From the NCBI GenBank assembly GCA_025602915.1, contig JAHLJZ010000014.1:368825-432824 (forward strand): a DNA stretch of 64,000 nt. The letters are read 5' to 3'. This document shows, piece after piece, positions 1-64,000 of the stretch. Numbering within the stretch: the stretch's first letter is position 1; each line of letters starts with the position of its first letter. The stretch comes from Paraphysoderma sedebokerense (lineage: Eukaryota; Blastocladiomycota; Physodermatomycetes; Physodermatales; Physodermataceae). Both the position numbers and the translations under genes were made by a program. The notes beneath the pieces are model-generated. The model ran no database searches. It was not told where the DNA came from and worked only from the letters and a program-made list of their open reading frames with translations.

Positions 1-3000
1 AATATTTTGATCCAAACAAACTTAACGAATCGGACCTCTTCGGATCCAAGTTTACTTGGGCCCCAATACATTGCGCTGCTTACTATGGTGATATCAAAAT
101 GTTTAATCTGTTTATGGAGTACAATGGGAATGTAGAACTTCGAGATACATGGTACACAGCGACACCGCTGTTGTGGGCCGCGTTTGGTGGACATGTGGAA
201 ATGTGTAAAGCTCTGATAGAGCAGTATGGAGCTGATCAAGAGGCAACCAACTCAGGAGGACAGAAAGCCCACGAGTTGATTAGCGATCCTGATGATCCCA
301 AATGGATTGGTGTCTTATTAAAGGTACGTGAAATTGATCATAATTTTTATGACCGATTACGAACTAGCTTACGTTATTAACGCTAATATTGATTTCATTT
401 CGGCTGCTGCTTAAATTTCATGAACCGTCAGACATCAAAGAAACCTGGTCAGAATATCACCGACTCACCCATGTCGAAAGAACGAGCCAACCATTTTCAA
501 CGAATTATGCAAGACCTTCTCGACAAGCTGTTAACATATGAAGAAAATGATCGCTTATTATCTACATGGTTTTTAGAGTTAGTCTCTAAGAAAGAGTATC
601 CGGATTACTATCAAACCATTACACATCCGATGTCATTTAATATAATTCAAAAGAACCTCAAGAAGAAGGTTTACAACAAAACATCCGAATTTGTGAATGA
701 CGTAAATCTGGTATTCGAAAATGCTATGGAATACAATGAGCCTCAAAGTTTGATATATCAGGATGCAGTCAAGTTACAGGTACGTTTCAGTCGTCTCACC
801 ACTAAGGTATAACTTAAGGTTGATTATCCTTCTATTCAGAAATTGTTCGAGAATAATCTCGGAAGTGCATCGAAACCATCCCTTACTACCGGATCCCTAT
901 CCGAAGAAAAGGTGTGCCACCTTGCTCTTTTATGTTTACGAACATTAAGCTAATTGTAGATATTTTTTCAAATATAGACATTTCGACAGTTACCATATGG
1001 CAATGTCACGTACAGTATAGGAGATTACGTATACATACAGAATGAACACCCGAAAAGTCCACCTCATATCGTGTTGATCGAAAAATTGTACATGGATGAT
1101 GGCATGCCGTATTTGAATGGTACCTACTTTTATCGACCGGAGCAGGTATGTGCCAAACGATTTAAATCTGTTTTGCCAATCGTATGGTATGACTGTCACT
1201 TTGTATTGACTTCTGGATTCCATCACTACAAAATCAGACGTTTCATCCGGCCACGAAAAAGTTTTATGTGAATGAAGTGTTCAAGAGCCAGAGTACGACC
1301 GTTCAGTCACTTTCCAAGGTTATGGGAAAATGCTATGTCATGTTTCTGCGAGATTACGTCAAAGGTAAGAGTGAAGAATGTTAATGGATTTTCAGACTGA
1401 TTTAATGACTGTATGATCGTGATTAAGGGCACCCCGAAGGGTACGACAAATCTGACGTGTACGTTTGTGAAGCAAAATATATGGATAGCGGAAAATCAAT
1501 GCAACTTATCAAGGACTGGGGTAAAACCATTACTGTCGACGCGGCCAATCCCCCAAAAATTATAACATACCCGCACGCCATTAATTTATTAAAGACAGTG
1601 CCTAGTGTTCATGCTCAACTTGAGAAACGTGAGAAAGAAAAGGAAGAAGGATTGACTATTCGAATTTCTAATAACCCCAAGCGAGCGGGTAGCGTACCTA
1701 GTACGGGCAGTGAGGGGAAGGTTGCTAGTAATGTCAGTGCCAAGAAATCTGCGTCAAAGAAAAAGCGAAAGCGCGCAGATAGCGAGGAGGAAGTAGAAAG
1801 TTCGACAGACGAGTCTTATGAAGATGAAGATGAGTATCTAGAATCTCCTGAAGAAGAAATGGAAGACGTAAAACCGAAGTCGAAGAAATCAGCCGGTAAA
1901 TCCAAATCTAGTCGATCGAGTACCACCGAACCCATGGATCTTGATCACAAACCTGCTTCTGCCAAGTCTAAAAAATCCAAAACTGGCGAAGCCGGCCAGA
2001 GGTTACAACAACTTCAACGATCCGATTCTAGTACTTCTATCGTTTCACTCTCCGCTTCGCAGAGTTCTACTCCCCCCGGTAAACGCGGACGTGGACGCCC
2101 ACGTAAGGGCACGGCAGTCGTTCTTCAACAAGAAGATGAAGCAGCGGTTGATATCGACATCGTGAATTCAGATTCTGAAATGTCTACACCACGTCCGACA
2201 ACTTTCTCTCCTCGTCGCATACATATGACGCCGGGGCAAGTTAGCAGTGCCAAGATTTCTGTTGCTAAAGACACTGAGAGAGAGTTGACCAGTTTACAAA
2301 GTAGTATGGGTGTTGGCGCCAACAGCGTTGGGGGTTATGCCAGTTTGGTTGTTGATCAGAGCGGAAAGGCCGTTGTTATGAAAACTCCGCGTGGTATAGT
2401 TTTACCGTTATGTTTATCTGAATGTGAACTTTGGTTGTCTAATTTTCTGCACATACTATAGCCGATCAAATTATACGAAACATACCAACTGTGCCTGCAT
2501 CCGTTACGGGCTCTTCAACTACAGTTTCTTCCCGATTGCGTCGACGAAAGGGTCATTCTGCTCACTCCGAACCGATACCAGCATCGTATGGAAATACTTC
2601 ATTTATGCCATGTATGTCGAAGTCTTTCCCCTTTAATTTTCAGTCTATCGGCCATTGCTGGTTCTTATTTACTAATTTTTATGCGCCTATCATTAGATGA
2701 AGAACCACGATTCCTCAAATACCTCTTCATTGAATTGCCATCTGGTATACACTATTTCCTAACATACACCCGCGATACACCGCATCATGCAATTTCAGTT
2801 CCACCCGGTACAGCAGCTCTCAGAATTACCCCGATCACCTCGATACCTCGGAATTCGTCTGCCGAAACTAATGCAATGTCGGATTCAGAAAATCAGGAGA
2901 ATGTGTTGCAGAAATCTCAATTTCTGGGGACAGCTGTGACCCATAACAACCATTTATTGTACCCTATTTTTGGAAAAGTTAGTATACCAGAACACATTTT

Positions 3001-3202
3001 ACGTCGAATGAAAGTTTCAGAAGAAATGGAGAATCCGAAGTCAAAAGATAAAGAGCAGGAAACTGGTAAAATTGAAGTTGGGCCCATCTATAGTGTCGTT
3101 TTGGATGATCGAATGTCAAACGTTTTTGAGATCTGTGTACAAGGCATGTTTGAGGGTGATGATAGTCCTGTGGTGCAGCAGAACTTTTTGTTTGTTTCTT
3201 AG
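1..3202 (+). CDS. Ankyrin-bromodomain-BAH-AT-hook chromatin protein (5' partial)
   Basis: Probable subunit of a RSC/PBAF-like chromatin remodeller or a related nuclear chromatin reader. The gene enters from the left, so its N-terminus is missing. In-window exons are 3-323, 432-779, 840-911, 978-1145, 1238-1364, 1428-2393, 2462-2611 and 2697-3202, about 885 codons. In order I see two ankyrin-type repeats (APIHCAAYYGD, TPLLWAAFGGHVE), one bromodomain (YPDYYQTITHPM, then FENAMEYN), a BAH domain (YSIGDYVYIQ to VYVCEAKYMD), a long acidic and basic low-complexity stretch, and an AT-hook (KRGRGRPRK). A C-terminal segment of about 170 residues is not recognised. Rsc1/Rsc2 and polybromo combine bromodomains, BAH and DNA-binding elements; the ankyrin repeats are the odd part. 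Domain calls are firm; membership of a particular complex is inference. Confidence 0.85.
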
Positions 3203-3927
3203 GTTAGTCTGTATTGTAATGTTCTGCGCTGTTTAGGATGTGGTGGAAAATGAATTTTGATTCCATTTTCGTGATTGCACCGGGAATTCGGAACAGTTAA
3301 TGCCTTTTTTGCGCGGATTGTTTCTGTACGATTGCCCTCTTTGTGGATGAATTTGGGAAACTGGATTGCATACATATTTTATCCCTATTTTACTCTGAAC
3401 GAATTATTGTGGACGGCGGGTGAGTATGAATAGATGTATGTGTAGAAATCAAATGAGACCTCAAGTTATTGATATGCGATCGGCTCATAAAACCATACAT
3501 TCTACGGCCCAACTCGCGACCTGGACGTTAAAAAATCTGAGGATCTCAATTACTGATCATTACAGACTCAAGAATATGCCGATAGAACAGATATGTCGTG
3601 CGGTATTTATGAGGTGAAACAATTAGGTTCCTTTCTGTGACTCGAACGACCAATTTGGCGTTACGCCCCTATTGATGTCGCCAGTGATTTTAATTGTCTT
3701 GCTGAGTAATTTTAGAAATCTAAATTTGCCGAAGCTGTGAGACCCAAAAACAACTTAAATTAAAAGTAGGAAGAAAGAGAGAAGTTTAAAGCCGCCTTTA
3801 ACTATATATACCATCATCTTTGTCACAATTCAGTTGTGCTTCACAAGAAGCTATCAATTTGAAAATCTTTCGAAGTATCATATCCTTCAATCAGGAAATT
3901 GATGGTTTTTTCGAAAACTCCGAAACC
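3203..3927. other. Intergenic region upstream of the ABC transporter
   Basis: About 725 bases without a supported gene. A 65-codon open frame at 3420-3617 has no recognisable domain or splice partner. A TATA-like ACTATATATA lies at 3801-3810, about 120 bases before the transporter ATG. Confidence 0.5.
3801..3810 (+). promoter_or_regulatory. TATA-like element before the ABC transporter
   Basis: The string ACTATATATA lies about 120 bases upstream of the ABCC start codon, a plausible distance for a core promoter. It is only a sequence match; no start site is visible. Confidence 0.3.
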
Positions 3928-6900
3928 ATGAACATTGCACAACCGATCAATGATTCTAACTATCAAAGCGAACAAACAAATGGGCTTAAAGACGATAAGA
4001 AGGTGAATACAGAGGTTGAGGATGAAATTGAAGAAGATCGACAAACGAAACCGTTGCCGCCATTACGAGAGAATTCGGGGTTTCTGTCGACTTTGTTTTT
4101 TGAGTTTGTAACACCGTTGGTAGTAAAGGGAAACAAGAAATTGTTGAATGAAGATGATGTGAATGATGTTGAGTAAGTATCTTGCTGTTCTGGATGATTG
4201 GAAATTGATGAAGGAAAGGGTACAGAGCTGTGGACACGGCTGGACTGTTGCATGTCTATTCTTGAGGTTTTGTTTGAGTGAATTATTAACATTACAATGT
4301 TTGATTCTTAATCCTATACTGGTTTATTATTTGTCTTATTTCAATTGCCCAATCATACATTCCTCTTTGTATAGATCGACCGACAAATCTGCTTACCTCT
4401 GCGATCTTCTTCAAGAAGCCTGGAAAAATGAACTCCGGAATAATCCACAGAATCCCTCCTTAGCAAAAACATTGATGCGAGTTTTCAAAAAACAGTTGAT
4501 ATTGTTGGGATTTGTTGCCGTCTTTGATGGAATTATCAGATTAGGGACGGCCTTTGCCCTTGGTTATGTAATTCGGTTCTTTAGGGACGTAGGAAAAGGT
4601 GAAGCACAAATTTGGACGGGTTATGTCTATGCAATGGTTTTAGTGGTCTTGACATTTTTCCACGCACTTGAGCACCACCAGGTTCGTGCAGAGGATAGAA
4701 TCTACAATCTTATCGTCCTGTATTCATTTGTTAACATCTTGCATTTAGTACTTTTGGCGGAGTAATATTGTGGGCTATCAAATTCGTATCGGTTTAGTGT
4801 CGATGATATACCGCCATTTACTCCTCCTGCCAATTTCATCGCTAAATAGCGCCGGAATCGTGATCAACTTAGTTTCAAACGACGCATCAACGTTCGAAAC
4901 TTCCCTACCCTTCCTTCATTGGCTTTGGCTTGGACCCATTCATTCAATTGCATGTGTCATTATATTGTATTTTATAATCGGCTGGCCATGCTTTGTGGGT
5001 TGTGCCGTTTTTGGGATATTTTTGCCGTTACAGAGTTGGTTTGGGAAGTTGTTTGGCACATACAGAAGTAAGACGGTGAAATGGAGGGATGAAAGGATGA
5101 AATTCGTGAGTGATGTAATTGTAGGAATTCAGTTGGTCAAATTGTATGGTTTTTTGGGCCAGAGTTACTTTATCCAATTGGCTGACCTTTTTTTCTGTCT
5201 TAGTGCAACTTGGGAAAAACCATTTAGCGATAAGATTTTGGAACTTCGAAAGCACGAGCTATCAGCGTTAATTGTATCCGCATCAATGAGGGCATTTAAC
5301 GAAGCGGCTTTATTTATTTTCCCTGTCAGTATTTCATTCTTCACCTTTTTCACCGCCTGGGCTGCTGGAATTGAGTTACAATCGGATCAAGTTTTCACAA
5401 CACTATCAATCTTTCATCTTCTGAGAATAACGATGAGCATTCGTTTTGTAAGTTGTTTATTCGCCATAGGCTCTTTGACTACTACCATGCCAGCTGACGT
5501 ATCTGCTGATAGCCCAAAAGTCTTGAAGGTCTATCAGAAGGATTGGTTTCTTTACATAGAATTCAAGAATTTTTACTTCTTCCTACGCTGAAAACCATTA
5601 AGTCGAGTCCAGAGAATATAACTCAATTATCAAACAATTCAGTTGTTGAAATGCGTAATGCGTCATTCGTATACCCAAAAGCTGAAGAATTCGGAAATGG
5701 AAAGACACGTCGCCGTCTAAAAAAATCCACTGCGACAGAAAATCAGCCGCCCATTGAATTATCCCCATCAGACCCGGTGCTTAAGGATCTCACCGTGTCG
5801 ATTCCAGAAGGTGCTTTAGTTGGCGTAATTGGTGCTGTCGGGGCTGGAAAATCCTCGTTTTGTTCAGCCATTCTTGGAGAATTAGACTTAACTTCGGGGG
5901 TATGCAGCGTTAATTTGCATGGGTCCAGCTCAGATAGGAATCAAGATGGTCACGTCGGATATGTGACCCAAACGTCATGGATTATTGCTGGCACAGTTAG
6001 AGATAATGTAGTATTTGGTAGTGCGTGGGATGCAGAGTGGTTTTGGAAAGTGATGAAGATGACAGAATTGAAAAAAGACATAGAGGGATGGCCATTGAGA
6101 GAAAATACCATCGTGGGTGAAAGAGGAGTAAATTTTCGTTTCTTTCAATTTCCGTGCGTTATTATGAATTGCTCATATTGTTGTGTCTATTTAGGTCACA
6201 CTGTCAGGAGGTCAGCGAGCCCGGTTGTCACTTTCCCGGGCGATTTACTCGAAACCATCCGTTTTCGTTTTTGATGATCCCCTATCAGCGCTAGATCCGA
6301 AAGTTGGCAAATTAATCTTCAATTCTATTAAGACGGGTTTATCTACCAGCACAAGAATTCTTGTTACTCATCAACTGCAGTTCATTCGCTCTTGCGACGT
6401 AATTTTGGTGTTTGATGGAGGACGAATAGTCGCCTCGGGGAAGTTCGATGATATTATTGCTAGTGGTGTATCATTCGCCCAGGTGTTGAAAGAATACGGT
6501 GAGAGAAAAGAGGAATCAGTTGCGGTGGACGAAACAATAGTGGTCGATGAAGTCGGTGGAGTAACTGAATTACAAAAGATTGAAATGGCTGACTCTCCGG
6601 TTACTGCTCAACAAAATTCCCCCGGACGAGAGCAGGTCGCTGAAGCTCGGGAAATTGGACATGTTAGATGGAGGACATACCATGATTTCTTGATGAAAAC
6701 AGTCTCTCCTTTTGTTCTATTGCTTGTATTGGTTTTGATGACCGCCGGCCAGGTCGCTATTGTTTTCACCGACTTTTGGCTTGCGCAATGGACCAACAAG
6801 GGGGGTGAATTTCAACAAAATGATGATTTCTACCCTAAAGTTTATGCGGTGTTGACGTCATGTACAGTTGTCTTTGGAGTTGTTCGCGCTTTATTGTTTT

Positions 6901-8860
6901 GTTATGTGTTACTGCAAGCTAGCGGGAAGTTGAGTAAAAAGATGTTGTTCAGCGTCTTAAGAAGTCCAATGAGCTTTTTTCAGGTATCTCTAGCAGTCTT
7001 CTGATTTTTTATAGACTGACTAACAGAGAATTGTTTTAAAGTCTAATCCCCACGGCCGAATCCTTAATCGCTTTAGCAAAGATCAATCTCAGATTGACGA
7101 GTTACTTCCACCAACAATGTTGAACTTCATTCAAGTTTCTTTCGTAAGTCCAACATGAGCTTTGGAGCTATGTGAACTGTCTTGCCTGACCCAGAAGTTT
7201 CCCAGCTTATATTAGGCATCTTGGTTGTAGTTTGTATCATCTTCCCATTCGTTGCCATCTCGATACCGATATTAGCTGTCTTCTTCGTATATCTACGGCG
7301 TGTCTACATGCGATGTCAGCGGCAGATTAAGAGAATTGAAGCAACAACTCGTTCGCCGGTAAGCCCTTTCCCTCGGCTGAAAATTGGTCATTTGTTGCTG
7401 ATTCCGACCATCCTTTGATGTAGATTTACTCTTACCTTGGCGAGACTATTGAAGGGTTAGCAACCGTCCGAGCATTCAAGGCAGAATCACGGTTCATAGA
7501 TCATTTCATGAAAATTCAGGACGAAAATACTCGTGCACTGTTCGCTTTCCAGAGTCTTGGTGCTTGGCTTGGCCTTCGACTTGATTTGCTGGCAGTCTCT
7601 TTCCTAACGGTCGCTTCTTTGGTTAGCATCAGTGTTTCGAGACAAGTAGAGGTGCATTTTCCAATTAATCTCATCCGAAGGTTTTCACTATGAAATTGAT
7701 GGTGTATCTAAATTATTGTTATTGTTCTTACAGGCCGGACTTGCAGGTCTTGCGTTTTCGTATACGTTACAACTGCTGAACATGATGCAATGGGCGATCC
7801 GTCAGTCCATTGAAGTTGAAATTATGTTTATTGCAGTTGAGCGAATGTTAGAGTATTCTCGACTGCCTTCTGAAGCCCCCGAACATACAGACTATCCAAT
7901 ACCTCCGAATTGGCCGTCAGCGGGTGAGATCGTATTCCACAATGTCGGGTTGACTTATCCTTTTACAAATGCCCCGGTATTGAAAAATGTCTCACTGAAA
8001 GTGAATCCGGGGGAAAAAATAGGCATAGTTGGACGAACTGGTAGCGGGAAAAGTTCATTATTGTTGACTTTGTTCCGACTGTTTGAACCGACAGGTGAGA
8101 TATTAATCGATGGCGTCGATACGAAGAAATTGGGATTAAAGGATTTGAGGTCTAAGATGTCAATTATACCTGTACGTGTCCTTTTCTGTCTTAGATTACG
8201 GGCTTGTTTATTCCAGGCAGTTTGCGTAGTGACGTTGCATGGCACTGACACCCTGTTCAGCAAGAACCTTTTCTCTTTCGTGGTTCGCTACGGTTTAATG
8301 TCGATCCCTTCAATGCTTTTTCCGACCAGGAGATATGGACGGCACTCGAAGCTGTGGAGTTGAAAAAGCTGGTTGAAAGATTACCTGGTAAACTTGAATC
8401 CAACGAGTGCCAAAATTTCTCTGTTGGAGGTAGGGGAATAATCATTTTGTCGTAATACGGCATTAGGACTTACCGTATTCTATAACCGTGAATCGTAGAG
8501 CGACAGCTCCTCTGCCTTGCCCGGTCGGTCTTGACTAGGTCGAAAATTATTGTAGCCGACGAAGCTACCTCTAACATAGATTACAGAAGCGACGCTTTGA
8601 TTCAAGCCACAATTCGCACCAGATTTAAGGATTCGGTGGTCATGACAATCGCTCATAGACTTTCAACTGTGTTGAATTACGACAAAATTCTTGTTTTGGG
8701 ACATGGCGAGGTGTTGGAATTTGGCTCTCCGACAGAATTATTGCGAAAAGAATGTGGTGCATTGAAATTGATGGTTGAGCAATTAGGTGATGAGAAGCAT
8801 CGTCTACTGCAAGAAATATTTGGGGTTCGCGAGAACGCGCAATCAGAATATGTAAAATAG
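3928..8860 (+). CDS. ABCC-type (MRP-like) ABC transporter
   Basis: Full-size ABC exporter of the ABCC/MRP4-like type, expected to pump organic anions or conjugates across the plasma or vacuolar membrane. Twelve exons give 1,346 residues, with introns at 4173-4374, 4682-4748, 5144-5203, 5448-5512, 6128-6194, 6984-7041, 7144-7205, 7359-7423, 7646-7733, 8172-8260 and 8430-8498. The order is short cytosolic N-terminus, TMD1, NBD1, TMD2, NBD2, without an MRP1-type TMD0. NBD1 has Walker [10 protein letters not shown], signature [11 protein letters not shown] and Walker [13 protein letters not shown]; the second Asp replaces the catalytic Glu, as is usual in ABCC NBD1. NBD2 has GRTGSGKSS, signature [13 protein letters not shown] and [12 protein letters not shown]. 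The first intron is unusually long at 202 bases. The ATG at 3928 is the only one in the opening frame. Substrate cannot be read from the sequence. Confidence 0.93.
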
Positions 8861-9244
8861 TCAATATACCCATAACCCAATCAGCTCCATCATTCCTATT
8901 TAGGAATTTACACGTCGTAAACTGCATATAATCTCTAAAATTATGTTCTCACATTCTCATTTCAAACGGTTATTTGCATGTGATAAGCATAGGAGTGCGC
9001 CCGCAATCTTTCTTATGCTTCAAGTTCAGAATCTCTGTGTTCTGGAGTCTGGACAGTGTCTGGACTTCTGGTAAATCTGGTTCTCTGGTTCATGAACGTG
9101 GCTACTACTAACTACATGCGTAAATTGTGGGAGACAGTGCGAGCTAAGCACTCTGTGCTACCAGAGAAAAACCCATTCTGATCCAAATATAGAACCACAG
9201 ATGATATTTAACACTTTGATACTTCTTTCGGGACCACTTTTTTG
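8861..9244. other. Intergenic region between ABC transporter and K+ channel
   Basis: About 380 bases; presumably the 3' end of the transporter and the promoter of the channel. No gene or clear motif seen. Confidence 0.5.
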
Positions 9245-12200
9245 ATGGACCCAGTCATTGATCAGCCTATCCCGAATACCCAAGCGGAAAATCCACCACT
9301 CGTGACATCAACCTTGTCGGCTGAACCAGCGCAGCAAGCATCGACTGAAGATGCGAATCCTAAAGAAAAACTTAAGCCAATACAAACTGCGCATAGCGTA
9401 ATCCGAATCGATGATAAAGATCTGAAACGCCATATATCATTTCAACAGGGTGGCGAGACGAGTCCGACGATTCCGAGAAGCCCCACAAATAAGTCGCCAA
9501 AGTTACGATTATTTGTGGAGCAAAACATTCTCAACAATCCTACTCTCATAAAACAATCCAGGGTTAAAGATGACGAAAGAATTTTTAGTTTTGATGAGCT
9601 GGGGCTTGATACAAGGCCGATGTCGACTTATTCATTGGAAACTACTGATACAATTGAATCCAATGTGATTCAATCCTTCAGTTCTCTTCGGTTATCCTAT
9701 CAAAAGACTATGGAGATGAGGAGGCAGCCGGTGTTGGCTGGTATGTATTTTTATTATTGTATTACTACGATATATCAGTCTCTTATGGTGACTCCGATGC
9801 GATTTATCCTCTCTGGCGGACATCAAATTTCATTCCGTACTGAAAGGCTATGCCAAACGATTCTTCGAGTTTCAACTGTTTCTTTATCGTGAATTTTCGA
9901 GTACCATGATGTCAAATCACATAAAGGGCGTTCTTATCTTACTAGATGTGCTAGTCGATATAGCATTCCTTATGCTGTATCTTGTTGAAGTCTCGCTCAG
10001 CGACACTCCTGATAAGGACAATCCAAATCTTCAGCCATACTACATATACATCAATCGACCCCAAATAATTTATCACCTGGCATTCGGTAAGTTTGGAATG
10101 AAATGTCTGCCATTTATACCTTAATTAATGTATCTATTTCAGCCTTTTCAATGTGGAACTTGGCGTCCTTCGTCAGTCGTGAGTACGCTTATCATATGAA
10201 AGTTTCTAAGGGATGCACTAACTGAATCGCTGTTAGGGGTTGTGTTTGGGATCAACTCTATGTATGTCAATATTGATTCTCCATTTTTCGGCGAGCTCAC
10301 ACTGTCTGACACGGCATAATCATAAGAATGCGAACTGTCTTTTCTTTTGTAGGGATCATTGACTTTCTTACTTGTCTACCCTTCCTCCTCTCATTGCAAA
10401 TTCCCAACGGCAACTTTCTGTTCATTCCGTATTTTCTTCGATCTATGGTGGTTACCCCTCGCATACGCCGATTACTCAATATACAAGTCGAGTTATCAGA
10501 AGGCGAAGGCGCGGAACCTTTTGATCCGCTGAAAGAAAAATTGATTGTATTGATTCTGACGATTTTAGCCATCGTGTATACTGGAGTTTGCTCTTTCATA
10601 TATGTTGAATTGATGTTTGCAGATAAACGATATGACTTGGTTTCAGCATTATATTTCATAATGATTACGGTTTCAACTGTGGGATACGGGTAGGTGACAA
10701 TCTGAATCTTTCTTGAGGTGATTGATCTAATCAGGCCCTGTATTCTAGGGATATCTCTCCGAGCTCCATTGCCGGGCGCGTTGTGATTATTCTTCTGATC
10801 ATCGTAAGTTATCCGTTTGCACACGACACATCTGCCTATTGCTAATCTTGGCTGATGAATGGTAGATCGCTTTATCGGTTATCCCAGGTTTAATTCAGTC
10901 TACTGTCGAAACAGTGAATCGAACAAGGGAAGGTGGGGGTTCATTTGCCCCCGGAAAATCAGAATTTGTTGTTATCATCGGCACATTCGACACTGTCAGT
11001 CGGGTTAATGATATACTGCAAGCGTTCTTTAACAAGGTCGGGCTTGCTCAATCAATTATCCGACGTACCCTTGATTAACGAGGTTGATCATAAACAGGAA
11101 TCCTTCTCCAATACCAAACAAAAGCTTGTCTTCCTATCTCGGAAGTCTGCACCGCCCGCAGTTACTGCTATCCTTTCAACACATTTTTATCAATCGTGGG
11201 CAAGCTACATTCAAGGTTCAGCATTGGTAGGTCATTGGAATTGTTTTCTGTGGTTGTTATCTAGCTGTGGGATATACACCTAAGTGAGCTTTTTTCATTC
11301 TCTAGAATGAACGTGATTTACGACGAGTTCAATTGAAGAATGCAAGTGCCATCTTTATTGTAACAGGTAGCTGAGTGTATAATCAGTTTATGCACCCCTC
11401 TTTTACTCAATATCGGGTTATTTTTTGCTAGATTTCAACTCGGCCTCCGTCGTCGAAGACGAGCGTAACGTCCTTCGCGTCTGGTCTATCAATCGATTTG
11501 CCCCAAACGTTCCTCTTTACGTTTATCTGAACCGACCGGAATTTGAAACATACCATATTCAGTTTGCCAGAGATGTGGCATGCGTAGAGGACATAAAACA
11601 AGCGCTTTTAGCTTATAACTGTTTATATCGTGGTTCCAGCACCCTAATTTTGAGCTTGCTGATCAATATTATTCCCTTGAAGCAATATGAGAAACCATGG
11701 ATGGTCCAATTCGGAGACGGTTTAGGAAATGAAATTTACGAAAGGCGGGTAAATGAGATTTTTGTAGGGATGAGCTTCGCCGAAGTTTCTTGGGTAACAA
11801 TAATTGTTGACAGGCATGATTTTATTATTATAGCTGACACACTTTCAGTACCTATATAGGGAATTCCAAGTCATTCTTATGGCAGTTCGAACCAGAATTC
11901 ACAATGAACGCGGAGCGACTGAACATCACCCGAACGACAGTGATTATTACTCCCACATTATTCTCAATCCTGGGAAATCGTACATATTTAAGGCCCACGA
12001 TGACTGCATTTACATCGCCCAAGGTCCAAGTGATATAGACGACATCGAAGATTTGGTAAGCAGCTGTTTAGAAATCTACATCTCATGATGCCCTAGCTAA
12101 TCTTAGATCTTGAAGACGAGAGATCAATATTTTCGCTCTACTCAAGTATCGCCTATCATGGATCCAACCTACAAATTGATGTCACAAGTGTACCCAAGCA

Positions 12201-13580
12201 TTAGCAAGTCGTTGAGGGGTTCACATGCTTCTCTGGTTTCCTCCATGAGATCTAGAAGTCCTTCGCCGACTCGATCACTTGCGAATATGGTCACGTCTCC
12301 GGAAATTCAAATTTGTCCTCCATCCCCTGACAAGAGTGACTTCATTTCAATACGGTCTGCCGCCGAAACTGCGCTAACATCCGTGTCCGAACCCGAAGCT
12401 CCCTTCGCTGAGTGTAAAGTTCCACTTTGTCATGTCCTTGACACCCCAGCCACACTGGAGGATTGTATTATACAAAATGCATCTCATCTATATCGCCATA
12501 TCATCGCTTGTACCCAAAATTACAACGTTTTTAGGATAGTCTGTACCTTGAGGATAGCGCACTTGAAGCCGGATGAAATTAGACCGATCGTCTTTTTGCG
12601 AACAGTCCTACCGACAGAAGAAGAGTTTGAACCGTTGAAGACTTTCCCTCATGTTTATTTCATGCTTGTAAGTGCAGACTTGATTTTCACTGTGACAATA
12701 CTCCGTCAGTTAAGCTGATTTGCTTTCATTCTAGGGAAACCCAAGAAGCAGAAGGGATCTAATCCGAGCCAACATCGGAGCTGCAGACAAAGTGTTTATC
12801 ACACCTGATGATACTGGGGCCAGTGACGAAAATGATCGTGATTTTTGCGATGCCGAATCCATCCTCACGAAGCATGTAATTACAAAAGTTGCTACGGAAC
12901 ATGGAGATCCGAATAAACTTTGTATCGTTGAAATCCGTAAGTAATGTAGTCGAAGATGTTTATGTGGTCGCATTTTCAGCTAACAAAGGTTCAATCATTA
13001 AAACAGTGGAGAGGGAATCGGTTCATTTTCTTGGGGTTAAGTATCAGGCTGATGGTGGTCTCCTTGCACTGAAAAAAAAGAAGAAGAAGCGAAAAGCGGC
13101 AAACGCCATTGTCGATTTCACATATGATGAGAAATATGCATCCGGGGAAGCTCTTGTCACGCCAATGCTGGATACGATCCTATATCAATCGCACAGTAAC
13201 CATTGTCTACTAGAAATGGTTAAGTTACTTACCGGTATTCGTTCACACGAGGATCTTGAGCTGGACAGATACTTGAACGTTGAACCGAGCTATTTGTGTT
13301 ACATTGATGTTCCAAAAACATGTGTGGTATGTTGTCTTTTAACCACACTCTCTTGTTAAGAAGAAGCTGAACCTGCGACGATACTTTTTTTCAGGGCAAA
13401 CCGTTTAGCCTCTTCTATCAGATATTGACGCTGAATTTTGGTGTTGTTCCGCTTGGACTGTATCGGCGACCAGATGCAAGTCTTGAGAATACCAATTCTT
13501 TCGTGTATACTAATCCGATGGCACGGATATTATTGAAAAGCAGTGACTTGGTGTATGTACTAAAAAGTGGGAGAGATTGA
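9245..13580 (+). CDS. Slo/BK-type potassium channel with two RCK domains
   Basis: Voltage- and probably Ca2+-modulated K+ channel of the Slo1/BK superfamily. Fifteen exons give 1,151 residues; introns include 9741-9846, 10087-10142, 10179-10236, 10262-10326, 10690-10748, 10804-10865, 11037-11082 (46 bases), 11227-11305, 11367-11431, 11794-11848, 12056-12106, 12668-12734, 12937-12979 (43 bases) and 13327-13394. After a soluble N-terminus of about 165 residues come S1-S4 (S4-like RSMVVTPRIRRLL), S5, the pore filter TVSTVGYGD (split by an intron) and S6. RCK1 starts at FVVIIGTFDTVSRVND and includes the Slo-typical WMVQFGDGLGNEIYE region. RCK2 starts at VYFMLGNPRSRRDLIRA and ends near VVPLGLYRR and VYTNP. 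A lysine-rich run near 13070-13094 interrupts RCK2, and I see no canonical calcium bowl. The splice at 11037-11082 is the least certain. Confidence 0.92.
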
Positions 13581-13818
13581 GTATAATGTAATCCGTCAAT
13601 ATTCCATTTATAAATCATCAAATATTTATTCAACTCATGTGATGTGCAGAGATCATCACGGTTGTGTCAACCTGCTGTTGTAATTCTGATTTTGTTTGAC
13701 TCCGCTTGCGAATACTTTGTCGAGCTCATTCACAGGTCCCCATACACTTTACTCGGATGTGCTGAGTTTAAGAATCGGTCCTTTCCTCTTCCGAAATATT
13801 TAATAGCATCTGTTTCCA

Positions 13819-14636
13819 ATGCCAGTTACTGCAACTCCAGGAAATTCGTCTATATCGGACGCAAAAATTCGCGACACTTCTTCTCCCAGCCCCACTAAAG
13901 ATCAATACATTTCTCTCTTTCCAACAGAAATATCAGCAGCATTCAAATTCATAAGCAAAGATGGTCGCAAAATTACCAAATCCGATGTCAGTCAATTTAT
14001 TTCAACTTATTTACCTCATATCGCGGATAAGTTAGATAGAACCATACTCGCTGGTTCGGAGAAAGGAAGAGTAGCTACAGGGGGCACATCAAGGGCTACT
14101 TCATCCGTTTCGACTAAAAAAGATGAAATGACTTTGCAGGCGTTAACTAAGTTGTTGAGGAAATCTGGGACTTCCTCTGATGAGTATAAATGCGAGTGGA
14201 ATGAAGTATCAAAAGTAGGTGCATGGTGATTTTCAATTCGATAACATGGCTGCGATACTTAAATTGCTTTTGACGTTCATATGATGCGTTTGATTTTTGC
14301 TATCAGATATTTGATTCTCTGAATTATTCATATGCAGCTGGTAATCTACATTCCCCGTCGTCCGCCTCACAACGAGAAACACTGCATAATCCTGCGACAC
14401 CAACGCCTCTCGGTTCCAAGACCGGAACAGTGTTTTATCCTAAATCTCTTGATTCGTACATTAAGTTAATGACCTCCGATTCGTTTCAATTGCCGAGCGA
14501 TTTCAGTGATCTGATGAAACTCTTGGATCAAGACAACGATGGAGTGGTTGGATGTGAAGATTGGAAGGGTTTACAATTTGCAATCGAGCAAAAGATGAAT
14601 GATGTCGGATCAAACAAATTTAAATTCAGTTACTGA
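13819..14636 (+). CDS. Small EF-hand protein, otherwise unrecognised
   Basis: Two exons (13819-14214, 14307-14636) give 241 residues. I do not recognise the family. Near the C-terminus, LMKLLDQDNDGVVGCEDW fits an EF-hand loop: Asp at positions 1, 3 and 5, Gly at 6, an acidic residue at 12. A weaker match earlier (FKFISKDGRKITKSDVSQF) could be a degenerate second EF-hand. Ser/Thr-rich linkers lie between. No signal peptide or membrane segment is visible, so it is probably cytosolic. It starts about 240 bases after the stop of the BK channel on the same strand, so a Ca2+-linked functional relation is possible but only inferred from position. Confidence 0.7.
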
Positions 14637-14669
14637 ATGTAGGACATATATACTATAACTAAAACAAAT

Positions 14670-15709
14670 TCATTGAAGACTATTTATAAAATTGATCACT
14701 TCTGTGCAGAGTTCGGTCATGACAGCAGTCGAGTTGCTAGCTGCATGGTTTGCTTCGGCTATAATTCGTCCGAACTTGAATCCAGGCTTTGCATTTAAAA
14801 TTCTTGCGAGCAGCTTTTCTTTATCGACGGCAGGAGGAATATATTCGTCCTTTCCGGAAAGAAAAATGGCGAATTTTTGAGAGTTCAAACCGCCGAATAT
14901 TCGGGAAAGCTCGTCGTCACTCAAGTCTGACGAGAACATGTCATCATCGCCACTAAATAATGCGACGTATTAGAAAGTGCATAGTGTACGAGCGGAGACT
15001 TGTCTCTGTGAAGTAATGTTACCCTCGAAATGCTAGGGAGTGATATCTGTAAGCAGTAATGGGAACTGAATCAGCGTTCCTCGGCATTAACTCATTTGGC
15101 TTGCCATTTTTGATCATATCGACAGCCTTATTCTTAAAATCTCCAAGTAATGCCGGTTCCAATGACGCTTCCATATATTGTCTGTCACTAGCTGCACCTT
15201 GCAGAATATAGGCAAAGATATCTTCTCGATGGGGGCCAAATCGTGCATACCAAACCGTGTCCTAAACAAGGTGTTATCTAATATGGTCTGGGCAATATTT
15301 TACACCCAATCTATAATTACCTGAGCACCAGTAGAATGTCCCATCAGTATGATACGTTTTTTGCCTTTTTCCAAAAGAAGCGAAATCAACTGATCTAGTT
15401 CATCAGTATCTCGTTGTAGGCTAGAGCAGCCATACCCAGAATAGGAACTGGAAAGAAGAACTTGTACGAGAGAGTAGTCAATTTGCCGGAGATGGTCCTC
15501 GAGAGCTTTCAAGTAACCAACTCCTTGAAACCCTTCGGTCTAAAATGCTGAGTCTTTAGTCCAATTTTTGACTTCGATCGTTCTGAAATGGAAGTTTGTA
15601 CCATTCCAGCAATGAAAACGACGCAGGAAGAGCTAAAAGCCGGACCACTTTCAAAAGCGCAAAGCTTTTTATTGGTATCATATACGAAGAGGTTTCCTGC
15701 TTGTTCCAT
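14670..15709 (-). CDS. DUF1749/UPF0613 alpha/beta hydrolase
   Basis: Four exons on the minus strand (15709-15602, 15539-15321, 15261-15023, 14952-14670) give 282 residues. The family consists of serine alpha/beta hydrolases of mostly unknown substrate in fungi and plants. The nucleophile elbow is GHSTGAQ. The charge relay is completed by an Asp in FLSGKDEYIP and a His in AEANHAASN. Other conserved pieces are VFIAGMTEGFQ, SSSYSGYGCSSL and the acidic loop GGDDDMFSSDLSDDEL. The start chosen at 15709 gives the short N-terminal strand LFVYDTNKKLCAF typical of the family. It converges with the EF-hand gene, leaving only about 30 bases between stops. Exact activity is unknown. Confidence 0.88.
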
Positions 15710-17428
15710 ATCATATACTTCTGTTCAACTGAGGTAAGAACTGCGAACAATAAATGATCTCCTAGTGAAATTCAATATTTCAAGCTCGACCAACAACGCC
15801 AGTATACGCATTCGGAAGCCTTTTCACCAGAAACTGCTTCTCCGATCATCCAATCATCCTTCTATATATAAAGGCTATCGCGAGATCGATTTTCGAATTA
15901 CAGTATTTGCTTCCCTGTTTACAGAGTGAGTGATTGAGAGAGAAGGCTTTGTGGCCCCGTTCTAATGGTGCACCCACTCAGTAGTCAATGACGCTACTCA
16001 GAGATCATCTCATTTTAATTCCGCATTCTGAAATTATTCATACGTGATTGAGAATGGCTGTTTCTGGTTACTGGGCTTATAGAAGTGTATGATCTAAAAT
16101 TCAAGTCGCTTTCTTTTCTTTCGTTCATAAACATAGCTTGTCAGTTGTCACTGTCAATTGATGTCTGATATCTTAAATACAGTTTAGTGTACACAGCATG
16201 TACACAGGACTTCACAAGAACTAAAATTCACACATATTACATATATATTTCGGCCACTGGGAAAGCGAAGATGAGATGCAGGACATGTTGGTGAGACAGT
16301 GCGCGGATTCCCTGCCAGTTTCCACTTTCCAGACTCCCAGTGATGTCCCCTGTAAATAAAAAGTTTTGAATGCGAAACGAAACACCGTATCACACCGTCC
16401 TCAAAAAGCAACAACAGCAAAGCGATCTCACGCCAGTTTAACAAATTCTGGTGTGCGCATTTGGCGAAATGGGCAATGTGAACTATTTAGTAGTCTTGCG
16501 TCAGTCAGTTGCTCATCGGTGGTCTTCGAGTAGTCGACTAGTCTCGCTACTTGAATTTTGGAACTTGGTAAGTGGGTGACTGGCTGACTGTTGCGTTCCC
16601 ATCACACATTGGCCATGGGAAAGCAGATGGAACAGCGCGGTGCCGGCGCTATTGCTGAATGCTGACTGACCTGCTGAGTGCTCTACTTACTGGGCAGAGG
16701 GCACTAAGTAGTAAAGTACTAACATGTACTGGCACTGCTAGTGCTGACTGCAATTTGCATATGGGTTTCCTGTCAACTTGCCGGATGGATCACTAGATTG
16801 ATCACGTCAGTTTATTAGACCGACCAATTTGCAAATTTGCAAGCATCGGCAGGGCGGGGACAACGGCTAACAGCAAGAGCTTTGAAGGCTGTAAGCATTA
16901 AATTAAATATGCCTGAAAATAGTGATCGTCATTCAGTTTGCGGATGTTCAGGGCAGTCTGGGCAGTCCGGTAGTCTCAGTTCTCAGGCCACCGTCAAATA
17001 GCCCAGAATCCCCAGATTCTCCCATCTGCATTCTCCCGGTTCGACTTGGCCTCGGTTGTTCACTCAGGTTCACTCTAGAGTCTAGACACGCGCAGACCGC
17101 CAAAGTCAACCAACTCAATGGTCTTGTTCACTTCTTGTTGACTCTTCAATGCACAAGATTGACTCCGGAACGAGAAAGCGGCCCCTGGGTCATCACTTTG
17201 GGATGCAAAACTGTAGAAACATATTGTATATGGAAATAACATTGCGCATCATGATTTCGCCACTAAATGCTGCTATTCCTTGCCTCCCACAAATAATAAA
17301 CTCCTCTCCGCTCTACCTTCCCTGATTTGGCTTCCAAATTTTCTTCGATACAACAGGTCTAGGATTAATTTTCTCTCATTTTTCTCAGTGCCACCGCCGT
17401 CCTATTCCTTTTAGCATCTCTTCTCACT
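15710..17428. other. Long intergenic region, AGTC-rich
   Basis: About 1.7 kb between divergent genes with no convincing coding frame. The stretch 16490-16770 is rich in short CAGTCAG/ACTGACTG-type words and contains a near-palindrome around GTAGTCGACTAG at about 16530. GGGCAGTC-like words recur near 16950. A TATATATAAAG lies at about 15863-15873. The open frames at 16184-16444 (minus) and 16922-17239 (plus) look like chance. Confidence 0.5.
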
Positions 17429-20400
17429 ATGCGAGCGGGCTCCTCCTTTCGAGCAAGAGTCCTCCTCGGCATTGCTTTGTTCTATGTAATATTAGGCAAT
17501 GTCAACGGGGACTTAATTTTCGGGCAGAGGTACCTTGCGACATTGAATTTGGCTGCTGATGAATGAAATATGAATTAAGAATTTACATTGACTCTACAAA
17601 TTTTACCAGCTTCGATAATAGCAGCACCACCAAGGATTTTTCCCGCCCGGTATGGGAAGGTGAGACGATTCTGAACTTGAGACCCGCGACTTGGATTTAT
17701 GCTTACGCTGACTACAGGCATACTAACGGCGTTCGATGAAATCAATTCTGTATACGGCGGTGTAAGAAGTACGGCGAAAGTTGATTAATTGCGAGCAGAG
17801 TTGATTTCTCTGACTTTTAGCTTTGTTGCAGACACCAATTTAACTCTGTTGGCGATGGATGACCAATACAATGCTACGATATCTGTTGCTAATTGCCTTG
17901 AACTCGTCAATAATGGTGAACACATTTTCATCTGCACGTAATCCTCTCAAGTATTAACATTCATTGCATTCATTAGGCTCCCTAGCGCTGTTAGGGAATG
18001 TCGTAAGTAGTTTTTTGCCTCGACTTATTCTGAACACAGCCCGGATAGCTAATATGTACATCTTGACAACAAATTCATATAGGGAACGTAAGTCTTTGAT
18101 CTGTCAATTGCGGAGTACTCTGAATATTAATCGGTGCTCTACATAAAAAATCAGGGGACAAACAGCGGCTTCAAGTACAGTCTACTTCTTTCATCACGCG
18201 TTACCGTTCGCAATATTTACTGTTCTTTTCAATGTATAGATAATAAATTACTTAGTCTCAACAAGACCGTACCGATAATTGGCCCCGTGACAGGTGCTTA
18301 CGCTGCGCGTGTTCCACTTCAAGAAACCTTTATTCATTTGGGTATGTCTTGAAATTATTGTATCGACCGACCAACCTATTGCCTAATCTTGGTTTACAAT
18401 AGGGGCTTCTTACGAGGATGAAAGTATTGGTACGTAGCAGTTAGATATCCAATCAGTTCAATGTGTTAAATTGTCGTGGTTTTAGCGATGGTCAAATATG
18501 CGGTCGGAACACTTCTCTTGAATCGGATCAGTGTTTTCTATCAGGTTTGTACCTGTACCCAAAAAAGCATCCTTCATCCTTATGATTAATGAGCTTGCTA
18601 CCGCCGTATTTTCGCACACAACTTTTAGAATGATGCGTTTGGTCAAGCAGGTGTTTTAGCGTTAAAGAAATCCTTGAAGAGCGTGAATCTTGAGATTTTC
18701 TCAGAAGGGAACTTTCCAGGAACAGCAACTGACCCTGAATTGATGCGTCCGGTATGGTGTCCCTAATGCAACCTGGGAAAATGAGTTACTAAATACGCAA
18801 AATATTAGGGTTTACTTAGTCTCACTAAAAACGGCACAGTCCGGCCGCAAGCAATTGTTTTTGTCACAGTCGTTTCCCAAGTTGCTAGATTCCTCGATGT
18901 TTGGTATAAGAACATCACTGATCCATCAAGCACTGCGTTTTTTCTCTTATCTGTGGTAGACGGAGGAACCCTTCGTAAAAGTCTGAATGTTTCCAACATT
19001 GACCTCCCACCGAGACTTTACCAAGCTGCTACAAATCCCTCTCCAAGAATTTCAGACAACACTGACCCATTAGTGTAAGATTTGCCCTGAAACGTTACTA
19101 CTAGCTGCTTCTAACGTTGCTACTCTTAGAATCAATTTCATCCAACGCTACAACATTACCTTCCCTGGTAAAGCCCCTTCTAGTGGTAAGTTAATATAAT
19201 TTCTCGACCTCTCTTTCGAGAATTAGACTGACTGTTCGTTAATTCAGCTGGAGTGAAAGGATATTTGGTTGGTCGATTCTTGCATCAAGTTCTTCGTGAG
19301 TTTAATCCTCTCTCAATTCATAGCATAATAGTTTGCATTAACAACCCCGTTCCCTAGTCCGTATCGATTCGTCCACACCTATTACTTCGAAAGCAATTAT
19401 TTCAAGCGTCTTTAATACTTCCATGTTCAATATCGACGGTCATTTACACGGTTCGTTTCGGCCCTTATAATTTGTTTTCGCTCTGTGAATTAATTCTGTT
19501 CGTTCATAGGCCCGTACTTGCGTAATGACAGTCGCGTCTCTAATCCATGTAATCAAGGGTTGAAAAAGATTTGGCTCATCAAATATAATCCGAACGATGA
19601 TTATGAAGAAGTTGGTACGGCACTTTCTCTGGATCCAAAGAACGTGGAAGTGAGACTGAACCATCATTCGTCTAGGTACACTTACTTGGGATACTTCGGG
19701 TGCATGCTTCGCCGACCCTGCTGCTCTCAGACCTCCGATTATTTTCGGTCAGAGTCTCCCGCTTAACTCTGCTGATCCTTTTATTGCCAAAAAAGCTAGG
19801 GATATTTCTCTGGGAATACAGGCCGCGTTTTCGCATCAAAATAAACTTCCTACTCTGCAAGGCCATCTGCTTAAACTTATATCAAAAGATGACGGTGGCA
19901 GTGTTGCTCAATCTTTGAGCAAACTGCGGTCAATGGTGGTTGATGATAAAATCATTGGGGTTGTCGGACTCCTTGAAAACGATAATTTGCAAGAATTGAT
20001 CACCAACTTCACCAGTGGTTCTGATGCTGTCATTCCTATTATTGGCCCTGCCTCCGGTTTAAGTTCGATTCGAAGAATACCCAACGTTCTTGGAGTTCGT
20101 CAAAGTTATCGGGACGAGTTTTTCTCCTTGTTCGATTATGCAACGAAATCTGTGTTCAAATTCGGATTTATCTGTGAAAAAAGTGTAGTATTCTCCGAAA
20201 TATGCGATGACGCTGAAGTAGCTTTGAATAGTGCTCAAATTCCGCTGGGTGTAAGAATTGACATCCCACTATCCCCGAACGCGGACGACATTGAGGCCGC
20301 AAAATTACATCTAAATAATCTACCACTATTCGACAACATCACGTTTAATGTACCTCTACAAGCTTTGGTTTATATCGGACAAAACACAACCTCCGCCACC

Positions 20401-22996
20401 CAGATCGTAAAAGTACTTTCTTCAAGTAACCCGAAGATGATGTATCTTTTCGGCAGCTACATGGATCAGAAAGCTTTGCTCGATGAAGTCAGTGTCGCTG
20501 GTGTTGATTTCAGTAATTCAATTGGATCGAGACCTTTCCCCGTTCTCAACGCATCTACTTTCGGTGAAATGAAAAGTATCCTTGCCTCTGATTATAACGT
20601 CAACATTACAAACCAAACGGACGCGTCTCTCCATCTTCAAGAAGGGTTTTACGTTGGAAAAATGATTGTCGCTGTGAGTTTATAACTTCAATTTATACTT
20701 ACAATGACGCCCTCCTCATAATTCTCCACCCTAGGCATTGAGTAAAACCTTCTTGAGCAAAATTACCGGTCAAGAGTTTTTGAAAAGCGTTTTCTTCAGC
20801 TCTCGATTGTCTTTGGATGAAACCTTTCTTCGTTTCGGACCTTATGAAAATATCACCGAAGGAAAATTATGCAATCAAGGTATCGACGTTCTTTCCATCA
20901 CCAACCTCACTACAAACGAAATATTGGTCACATCAGAAAGAAAAAGTTGTACTGAGTCTTCAGTTCCCTTAAGAAGTATGATTCTTTAATTCTTTATTAT
21001 CTTTGTTTCGTCGCCCTGAACTAACATTGCTTTTAACTAGGTGAGAATATAAAAGAAATCCGCAAAAAATATGGAAGCTCTATTGTTGAGGATTTCCAGA
21101 ATGCTTATAGAGTGAACCCTGGTGGTGTTATCACGACATTCACTGTTGTTATCGTCTTGTTGCTGGAAGGTGTGGTCTGTGGTTACTTGGCCATCTGGAC
21201 CAGCGGGAGGTCAAAGAAGGCAGCTGAACGCGCCGCAAAGGCCCCTACGATGTCTCTTATCAGACACAGTTTCGCTAATTATCTGGCTTTGTGGGCTATT
21301 TTTCTGGATGCTGTCGAATTTTTTACTCTCATCGTGGTAAGTTCCAGTTTTTCTCTAGTTCCTAAGGTTTCACTTTATGATATTCACACTATTCACGGTT
21401 CAGTCAATCCCTGATGAGTGGCTAGAAAATAGTTTGGCAGGAGCTGCTCAAGTTTTGAAAACACTTCGTATTGGTCCAGCTTACGGTACGGTTCTACTGA
21501 TTTCGTTTCGATGTACTCGTCGCATCTAATATTTCATTTATTCAAGGTTGGTATCACGCCCTCGGTTTCGTCCTTATCTCGATCTGGCTCCTCTATGGTA
21601 TCATTTTCCTTCAACCAAAACTCGTATCGTCCTTGCAAACCAAAGCCCCTTACCTCCTTGCACCGGGTCCTATTCTGTTGCCTATTCTTGCCACTGTTGC
21701 TTTCCTCCCGGGAATTCGTATTCTCTTGAACTACGTTGAATGCAAATACACGAAAAACGTTGCATTCTTCTCCTATGATTTCGAACAACTTTGTTTCAAC
21801 GACCAACACATGATATGGCTTATTATCAGCGTTTTTCTCGCTGTTCTTTACGTGCCTTTCATTATGTACTTTTGTGGTGTGTGGCAAGAACTTCAGGAAG
21901 AGTTAGACATCAAGTACGTAGGGTCATATTCCATTTTTCGTGGAATATCTTTTGATTTAATCTTTCTGCAGATATGATATCCATATGTTGGTGTACCAGA
22001 ATTTTGCCAAATTGTTCCTTTCCCTGTTTATTGTGGTCCAACCGAGAGAACCGACAGCCTATCTCGTGGTGCACTCTGTCACTTACGCGAGTCTTACGGT
22101 ATACGTCCTACGGGCCAATCCGACCAAAGTCACATGGGCTCCAATTTGGAAATCAGCTGGTTTCATTGTCTCATTTTGGTCGTCTATTGTTTGCCTTATA
22201 GCTCACTATCAAGCTCAGAAAAACGACATTTGGTATGTTTAGATATCTCTCCAACAAGAAGTGCATACAAAATTTAAAAATTGAACGAATTGTCTTTAGG
22301 CCTTGGATTCTCATTGCTGCCGGATTCTTCGTCATCTTATTATCTGCTTACCTTATTCATCGCCGAAAATTCACGACTCGTGTTTTCATCCCCAAACCAA
22401 ATGCCCAGAAGAAAGACAAAGTTTCAAAAATGATGCGTTTATTTAAAGCCAAGGGCAATATGGGAAGCAAAGGATCTAGTTCCATGAATTCCTCAGGCAG
22501 TTTAGGCTCAGCCAATCCGGAAATGAACAAAGTATGCTCTATATCAATTTTTTGGGTCTGAAGACTATTTCTTAACATTGATCGACTCTAGATGTTTCAA
22601 ACGACTGTTCCAAATTGGATTGTCCGCTTTCAACTTGACAACAAGATAGATCAAGAAACAGCTGAATATCTTTTACGAGAAATTACCGAATCAAATCCCT
22701 TGCTTGCCGAAATGTTCTTCAGAGCAGACGGAAATGAAGAAAACTTTTATAAGGTCTTGTTTACTTTGAGGGGTATCGAGATTTTGCGTTTGCCCAGGCC
22801 TCATGTCCGCCGAAATAGCAGCTCTTCAGATACTAGGGGAGGGCCAGCAGTCGGAGATGTCATTCGCACCGGTGCTATTCTCGATAATGTTGAAGGGGCA
22901 ACCCGTCCTAAAGAGTCTCATAAAGTTCCTAAATTGGATGAACTCAAAGAAGAGGGAGAAGAAGAAGAGTCCGAAGCTTCTGTTCCGAAACTCTAA
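17429..22996 (+). CDS. Tandem PBP-type receptor-like membrane protein with about nine TM helices
   Basis: Predicted surface receptor. About two dozen short exons give 1,364 residues. The N-terminus (MRAGSSFRARVLLGIALFYV) is a signal peptide. Residues about 35-420 form a type-I periplasmic-binding-protein domain (GILTAFDEINSVYG, KTVPIIGPVTGAYAARVPLQ, ISVFYQNDAFGQAGV). Residues about 425-815 form a second, divergent copy (IIGVVGLLENDN, VIPIIGPASGL, NVLGVRQSYRDEFF). About nine hydrophobic helices follow (residues about 840-1170), from ITTFTVVIVLLLEGVV to WPWILIAAGFFVILL. The cytosolic tail carries a helical segment (WIVRFQLDNKIDQETAEYLL) and an acidic end. PBP-type ectodomains are known from class C GPCRs and receptor guanylate cyclases; here the helix count does not fit seven and no kinase or cyclase domain follows. 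Ligand and signalling partner are unknown. Confidence 0.85.
18083..18087 (+). other. Candidate 5-base microexon of the PBP receptor gene
   Basis: Between introns 18003-18082 and 18088-18154 the five bases GGAAC are needed to keep phase from GSLALLGNV to GQTAASNNKLLSLNKTVP. The joined protein reads GNVGTGQTA, matching the usual GNVGT turn of receptor ligand-binding domains. Skipping it leaves the downstream exon out of phase. Confidence 0.55.
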
Positions 22997-23594
22997 ATCC
23001 GTCGATGATTTTCAATTAGAATACAAGGAATCAGTTTATATTATTTTTTTTATTTATTCGTGAATCATTGTAATATTGCGAATCTAGATTGTTTATGCTC
23101 TTCATAATTTGCTTTTCCGTTTTCTTGTTTGCGTGAATAAAATTTTGCTTTGCAGTCTTGTAATCTCGATATCATTGTAAGCTGTATTCCATGGATTCAA
23201 AATGAGCGCCAACAGCTGGGAAGGTACACGCAAAAGTCCAAAGTTGCCATTACGTCGTTGAGACAAGATGAAGAAGGAAATATCACTAAATTTGTTTGAA
23301 AGCATATCCTCATCTCAGTTGTCCCTGCTATCCAAAAACTGATATAGTCGTCACCAAGTGAGTACTTAGTATTTCTTACCTTTGTTGTACCATCAGCGCT
23401 TGCACGAAACTTTTTGTATTTAATACCGGCGCGATATTTAGCGGGACTGATCGATTTGTGTTGAAGCAGTCCTACATATTTCAAATGGCGATTCGTAGCT
23501 ACATTGTCAACTGTTTGGAATAAGCCCTTTGATTTATTCAAGTTGGTGTTTATTAATGGCATTCCCTTTCCACAGTTTCCACTAAATCATTAGG
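22997..23594. other. Intergenic region with a weak minus-strand ORF
   Basis: About 600 bases between the receptor and the zinc-finger gene. Apart from the weak minus-strand open frame annotated separately, nothing recognisable. Confidence 0.4.
23102..23562 (-). CDS. Possible small hypothetical protein
   Basis: A basic open frame starts with ATG at 23562 (MPLINTNLNKSKGLFQTVDN) and stays open for 121 codons. A GTAAG donor after GTTK at about 23380 suggests that a spliced version may exist, joining a second basic frame that ends at 23102 (SQRRNGNFGLLRVPSQLL). Both parts are Lys/Arg-rich, like a small mitochondrial or ribosomal protein, but I do not recognise a family. Head-to-head placement 32 bases from the zinc-finger gene would be consistent with a shared promoter. 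Confidence 0.25.
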
Positions 23595-24661
23595 ATGTCA
23601 GAAACGCAGTATATGGTCGAGGTGTGTTGAACCGACAGATTGCGTTGATCTAACACTTTGGTCTTCAATTTTTAACCTGAAATTATTGTCCTATCTTCGT
23701 TTCGTTGTCTTATATCTATTTGTTTCTTCTTAGTATGCCAAGTCCGGCCGCGCTACATGCTCTGTTAAAGATTGTGGTAAAGTTGAAAAGGGAGAAATGA
23801 GGCTGGGTGTACATTTTGAAGCTAGTGGGCGACACATGACCAAATGGAGGTACAGCTGTGCTTATTATTTTGTTACCTCCATTTTCTGAGTCTTAACCGC
23901 TCATTGCGGATCTCTAGGCATTGGAAATGCGTTACAGAGAAAATGCTCGAAGTAAGTCTTCTACTAGTGATTGGGCTTGCCGATTTCCCGATTCACTAAA
24001 TAACCATATGCAGAACATGGGATCAGTCGACAATCTCGGCGGTGTGTCTGATCTACAACCCTCAGATCAGGAAATCGTTCATAAAGCATTCGAAACTGGT
24101 TCTGTTTTAACAACGGAAGAACAAAGAGAGCGAGATGAAAAGGCTGCTGCTAAAAAAGCGGCAGCAAGGGAAAAGAGAAAGGCAGAAAAAGAGGCTAAGA
24201 AGAATACGGAAGAAAAGGCTAATCTAACTTCCGAACAAAGTGCCGAATCTGCCGGTGGCGGCAATGAGAGCGAAGAACCTGAGAAATCAAATAAAGTGGA
24301 TGAAAATGATGAAGCGGCAAAGTCAAAGAAGGGAAAAGGCCGACCGAAGAAAGTAAAGAAAGAAGAAAGTGAAAGTGAAGAAACTGAAAAAGCAACGAGA
24401 GGAGGAGAGACCAAGAGAGCCAAAACTAAGGAAGACAATCAAAAAGATAATGGGGTTGACGAGGATACCGCTAAACCCAAGAAAAGAAGAGGCAGACCCA
24501 AAAAAGACGTCAAGGAAGAGGATTCTGAAAGCTTAGAAGCAGAGAGCGAAGAAACGGAAAAGCCGAGAAAGAAACGGGGTCGTCCAAAGAAAGAAAAAAT
24601 TGAAGGCGAAGCTGAATCAAAGAAGAAAAGAGGTGGCCGCACTAAAAAGGTTGAGGAATAA
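23595..24661 (+). CDS. PARP-type zinc-finger protein with AT-hooks
   Basis: Nuclear DNA-binding protein of 274 residues in four exons (23595-23621, 23734-23849, 23918-23951, 24014-24661). Residues 8-60 match a PARP-type zinc finger: EYAKSGRATC start, GKVEKGEMRLG core, and the HWKC ligand pair. In PARP1 such fingers recognise DNA breaks. The first cysteine pair is CSVKDC, spaced four rather than the usual two. The rest is a charged, helical Glu/Lys-rich tail with three clear AT-hooks (GKGRPKK, RRGRPKK, KRGRPKK) and one degenerate (KRGGRTKK). No PARP catalytic domain is present. It may bind damaged or AT-rich DNA as an adaptor; function is inferred from domains only. The 3' end faces the CTF18 gene about 300 bases away. 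Confidence 0.85.
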
Positions 24662-24967
24662 GCTTAATTGTGACTTGGATTTTATTGATTCATTATCATG
24701 CGTGTTGAACAGATTACATAGATGTATAGCTTGGCTGTATGATATCATCAGTTTTGTATGGTAGGAATAAATTTTAAAGCATCCTTCATGTGGCCGTTTC
24801 CCGGCTTCACTAAAATATTTCATGATGGGGGCCCATATGATTGTTTTCTTATATTTGCTACGGCACACAAAAAAGGTTTCAGCAATTAAGAAATTGCAGA
24901 CCCCATATTATTGACTGTTAGATTGCGTACAAATACATAATCACTTCTGTACTAAATATCGTTTGAT
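24662..24967. other. Convergent intergenic spacer
   Basis: About 300 AT-rich bases between the stops of the zinc-finger gene and CTF18; presumably 3' UTRs. No other structure seen. Confidence 0.4.
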
Positions 24968-27900
24968 CTACATCAAGAATTCTCTAATAGTAATCGGCTT
25001 TCGAACAGCGTTAGAATAACCTTCGTTAAATTTGTACCATATTCTGACTTTTAGTTTCTCGGGTTTGGCATTTCCTACAAGGAAAGAATTGGTAATGTCA
25101 GCGTCGCGCAAATTGTTTCATCTAACAAACAACTGCTCAATATACAAAAATTACAAACCTTGGGAATCCAACGATTCCGGAGCAGCCGGGATAGGTCGAC
25201 CAAAGAAATCGACTGGCGCCTATATATACAACGATTGAAACGAGTTAGTTTATACAGCATCCATCAGCAACACCCGTTGATGACGTGATCACTAAAAACA
25301 ATAGAATGGCATTTTTACCTTTTCTATAATCTTTTGACTTGCAGTTACCGGTGTGCTACTTTCAAGTATTAGAGTACGCAAAGTATCGAGCCAGTTGGTC
25401 AATTGTTTCCTCGTAATACCTCTACTTGCAATTAGGACGCATACCTTAATGTCTTTTTAGCCTTTTTCTTTGTCTTCTTTTCAGCCTCCGGATCGTTCTT
25501 TCGATACATCTCTGTATCCACCTACATACAGTAATAAACCAAGCTACCGCGTCAGTCTCCTTATTCTAAACATGAATGATGATATATTGGTATAGGAAAG
25601 TACGAAACCTCATGAGCTATCATTTGTCGAACAGCATACTGACTAGGCAAAATTGATCGCAATCCACCGATTGTGGTTGCCCAAGAGATAATTTTATCAA
25701 TTGGTCTATTTCACAAAAAAAAGAAACAAATTATACACAATTAGGACAAGATTTATAAGCAAGTCACCAAACGAAACAGAAAAGCATGAATGTAAAATAC
25801 TAAGTGAACTTACGGTTCAATCCTGAATCCGTACTGGCCTTCGCCTATTTTCTCTTGAACCAACGTAATTCTAAATGAAACCAAAATCTGAACCAAGTTT
25901 TTCAACGACTGTTTCTCCATGGGCCGCATTACTTGAGCATTGGCCTTCATGAATCTGATTAATAAAAGTCAAAGGGGAAAGACGAAACAGAGTTTTGCAT
26001 ACAGATTTAATATTTGGTGTAACGATTCTGGCTAAGTAGCTTAGCAGTTCGAGTACGAGCGAATCTTTAGTGAATCTGTTTCTTGTGATTGGCGGTATAT
26101 GATTATAAAATGAGGTCAATATATTCTGGTTATTGCGGTGTTCGACGAATGCCTGGTGTATCATGTCATAAGATGTACTCAGACGTGAGTAAAATGACAA
26201 TTAAATGATATAACGATTTGGCAAGAAAACGAAAACAAAACCTCGTAATCCGTTCTCGGGAATTCCAAATAAGGTTTATATCCGCTCGACCAAACTTTGT
26301 GAAACATAGCGAAGCAGTATGGTAAATACTGGTTTAGAATCATTCCGTTTCCACCTCCACCCCCTGCACTGAAACTTTTAGAATGTAATGTGTCATAGTA
26401 CAGAATCCAGTCCAATCCGGTGTTGATCTTTTGTAGGCCAAGGTCATGGAACCGGATCAGGGGATAGTTCTCAAAACACCCTACGAAAGGAGGAATCGAT
26501 AGTTAGCCGAAAGTCTGATGGAAGCAGAACAAGTATAACTACCGTTTATAAGGCGGTCATATTCCCCGCATGTCTGAACGAGATTGACAATGCGTTGAAT
26601 GAAACGGCCTGATTCATTTTCAACTACATAAAAAATTATCAAACACAACACATGAGTTAGTTTGCTACGCTAAGTCTAGGTAAGAAGAGACAACGAACCA
26701 TCTCCTTCTTGGTCATTCTTTTTCACCAGAATTTCATTTCTCCTTTTTTTCCCATTTGGTAATTGAAATATCTCGCCCCAAATCGTGAAGAGTCCTTTGG
26801 TCGAGTCTTTCAATCCGATATTCAGATTGGAAAGCGATGAAATGTTAAATTCCGTGGACTTGCGTCGGATGAACTGATTGGGACGTCGGATGGTTAATTA
26901 CATGGATACATGAACTAAATTCGAAGCAATAGGTCACCTGTAGAGTGTTCAGACAAGTCCTTAGATCCCCATCCGTCACTTCACATAGCCCTGTTAACGT
27001 TCTTAAATCGGTTTTTAAACCTTCTCTCTGACAGATGTCATAAAGTCTTGTACTCAAATTTGTAATATCCGGCTTCCGATATTGTATGATTTGCGCGATG
27101 GATCTCAAGGGCCGTAAAACCGGCACATAATGATCATTACAGATACATATGATAGGTCGGGTGAGAGGGCGTCTTGAAAACCCTTTCTTTTTATCTAAAT
27201 AAGCAGATGAGTAAATATCCGACAAGTATTTAGCGGGAAGAATATGATATGACAGACGACCTTTGTTTTTTGCAGTTTCTGTAGACTCATTTTCCACGTC
27301 GACGCTTGCAAGATCAACGAGTAACTTGATAAAGTTCTGAAAAGACATACATCATTTCTGGATCAGTTATTTTTCATTCACGCATGATTATTCTTCGGGA
27401 TTTAAGGAATTCATATAATATGAATATAATGACGAGACAAACCGTTTCCCCCGCACCAGACACTCCATCAATTTCGTCAATCACAACTAATTTGGGTTTA
27501 CAATTTGTTGATCCATTGGAAATAGATTTATTGTAAATAGCATTATGCAATTTATCTTTGATTGTTGAGCCAGTTCGTTCATCGCTGTAGTAGTGGTGAT
27601 TCATTTTAGTATTGAAAGAAATGGAACAATATGTCAGCTCACGAAGATAGAAATTGGCGTCATGGAAGGAGAATAGAATTATACCTAGCATTAATTTCAA
27701 CCACATTATATCCCGCCTGTCGTGCAATGACATTGGCTAGAGTCGTTTTGCCGAGGCCGGGAGGACCTGTTATCAATAGAATCTATAAACGTATTATTAC
27801 TTTAGATTGATCCAGAGGGCAAAAGTACTGAAGCAATAGCGTTCCTACCTTTTTATCTGGTCTTTTTAATGGATCTCCCTTAAAGGAAACATTGTCGGTA

Positions 27901-29526
27901 TATGTTAAATCTAAGAAACGGAATGAATGGAACTACATACCGCATCTTTGAAGTTTTTTTTCTTTAAGTTTGTTAACCTTACTTTTGGTTTCAACGACTT
28001 CTTAGTATCTCCGAAAACACAGAAATCCCATTCCTTCACCCATAATAGAATTTCTCGATTTATAACCTTATCGGTTGGTTAGTACTATTCTGCTGGAAAC
28101 AGATGACTATCTTCATCCTAAATCAAGGCAGGAGGATATCATACCTCGTCGCCGATTAATTCATGATAACTCTGGGGCCGGTATTTATCGGACCATAATC
28201 TGTTCTCGGTAGTGGCATTCAACTCGGCATAAAGCGGATCGTTTAGAGGGCTGTTAGGGGTTAGTAGTGAGCAAACAAAATTAACTGAATATAAAACCCT
28301 AAAGAGAGGAAGAAGACAGGATTCATACATTAATAATTCGTCATCTTCTCGCTGTTTTCTCGCCCTTTCTTCTCGCTCTATCTGATCCAACATGTTAAAT
28401 ATACTACTACCCAGCAAATTGCCTGATTGTATGTGTCCTGTGTCACGGCTGGCGGACGGTTTTGGTAGTTTCTTTGGAAAATAGTATTGGGTTCCATTTT
28501 CTGAGATCCCTGAAATGAATGATCCGGTTACAGGTTGGATACGATAGTTCTTTTTTACGTTTATCGATTTCAAGGGCATTCGTCGATGCGGAATCGGGGA
28601 AAAGGAATCTGAGAATGGGTTGAAGCAGTAAAATTTGTTTGAGCACAGAGTAGCTGAGGGTCCAGCTTAAACATCGACATACCTCTATCATTAAATGGTT
28701 CTTCTGTATTGCTATTCAATTTATCCATGAAAGGGTTCGGTTTGTGTTTTTGGGGACTCCCGCGTCCGGATCCAAACAACTCGTCCATATCCTCATCCGT
28801 TTCTTCCAAATTTAGCTTCTTCTGAGTCATTAGATCGGCCTTCTCCAACTTAATGACATTCTCATCATCTGAGTCAAAGATATCCCCGTGACTCTGTCGT
28901 TGTTGGCCATTTCCAGACTGCAATTCGTCTTGAAACGAGTCATGCGAGGATCTATGTTCTTCTTCTTCCAGCATACTTTCTTCCAAATCAAGTAGTCGAT
29001 CCATATCAAAATCATTTTCTTCGTCGTTTTTGATGTTTCTCCCTTGATTGATTTGTTGTCTATTTACAGAATCGGTTTGATTGGATGTTAATTCAAATTC
29101 TTCTTCCGAGTTGTAATCTATCAAAGTTGATTTCTTTGGAGGAGAAAGTGATTCCTCGTCAACTTGATTCTCAGCAGTATGTGCGGTTTTCAATCCAACA
29201 ATATCTTCGTCGTCTGAATTGAGTTCAATCAATGGTTTATTCGGAGAAGAGTTGTGTTGATTCGATGTACGCGGGCGATGAGAATCTGTGTTGGTGTCGC
29301 GGGCAGAAACTGACGGGAGGGACAGAGAGAGCGAATCAATAATCTTAGACTGTTGTATTTTCGGCTTCTTCAAAGGCTGCAGAATATGATCTATCTGAGT
29401 AAGAGATTCGCACGGTCTCTTTGCAGGAGTACAATCGGTTGGGTCTGCAGCTGTAGGATTCGATGCAACTGGGGTGGTGGTCGGTGAGATTGGACCGTCG
29501 GAAGAGATATTATCTTTACCCAACAT
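24968..29526 (-). CDS. CTF18: Chromosome transmission fidelity protein 18 (alternative RFC large subunit)
   Basis: AAA+ clamp-loader subunit that with Rfc2-5, Dcc1 and Ctf8 loads PCNA for cohesion and replication checkpoint work. Eighteen exons give 1,060 residues. Residues 1-280 are an acidic, low-complexity N-terminus. The core begins at LWSDKYRPQSYHELIGDE, continues through VINREILLWVKEWDFCVFG, Walker A GPPGLGKTT, VVEINASDERTG and Walker B VVIDEIDGV, to FPRTDYEAFVEH. The family-specific C-terminus ends at FFGRPIPAAPES and WYKFNEGYSNAVRKPITIREF. The last exon (25074-24968) has no methionine of its own and is identified by phase. The spacer to the HDHD2-like start at 29940 is a divergent promoter of about 410 bases. 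Confidence 0.95.
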
Positions 29527-29939
29527 GTTAAATATAATATATTGTAGGCTTTTCTTGTCGAATATGAGTTACTTCCAGAACAATTGTGCAGATGTGTCTA
29601 AACGGATATCAAATTCTTCCAAGAGGGAGTGCGTGTTTTTGGTGAAACTTGAATGAATGCCAGATGAAGGTGAGTCGACAGAATTTAAAAAGCGGCACAA
29701 GAATAGATAGAATTTAGTGAGATAGGTGCAAAGATGTATTCTAATGATGATGAGATTTAGTGTTCACTCTAATTGTGGATATTTCCTCAAGCAATGCATT
29801 CAAAGCAGATGCGTCCATTCCCTCTCTTCTCTCTGTAAACAAACATCGATTGCCGAACACGACATCTGCTATTATCATTATCACTATCATTGCCATACTT
29901 TCTATTCCACCTCAGTTTGACATCTAGGCCAGCGCTAAT
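29527..29939. other. Divergent promoter region CTF18 / HDHD2-like
   Basis: About 410 bases between two divergent ATGs. Short open frames on both strands show no domain. Contains TTATCATTATCACTATCATTGCC-like repeats near 29873-29895; otherwise nothing notable. Confidence 0.4.
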
Positions 29940-31124
29940 ATGCCGAGGGTATCTGCAGTCTTCATTGATCTGAGCGGGTAGATATATCCTCTTCCTGCCA
30001 ATGCGTGTCCACATTCTAATCTTGGGCAATATGTTGCTAACTGATACTGACGTGAATTTTACCTATTGTATGGCATCAACAGAACACTCCATGTCGACAG
30101 TGAACCCATACCCAACGCTGTATCTGCCTTGGATAGATTGAGGAGAGAATGTCCTGGGTTGAAGGTAAAATGATCATCTACTTTCAGTTTCCAGTTCACG
30201 GTTCTCTCCGCATCATTAACAATCAACGCCTCCTTAACATAAGATCAGATTTGTTACCAACACTACCAAAGAGTCTATCAACTCACTGCTCGATAAACTC
30301 ACCCGTCTGGGGTTCGATATTCCGAGGAATGAACTCTTCACTTCTCTTCTGGCTGCACGAAAGCTCGTGGAACGACTCAACTTGCGTCCATTGCTGTTCC
30401 TCGAAGAAGAAGCCATGAATGATTTTATTGGAATTACTACAGATGAACCAAACTCCGTTGTGATTGGTTTGGCACCTAGCTGTTTTCATTATGAAAAGGT
30501 ATGTTGCATTGGCGGTATCGACGACAGAACGTCGATCTCGAGAGTATGCCCACAACTGGATTCATAATTGTTGTGTTGTGCACTCTAAAATTAGCCTTAC
30601 GGAAGCTATGATCTGACATGACGCTGAATTTCGCTATTAAATTATCTTAGCTAAACCAAGCCTACCATATCCTCAGTTCTACGCCTGACCCTCGCCTCAT
30701 CGCTATTCACAAATCACCCACTTACCTTACATCTGACCCGCCATCTTCCTCCAACTTCACTTCTTCTGATACAAAGAAAACGCACATTCACTCTTTAGGC
30801 CCTGGCCCGTTCGTTACGCTCTTGGAATCCGTCACGTCCCTCTCCGCCACGGTAGTGGGGAAACCTTCTCCGTCCTTTTTTGCTGAAGCTGTTCATTCCT
30901 GCGGACTGGCTGGTAAAGAGGCAGAGATATGGATGATCGGAGATGACATTGTTTCTGATATTTCAGGGATAAAAAAAATAGGTGGAAATGGAATACTGGT
31001 TCAAACAGGGAAATATAAAAGCGGGGATGAAGGTAAACTGAAGGGAGTGACGCCTGATGTGGTCGTTAAAGATTTTGCAGAAGCGGTCGATGTAGTGGTC
31101 AAGACGTGGAAGGAGGATCATTAG
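29940..31124 (+). CDS. HDHD2: HDHD2-like haloacid dehalogenase hydrolase
   Basis: Cytosolic HAD-superfamily phosphatase of the HDHD2 type; the physiological substrate is uncertain. Four exons (29940-29977, 30083-30164, 30244-30498, 30651-31124) give 282 residues. Motif I is VFIDLSGTLH, where Ser replaces the second Asp, as is normal in HDHD2. Motif II is FVTNTTKES, motif III the Lys in VVGKPSPSFF, motif IV IGDDIVSDI. Further family signatures are NSVVIGLAP and LGPGPFVTLLE. Length matches animal HDHD2 (about 260) apart from a Ser-rich insertion near TSDPPSSSNFTSSDTKK. The third intron (30499-30650, 152 bases) is longer than the local norm. Confidence 0.92.
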
Positions 31125-31341
31125 AGTTGATTTGTCTGTGTAGAAAATGCAAATGTATTTGTATATTCTATATTTCAGTTATGGAAATATGTAATAAGAA
31201 GAATCACAAAATTAATTTCGATCTCTCTCTCTCTTGGTCTATATCATAATATCAGACCAAGACATATCCTTAGATCGCTAGCTAAATATCATCAATCGAA
31301 CCAGCGCTACTATGTCAATTGCCATACTGTATATAACATTA

Positions 31342-33048
31342 TTAAACAGGAACGTCACATCTACCACTTCTTTGAGAGTCTAGTCTAAATATTCTTTTCT
31401 CCATTAAGTCGAAATCACGTTTGAACCCTGGAATAAGGCCTTCTTGATATGCAAAAGATTGGTTGCTAAATCGGGATGATTCGGGGGAACATAATTCTTG
31501 ATTCGAAATTGCAAATAACGGGGAAAATTTATCAAAGTGATTTAATTTCTGATTAATGTATGAATTGAAAAAAAAGGTTAATCACTAAACATTTTTAAGC
31601 TCTTATTGAGAACGCACTCACATTTTTGTACTTCTGTGCTAAACAATAGCCATGGTTAAAGGCCCGTGAGACCTCGACCATGTATCTCTCCGTTGCTGTC
31701 TTGAACTTGCCTGTTACCCGTTGCAAAAAGCATAATAAGTATAAGCAATTGATATAAGTAGACGTAACGTGTTGAGGATTAACAAACAAGAAGAATCGAG
31801 CCAGGTACGTACCCAAATATCCATCGTCGTTCATTGAGTTTTCCGACCTCTCCCGTGAAGTTGCATTACCGGGTAAATTGTTCATGTTGGGGGAATACGG
31901 ATACGGGATATGTAGCGCGGGAAAAGCATGATTGCGGCACTTTACGAATTTCTTTCCATCCTCTGCCATGACGTAGCCAAAGAACGGGCATGGAACAGGA
32001 GAGTTGTACTCGTTTTTACCCTGTTTTTGCATGGTAAGCATATAATTCCCAAGTAAATTAAATTCACTAAAAGTTTGCAATTTTATTGCGATTTCTTTGA
32101 ATGCGGCGTTGAAATCAGGTTTTCCCAAATGTTCTGTAATGGTTTGTCGAAGCGGAGGGAAAACTGTTCGAGGGATAACGTAGGGATAGAATGATACGTG
32201 ACAAGAGTGGTAAAAACCCTGTGGAAGAGCGAATTCGACGACTTTGCGATAAAAGTCAATCTCACCGATATCCCAGTAAAAAAAGTACGGAAGTCCCATA
32301 AGATATGTTAATGCATCAAATTGTTTGTTAGATAGGATGCAAAATGAAATCTCTGGAATCGTCGTCGAGACAACTCTGGGTTATGCGATTCAAGGGGTAG
32401 CAAGACAAACCATTATCATCAAAAAGAGAGCTACAAGTCAATGGATAATTGAATATGGTATCAGTGTCCATAAAGAGAAAATAGTCGGCATCGGAATAAC
32501 TATCAGCCAACATTCTTGACCATTGCTGCAGCATAGGGTAAATTAAATTTGGTTAATGCTTACTACTCAAATCGCCCAGCGAGACAACAACAAAAAAAAA
32601 AGTTGACAACAGCCATATAGCATTACCTGCTTTACCCAACCAGACCGTTCAAAGTTATGCAGGACATCCTCTAGTGGACTCTCATCAACATAATGGACCA
32701 CTGTTCTATGTCTTTGGGGTAATATTAAATGGATCGGGAGTTGCCCCTCATCCTTCGACATGAAATATCTCACCGTTTTAATACAGGGCACAAATCGATC
32801 GATACTGCCAACAAAGAACCCATGGCCAGTAAATCCCAAGACGAATGTACATGGATCAGGATATCTATATTGGAGAATGGACATTCTGAATCAGAATGAC
32901 CTCGCCACAAAGATTGTTGGGGTAGCAACTGCATATTCGCAATCGTCAAAGCGAAAACGAAAAGAGCGAATATCGCCAAATAGGATAAACGAGGATACTG
33001 TCGACGGAGTGATCTTAACATTCTGAGAGGAATAATTCCCATTGGCAT
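31342..33048 (-). CDS. Type II membrane glycosyltransferase (GT-A-like, DXD)
   Basis: Likely a Golgi or ER glycosyltransferase, family not assigned. Six exons (33048-32774, 32711-32627, 32525-32435, 32373-31813, 31710-31622, 31548-31342) sum to 435 residues in perfect phase. After a basic N-terminus, LAIFALFVFALTI is a signal anchor. NIDILIHV and RTVVHYVDES look like the first strands of a GT-A fold, and FLFMDTDTIF contains the metal-binding DXD. Downstream come SNKQFDALTYLMGLPYFFYWD and FSEFNLLGNYML. The last exon has no ATG and was found by phase (GFKRDFDLMEKRIF). The exon 1/2 splice is uncertain: a second open frame overlaps it at 32567-32884 and could be used with a 44-base intron. It is not a KRE2/GT15 enzyme by motif. 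Confidence 0.65.
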
Positions 33049-33917
33049 GTAACTTGAGTTTTTGATTCTCGAATTATTCTCGAACGATTGGTACCAGCAA
33101 ATCAAGATCTATTATCAAGATCTTTTGTGATCCAGAAGTGATCCAGACTGATCCCTGTGTGCATTAGCAGGTGACTGACCCCGTGGTGTCACTCGAACCC
33201 GGAACTCGGAACACATCCGAAGAAGCTATTGGTGCTTCGTGATCCTATTATTCCCAACTTCCGCACGATATATATGAATTATTCACCTCATTTGATCCCA
33301 ATATCCTGATCCACAATAAAATAAATTTAACAAACTGTATAACCAAGTAAGGCGTTCCAAAAAATAGTTATACTCAATATGAAGTGAGGATATATCATAT
33401 CTGATATCTGATCACTTGAATCAGACAGGCAGGGTCTGATAAACGTGTGAAGACATTGGCCATTGTACTACACCTTGGTCGTCTGTTTGGTTGTCTGTTG
33501 TAGTTATGAATTAACTAATAAAGAATGATTTATATAACATGGCACATGTGTTCTGATATTTCTATGAGAATCTTAAATTTCCTTTTTATATCATCTCCCC
33601 GAATGTTGTCACAATTAATCATCCTTAATAGTGGGATTGTTAAACGGAAATCCGAATTTTTAGATCTCTTGTAAGGCATTACATTAGAGGTTTAACTGTT
33701 CGTTTTCGCCAGTGCCGATACATGGCTGTCGAGCCTCCTTCCCGTGCCTGAACAGATTATCGCTACATTCTGCTCCTGAGTTCTAAATTATCAGCAATCC
33801 AAATTAAACAACAACATTATCCGGAAATTTTAACATTTCAGGATTATAGTTGAAACCCCGAGAAACGAATTTGCGAGCGTAGTTTATTGTTATCTATTAC
33901 AAGAAATGTACAACTAC
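33049..33917. other. Intergenic region
   Basis: About 870 AT-rich bases lying upstream of the glycosyltransferase and downstream of the TIG protein gene. Contains repeated GATCCAGA/GATCTG words near 33110-33150 and 33390-33440. No coding signal seen. Confidence 0.4.
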
Positions 33918-36900
33918 TCAACTAATCTCAACAGGCCTTTTCTTCGTATTTCTCCTCGTTTCGAAATTATCGGTTATAGCATGCAGGAAATCCCTCAAAA
34001 TAGCACCAAAAACGACCAGAATAAAAAAGCCAATTACAGAGAAAATAATTATGATTAACGCGGTACGATACTGCGCAAGTTGGAAATTATCAATTCTAAA
34101 TGGCAAGCCGAACGCCAATACCAGTATACTACAAATAACAGACATCTTCTCCAGCGTGTTAAACATTTGGTGATGGTAAGGGTTATATTTAATATATACC
34201 AGAAGGATAGTAAGAAGGGCTATGATCGTAAGAACAATCTGAAGTCCGGTATATCTGTCATGCCTAATTTAGCAAATACTTCAGTCTCATTTGAAACCAA
34301 ACCAAATAGACTTACCGCGAAAAGAATATACTGATGCTGACAATGGCAAGTTTATGTAGTAACTGTATCACAATGAAGTATTGGTACTGCGGTTTAAAGT
34401 CGCCATCACCTTGCATGATCGTTCGTGATATGTGCCTCCAATTTTCCCATGACGGTCCTCGATACCTCGATTGACAATAAAGAAAAGAAAGCAATCCAAA
34501 ATACAGTGGTATACCAATGGCGTATACTCTAGAGAAATCGAAAAATATTCGTTAGGATAATGTAATGGTTTGGGAGAAACGGTTAAACAGTATGAACGCA
34601 CATCACTGCGGCAACATTAATGGGGAGGTCTCGATACCACCAATCCGTGTAGCACACGAGCGAAACGTCGTCATCTAAAGAATCAATCTTAGTGCCGAAA
34701 TGGACACAGTAGCCGAACTATAAGAATGTGGGACCGACCTAGGTATGCTTTTCCATCGCTTTCGAGAGTACAGTCAAAAAGTGACAACGATTTCGCCGCA
34801 AGATTCACATATAATATTGACAAAGCAATATTAAACAATTTCATCAGGCGCAGTATGAAATTAGTACGAGAGCCAACAGAAGGATTCGCAGGCAATTTTA
34901 GGGGAGTAACTCGCTGACTGCCACCACCTTTTAATCGCATGATACCTTTAACAACCATTAAAATCGCCATACTCCAAATAATAAATACCGCCAAAACTAT
35001 CGGAATAGCCAAAACTATTCGCGTTTTTTGACTGAAATTCAGCTCTGACTTTATGAGACACTCGGGCGATACGAGTTCAACGTTGAAATTGAGAAAGTTC
35101 AGGTAATCTATTATAGCTAGTAACTCAGGTGGCCAATCGAGTCTCACTTTTCGCAGCATCCACACCGTTTGTAGAAAGTTGACTAGAATATTCATGAATG
35201 CGAAGCTAATTAAGAGGGTTAAAAACAATGCTTAGGATCCAATTTTGTCAAGTATAATGAAACCAAAAATTGTTACCTTAACTTATAGATCTTCATTTGT
35301 CGAACGAAATAGAGAGAACCGAATATGATCAGAAACACCGAGATCACAATGATACTCGGCATATAGTTCATTGGTGTGCACTCAAAGCATGCATCACCGA
35401 AACGGTAGTAGTTCGGCTGACATTCGGCGCAGCGTATTCCACGATACCCCCGGCTGCATGCATTTTCTGCAGTACCGGAACAGGCCTCCAACTACAACAG
35501 GTGCGAAAATTAGATATTCAACAGCATTCATTCACGAAGCTGTCAGATTACAACTTACCGGAAAGCATGCCAAAAATGTTGCATTATCCTCGCTTCTCCA
35601 CCAACCATATTGAGGACGAGGGGGGACTTTCCCATCGACACTTTAATGCAATGTCAGATAAGAACCAATACAATTTCAATAAAAGTACAGAATACTACCT
35701 GCAAACAGCTCCTAATTGTTTAAAAGGTTCATGTTGAGTATATACGTAACGCGAGGGCAAGTTTGGGAAAAAATTCAAACAAACCTTGGGGACATGGCTC
35801 GCATATTTCCCCCGGGCCATTTCCAAAGATGTTATTATAAAGACCTGGATACGTTAAAAAAATTTGTAAAATATTATAGCAAATGACATTAAATAATGCT
35901 TTTGTGTACCTGGCGGACAAGAAAAGGTGAAACTGAAGGTACAATTATTTGATGTTGCACCTTCCCCGTCTATTGCGTGTACCGTGAAGTTAGAATACGG
36001 ATACCCTCCACCAGAATGGTTCCCCTCAAAAGTCAATTTAGCATTGTAGAATGAGTCGCCACTATGTAGTTCTCGACCATTCTGGTCCCTTATGATACCT
36101 CGACCGGGTTGAGTAGTCAAGACAAAAGTTAGATTGGAATTGTCGACATCTTCATGCTGGAATTGGAACGAGTGATTGCTTGAAACCCCAACGAGGAATT
36201 CTAGCGGTAAATCAATCTGGGGCTGTAAACATGATATCGATGGTGCATCATTAACCGGTAGCACGGGAAATATAATCTGATATGTCAAATATTCGTTGTT
36301 AATATTATCAGTGTAAGTTACATTGAAGTGTTGATAATCGTCCAGTGTCGAACTGAAGTAATTCAGAGACGGGACATATAAAACTTTATATGGCGGGCCT
36401 CTAACTTCGGAGCCTTCTCCCAGGAGCGTTTTCAACCCGCGTTCGGCGTCAATGAAGTATATCGACCCATTGATACGCAAATTGGTGATTTTCACTGTCA
36501 ATTTGTCGGCAACATCGATGTCAGAGATAACAAATTCAAATGTTGTCTCGGTGTCTTCGTAAACTGTGATATTTAAGCTAGTTGTGTTTAGAAGTGGGAT
36601 ATCTTGAGTCGATGTTAGTTCAACGGTTGTTCTTATCAATATTACAAATGTCAAAAGTTCTCACCATTTATCGGGTTGACAAGAAACAAAATTGTTCCGT
36701 TCACAGTGGAATTGAATTGGCCATCATTAGCCATGAACTGAAATGAATCTGATCCATAGAAATTCGACAAAGGATGATATTTGAGTGTTGTGTTTTGAGT
36801 GAAGTACAACGGAACAGTTGTAATCTGATCCCACGACGTTCCATTCAAACTAAAGAGAGACCCTTTTTGCGGTAAAGACAGTAAAATCACAGTTTGCTCC

Positions 36901-39900
36901 AACTTGGGAGTATCAGGGTCTACAACATCTAGAGTGAAAGAAAATTCGGTATCTTCATCCAATTGATACACCACGTTCTGGGGAATTGGGGGGTCCGGAA
37001 CTGAAATTACATTGATTTTGGCGGTTTCAATACTCGAATCTACCACCGAAAAACATCATTATGCACGCAATTGATTGATAAATATAAAAAAGTTTTAGAT
37101 TCTTACCAGCGTTATAAATATCCCGCGCTTTAAAAGTGAAGGAATCATTTCCGTTAAAATCTTTGAACGGAATATACAAAACTCGAAACGACGAATGCGT
37201 CACAGGTATCGAACCAAATATGGTATCTATCATTGGCCCTCTTTCCCCGGAATTGGTCAACTGATAGAGTGACCCATTCCCAGGATTTTGAAGGATATAC
37301 ATTGTCACGAAATCGCCCGTGTCGGTATCGTACCCTTCAAATTGAAGTATCACAGATTGTTCTTCGAATGTTGAGATATTTAACGGGAAAGCGATAGGTG
37401 GATCATTCAAGATTCCGCTTCTAAATACAGTTTCTGTCGTGAAATCGCTAGATTGATTTCCGATGGTGACTGTGACGTTCAACGTTGCGGGTACAGGGAG
37501 ATCGACTCCGGCGAAAACGCTGGTTGGTTGAAGATACATTAATCAACGATTATGAAATGACTAAAACGTTGATGTTGTTTTTCTTACCATCGGATACTCA
37601 AATGGGACACCCAGGTGACATTAGGACAGGTGTAATTTAGTAAAGTGCTGACGTCTTGGAACATTACCGCCCGCGGTGCAGACGCTCCCCCGAAATTTGA
37701 TCCATCAATGAAAACAGTCTAAGTATATAAAGTTTAGTAAACCATAAGCGAAACAAAAAAATGGTAACCATCAATGACGCACTGGATTCTTGGAAATACT
37801 AGTGGGAGGATTGATACTCCCGATCACTGGTTTCCTGTACGAAATCACCCCAGAGCCGCTTTGCCCGTCGATCGTAACATTGACGGTAATGTTTGTGTTA
37901 TAACCCTCTGGAGCGAGACATTGCAGATGACTATCATTATAGAGGAGTACAGTAGAACATGACCCAAAATCGCCGAAGCTGACGGTGATATTCGATGAGA
38001 CGCAAGGACTAGAGCTACACGGTCCGAAATTGAAACCCCTGGTGTGGTGTAGGATAGGAAAGGTTACATTATCATTTTGAATGGTCAATAGATCTTCATG
38101 CGACACCTACTTGATTGAGATGGTGGAACCGCCTGTAGGAATCGTAGCCGGACTGATTTCTGATATTACAGGCGGATCATATGATAAACTCTTGATTTCG
38201 GTGCTATCCAGATAATTCCCATTAGACAACACAACCGCCAAATTTCTACCGGTGCCTATTTGAATTCATGTTAGAATGCGGCTCTGCGCAATTTTCACAT
38301 ATAAATACATGGATTGTGCCAAATGTACTTACCTGGTGGAGCACGACAAGTTACCGTGGAGGAATTGACATGCTGTAAATTCGTACACGGATTTCCTCCA
38401 ACGAAAACGAATACATGGTTATCTTCCAGAAGAATATTTGATCCCGTCAATGTAATATTGTATCCAGCTGTATTGAGTAGACCCACGTTAGGATTCGCTG
38501 AACGCAGCATCAACTCATTATTATGAATGAGCACTCACTAGCTGGTCCAGAGCTTGGTTGGACATTCAACAAAACGGGTTTGGATAAATAGTACAAATTT
38601 TTGACACTGGCGCTTGGTTTTTGATTGATATAATAAAATTCCACTAATAAATCGAATGGTCCTACAATTAATATCAAGTTAGACGTATCTTGACAAATAA
38701 GCCATATGATTCAGTTTCTTACCCCCAACACCGGACGGGATGGTCGCCGATAGAATGGATCCCGTCCATTTAACACCCGTACAATTTTGTTGATTCAAAG
38801 AAACAATCGGGGTACCAGACGTTGCACCAGTTGGGACGATCGAGAATGTCATATTCACGGTTTCCCCGGATTGAACGTAACCGGAAAACGTTGAACCAAG
38901 GGAAGATATTTTGAAATATTGATATCGGGCGGCAAAACCTCTTCTAACTGATGTTGTGGATACTGGATTACTAAATGAACCATCGGTACTACCGACTACC
39001 ACGACCAAATTTTCGTCACCGCTTGGCACAAAAATTTTGGTGATGTTATCTTGTAATACAGTTGACACGATAAATTTTGATTCGAGTTGAAGAGAAGAAG
39101 TGTACCGAAAAACCGCGACATCTCTTTGACCATATCCAATCACCGGAGTGGGTGGTGTCATCATCGCAGTAATGATAGAACCAGTATTCGATATTACCAT
39201 TTCATACGCCTCAGGTGGACGTAATTGTATGGAATACGGCAACTGTGCCACTTCATTCGGGACTGCCGCGTGAGTAGAATTTTTTTTGTGAAGGACTACA
39301 GTCGTGTTGTCACTACTATTGTGATGCAAATAATACGTGATGGCTCCATCTAACGTCTCCACTACTCTGGGGTTAAAATTTAAATTCACCGGGGTAGAGG
39401 GTACCGTATAAGTTTTGTAGACTGTGAAATTACTCATCCAGTATTCCGTCACCGTTTGATTCGTCGTCCAAACACAAATGATTGGAGACTGATGACAATT
39501 AAATTGGATTGATTGTGCACCTTGGGTTGTACTAGTAATGTTGACGATGGGTACCAACGTATGAGTTAATTTTGCGATGAAATACCCCGACTTGACAGAC
39601 CGTCGGGGATCGTTGTAGTGACAGACGTAGATGCTTGTTGCGTCAAATTCGATTTTAACGCGACTGTTTTCAGTTTTCAATTTTCATGGACGTTCAAAAA
39701 AGAGTGAATTACACGAATTTCGTTAAACTATTTTCACGACACTCAATTTAATAAATTTATACATACGGGTAAGGTATTTTTGCGTTAAAATAGGATTGGT
39801 CGTTATATATGTACTTGTTTATTTCAGTTGTGATATCATAAGAATTAAAACGCCAAATAGAAAGAAAACTAAAAGTTTGGACTGGACATTTCCTGTTGTA

Positions 39901-40314
39901 ACGTGTAAAAAATGTGAATAACCCAATTCATCCCAAACAAACAACAAATAAAGTTACTCACAAAATATAAAATTGAGTGTTATACGGATTTAACCCAATT
40001 TTTATATCAACTATTGACCTCTGGTCGTTCCATGAATTTGGCATATTATCGTAATCATAGTAATCCGTGTACCCATCATACACCATTGTCCCCGAACCCC
40101 CATTCAATCTGAAAATATGAATAGAAAAGTACTGATCCAACATAAAGACATGGGTTGAATTTCCGACTGCATCGAATGCAATATCTTTGGCACGGTAAAA
40201 CGGTGTCGTGATGGCATAGTCTTTGAGGTACCATGGGTTGTCGACGGGAATGGAAGCAATGGAATGGGAAAACTGTAGTAAAAGTAAAAAGGCATGAAAA
40301 AATGTGTACCGCAT
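33918..40314 (-). CDS. Large secreted-ectodomain membrane protein with IPT/TIG and tandem-95 repeats
   Basis: Eighteen exons sum to 1,726 residues. The N-terminus (MRYTFFHAFLLLLQFSHSIAS) is a signal peptide, followed by about 450 Asn-glycosylation-rich residues without a clear family. Residues about 500-745 hold IPT/TIG-like Ig folds (GYNITLTGSNIL, PPVISEISPATIPTGGSTISI, TVFIDGSNFGGA). Residues about 760-1235 hold several tandem-95/cadherin-like repeats (YQLDEDTEFSFTLDVVDPDT, YEDTETTFEFVISDIDVAD, VNDAPSISC). A cysteine-rich GCC2/EGF-like stretch follows (GEICEPCPQG, GYRGIRCAECQPNYYRFGDACFEC). About six to seven membrane helices follow to the C-terminus (MPSIIVISVFLIIFG to YRTALIIIIFSVIGFFIL). 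Probably a surface adhesion or sensor protein. Intron 38498-38538 is only 41 bases, and the splice 35641-35780 is the least certain. Confidence 0.82.
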
Positions 40315-41052
40315 TTTTCCTTATTCGAGAGATCAAAATTTGTTGAAATTTTGTCAAATGAAAAAGTTAGAAATGGAACCCAAAGCTGCGAATGCTAGAA
40401 AGCTGTTTCAACCAGACGCGAGAAAGAAATAAACGAAATAATAGAAATTAAAATGACAACTCGGTCCTGGTATAACACGGCATGTATAAACTCGTAAGTC
40501 ATGAAACTTTGCATACCAAATCGTTTAATCTTTTCCACTCTCGATTTCGAATACACACACTTGAACTTCTATCATGTTTATCATGTATCAAGCACCACCT
40601 GCCACTTGCCAGTGATATGTCGGCGTTTGGTCGCGTTTCAGGGACAACTCGGCGACCGGGCCTAGTGGGGCTAGGAGTGTCTAGAACTCTAGAGTCTGGA
40701 ACATCACTCGTTGCGTTGACAAAGGAACTTGGTGGGTTTGTTTGAAAAAAGTTATCAAAGTTAACTGAGGTATCAGCGATTTAGCGGCGGGTTATTACAA
40801 TGTTGTCAAGTTGTCACTTAGTGAATGAATTGCGAGCGTTGTATTAATGACGTGCAGATACATTGAATATCTGTTTTGCTTTGGGATTATTATAAGTCAC
40901 TTTCTTTTTATTGTAGGGTTTAGACATCCAGTCAAAGCATTTTGGACGGAGTTTTTTTGATTCAGTTTTGTTTTTTAAATAGTCATTTTATTCGCGCGGA
41001 AGACAGTGGGCATGCTATGGTATAATCCAAATTTGAGAATAACATTCAAGAG
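40315..41052. other. Intergenic region
   Basis: About 740 bases between the TIG protein start and the PIG-S stop. The 87-codon frame at 40482-40745 has no domain and is treated as chance. Confidence 0.4.
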
Positions 41053-43526
41053 TTACTCCATTTTTGATTTTCCCCGGTTCCCAATCAGTGCTGCACTCTT
41101 TCGATTTTCTTTCCAACTTTTCAATTCTCTTATCACAGAGGCCAACAATGTGACACCAACGGGTACAAAAAACGGCATGTAAACTGCTATTTTGTGTTCA
41201 TCTGGAAAATAAAGCATCGAGATGATACTTTCGTCAAAGAATGCAGTTTCAGCTAAATGTATCGCGACGGCGGAATGACGGAGGGCGGGTTTGAGTGAAT
41301 TAGAGGAAGATAAATTTGATACGGAGGCTTTCAGGAATTGAAAACTTTGTTGGAATTTTTCGGAAACAGAGTCTTGGATGATCATGTTGGGGAGGGAGTG
41401 GAAGGTGGTGGTGAGTGAGAGTAACGTGGAGTGAGTGTGGATGAGATTGAGGTAGGTTTTGGTGAGGCTGTAAATGGAGGATTCGAGGTATGTGAGTCCT
41501 GTTTGTGGATTGGGAAGGAAATGAAGGGTCGTTTTCTGTGGAGATTGGAATATCATTCACACGCTATTAGGAAGGGCAAGAGAATTGTTGTTGAGTACTC
41601 CTGAAATTAGGTCCCTACCTTTGTTTCAACAATTCCTTGTAGCCCTTCGGGTATTCCCACTAACCCTCGCAACTGGGTCAACCAAACATCCGTTGCCTTC
41701 ATCAACTCTCCCAGTCGCAACTTGACCTGTTTCCGGCCTTCTTCCACATTATAAATTACCACGCCGCCCCATCGAGGCACTGAAAAAGCATTGGTTTCCA
41801 GAACGTCGCCTCGAGAATTTAATATTTTAAGTGGGGTATATTGAGCCGATGGAACGTATAGGAGGAAATTAAGTTGGGTGTAATTCGACAATGCAGACAC
41901 TAATAGCAAGAAGAGTGACAATGGAGAAAGGTAAGTTATAATAAATTCACACTCAAAAGTAGAATTGAATGTTAAATTCAAGGGGATATCCAATGTCGTT
42001 ACCTAAATTCCACTCTGCCGAATTCACAAAATGCGGTAAATCTTCACTCGTAAGGTAATGGTATCCTGTTTCTCCACTCTTTCCACCGTCCTCTGTCAAA
42101 TTTTTGAACTTGGGTGGGTTGGTTAGAGTAGTGTAATATTGTATCTATAGGATGTTGATGGTTCGTGCCAAAACAAAAGAGCTCTATTGTTAGTAGATGA
42201 TGATGAAGAAAGGGGGGCCTAACGTAGAAATGCTACCTGAGAATTCACTTTAAACTCAGCGACATCGGCTAAAGAATTCAAAAACGGGATGATGGAATCT
42301 GCACAATGGAGGGTACATTCAGCAATCGGTCAACGAAAAATATGGAAGAGATTGTGAAGTTTTAGAAGGAAAAACACAAACATTCGAGAGCACCTTGAAT
42401 GTTCCATTCTAGGTTGTGATTTTTCGGGTCCGCATTTAACAGTGAAAACGTGATTTCGTAACCTGGTGAGTACTTTGCGGTTCGAATCGATTGAATATCG
42501 TTCTATTTTTTGGGTTCCACAGTCAGGTCAGTTAAGGGAGGTTGGTTCGAGGGTAAACAAGGAAAAGAACACGCAATCGTACATTTCGTTCGTTCTCGGA
42601 AGATGATATTAACAGTCGTTCCATCTGCTTGGAAAAGATATAGACCATGGCATCCGTAACATGAGTTAATATCGTGCCTATGATAGTTGAAGGAAATGGT
42701 TAAGATTTGATGCGATGTGGATATGAGCGGTGAAGTAGTTGAATTCTTGTAAAAGGAGCGCTCAACATAGAACTTTAACTACTAGTGATACTCGAAAATA
42801 AAGAGTATTTTGAAAAATAAAATACATACTCTTGCTGCCCCAAACAACCATTCCCTTGCCCTTTGAGACTAGCACATCCGGATTTCCAAAGTCATCCTTG
42901 TCTTTGCTGAATTTTTCATTATCGGGAAACAGATACAAATCGTACTCTAATCCCGGTTCCGGTTGTTCTGCGTCGAGGGCCAGGGTGTCGGGCAGATCAA
43001 ACTTATCTGAGAGTTGAGAAACAGATGTGCTAAAAGAGAGTTGGACATTGTATTTGTTTTCTAGGTTTTTTACGTTTTGCAGAATTTGTGATGAGACGAC
43101 TGATGGCAAATTAGAGAATTTAGATTTGAGATCTGAAAATTCAGCATGGTGGTGAAGGTGGAGATGGATCGGGATGTTTAGATGCTATATATATTCCGGG
43201 TAGAGAGGAGTTTAGTAGAGACATGTGTTGGTCTGTGGACAGATCAAAAAGTTGGAGGAGGACACGTCCCTTGCGTGTTTTGATTTTATCGGGGTTGATG
43301 GCATACTTACATTGAGGGCATGGTAGTGTTGCAGCTGCTGGAAGGGGAGTGGGGCCTTGTAGACTGAGAGGGAGTACCACCAGACGGGGAGGCCGAGGAG
43401 GAGGGAGAGGATGTAGGAGAGGAGGATGCGTCTGCGAGCGGGGTCTACAGGATGGGAGAGTTGGGGGTGTGTGGGTGAGTGCAGTGGGGAGTGAGTCGAG
43501 GGCGGACGGGGTGTACCTTGTGCCAT
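41053..43526 (-). CDS. PIGS: GPI transamidase subunit PIG-S (Gpi17)
   Basis: Subunit of the ER GPI-transamidase complex that attaches GPI anchors. The N-terminal helix [18 protein letters not shown] is the first membrane anchor. The lumenal core matches the family at [44 protein letters not shown], and [16 protein letters not shown]. The C-terminal part has [21 protein letters not shown] and a second helix, [16 protein letters not shown], with a basic tail. Several introns of about 60-90 bases separate these, including 41536-41618. The first exon ends at 43311. I could not join it cleanly in phase to the segment beginning at about 43132 ([13 protein letters not shown]), so a short exon there is unresolved. 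The start at 43526 is the best upstream ATG. Confidence 0.88.
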
Positions 43527-43757
43527 GGATCGTGCAGAGTAGTGAGTGCAGAGTAGTGTATGTAGAGTAGTGGGCAGTGTAGAGTAATGGGCAGAGTAGC
43601 GTAGTGAGCGTAGCGTGGTGGAGTGACAGAGTGCGTCTTGCCAGTGGGCTAAAAATAGACGCTTGCTGGCTGGCTGGCTGCGGTGAGCAATTGGCAGGGA
43701 CAGGGGAATGCCAGAACAATGGAATGCCATTTGCACTTTTGAATTCACTCTCTTGCT

Positions 43758-43799
43758 GCAACCTGCCACTCCCTCTTTGCAACCTGCCACTCCCTCTTT
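43758..43799. repeat. Exact 21-base tandem duplication
   Basis: Two adjacent identical copies of a 21-base unit starting GCAACCTGCCAC, at 43758-43778 and 43779-43799, 70 bases upstream of the M50B ATG. Confidence 0.9.
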
Positions 43800-43810
43800 G
43801 CACTCATCTC

Positions 43811-43860
43811 CACCCTTGCACTCATCTCTACTCTTACTACTCCACCCTTGCACTCATCTC
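43811..43860. repeat. Two copies of an 18-base direct repeat
   Basis: CACCCTTGCACTCATCTC occurs at 43811-43828 and again at 43843-43860, ending 9 bases before the M50B start codon. A further CACTCATCTC lies at 43801-43810. Confidence 0.88.
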
Positions 43861-43869
43861 CACTCTACG

Positions 43870-45008
43870 ATGCCACCCTCCGTCCTCCCCCCACCTCATC
43901 CCGACCGTCACCCCCTCTTCGCTGCACAGTCCGCCTCCATCTTCAACTCCTCAGACCCCTCCCAGCTCTCGCAAAACATCCTCTACAAACTCAGAAACCC
44001 CACACAGGAACAAATCACAACCTTCTACATCATCGCCGCATACGCCGTCGCCATCCTCTTCCTATGGAACCTCCCCTACCTCAAAAACATCCTCATGCCC
44101 TTCAAACTCGTCACTGTCGCCCTGCATGTATGTTGTAGCCCATCCTCTTTTCGCAATCTTGACTCTCTCTCTAGCATACACTGACTCCATTCCCTCCTAT
44201 TCCAGGAATTCGGCCACGCTTTAGGTAATTTTCTTTTCACTCTTGGGCCTGTGCTTAACCACATCGCAACAAATCTGCTAAACTCACCTATTCCTCAACC
44301 TCAGCTGGAAAATGTACCGGAGCGAAAATACAGTCAATAGTCGTCAACCCAGACGAAGGAGGCTGCACCACCATGAGAGGTGGCAGAGCCTGTTGTACAC
44401 TCCCCGCTGGCTATATCGGTACTATTTTCGCTGATTTCATCACTCTACTCGCATTAATGCACAATCCCTCATTCAATCACTCAATACTCATTGCCCTCTT
44501 CCCATTTGCTAGGTTCAAACACTTTTGGCGCCCTCCTCATCTTTGCAGGGTTTGATTCCACCGCTTCAAAAGTTGCCTCCGTGATCCTTGGATTATGTTT
44601 ACTGGTTGTCCTGTACTGGGCTAAAAACTGGCTGACAAGAGGCCTCACCATCTTCTTTGGTGGTCTCATTGTCTTGTTTTGGTTCTACCCCGCCAATGCC
44701 GCCGGGTTGAGGTACTTTGTCCTGTTTATGGGCGTGATGTCTTGTCTCTACTCTCTTTGGGATATTGTCGAAGACTTGGTCGTTAGAAAAGTCCATTCCA
44801 GTGATGCGAGTCGATTTGCAGAAGGTAAGAATTATCTTGTACTCGTAATTTTGTACTTAGCAAAGTGATTCACAATCATACGGTCTTTCCCTTTCGTCGT
44901 ATGCCAGAATTTGGATGCTTCCCCGCCCAAGTCTGGGGTGTCATTTGGTTCCTCATTTCACTCATCTTCTTGGGTGCCGCTATCGTACTCTCTCTCATTA
45001 TATGGTAA
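43870..45008 (+). CDS. M50B-like integral membrane metalloprotease-type protein
   Basis: Five exons (43870-44127, 44206-44224, 44305-44418, 44513-44824, 44908-45008) give 267 residues. It matches the peptidase M50B-like family of fungal and plant membrane proteins. The zinc motif HEFGHALAGK is split: the first His ends exon 1, EFGHAL is a 19-base exon, and the next exon continues AGKCTG. Conserved VVNPDEGGCTTM and LPAGYIGSNTFG follow, and the rest is about seven hydrophobic helices with an aspartate-containing SLWDIVEDLV segment. HExxH implies metal-dependent proteolysis within the membrane, but activity of this family is not established. The promoter is shared with PIG-S. Confidence 0.88.
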
Positions 45009-45491
45009 AGGGCTACCGTCAGAACGCCTACAGTCAACAACACTTTTTTTGTATAAAACCATGCAATAGGTAGACCGTAAATTCGTAATAACTTTAATAT
45101 CTATTTCAATTTAAAAAAGACACAATGTAAATTAAAGAGTCATAATTGTTTGAGTTTTTTTATAATTATTATTTAACTCGAGTCGGTGATGTACTCGCTG
45201 TGCACATCAATATAGATTCCACAGCTACATTGATTACAATCTAACTTGATTACTCAGAATTGTTGCAAAAATCTAAATCATTGAGCCTACATGCGGATAC
45301 TCATACGCAGTATCTTCAAAGCTTTCCTGAATTGAAATTCGCAACCAAGATTTTTCCATACCATATAAGTGTGGATTCGTCTGGCGCGATCATCGAACCA
45401 CGACCGCGACTTTCAAAATTCAGAGCACTTTTAATACACAACCTTTTTTAGACAGACCGTCCCAACCTCTTGATCCTAAAGAATCCCAAAA
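45009..45491. other. Intergenic spacer
   Basis: About 480 AT-rich bases between the M50B gene and BET5. The frame at 45260-45451 has no recognisable content. Confidence 0.4.
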
Positions 45492-46249
45492 ATGACGATA
45501 TTCTCCCTCCACATATTCGATCGACACTGTCACTGCATCTTTTACCAATCCTACACTCCCCTCCCCTCACAACCCACCGCCGCAGAGAAATCACTCCCGA
45601 ATTTACCAACCACAACGACCACCGAGAACCCTAATACCACCAACAACGAGTCTTTAAGTGTTCCCGGGGAAAATGTAGGTGGGATGGTGGGTGGCAAGGG
45701 CACAGGAATTGGGTGGGAGGAAGAAGCAAAGTTGGTGTATGGGGTTGTGTTTTCGTTGAGGAATTTTGTAAACAAGTTGAGTTTGAAGTCTGGGTATGTT
45801 TCAAGGACTTTTATTTCAAACTCTAAACGATTCGCATTCAGGACGGATATAAGCAAGATAGAATGATGCTGGTTGGTTCATAATGACTTTATTTAAAACT
45901 AAAATCGACTTTTATATTCACGATGGGTAGTGTCGACTCGCCTTTCCACGCTTACAAAACAAGTCACTATAAACTCCACTACTACGAAACCGCCACCTCC
46001 CTTAAATTCGTTCTCATGACTACCCCCGATTTCGATTCCAAAATGACCCGAGAAATTCTGAAAACTCTGTATAGAGACCACTATGTCGAATTCGTGGCTA
46101 AAAATCCGTTGCAAATGGTCACGACGGGTCCGCCTTTGGTGCCTATTAAAAAGAAGAAAGGGATGGAAGAAAAAGTGGCGACGATTGCGAATGAGTTGTT
46201 TAAGAAGGAGGTGAGGAGGTATTTGAAGAGTTTGCCGGGATTTGAGTAA
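45492..46249 (+). CDS. BET5: TRAPP complex subunit BET5/TRAPPC1
   Basis: Longin-fold core subunit of the TRAPP tether and Rab1/Ypt1 exchange factor in ER-Golgi traffic. Two exons (45492-45793, 45931-46249) give 206 residues. The N-terminal strand MTIFSLHIFDRHCHCIFYQ and the second half (LVYGVVFSLRNFVNKLS, SHYKLHYYETATSLKFV, HYVEFVAKNPL) match the family closely. Between the two halves of the longin domain sits an insertion of about 50 residues rich in Pro, Thr, Asn and Gly (residues about 25-72); the animal protein is about 145 residues. The 137-base intron is longer than the local norm. Confidence 0.93.
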
Positions 46250-46596
46250 GTTGGTTGCAGTTTGCGTGAGTGAGGTCTTGGAAGGATTGGGATTTACAAA
46301 TTGTAAAATGACGGAGAGAAATGTACTCGATTTTAAAACACTGATGAAATTTTGACATCAGGCTTTTGTGTATATAAATGAATAAATACTACAACCATAC
46401 AAAACTACAATCACACTCTTCCAGCTTCAATTTAAAACACCACACGCACCGCACTTCAGTCGTTCCACTTGCATTCATCCGTGGCAACTTCCCTCGCCCC
46501 AGTCTTTCTAAATCTCAACCACCACCCGCCGAACTCCTTCTCCGCCATCCTCCTCTATTCTCCCCGTCATTACTATAGTTAATATAAACCCAAGAC
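46250..46596. other. Short intergenic spacer BET5-YKT6
   Basis: About 350 bases, carrying the end of BET5 and the YKT6 promoter. The 66-codon frame at 46378-46578 shows no domain. Confidence 0.4.
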
Positions 46597-47750
46597 ATGA
46601 AAATATTCTGTATCGCTGTTCTCTCCCCCGGAAACCCCGCCAACATTATCGCCGTTGAACATGAACTTTCTACGTTTGGGTATTTCCAGAAATCAAGGTA
46701 ACGAACCGAACCCCTCCCAACTTGGTATTTTTAACAAACCACACAATCATTTGGATATACTCTAACAATATAAACGAATTACTGTTTTTAATTTGATAAT
46801 TTGAATTGGCTATATGATATCGATATTTAAATCGGTTCAACCCACTGTATTCGAAAACTGCGGGTTTACTTTCTAACCCTGACATCGCTATCCACTCCAT
46901 TCACCATACTCCTATTCCCCTTTCGTTCTTGACCTCTCCAAACCTGAAAATACAAAATAAACTGATACTATGTGTGTGAATGGTTGTTGTGGCACTTTTG
47001 GTGTTGTTTTTATGGATGGGGGTGTCGGTTGGGATGGGTAGTGCACAGGAGTTTATGAATTTTACGTCTAAAACTTTAGTGGAGAGGACTAGAGTTGGAC
47101 AAAGGCAGGGGTTGGAACAAGATAGTATGTGTTGGTTTCTTTTCTTTTGATGTTTCTGATGCTGAAGGGTTGTCTTTACTTGTGGTTGGATGTTATGAAT
47201 TCTAATGTTTGATGGTTTTTACGAATGTTAGATTACCTCCTCAATGCTTACGTCGCTCCCAACAATATCGCCGGTGTAGTGATTACAGATAAAGAGTACC
47301 CCCAGCGGGTATCTTACTCGTTGATATCAAAAGTACTGGAAGATTTTACGGCAAAAGTTCCACCGTCTCAATGGACTGTTTCTGCCTCGGCATCGGCGGT
47401 ACCGAATAGTACCAAGTTTCCGGAATTAAAAGAGTATTTGAATAAATATCAGGATCCGAATAAAGCGGATAGTATAGCTAAAGTACAAAAAGAACTGGAC
47501 GAGACGAAAATTGTTTTGGTGTGTTACTTTCTCTGATATCTTTTATACACCTCCATCTTTATTTTCTCATCATCATTTTCTGTTTTTTTTTTGTTTTGGT
47601 TTCACCGGTTAGCACAAAACAATCAACTCTGTTCTTGAACGAGGCGAAAAATTAGACGATTTAGTAGCTAAATCAGATCAATTAAGTACCGCTTCTAAAA
47701 CATTTTACAAAACAGCTCAAAAAACAAATAGTTGTTGTCGACTCATGTAG
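46597..47750 (+). CDS. YKT6: R-SNARE YKT6
   Basis: Lipid-anchored R-SNARE acting at Golgi, vacuole and autophagosome fusion. Four exons (46597-46697, 47042-47124, 47232-47518, 47613-47750) give 202 residues, the usual length. The longin domain begins [13 protein letters not shown] and includes [17 protein letters not shown] and [14 protein letters not shown]. The SNARE motif runs from [13 protein letters not shown] through [20 protein letters not shown]; the zero-layer residue is the Arg in LERGEKL. The C-terminus, SCCRLM, is the expected tandem cysteine for palmitoylation plus CaaX farnesylation. The first intron (46698-47041) is 344 bases, about five times the local norm. Confidence 0.96.
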
Positions 47751-48789
47751 TCATATTCACATGAATTGTCTGTTCAAAACTGAAAATATAGTTTATCAAT
47801 CAATAGCGGGATGAATGGATTATGGAACCTTAAATGATGTTGGTGTTGGGTCGGGTTGGGGACTTGGGGATATTGTAAATGTTAAAAGTAAACTTTTCGA
47901 GTTGAATTCTCTGTAATGCCTTACCACTTAGGGTTGACTGTGATTGTAAATGCCAAACGTTTTGATAAAAGGCTTTGGACCCTTGACTTTGAACTATCAA
48001 CTTAGTGTCATATTAAGGTATCAACATTCGCTATGGTACATTGATTTGCAGAATTATAAATATTATAAATTTCAAAATTATTTCTTTGTTGGTTGGTTTA
48101 ACTTTAATGAACCTTTGCTAGAAAGAGATATTGATTTATTTATTCGTTAATTGTGTCAACGAGTGGATCACCCCCATTACTCTACAATCTCTAATCTGGT
48201 ATAGCGCAACTAAGACTAACATTTATTCATGCATAACCACCCACTGCAACGTCACTAGACGACACCCCACCAAAAGTAACGTTAACTTAACGCCAAAATA
48301 AACTCATCTTACTAGCCTCCAATCATAATGGAATTAACCACATCTCACACGTCACTTTCCAATCACGATCACCGGTACCCTATATTTGTCCATCCGACGC
48401 GGCACCTTCGTTCGAATGATTATCCCCCACAAATTGCGTGAAAAAGGTGTGGTTGACATCACGTCCGTTATTTGAGTTGAACCAATCATCGTGAATCAAA
48501 GAGATTAAATTTACGCCGGTTAATTATAAATCGATTTGGGTGCTTCGTGGAACAAGCTATAAGAAGGTTCCTCAAGCCGCAAATTTTGATTGTTATAAGC
48601 CAATCAAGTTGGTGTCGTGATTTATACTTTTTAGTACTTTCAAATATTCAAAGCAACATCTTTATCTCCTCCTCTTCCTCTTTTTGTTATCATTTAATAT
48701 TTCCTTGTTGAAATTACAGACACTCCAATCCGAACGAACGAGATAGTATCGAACTACCTAAATATTTAAAACATCATATTAAAGTTTAA
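47751..48789. other. Intergenic region before tyrosinase
   Basis: About 1 kb, AT-rich. A 66-codon frame at 47950-48150 is compositionally like the surrounding DNA and is not supported. Presumed tyrosinase promoter on the right. Confidence 0.4.
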
Positions 48790-50540
48790 ATGAAACTAAA
48801 TAGTTCAAAATTACCTACAACGGTGTTGGTTCTACTTTTATTATCCCATTTCTATATTCCGTTCGTTCAGACCCAATCATGTGGTCAAATTAGAATTAGA
48901 AAAGAAATTCGTACGTTGACGGTGGATGAACGAACTGCGTTATCCAGAGGGTTGAGAAGGTTGTATGAGAATGGGGTTATTAGGAGGTACAATGATATGC
49001 ATAATCAGATGAGGGATGTAGCGCATGGGTATGTTATTTTGGAGTTTATCTTTGGTCTTTTATTTTTATTTTTATTTTCATTATCATTTTTTTTGGAGGT
49101 TGAACCGAGTAAATGGTTGGTTGTTAACTGTGTTTATTGCTGGTTTGATATTATGAACTTTGTAGAACTCCGGGATTCTTATCTAGACATCGTGTCATGG
49201 TAAAAATGTTTGAAGATGAATTAATGAGTGTGAGTGGAGGTGCACTCACCGGGTTACCCTATTGGTGAGTATTTTATTCTATAATAATTTCTTATGGTAT
49301 TTTCTCTACCGTGAGTAATCTTAACATTTGCGTTTGAATGATTTTGTCAGGGACCCAACGATAGAAGCAGGAAACCCAAGGGGTTCTGTCGTATTGACAC
49401 CTGATTATATGGGTACTGCCAATCCTGGGTGTATTCAAGATGGACCAGCCGCAGGATGGATGATGAATGATGGACGATGTGTTGAACGAGGTAATTTCCG
49501 ATATTGGCATTTCTTTTCGAAGTCTCCGACTAATAGTTTAATTTACCTGTCGGCAGGATTCAGAGGTGGTACTTGGGTTTCTACAACTGTTGTTCTAGCA
49601 TCCATTGCCGGACTTCGTAGCTACACTCGTTTAAATACGGTCTTAGAGGGAGGATTTCACTGTTAGTTTTTTTTTTTATTTCTTTTTTCTGAAAGGGTGA
49701 TTGATGATAAAGCAATGGCTAACGCGAAATTACTTTGGCGGTTTAGCGGTTGTTCATAATGCAATTGGTGGAAATATGCCTGATAGTACAAGAAGTCCAT
49801 GGGATCCCTTATTCTGGATGTTACATGGAGGTGTAGATTATTATTATGCAGTCTGGGAGAACAATGGAAATTATGGATCTTATGATGGTGAAAAACTGTT
49901 GACCTAAGAAACATTCATTGACTCTCGCAATTAACGGATTGATTTTATTTACTCCCTAGGACCGGCATTTTCGATGGGTAACTTTGGACATACCGATTCA
50001 GCCGACTATCAAAATCGTCTTTGCTATCGATACGATCGTCTAAATCAAAACACCGTCCCATCATCGTCACAAAATCCTACCAGTCCTTCCACTCCGTCTG
50101 CAACTTCTGGAATCACCTCCCCAACCGGCTCTCCTTTCACCTCTACGACTACAGCAACTTCGACTAGAAATACTGCTAGTCCGACTCCCACTCCTGGCGC
50201 TCCTAACTCTGGAGACATCGTCATCCCGGATTTTAAAGATATTCCCGAGAGTGTCTGGCAATCATTCAATATTCCTCGTGAAAATATTGCTCAAATAGAG
50301 ACTGCATACAAAGCGATTGCTCTCTACTTGAATACTTTAAAGGCGCAAGGAAGACAGTTACCTTCACTTGAAACGCTCAGAAATTTCAGGTTGCCGAGAA
50401 ATGTGGATGAACTTATCAATGGCAACGCTAAATCCACAGAGCAAGAGAAAAGTACAGGTGTTTCCATTGGTCCGAATATTCTTGGCTCGGTTCTGGTTGG
50501 GTTGTCGTTTGCTGGCGCAGTCGCTCTGTTGCCTTTATAA
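48790..50540 (+). CDS. Secreted tyrosinase with GPI-like tail
   Basis: Binuclear copper phenol oxidase, expected to act outside the cell in pigment or wall cross-linking. Six exons (48790-49028, 49166-49264, 49351-49490, 49557-49661, 49747-49887, 49960-50540) give 434 residues. A signal peptide (LPTTVLVLLLLSHFYIPFVQT) comes first. CuA histidines lie in NDMHNQ, VAHGTPG and LSRHRV. CuB histidines lie in GGFHSVVHNAIGG (the H-x3-H pair is created by splicing over 49662-49746) and FWMLHGGVD. All six are present. YDRL is the usual end of the core. A Ser/Thr/Pro linker, a helical region and a C-terminal hydrophobic stretch (ILGSVLVGLSFAGAVALLPL) suggest GPI anchoring. The HG in place of the usual HH after FWML is unusual. 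Confidence 0.9.
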
Positions 50541-50903
50541 TTGATTTTCTCGGAATAATTCTGTCGTAGTTCACTGATGCAATGATAGGATTGTTTTTAA
50601 GCTATTTAAGTATTTATAGAGTGTACCTGGTCGCCCATTACCATTATTTTTAACATATAGACAGCTTTACATTATGACAGCACAACAAAGTGTATGACCA
50701 CCTTAGTGGAGTTTACTCGAGTGTATCATTTATTCAAATTACTCTTGCAATCGCAATACATAGACTGGTTTAAATAAAACGGCCCATGTTGGCGCGGCGG
50801 GTTCTTGTCCCAAAATGAGTTTCGACCTTCTCAGTCACAATATCTCTTCATGTCCTTCCTTAAATCACTCATTGTATTCGGAGATGCACTTTGAACGACT
50901 GAG
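50541..50903. other. Intergenic spacer
   Basis: About 360 bases between tyrosinase and the site-2 protease; nothing recognised. Confidence 0.4.
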
Positions 50904-53081
50904 ATGTTTTGGTTGTTCCCTGCTGTGTTATTCGGCTTAGTTTGGATTACGCTAATTCTACTGTTGCGAAAACGACGGCCTTCGAATACTGTAAATTTTG
51001 CGATTTTTCTTTCTCTCTGGTGTATATTGCCGCACTATGTTAACTCTCCAAAATAGAATATACTTTCTTCTCGTTCTGCTTTCAATGGACAGAACCATAA
51101 GATACTCGATATCTCCACATCGTACCCTTATTTATCTATCACCATAACCATAAACCGCTCTTTCACCCCTTCAACAAATTCATTGCCGTCGAATATAAAT
51201 CAATATAGGAATTTGTACTCTACTAGCTCGAATCTTCGGCCGACCCGATGGATATCATATCTGTTCATGCCGTCTCATTTTATATTTGCTGTCGTTATGG
51301 TTTGCGGCCTTGGTGTAGTTCTATGGAACTTGGGCGTCTCTTTCCTTCGTTCCTCTGAACATATTGAATACACCGACGAAAGGTCAAAGATTGAGTGGTT
51401 TCGCAAAGAATTAAAATCAGGAGCTATATCTGTTGGGATGAGAAATCCTTCTAGCAGTTCAATCACCGAGGTTTGCTTTCAGGACTCTGAGTTCACTTCC
51501 GATTGAAGTGTTTCTTGTTACTACCACCGGAGCTAACATCATGAGTAGGCATTAACCTGGTCCTGGTTAGATTCCATATCATTTCTTATGTCAATATCAA
51601 TAGTAGCAATGGTTCATGAATTGGGCCACGCAGTCTGCGCAATAAGGTAATGATTCTATGCCAAGCGATTCTCATTCACGCATGCGGGTGTTAATTGGTA
51701 GCTTAATTTTTGTTTAACATTCTAACTTCCCGCATTTACATTTATTTCTTGTTCCAGCCAACACGTTTCAGTACTTTCCTTCGGCTTGACGATGTACCTC
51801 ATGATTCCAGCATTTTTTGTTAATATTGACGATGATGCTCTTTCGCTGAGTCCTCGTGTTGCGCAATTGCAAGTTATCGCGGCTGGTGTGTGGATGAATC
51901 TTGTATTATGTGGGTTTTTATACTTGTCGGATTTCTTCAAACCGTGGCAAATCGGATATGGTAACGGTGATGCCGGGGTTATGGTTGTCGATGTAATGAA
52001 GGTCGTGCCTTTTCACTTTCGAAGTATCCGTGGAAATTAGGCAATTAACATGAGTTATACTTGGATAGAATTCACCCTTCTATTCGCAACTTACACCATT
52101 TAAATCTGTAGTCACTCGAATCGATGATATCATAATTCGTGACTCTAGTTCTTTTATTTCCGCCTTACTCCTGTCTAATTCTGATTCCTCATCGACTGAA
52201 AGCGGAACTTGCATTCCGAATCCGCAACCCTTCTCGCAAGCGGACATATCTTGCTGCCACATCAATGTAACACATCCTTTTCCTTCTGAATCTAGTTTAT
52301 CCTGCTTTATCACTTCAGATTCGTCCATTACCTCGCAATCAGACAATATCTCTCCTCAATCTATCTGTTTAAATTATGCTGATGTTGTCAAAAACAAGAG
52401 ATGCAACACTTCAAAGGAATGTGAACCGTTAGATTCATCAAAGAACGAATGGAAGAATAAGTGTTATAAGCCGTACCTTCCAAACCCTAATGTAAAGCTA
52501 ATGCGGCTTTATGTTGGCGATGTGAATACGATATACGAGAATAGGGAACAACGAGATCAACATGACGGTAACCAGGCTGTGATCTGGTGGGGTACTTCAA
52601 GCGGAATACTGGAGTATGGTATATATCTCAGTTACTATGATTCAGACTTTAATGATTACAGATAGAATGAGATTCTAAAAAGGTTTTTGTCTCTGCTTTA
52701 AAATTTAAGTAAGAATAGGCGATATCATACCCCGTTATTGGTACTATCCAGTCGGTTTTCCTTACTTAACGCAATCGTTCTTGCGGTATGTGATTAGTTT
52801 CGTATTGCTTATGTTCAGATCAGTAACCGATAACTGCATGGTATAGACAAACCAATCAAATTTCGTTCTCTTTGGCTGTTATAAACAGTTTACCAATATA
52901 TAACTTAGATGGAAACTATTTTCTCTGTACTATTCTCTCCTGGCCTTGGTTTTGGACCATTATTCCAAAGGTTGTTACAAATTGGGGTTATACTTGGAGG
53001 AAAGAAATCGAGAAATGGATTGTGAGGGGAACGACGTTTTTAATTGGCATTGCAATCATTAGAAGTACGTTGTCCTCGTGA
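50904..53081 (+). CDS. Membrane-bound transcription factor site-2 protease (M50)
   Basis: Intramembrane zinc protease that releases membrane-tethered transcription factors such as SREBP. Seven exons give about 552 residues: 50904-50990, 51093-51470, 51549-51646, 51758-52001 (or -51992), 52069-52618, 52719-52785, 52847-53081. The zinc site is VAMVHELGHAVCA, with the third ligand in the NLDGNYF loop. The lumenal PDZ-like and Cys-rich region is encoded by the long ATG-less exon 52069-52618, with CCHINVTHPFP and CF matching the conserved Cys pattern of MBTPS2. ISFSLAVINSLPIYNLDG is the family C-terminal motif. Donor choice for exon 4 (51993 or 52002) is open; both keep phase. Its substrate is not evident here. 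Confidence 0.9.
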
Positions 53082-53226
53082 TGGTAAAATAGATAATGAA
53101 TTGTTATGAATTGCTATAAATCCGCACCCGTGAGTGTCGAGCTGGAAGGCGAGCCAGAAACACGATATTCCTGTCCCAATTCCTTCTGATACTCGTGTAC
53201 ATATTACTACGCATCTCTTGTCCGTA

Positions 53227-55266
53227 ATGTCCGATACTACCGATCAAACGCATCCTTCGATACAGAATCTGGCCCAAGATGCTCTTACAAAGTTGGGCGA
53301 GTTTGTTGAGCAGTTAATTGCTGCTGATAAGTCGAACCTCCAAAAGGATGGCGTAAGTTCATGTCTTGCCTTTGCTGTGCTCTTTCCGCATTCACTTGTC
53401 AAATCGCAAGCTTTTTCGAATTATGATTCAGAGTTATCGTGATAATTTTAATTTGTCCTGGAAGGGGATATGTTATCTGAGTGCTCGCCGCCGAATTGTG
53501 TCCTGGACGATTGTAAACATGAAAAGAACCTCCCATCTAATTTTCATTCCTTTCCTACAATGAAACTTAAAATTGTATTCATCGTTTTTCCGAATTATTA
53601 TATCTTATTCAAATCATAGACGACAACCCCAACGTCTACTTCTTCACCGTCACGCTCCAAGTCTGAACCAACTGCGTTATCAATATATAACAACCTATTG
53701 GTACTCGTGACGTCTCTTCATAACCATGTATTCGTCCCATCGTCATCTATAACTTCGACGAGTTCATCTCCATCTCTCCCTGCATCTATTCCGCCTGCAA
53801 TTCCTTCCGGTTTTTCACCGTCAGTGACAAGCCCTCCACCGTTATCTTATCCCAAAGGCGATCAAACTACTCTTGGCGACGAATTGAGTTTGGTAAACGT
53901 TTTGCAACGTACAGTATCGGAACAGAGCAAGCAAATACAAAAATTGAGAATCGATCTCGATGTTGAGAAGGGAGTAGAGAAGATGCTACGAAACGAGAAT
54001 GCCCAATTGAGGAAAGGAGTTGTTGAATTGGTATTTTCGTGTCTTGCTCGACACTGTCTGGATTTTACACTTACCAAAACCAATTTTAACTCCATTCTTC
54101 CCCTGAATTTCTCCGGCGATTTCGAAATTAGCTTGCTAAATCTGAAGTTGAAGAAGAAGCGTTAACCAACCGTCTTCTCCAAAAAATCCACACTTTGAAT
54201 CAAGAAAAAGCCAAAATTATCGAACAAGTTGAACGAGAAGAGGAATTTCTGACCAACAGTTTACAGAAAAAGTTGATACAATTGCAGCGGGAGAAAATTG
54301 AAATTGAAAATCAACTGGAGCAGGAGCAGGAGAATCTAGTCAATCGTTTCGTCAAGCAACTGGAAGGAATGAAAGTGGCTGCTAACGCTGGAAGTGGAGG
54401 TACATCTTGTGGAACAGCAACTTTAGGCATCGACACAGAAAGGTGAATACAGCCTACACGCCCTCGTTACTTTGTCTTATTATTGAATCTAATATTTGTC
54501 CAATTTTTTTTTATATTTTGGATTTTGAAAATAGTCATCATCGAAGGAGAGCGACGGGGAGCTCTGTTCATTCTCATTCAGGCTCGGCCCTTGATTTATC
54601 GTCTTCACCAGGGGGCACAAGTCCGATTGACGTAATGAGATCCGAAATACAAGGGCTCAAGCATAAGCTACAAGATCTGGAAAAAGATAGTAAGTCGTTT
54701 TCATTCCTCTCACATTTGACTTTTTGTATTGCCAATTCGTATTGACTGCGACTTCAGATAATACCAAAACGGAGCTGCTTAAGACTTGGAGAGATGAATT
54801 ACTACTTTTGAGACAGAAAGTTGGATTAACCGTCGATGATTTGTTCAATGAAGAACGGTATATTGCATTTTCATTGAGTATTCATTTCTATATTAATTAA
54901 CAGTTTATAAACTAGTCAAAGAATAATTTCTGCTCAAACGTCCCCACGATCTGGTACGTCCCATGTCCCTTTGTTTTCATTACCTCAACAAAGTCCCACA
55001 TCTCGACCTACATCAGCTGGAACATCGCGGCATCAGACAGTTATTTCGGGTTCAGCTACTCCAACACATGGTATTGGCAGAAGTCGAACAGGTATGTTCG
55101 TTTAGCTTTTACTTGGCGTTGGCGGCGACCATCCTCACATCTTAGGATCTATGTTCTTATCTTTTTAGCCTCTTCTGAAATTCTTTTGCCCGCTGGAACT
55201 GCAACTGGAATAGTGAGCGGTGTTGGGTTGGGGCGCAGTCCCTCCAGATCCGGTAAAACCCAATAA
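53227..55266 (+). CDS. CCDC6-like coiled-coil protein
   Basis: Seven exons (53227-53352, 53620-54030, 54132-54442, 54535-54689, 54758-54857, 54922-55091, 55169-55266) give 456 residues. The central coiled coil contains the CCDC6 (DUF2046) signature: VEREEEFLTNSLQKKLIQLQ followed by LEQEQENLVNRFVKQLE. Flanks are Ser/Pro-rich and basic (HHRRRATGSSVHSHSG; HVPLFSLPQQSPTSRPTS), and a second short coil carries ELLLLRQKVGL. CCDC6 in animals is a cytosolic scaffold linked to the DNA-damage response; the fungal role is unknown. The first intron (53353-53619, 267 bases) is long and could hide an extra exon. The start at 53227 is the first ATG in the opening frame. Confidence 0.85.
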
Positions 55267-55873
55267 GGAATAATACTTTTGTATCATATGCTTGCTCCAC
55301 CTTGCTATTTTGGCCCAGAATCTGGAAAAATACATCTACCATTGACTGGAAGAATTGGTAACGGACATTTGCAATACGCAGTGTCTTGATACTTAGTATG
55401 ATTGAATAATATTTACCGTTTACGCCGTCTGCATCGCATTACGGCGATTGCTATAGGCGTAGCTGATTTGAGACAAACTTGTTATTTCAAAATATGTCGT
55501 TTGGATTTGTGCCGTTAGTGAATCAACTTGGTTACATTGCTATATACAAGCTTAAAGGCCAATTAAAATTTCAAAACCTGTGGATTTAATGTCCATAATA
55601 AGGGTGTCTGCAAGCTGTGCGAATATGTCTGCATTGGCACACCTTCGACTGAGAATAGTATACATAAGTGCTTACTTATGATGTATTCATGATGAACTAT
55701 TTACAAAATATTGATGGTGATCAAATGCACTACGACTATTTACAAGTGTGAAATTGATCGCGCGCCTTCTACATGTAGGTGCATATAAACTGAATCAAGA
55801 GGAATCGTAAAAATTCATGTAGTCTTGAACCAATCCACTGCGCGTGTCTAAAAAGGATGGCCGCACAAATCCA
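55267..55873. other. Convergent intergenic region
   Basis: About 600 AT-rich bases between the stops of the CCDC6-like and SpeD-SpeE genes. No gene or repeat seen. Confidence 0.4.
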
Positions 55874-57545
55874 TTACTTCTTTTGGGCAAGCCAAAATAA
55901 TGATTTCCCTCCAAATGAGGGCACGTATTCGCTCCACTGCCGCAGGCCATTAAGGCCTATCAATTTCCAGTCTTTCGCCAAAGTGTCGAAAAATTCAGAA
56001 TACTCTTCAACCTCAGTATTCATCTGTTGAACAACATATCCACCAGGTGTCAAAAGTGAGTGGACATCTTGATAAAATTGCGTGGTGTAGAGAACCTTTG
56101 ACGATTCGATAGTGTGGTCCGTGCAGTCAATGATAACAAGACTTGTCGACGCTGCTGTCGGATGTTCACGTAACCATTTACCGGCATCAGCAAACGTCCA
56201 ATGTACCCTCGAGTCAGTGAATGAGTCGTGGACACCCTCTGGTCGAAAATATTTTTGAGTGATTTCGGCAACTTTTTGGTCGATATCAACGATTTGAATT
56301 TGGTGGATTCTTGACTCATAATGATCAAGTAGATACGATGCGATCCAGCCATCTCCTCCACCGACAATTGTGATATTGAGAGGACCAGCAGGATTTTCCA
56401 AGGAAGACATGGCCTTATTAACCATCTCCCTCGTGTAGATTGCATTATCGGATTCGCAGAATTGAACTACTCGATCAAGCAACATGCATCGTCCCCAATT
56501 CTGGGTATCTACTACTTCAATTCTTTGGTACTGACTGCGCTCATCGACAAGAACCTAAAACAAAAAAAGAGATAAAGTATATTCTTAGAAAAAATATTTG
56601 AGCAGAAAAAGATGGAGAATGTGACTTACCTCTGCATTTCGTAGCAGATAACAGTCGTCTTCATCGTCGTCGGCGTTCACACAAATGTTGGTTGTATTTA
56701 ATACCTCTGACAACGCACTATCGGACTCAATGACGGTCGCATTCTGAAGCTCGGCAGGAATTCCTGACTCTTGCGAAGTTTCCGAAAGAGTATTGTGAGA
56801 TTGTTCTCGAACAACATGTTGAGCTCCCCGCTCGAGAAATGTTTGATGGGAGCGGGTGGGCTTAAGTAATTTCTTAAACTGATCAACGATGTACTCTGGC
56901 CTTCCTTTTCCGCAGGTGTAAACGTCTGAAATGATAGCGGTTTTCGTTAGAAGCAATTTACTAGAACTAACTCTAGTCAAGTGGCAACCTACCAAGAGCA
57001 ACGAAGCCATGTTCTGGCCAGGAATGTAATGAGACGTGGGATTCGGAGAGCAAAAAGACAGCAGTAATCCCCCCACATTCGAAATGATGGCTAAAATTCA
57101 GTTGAAGTGAATAACTGCGCCATGTAAGAACGCGGAGGCACTGGAATTTACCTTGAATAGTCGAGTAATGTTAGGTCGGCTTTAGCGATGTAATTGGATA
57201 TTGACCCCAGAACGGATGAAGACTCTAGCATTTCAATGTTTTCTCGAGATACACCATATAAGTCCACCATATAGCTGAAGATATCAAGAAGTTAGTTGAG
57301 AACCCTAAAAGTGAGTTTTTGCATCAAACTTACTGTCGGCCAAGAGGGGAGTGAACTGAATCTTCAGCAGATACGTCGCACTTCAACCATGGTCTCTTGC
57401 TCCAACGGTTGTTTGCTTCAAAAGTGGCAGTCTTAAGGAGATTGCGAATGTTTATTTCGTAAAGGAGGGATGTCAGTAGGATAATCACCGCAAGGACCAA
57501 GGCTCGGCGTGAGATCGGAGTGTTGGAGGTATCCTTGGTGGTCAT
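55874..57545 (-). CDS. Membrane-anchored AdoMet decarboxylase (SpeD)-spermidine synthase (SpeE) fusion
   Basis: Predicted bifunctional polyamine enzyme: AdoMet to decarboxylated AdoMet, then aminopropyl transfer to putrescine. Five exons (57545-57334, 57274-57152, 57090-56993, 56925-56630, 56554-55874) give 469 residues. Residues 15-30 (ALVLAVIILLTSLLYE) form a membrane anchor. Residues about 68-175 match the small bacterial SpeD family, not eukaryotic AMD1: GRHYMVDLYGV, then FLLSESHVSLHSWPEHGFVA. The autocleavage pair is Glu128-Ser129; His134 (Ser+5) and Cys149 (Ser+20, in DVYTCG) complete the catalytic set. A variable acidic linker follows. Residues about 244-469 are SpeE: SQYQRIEV, GGGDGW at 308-313, VDID, and IIDCTDH near the catalytic Asp. 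Domain order and catalytic residues are visible; dual activity is inferred. Transfer from bacteria is likely for the SpeD part. Confidence 0.9.
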
Positions 57546-58660
57546 GGTTGCACTTGGTTAAGAATTCCAGTTCGATTCCACTTGAGTACACCAGAGGGGA
57601 GCTGCAGTATATAAAAGGACCAAGCACAACGCAATTGGTATTCATGCTGAGGTATAATAGTCATTATTTTTGCTGTTTATGTATGCTTGTCTAATTCTTT
57701 GTGTGCTTAATTGCTATTGTCGCCGAGCGCGCCTCCATCCACTTGGCGCTGAAGTCATTATGTAAATGTGCCGCCTCGCAATACCGGTAGTGGCCCGATG
57801 AAGAGCTAAAAGCTGAAATGTGGATGGTGGTTTCTTAATTGTATTGTAATTAATTAAAAAGCATTTGAATTCGGGCTTTTGGTCGTCCCACGTTCAATTT
57901 CAGTTCGTCAGAGATCCAGCTTGTTTCCGACAAGAATGTATTTTGCTCTTTCATGACTTTGTATAACGTGGAAACTCTATGCATACACCTGGCTTGTACT
58001 GCAGATTCTTCCCTTGCTCCACTGGACTTACACTGCATGTTCAATGGACAAATAAACAGAGTATATTTTCGACAGTCCGAGACTCTAATATAATTTTTTG
58101 GCCACCACTTTAATATACCTTTTCGTCTTCAGTGCGATTGAGTATTGACACGCCTTTTCTGAGCTCGGCTAACTCAAATATTCACAAAAACGTAGCACGG
58201 AATGTATGATATAATTGATCTTATGATTTACTATTGATCTTTTTACGTCTTCCTGCAAATAAGAACAACCGAACGTCGCCATGATCGAATACGTTTTCAG
58301 TTGGCGTTTGCAGCAATGAGACTTCAATCGTTTGCTATTAGTAGGTGCCTCAATATTTTTTCCTCAAATTTTCGGCTCAATAAAAGAACAATGCCAATTT
58401 CGGCTTTTTGTCGGCTTTGGGGTTCCGATCCGAGGAAGCTGTTTTTGGGAACAGTTGCATACAGAGCGCGTGGAGGTCATTGGATACACATTGTGCAAGG
58501 TCGACGGTGACAAGCCTCAGTCGATGTTACGCTTCCTCCAGTGCATATTGCCGACAAATGGACAGCCACGCCTCGTAATATTGACCAACTCTCATATACA
58601 ATATATCATCGGCGAACCGGTTGCCTTCATCATCACCCATTCCTTCGTTTTAAGTTTCGA
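57546..58660. other. Divergent promoter region of the two SpeD/SpeE-type genes
   Basis: About 1.1 kb between two head-to-head ATGs. A TATATAAAAGG lies at 57608-57618, 63 bases from the minus-strand start. Overlapping frames at 58301-58510 and 58332-58706 on the plus strand run into the next gene and could contain an upstream exon, but I see no domain or clean splice. Confidence 0.5.
57608..57618. promoter_or_regulatory. TATA-like element in the divergent promoter
   Basis: TATATAAAAGG is a strong TATA match on the plus strand; read on the minus strand it is about 63 bases before the SpeD-SpeE ATG. Orientation does not decide which gene it serves. Confidence 0.3.
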
Positions 58661-61037
58661 ATGGCCCCGAAAAAACAGAAGTCGGCCTTCTCTGTCGCCG
58701 CCGTAGCCTGGGCCTGTGGGGCATTGGTCGGTGCAGTTGGCCTTTCAGCAATGTTTAATTTGAATATCCTCAGCCTCAGCATATTTCCAGAGACCTTATC
58801 TCGGCTAATATCCAATGTATGTTGTGTTTTCAGAAGGCTGCGTTTCCCACTGTCTATCCTAAGCTAATTTTGACCTGTTTTCACAACGGCGTTTCGTAGG
58901 CTGACTTATCCTCTCGAATTGCAACCAAGCAGCATTCTCTTGTAACCAGTATTGAAAGAGATACAACTTACGGGGATTGTCTCGTTCTCCATGGAGGACA
59001 TCGAGTTTGTGAAAAGGATCGAGCTTTATGGAGCGAATCTCTAATACACCCTGCTCTTTTGTTTCGTACGTTCATATCAACACTTATCGTTGCCATTAGC
59101 TACAAGATTAATAAAGTGACTTATTCAAACACTCTTAACTCTAAATTACTTAGACAACGCCCCTCGGTCGGTTCTTATTCTCGGTTCCTTGAATGCCCCA
59201 TTAGTGAGGCAAACTATTCGCCATTTCCTTGTTTCGACTGTTGTTTGGGTACAAAATGACGATAACCTCGACTCATTTGCACAGAGCAATATTGCATCTA
59301 TTTATCACTATGAAGACATTCCGCCGCGTGTCCAGATAGTGCATTCTTCTATTTTCGATTATCTTACAAAGGATCGAGAGAAATTTGATATTATCATTTT
59401 CGATAACGTAATGTTCAACCTTGTCAACGATGGCTCCGGATTGTCAGTCGATAGCCGGTACACATTTCTAAGAAGTAAATTAAACGACGGGGGTGTGGTA
59501 GCAACTCGTTCTGGACCGGCAGCAGGAACAATGATAGATCACTACAAAGTCTTACAGGGAAACTTCAAGCGCGTTTATACATACACCCAATTCGTTCCAT
59601 CTACTGGGGTCCTCTGGGGGTAAAATCATCACGTCGTAAATAATTCAAGCTTGTGAGTCATTTTTAACATATCTTTGTTTTGTCATTTTTCACAGTCTCC
59701 ACATCATGACCAATAGCGATTTGCACCACAGTCCCAGCATGTTATCACCCTCGTATGTGGACGCTTTGGTAAAACGCAGAATTGTAGACGGCACGGAGGA
59801 TTTGGAACATTATGATGGTATTTCCCACCTGAACATGTTTGCTCTTCCTAAATGGTTTCGGCAAACTATATCAACTGCAGAAAGTTCAGCGGATGTCATA
59901 AAGAAGCGGAAAGCTGAAGATTTCGCTGAAAACTACGCCCCTTCAGAAGCTGCCGCTGATCTTCGTATCCCCGTTAATATTCCAGAAGGTTCGACAATAA
60001 CCAGAGAGTACTACGGTTGTGACGATGCCGATCTCGAGTCTGTTGAGACTTTACGGAGTATTATTCAAGAAGGATTGGAATATGCACATGCTCATATAAT
60101 CCGCATGGACGTTGTCACTTCAGAAAACATTACCCATACGGCTGTCGAAATAGATAAAGATAAAACTATCGACTCTTCGGTGAATCGAACGCGAATAAGA
60201 GTTGGTACTTTGCCCACAGCTGATTCTGTCCAATCGACACCGGAAGTGATGATAACAGTTACGCTTTCAAAAGGACATTTAACTGTTCGCACATACCCGG
60301 AGGTGGAATACATGTCGGCCGAACTCACATCGTACGATAGCAATATGTCAGCAGAGGAGATCCTCGGCTTTCTTGGTGAGGAAGTAGAGGCCAAACGAAC
60401 TTATGGCAGTACGATATATCGCGGCAGCTCTACAACGTCACACCCGAATGAACCTCATATTGACTTCTGGTATCACGGTACAGATTATTTTATGTCTCAT
60501 AAAGTATCTGTCCGAGAGAGTCCAACAGCTGGTAAAGGTCAATTTGCCAACGAAGAAATCAAAGCTGGCGAAGTTATTTTCAAGGGCCCGATTGAAGCGT
60601 ACTTGCGACATGATTCTGAGATGCAAAAAATGCCTCACTGGCGACATGCTTTCATCGATCATATGGGAGAACAGGCCGAAGAAGATATATGGGTCGCTCC
60701 TCCAATGTATGATGACGACGACTCGTATTACACAAATCACAATTGTGACCCCAATTTATGGTACACTGGTTACGACATCATGGTTGCTCGACGTAATATT
60801 AAGGTTGGCGAAGAATTAACGTTCGATTACTCCACAGTTGATGCCGAACCTGAGAGTGCGTTAAAATGTAAATGCGGGTCTCCTAAATGCAGGAAAACAG
60901 TGACAGGGAATGATTGGATGTTGCCTGAACTACAAGAAGCTTACGGATTGGAACATTTTTGGCCTCATATCCAAAGAAAAATATTGAAGCTACGTCAGCT
61001 TCGTTCGTTATCTAATCAATCCGCACCAATCCTGTAG
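58661..61037 (+). CDS. Pseudo-SpeE / pseudo-SpeD / SET-domain fusion protein
   Basis: Four exons (58661-58816, 58900-59065, 59154-59619, 59696-61037) give 709 residues. A hydrophobic anchor comes first (VAAVAWACGALVGAVGLSAMF). Residues about 55-270 follow the spermidine synthase pattern (TTYGDCLVLHGGHRVCEKD, then IHPALLFHNAPRSVLILG). The AdoMet motif GGGDG is GSLNA (118-122), and the DxxD-type catalytic motif is FDNVMF. Residues about 360-505 follow the bacterial SpeD pattern (YYGCDDADLES, VTLSKGHLTVRTYPE). There the cleavage Ser is Gly456, the catalytic His is Arg461 and the Cys is Tyr476. Residues about 530-670 are a SET domain with GKGQFANEEIKAGEVIF, NHNCDPN, EELTFDYS and a post-SET CKCGSPKC. 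Both polyamine domains look catalytically dead; the SET domain looks intact. Confidence 0.88.
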
Positions 61038-61939
61038 TAGCTATTTATTAACTTTTTAAAAACTTCATGTTTATTTAAATATTTTTTATGCATTAAAATT
61101 GTATATAGGGATTAATTACTTTTCGACGTTTCGTTATGCGGAAACCTGGATAATATAATAAAATGTATGTACAATGAAATATGATCGCCACAATTAAAGC
61201 AGTTTTCAGAGAACCGCCGATTGCGATCAAAATCTCTATAAGCAGCCCGATTCTGATTCTCTTCAGATCGAAATAAGCAATCAGTGAAGTTGAGAGCCGA
61301 AATCTGGTGGTATAAAAATCAGACTAGATTAATGACGTTTCTGAGGATGTCTGAACAGTGCTGTTAGGTAAGGTTAAAATTAATTTCATTTTCCTCGATC
61401 TTAAGGGAAGCGAGTTTTGCGGTTGAGAAAAATGGCGAAACTACGTCGCAGATACAAATTACAACCAAGAAAATTCAATATAGAATAAAGATAAATCGAT
61501 GACTAAACCAATTCCCATATTATCCTACTAAATTTAAAAAGCGAAAATAAAGTATTCAAGCTAATACACAATTCTAATCAAGATTTTCTTTCAGGGCCAA
61601 GCACTACTCAGTACTCAGTACTCATGTGGTGTTGGTTCTTATGTTCTTGCCGGTAAGCGTGTTCCACTTCCACCTTTTATTCCTCCAATAACATTGTTAT
61701 AGAGTTCACCGTATGGGCCTATTTTTTATGATATGATATTTATTTATGATTAAAGAGATAGTCTATCAATACAGCATGCATAGTGTTGGTCCCGCAGGGG
61801 AAAGTATAATGATATTGTCAATGTTGGAATATTTGCTCTTTGTATTTGTTAGTCGGAGAGCATAACTAGTAGTTAAGTTATCAATCTGTCTACTGTCTAG
61901 ATTCGCTATGTTTTACTAAGTTGTATCTGCGTAACTACG
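61038..61939. other. Intergenic region
   Basis: About 900 AT-rich bases after the SET fusion. A short direct repeat CAGTACTCAGTACTCA lies at about 61608-61623. No gene supported. Confidence 0.4.
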
Positions 61940-62568
61940 TCATCCTTCTTGGTGGCAACACTCGCTTCCCTTCATTGGATGAGATGAAGAAAACGTTTTA
62001 CCCCCGTATTCTAACCAACCTAAAATTCCAACTTCTTGACCCGTCTGTCCGTACCTCCAATCTGGTGAAACAGCGACTGAATCGACCCAATTAAACTGCC
62101 CTAGGAATATGCCAAGACACTGGGCACCCGAAGAATCCCACTTTTTCAATTCTGTAACATCGCTCCACTGCTCAATTAACTTCAGTTGAAGGTGAATCTT
62201 CAATATCTCGGAGTAGGTTGCTAACATTAGAATACGAGGTTGAGTTTGGAACGTAATCTACGTTTGCACTTTTTTCATCTCGTTTCAAGAAATTGAAATC
62301 TTGAATGACAGTGTACTAATTTTGAGCTGAACCATGGTTCGCTGATCGAATAGTACCCGGAAATTACAAGGCGTCGGGTGATTTAAGATGGCAGATGAAC
62401 CACCAAGGAAACAGAACCGTTATTAACAATTTGACCCGGATAAAAAGGAAAAAGACAAGACATACCTGACAGCACCTTTAACACTGCCTGTAAATTTTCG
62501 TCTCCATAGTTTTCGGCCAAACTAGTCAGAGGGTTCTCTGCGATCTGGAAGGGCGTGCGTTCTTCCAT
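61940..62568 (-). CDS. Hypothetical protein, model uncertain
   Basis: A short 5' exon (MEERTPFQIAENPLTSLAEN, start 62568) reads to a GTATG donor at about 62465. It may join, over an intron of about 200 bases, an exon beginning near 62265 (ITFQTQPRILMLATYSEILK) that continues to a stop at 61940. The second exon is helical, then Trp/Gly-rich (GQFNWVDSVAVSPDWRYGQ). I do not recognise a family. Phase across the join was not settled, so the gene may be two unrelated frames. Confidence 0.3.
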
Positions 62569-64000
62569 AATTGGATTGGAAGGACCGAATAAGTATATTT
62601 TTGTATTCCGAGATGTGGATTCGAAACTTTGAATTTAGTCGTCGAAAAACAAATCAATCGAGCAAGGAACCCAAGACAGATATGGCGCGTCAGAAACTAG
62701 ATAGGACAATGTCATCATACAAGTATTTCGATTCAATTGACCTGTCGACAGGCAACAACAAGAACGCAATCGTTACATTCACTGAATAGATTTCTCTCTT
62801 CCGTCGGTGGTAACATTAAGACTTTTGAATTCTTGATGTTAGATAGGTGGACTGCAGAAAGTGATTTCAGAGGCGGCAAAGCACCAGATTTAATAGTGTT
62901 TACAGTGACATTTGACACGGAGCCAACAGACGCCGATGTTGAACCGACAGAGGACAAGCAACAGCAGCGAGACGGAAGGATATGGAATGCAGAGGGTCGA
63001 GTCGGTTATAATTGCAATTGAGATCTCGCATCATCGTATGATTGGGCTTTCAGATTGCTAACACTTTGATTTAAAGATTGGTTGTATCGTGGAAGATGAT
63101 AAAACCGGAGTTTTAGTTTGAGATGGAGACAGAATTGGAAGTAGTTGATAATGACGATAATTCATGTATTGTAGATTGTGATTCAGGGTTCGACGTGGAT
63201 TTTGACTTGTCTAACGACACTGAGATTATTTGAAATCCAATAAGGTCGAGAAAGAGGCGGCGGGAGATTGTTTTCACGATTTAAATGAGAATTTGGTTTC
63301 CGGAGTCAATTCAGCTTTTTTGGTTTCTAATAGAGTTAGCAAAGTTCGAAGTTGCTAGGAAAACAGAGGCTTTGTTGGGATGAACCATTAAATCTTTCAA
63401 CGAAAATGCGAGAGGGGCTGAAAAGAGTCTAAAATGAAGACGACAACTAATAGAACATCAAAGCATTGCCGCTGATCATACTGAGGCAACCAAATCACTG
63501 CTTCTGTCACTTCCTTTCTAGCTGCTCCATTCTCTGTAGGATTGAATCAAAGAACGTTGGCAAGTTTGATCTTGGGACGGTATCCGCAGAATTGAGTTTT
63601 GATTTCAGGACTGCGTTATGGTCAACCAATGGGCGCAATAACAAGAAAAGGATGTAACGAGTGGTAACAGAGTACCTTGCTTTTGCTTCTGTAGCGTCTG
63701 GGGACGTAGTCATTATTAGAGTGGTGGAATACTGATGAAATGTGCAAAACAAGTTTGACATGTTGATCTATCCAGAATAGCGGCTCTCTGGTAATTGCAT
63801 TTTTGTTTCGACAGCAACATAACTTTTACAATCTACGTCTTCTTGAAAATATTTGCCTGCTTGTCTTACGCAACCCATGCTGTTTCTTTTTGCCTAGTTA
63901 GGTTAGGTTAGGCATATTAAAGGGGTTTTATTGTCCTTGTACAAGGAACATTCAACGAAATCTCACCCACCCTTTGGATGAGTGAAACAGACTACATGCA
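62569..64000. other. Right end of the window, no supported gene
   Basis: Short plus-strand frames occur at 62571-62789, 62737-63021 (DRWTAESDFRGGKAPDLIVF, polar and acidic) and about 63123-63233 (acidic, VDNDDNSCIVDCDSG). They could be exons of one small gene, but no splice plan closes. Three tandem TTAGG units occur at about 63898-63912. Confidence 0.35.

Follow-up and report, generated by a model that had tools for sequence, protein, structure and literature searches.

Divergent AdoMet decarboxylase-aminopropyltransferase fusion genes, one apparently active and one a rearranged, apparently inactive fusion with a SET domain, in a probably fungal genome

A locus pairing an apparently active fusion with one that has apparently lost both polyamine active sites

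It was found that the 64-kb stretch of DNA analysed here (the window) apparently pairs an active AdoMet decarboxylase (AdoMetDC)-aminopropyltransferase (APT) fusion, gene B, with a rearranged and doubly dead APT-AdoMetDC-SET fusion, gene A, as far as active sites can be read from sequence. Gene A lies on the plus strand (58661-61037) and encodes 709 amino acids in four exons, while gene B lies on the minus strand (55874-57545) and encodes 469 amino acids in five exons. The 1115-bp interval between the two start codons (57546-58660) is a candidate regulatory region common to both genes. Proteins of this kind have already been described in diatoms. Genes A and B add a new member, and the novelty is the host, which is likely not a diatom.

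Gene A encodes a three-domain fusion

The spliced translation of gene A is free of stops. Its exons (58661-58816, 58900-59065, 59154-59619, and 59696-61037) are joined in phase across introns of 83, 88, and 76 nt, all of which are GT-AG introns. Thus, the four-exon coding model of the initial annotation is right in outline. The order of the encoded parts is a hydrophobic N-terminus, an APT-like domain, a SpeD-like domain, and a SET domain. The HMM check suggested with that model placed all three domains above the curated Pfam cut-offs: SET with 7.6e-12 (residues 542-641), Spermine_synth with 1.6e-10 (residues 97-258), and AdoMet_dc with 1.1e-9 for the best of two stretches (residues 445-506).

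Exon 4 (1342 bp) carries the C-terminus of the APT-like domain and all of both the SpeD-like region and the SET domain. The end of exon 3 falls at residue 262.67, and the match to the solved structure 6BQ2 reaches residue 321, inside exon 4. Since one exon is common to the three domains, the fusion is independent of splice guesses. Spliced translation, Pfam, and the shared exon thus confirm the three-domain fusion first proposed, and they largely answer the concern that the SET exon might belong to a separate transcript. Introns 2 (after residue 107.33) and 3 interrupt the APT homology, so that homology backs every junction except that of exon 1, which holds the hydrophobic N-terminus. The open stretch of exon 4 amounts to 465 codons, with a chance of about 5e-13 at the local base composition. 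Residues 10-28 (58688-58744, plus strand) have a Kyte-Doolittle mean of 1.98 over 19 residues and are, by hydropathy alone, a candidate signal peptide or type II anchor.

Relatives of gene A were sought with six exact 8-residue patterns, which detect close relatives only. None of 19 pattern matches in prokaryote genome contigs was confirmed, and the exon 4 search in viral contigs gave one pattern match, unconfirmed.

The SET domain of gene A (residues 542-641; 60531-60890 on the plus strand, including the post-SET motif) was placed by Pfam, by a solved-structure match, and by motif positions. NHNCDPN is at residue 610, EELTFDY at residue 635, and the post-SET CKCGSPKC at residue 654. With NHxCxPN, ELTxDY, and the post-SET Cys cluster all present, the SET motifs appear intact, as had been noticed before. 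The closest solved structures are the histone methyltransferases 2A/2B and ASH1L, histone-lysine N-methyltransferase 2A being the best (1.8e-10). BurB is also among the matches (2.1e-7).

The APT-like domain of gene A

The APT-like domain covers approximately residues 61-321 (58924-59870, plus strand), as judged from the 6BQ2 match and a conserved-site census. Its best solved structure is the thermospermine synthase 6BQ2 (3.5e-20, residues 74-321), and the spermidine synthase 2O05 gave 4.8e-11. By sequence comparison with solved structures, the domain is nearer to thermospermine synthase than to spermidine synthase. Thus, of the "dead spermidine synthase" in the initial annotation, the loss of the active site stands but the type of enzyme does not.

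The census compared gene A with 40 SpeE relatives found among the 413 ORFs of 80 prokaryotic speD loci. GSLNA at residues 118-122 (59183-59197) stands for GGG(E/D)G. In this loop, Ser119, Leu120, and Ala122 occupy positions that are Gly in 39, 40, and 38 of the 40 relatives, respectively. Ser173 is found where 36 of the 40 have Asp, the DxxD pair has Asn196 at its second position (Asp in 37/40), and Arg226 takes the place of a Gln present in all 40. Asp143 and Asp191, each conserved in 40/40, are kept. With neither the GGG(D/E)G loop nor the DxxD pair of an active aminopropyltransferase, the domain is predicted to be inactive. It differs from thermospermine synthases (ACL5 type, Chloroflexota-like), its best solved match, in lacking GGGEG and other conserved residues.

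The best matches among the 40 SpeE relatives are the APTs of one Dehalococcoidia and one Elusimicrobiota genome (L083 and L080, with 114.1 and 106.0 bits; the next has 77.8 bits). In the APT tree, gene A stands beside Chloroflexota/Elusimicrobiota enzymes with a weak join (78/81) and a branch of 4.1, and gene B, with a branch of 3.5, has no resolved place. A BLASTP comparison between the APTs of genes A and B gave 2e-4 over 60 residues. With so distant a likeness between the two APTs, gene A is no straightforward copy of gene B.

The SpeD-like domain of gene A

The SpeD-like domain covers approximately residues 360-511 (59985-60440, plus strand) with an insertion between its halves, as found by Pfam AdoMet_dc, HMM, alignment, and Foldseek. 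An HMM of 80 prokaryotic SpeDs, which were kept out of at least 587 confirmed relatives, matched gene A with 27.4 bits in two colinear segments (residues 360-402 and 450-511), and the best of 2000 shuffles of gene A gave 8.0 bits. With phmmer, SKGHLTVRTYPE of gene A was aligned to the active-site strand of Thermotoga maritima SpeD, a match that is weak alone (E 0.01). The catalytic Ser, His, and Cys of SpeD are represented by Gly456 (60273-60275), Arg461 (60288-60290), and Tyr476 (60333-60335). In a six-sequence MAFFT alignment, gene A has a gap at the Cys column. The trio of Ser, His at +5, and Cys at +20 is present in 80 of the 80 SpeDs kept, although the scan patterns partly demand it. Lacking the trio of an active class 1b AdoMet decarboxylase, this domain is predicted to be inactive. 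Both polyamine active sites had been described as lost in gene A, and this is confirmed. The further idea that the SpeD-like part could not process itself is also upheld as a prediction, the pyruvoyl-forming Ser being Gly456.

An AlphaFold model of the SpeD part was made with an alignment of 32 rows from the 80 SpeD loci, and its pLDDT was 90 or higher in 102 of 179 residues. Foldseek placed T. maritima SpeD first for this model (E 1.8e-7, 19% identity, rmsd 5.3), with a TM score of 0.77-0.78 by target and 0.52 by query; human spermine synthase (3c6k) was a weak match (E 0.014). Since the alignment rows are themselves SpeDs, this fold match is partly circular and shows compatibility rather than independent proof. 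The single-sequence AlphaFold model of exon 4 (446 residues, SpeD and SET) was unusable, with a pLDDT of 30.7. The structural match to SpeD anticipated by the initial annotation was obtained with the SpeD rows. An hhalign comparison with five SpeDs, for which the profile was thin, gave a probability of 5% and an E-value of 0.0079. Although these last two results, the weak phmmer match, and the gap at the Cys column speak against it, the SpeD-like part of gene A is, taken at the level of sequence, remote but real.

Gene B is a putatively active fusion

The exons of gene B, on the minus strand, are 57545-57334, 57274-57152, 57090-56993, 56925-56630, and 56554-55874. The spliced translation consists of a hydrophobic N-terminus (hydropathy 2.26), an intact SpeD, and an APT domain. 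Pfam gave AdoMet_dc with 2.3e-25, Spermine_synth with 4.4e-19, and Spermine_synt_N with 2.9e-8, and no SET domain. The SpeD domain (residues 71-178; 56825-57335, minus strand), supported by Pfam, the HMM (119.2 bits), and alignment, has all the catalytic residues: Ser129, His134, and Cys149. This spacing of Ser, His at +5, and Cys at +20 is that of an active class 1b AdoMet decarboxylase, which gene B probably encodes. The APT domain (residues 243-469; 55874-56632, minus strand), assigned by Pfam and the conserved-site census, keeps GGGDG (residues 308-312), Asp335, Asp366, Asp386, Asp389, Gln253, and Gln420. It has both the GGG(D/E)G loop and the two Asp of DxxD that are expected of an active aminopropyltransferase. 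The YHExxxH stretch has diverged (Thr284, Arg285, and Asn289).

No relative of gene B was found in viral contigs with six exact 8-residue patterns, which detect close relatives only. The best identity of the gene B SpeD to the sampled prokaryotes is 42%, and the phyla are scattered among the 80 kept of at least 587. An origin of gene B from one sampled prokaryote was rejected on these grounds. There are 32 plasmid records matching the gene B SpeD. At five of the 80 prokaryotic loci, SpeD lies in a stop-to-stop frame longer than 260 amino acids (L016, L034, L044, L073, and L081, the last with 936 amino acids), and these are possible fusions.

The genomic context

What is the host of the two genes? 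A bromodomain ORF in the window has polybromo-1 as its best match, followed by Rsc1 and Rsc4. There are also PIG-S and DUF2046 genes (the latter by Pfam) and an RFC1-like piece below the Pfam cut-off. The neighbouring families (bromodomain, PIG-S, zf-PARP, tyrosinase, DUF2046, and the receptor) look opisthokont and are taken to point to fungi. Judged from its gene content, the window is quite probably opisthokont DNA, either that of a zoosporic fungus or that of an organism closely related to one. An early-diverging fungus is a plausible reading. Excerpts of PMC3251606 report glutamate-type receptors with periplasmic-binding-like domains from both Chytridiomycota and Blastocladiomycota and place the family in the diatom T. 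pseudonana as well. Almost all of eight uncultured early-diverging fungi lacked an ordinary spermidine synthase and AdoMet decarboxylase, as far as excerpts of PMC6784888 tell.

Several other genes were observed in the window. The product of a tyrosinase gene (48790-50537, plus strand; Pfam 3.8e-18 on joined pieces) is rich in Ser, Thr, and Pro over one stretch and hydrophobic in its C-terminal tail, and so resembles a GPI-anchored protein. A zf-PARP protein (23734-24658, plus strand; 2.1e-18 for the translation spliced from the DNA) continues into repeated GRPKK segments, which are AT-hook-like. A receptor-like gene (19660-22600, plus strand), in which a Peripla_BP_6-like ORF (2.3e-7, just under the cut-off) is followed by hydrophobic ORFs, resembles a class C GPCR. 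Pieces of a BK/Slo-type potassium channel lie at 11383-12715 on the plus strand (BK_channel_a 1.5e-18; Slo-like RCK 2.9e-7), and Ig-like domains of bacterial type (Big_9 and Ig_SibA) are encoded in gene pieces at 35857-37542 on the minus strand. Scans of the window for tRNAs and for Rfam families at the gathering thresholds found nothing.

The GC3 values of genes A and B (0.411 and 0.449) fall within those of 12 reference ORFs (0.344-0.507). Codon usage correlates with that of the pooled references at 0.66 in gene A and at 0.38 in gene B, and references left out singly gave 0.09-0.53. In tetranucleotide composition, 55301-60900 does not stand out (z -0.13). A recent acquisition of the gene pair was thus rejected, since GC3, codon usage, and tetranucleotides match the rest of the window. 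The composition shows no sign of a chimeric assembly in a window that reaches only 3 kb beyond gene A. The most deviant tetranucleotide composition among the sliding windows is that of 41301-47600 (z 2.62), with short tandem repeats at 43532-43863.

Comparison with known systems

The initial annotation knew of no described SpeE-SpeD-SET protein. This novelty holds only in part: diatom AdoMetDC-APT fusions, some of which have a histone-methyltransferase (SET-type) domain, were described by Michael 2011, as cited in excerpts of PMC3820600 and PMC12029483. According to the same citing papers, they are thought to produce N-methylated long-chain polyamines. For Nitzschia inconspicua, excerpts of PMC12803844 count 32 fusions that include an APT domain, and they single out the APT fusions of diatoms as requiring study. 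Added aluminium upregulates a fusion of spermidine synthase with SAM decarboxylase in the diatom Entomoneis vertebralis, a response that the authors link to silicification (PMC12533330, excerpts). The modified polyamine genes were not detected in the transcriptome of a haptophyte that forms both silica scales and long-chain polyamines, and they may be diatom-specific (PMC4742977, excerpts). Among the titles and open-licence excerpts obtained on chytrids and on SET/APT fusions, none points to such a fusion beyond the diatoms.

Likened by description, the diatom fusions and genes A and B both have a bacterial-type APT and AdoMetDC in one polypeptide. SET occurs in some of the diatom members; here, it is in gene A and not in gene B. 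The diatom host differs from the probably non-diatom host of gene A, in which APT is dead as well as AdoMetDC. The abstract of Michael 2011 (FEBS Lett 585:2627) is said to mention signal peptides, rearranged fusions, and some members whose AdoMetDC is catalytically dead. If so, such alternatively configured fusions would match gene A closely, and their reported N-terminal targeting segments may or may not have a counterpart in the N-termini of genes A and B, which are hydrophobic by hydropathy only.

AdoMetDC-APT fusions are also found in bacteria and are ancestral to animal spermine synthase (PMC12803844, excerpts). Thus, gene B alone is no pointer to diatoms. The bacterial fusions have the domain order and the intact active sites of gene B, which differs from them in its introns and hydrophobic N-terminus; excerpts of PMC12803844 and PMC6356823 describe no link of these fusions to a SET protein. 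Human spermine synthase resembles gene A in having a degenerate class-1b AdoMetDC fused to APT, but its AdoMetDC is N-terminal, its APT is active, and SET is unmentioned in the excerpts of PMC12803844. Neither gene is of this human type, gene A having the reversed order and a dead APT, and gene B an intact AdoMetDC. Two kinds of SET proteins may also be compared with gene A. The diatom-specific SET methyltransferases (Nemoto 2020, as cited in excerpts of PMC11151724 and PMC11554505) have cell-wall proteins or long-chain polyamines as proposed targets. BurB, a SET-domain methionine S-methyltransferase, acts on a small molecule (PMC12542666, excerpts); unlike gene A, it is a bacterial S-methyltransferase of 180 residues that is not fused to polyamine enzymes.

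A possible polyamine-modifying module and its alternatives

I tentatively favour, at somewhat less than an even chance, the reading that genes A and B form a membrane-anchored secretory polyamine-modifying module, as proposed for the long-chain polyamines of diatoms. Both products would be luminal in the secretory pathway. Gene B would make decarboxylated AdoMet and add aminopropyl groups to an amine or to protein lysine. The dead APT and SpeD domains of gene A may be docking or dimerisation platforms for gene B or for the polyamine chain, and its SET domain may N-methylate amines of the gene B product or of a carrier protein. This reading is drawn from the architecture and active-site states of the two genes, from their divergent adjacency across 1115 bp, and from the hydrophobic N-terminus in both. 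The diatom fusions described above, with the aluminium-responsive one of E. vertebralis, also speak for it. That the SET enzyme BurB methylates a small molecule (PMC12542666) is a precedent for methylation by gene A. For its scaffold role, the precedents are the dead AdoMetDC that is a needed dimer scaffold in human spermine synthase (PMC12803844) and the trypanosome prozyme, in which a dead AdoMetDC is a heterodimer activator (PMC6221367), both as excerpted. On the other hand, several points count against the module: the nearest solved relatives of the SET domain are histone methyltransferases, the deviation of the gene B APT at the YHExxxH stretch makes its acceptor uncertain, and the APTs of the two genes share only a distant likeness (BLASTP 2e-4 over 60 residues). 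The occurrence of fusions like gene B in bacteria and the lack of any known use for silica-forming polyamines in fungi also count against it.

The relationship to histone methyltransferases 2A/2B and ASH1L would suit what was originally proposed, namely that the dead APT and SpeD sense decarboxylated AdoMet or polyamine and so control a methyltransferase of proteins, possibly of histones. The dead domains retain their folds as well as Asp143 and Asp191. Such a sensor is nevertheless unlikely. With the GGGxG loop and a conserved Asp (Ser173) lost, donor binding is doubtful. The hydrophobic N-terminal segments of gene A and of its neighbour argue for membrane or secretory targeting, and the intact AdoMetDC-APT of gene B, overlooked earlier, speaks for a function in biosynthesis or modification. 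A link between the state of the polyamines and the methylation of proteins is unsupported.

It is a little less likely still that the dead SpeD and APT act like a prozyme, heterodimerising with gene B to activate or stabilise it, with methylation as a side function. Active and dead versions do adjoin, and dead AdoMetDC domains are used in this manner in trypanosomes and in human spermine synthase (PMC6221367 and PMC12803844, excerpts). However, the SET motifs are intact, which makes it improbable that SET is carried along without a role. The domain order of gene A is the reverse of that of gene B, and the distant likeness of the two APTs, with gene A beside Chloroflexota/Elusimicrobiota in a weak join (78/81), does not favour such a partnership either.

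Is gene A a decaying relic in which only SET matters and the APT/SpeD part drifts? The many catalytic residues lost in both polyamine domains and the very long APT branch (4.1) would agree with this, but 709 open codons with phase-consistent introns, a SpeD core scoring far above 2000 shuffles, and a codon usage resembling that of neighbouring ORFs make it rather improbable. Lastly, the window would be diatom DNA, with genes A and B as ordinary members of the family reported from diatoms (PMC3820600 and PMC12029483) and possibly specific to them (PMC4742977, all as excerpted), which is the least probable reading, as the neighbouring genes look opisthokont, which is an indication rather than proof.

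What the gene pair would mean

I hold the chances to be evenly balanced that a diatom-type long-chain-polyamine module, with an active AdoMetDC-APT and a dead-APT/dead-AdoMetDC/SET protein, is resident in the genome of a zoosporic fungus or of something closely related to one. Without any silica being involved, it would make or N-methylate molecules modified with polyamines in the secretory pathway. Fungi are not known to have a use for silica-forming polyamines. The module may have moved between diatoms and fungi, for example through parasitism, or may be both older and more widespread than the diatoms. The modified polyamine genes have so far been treated as possibly diatom-specific (PMC4742977, excerpts), and a fungal pair would place the machinery outside diatoms. 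If true, the residence of such a pair in a genome that is probably fungal would separate this machinery from silica and would offer a second lineage for testing the roles of the dead domains and of SET. The active gene B adjoining the dead gene A makes the question of function tractable.
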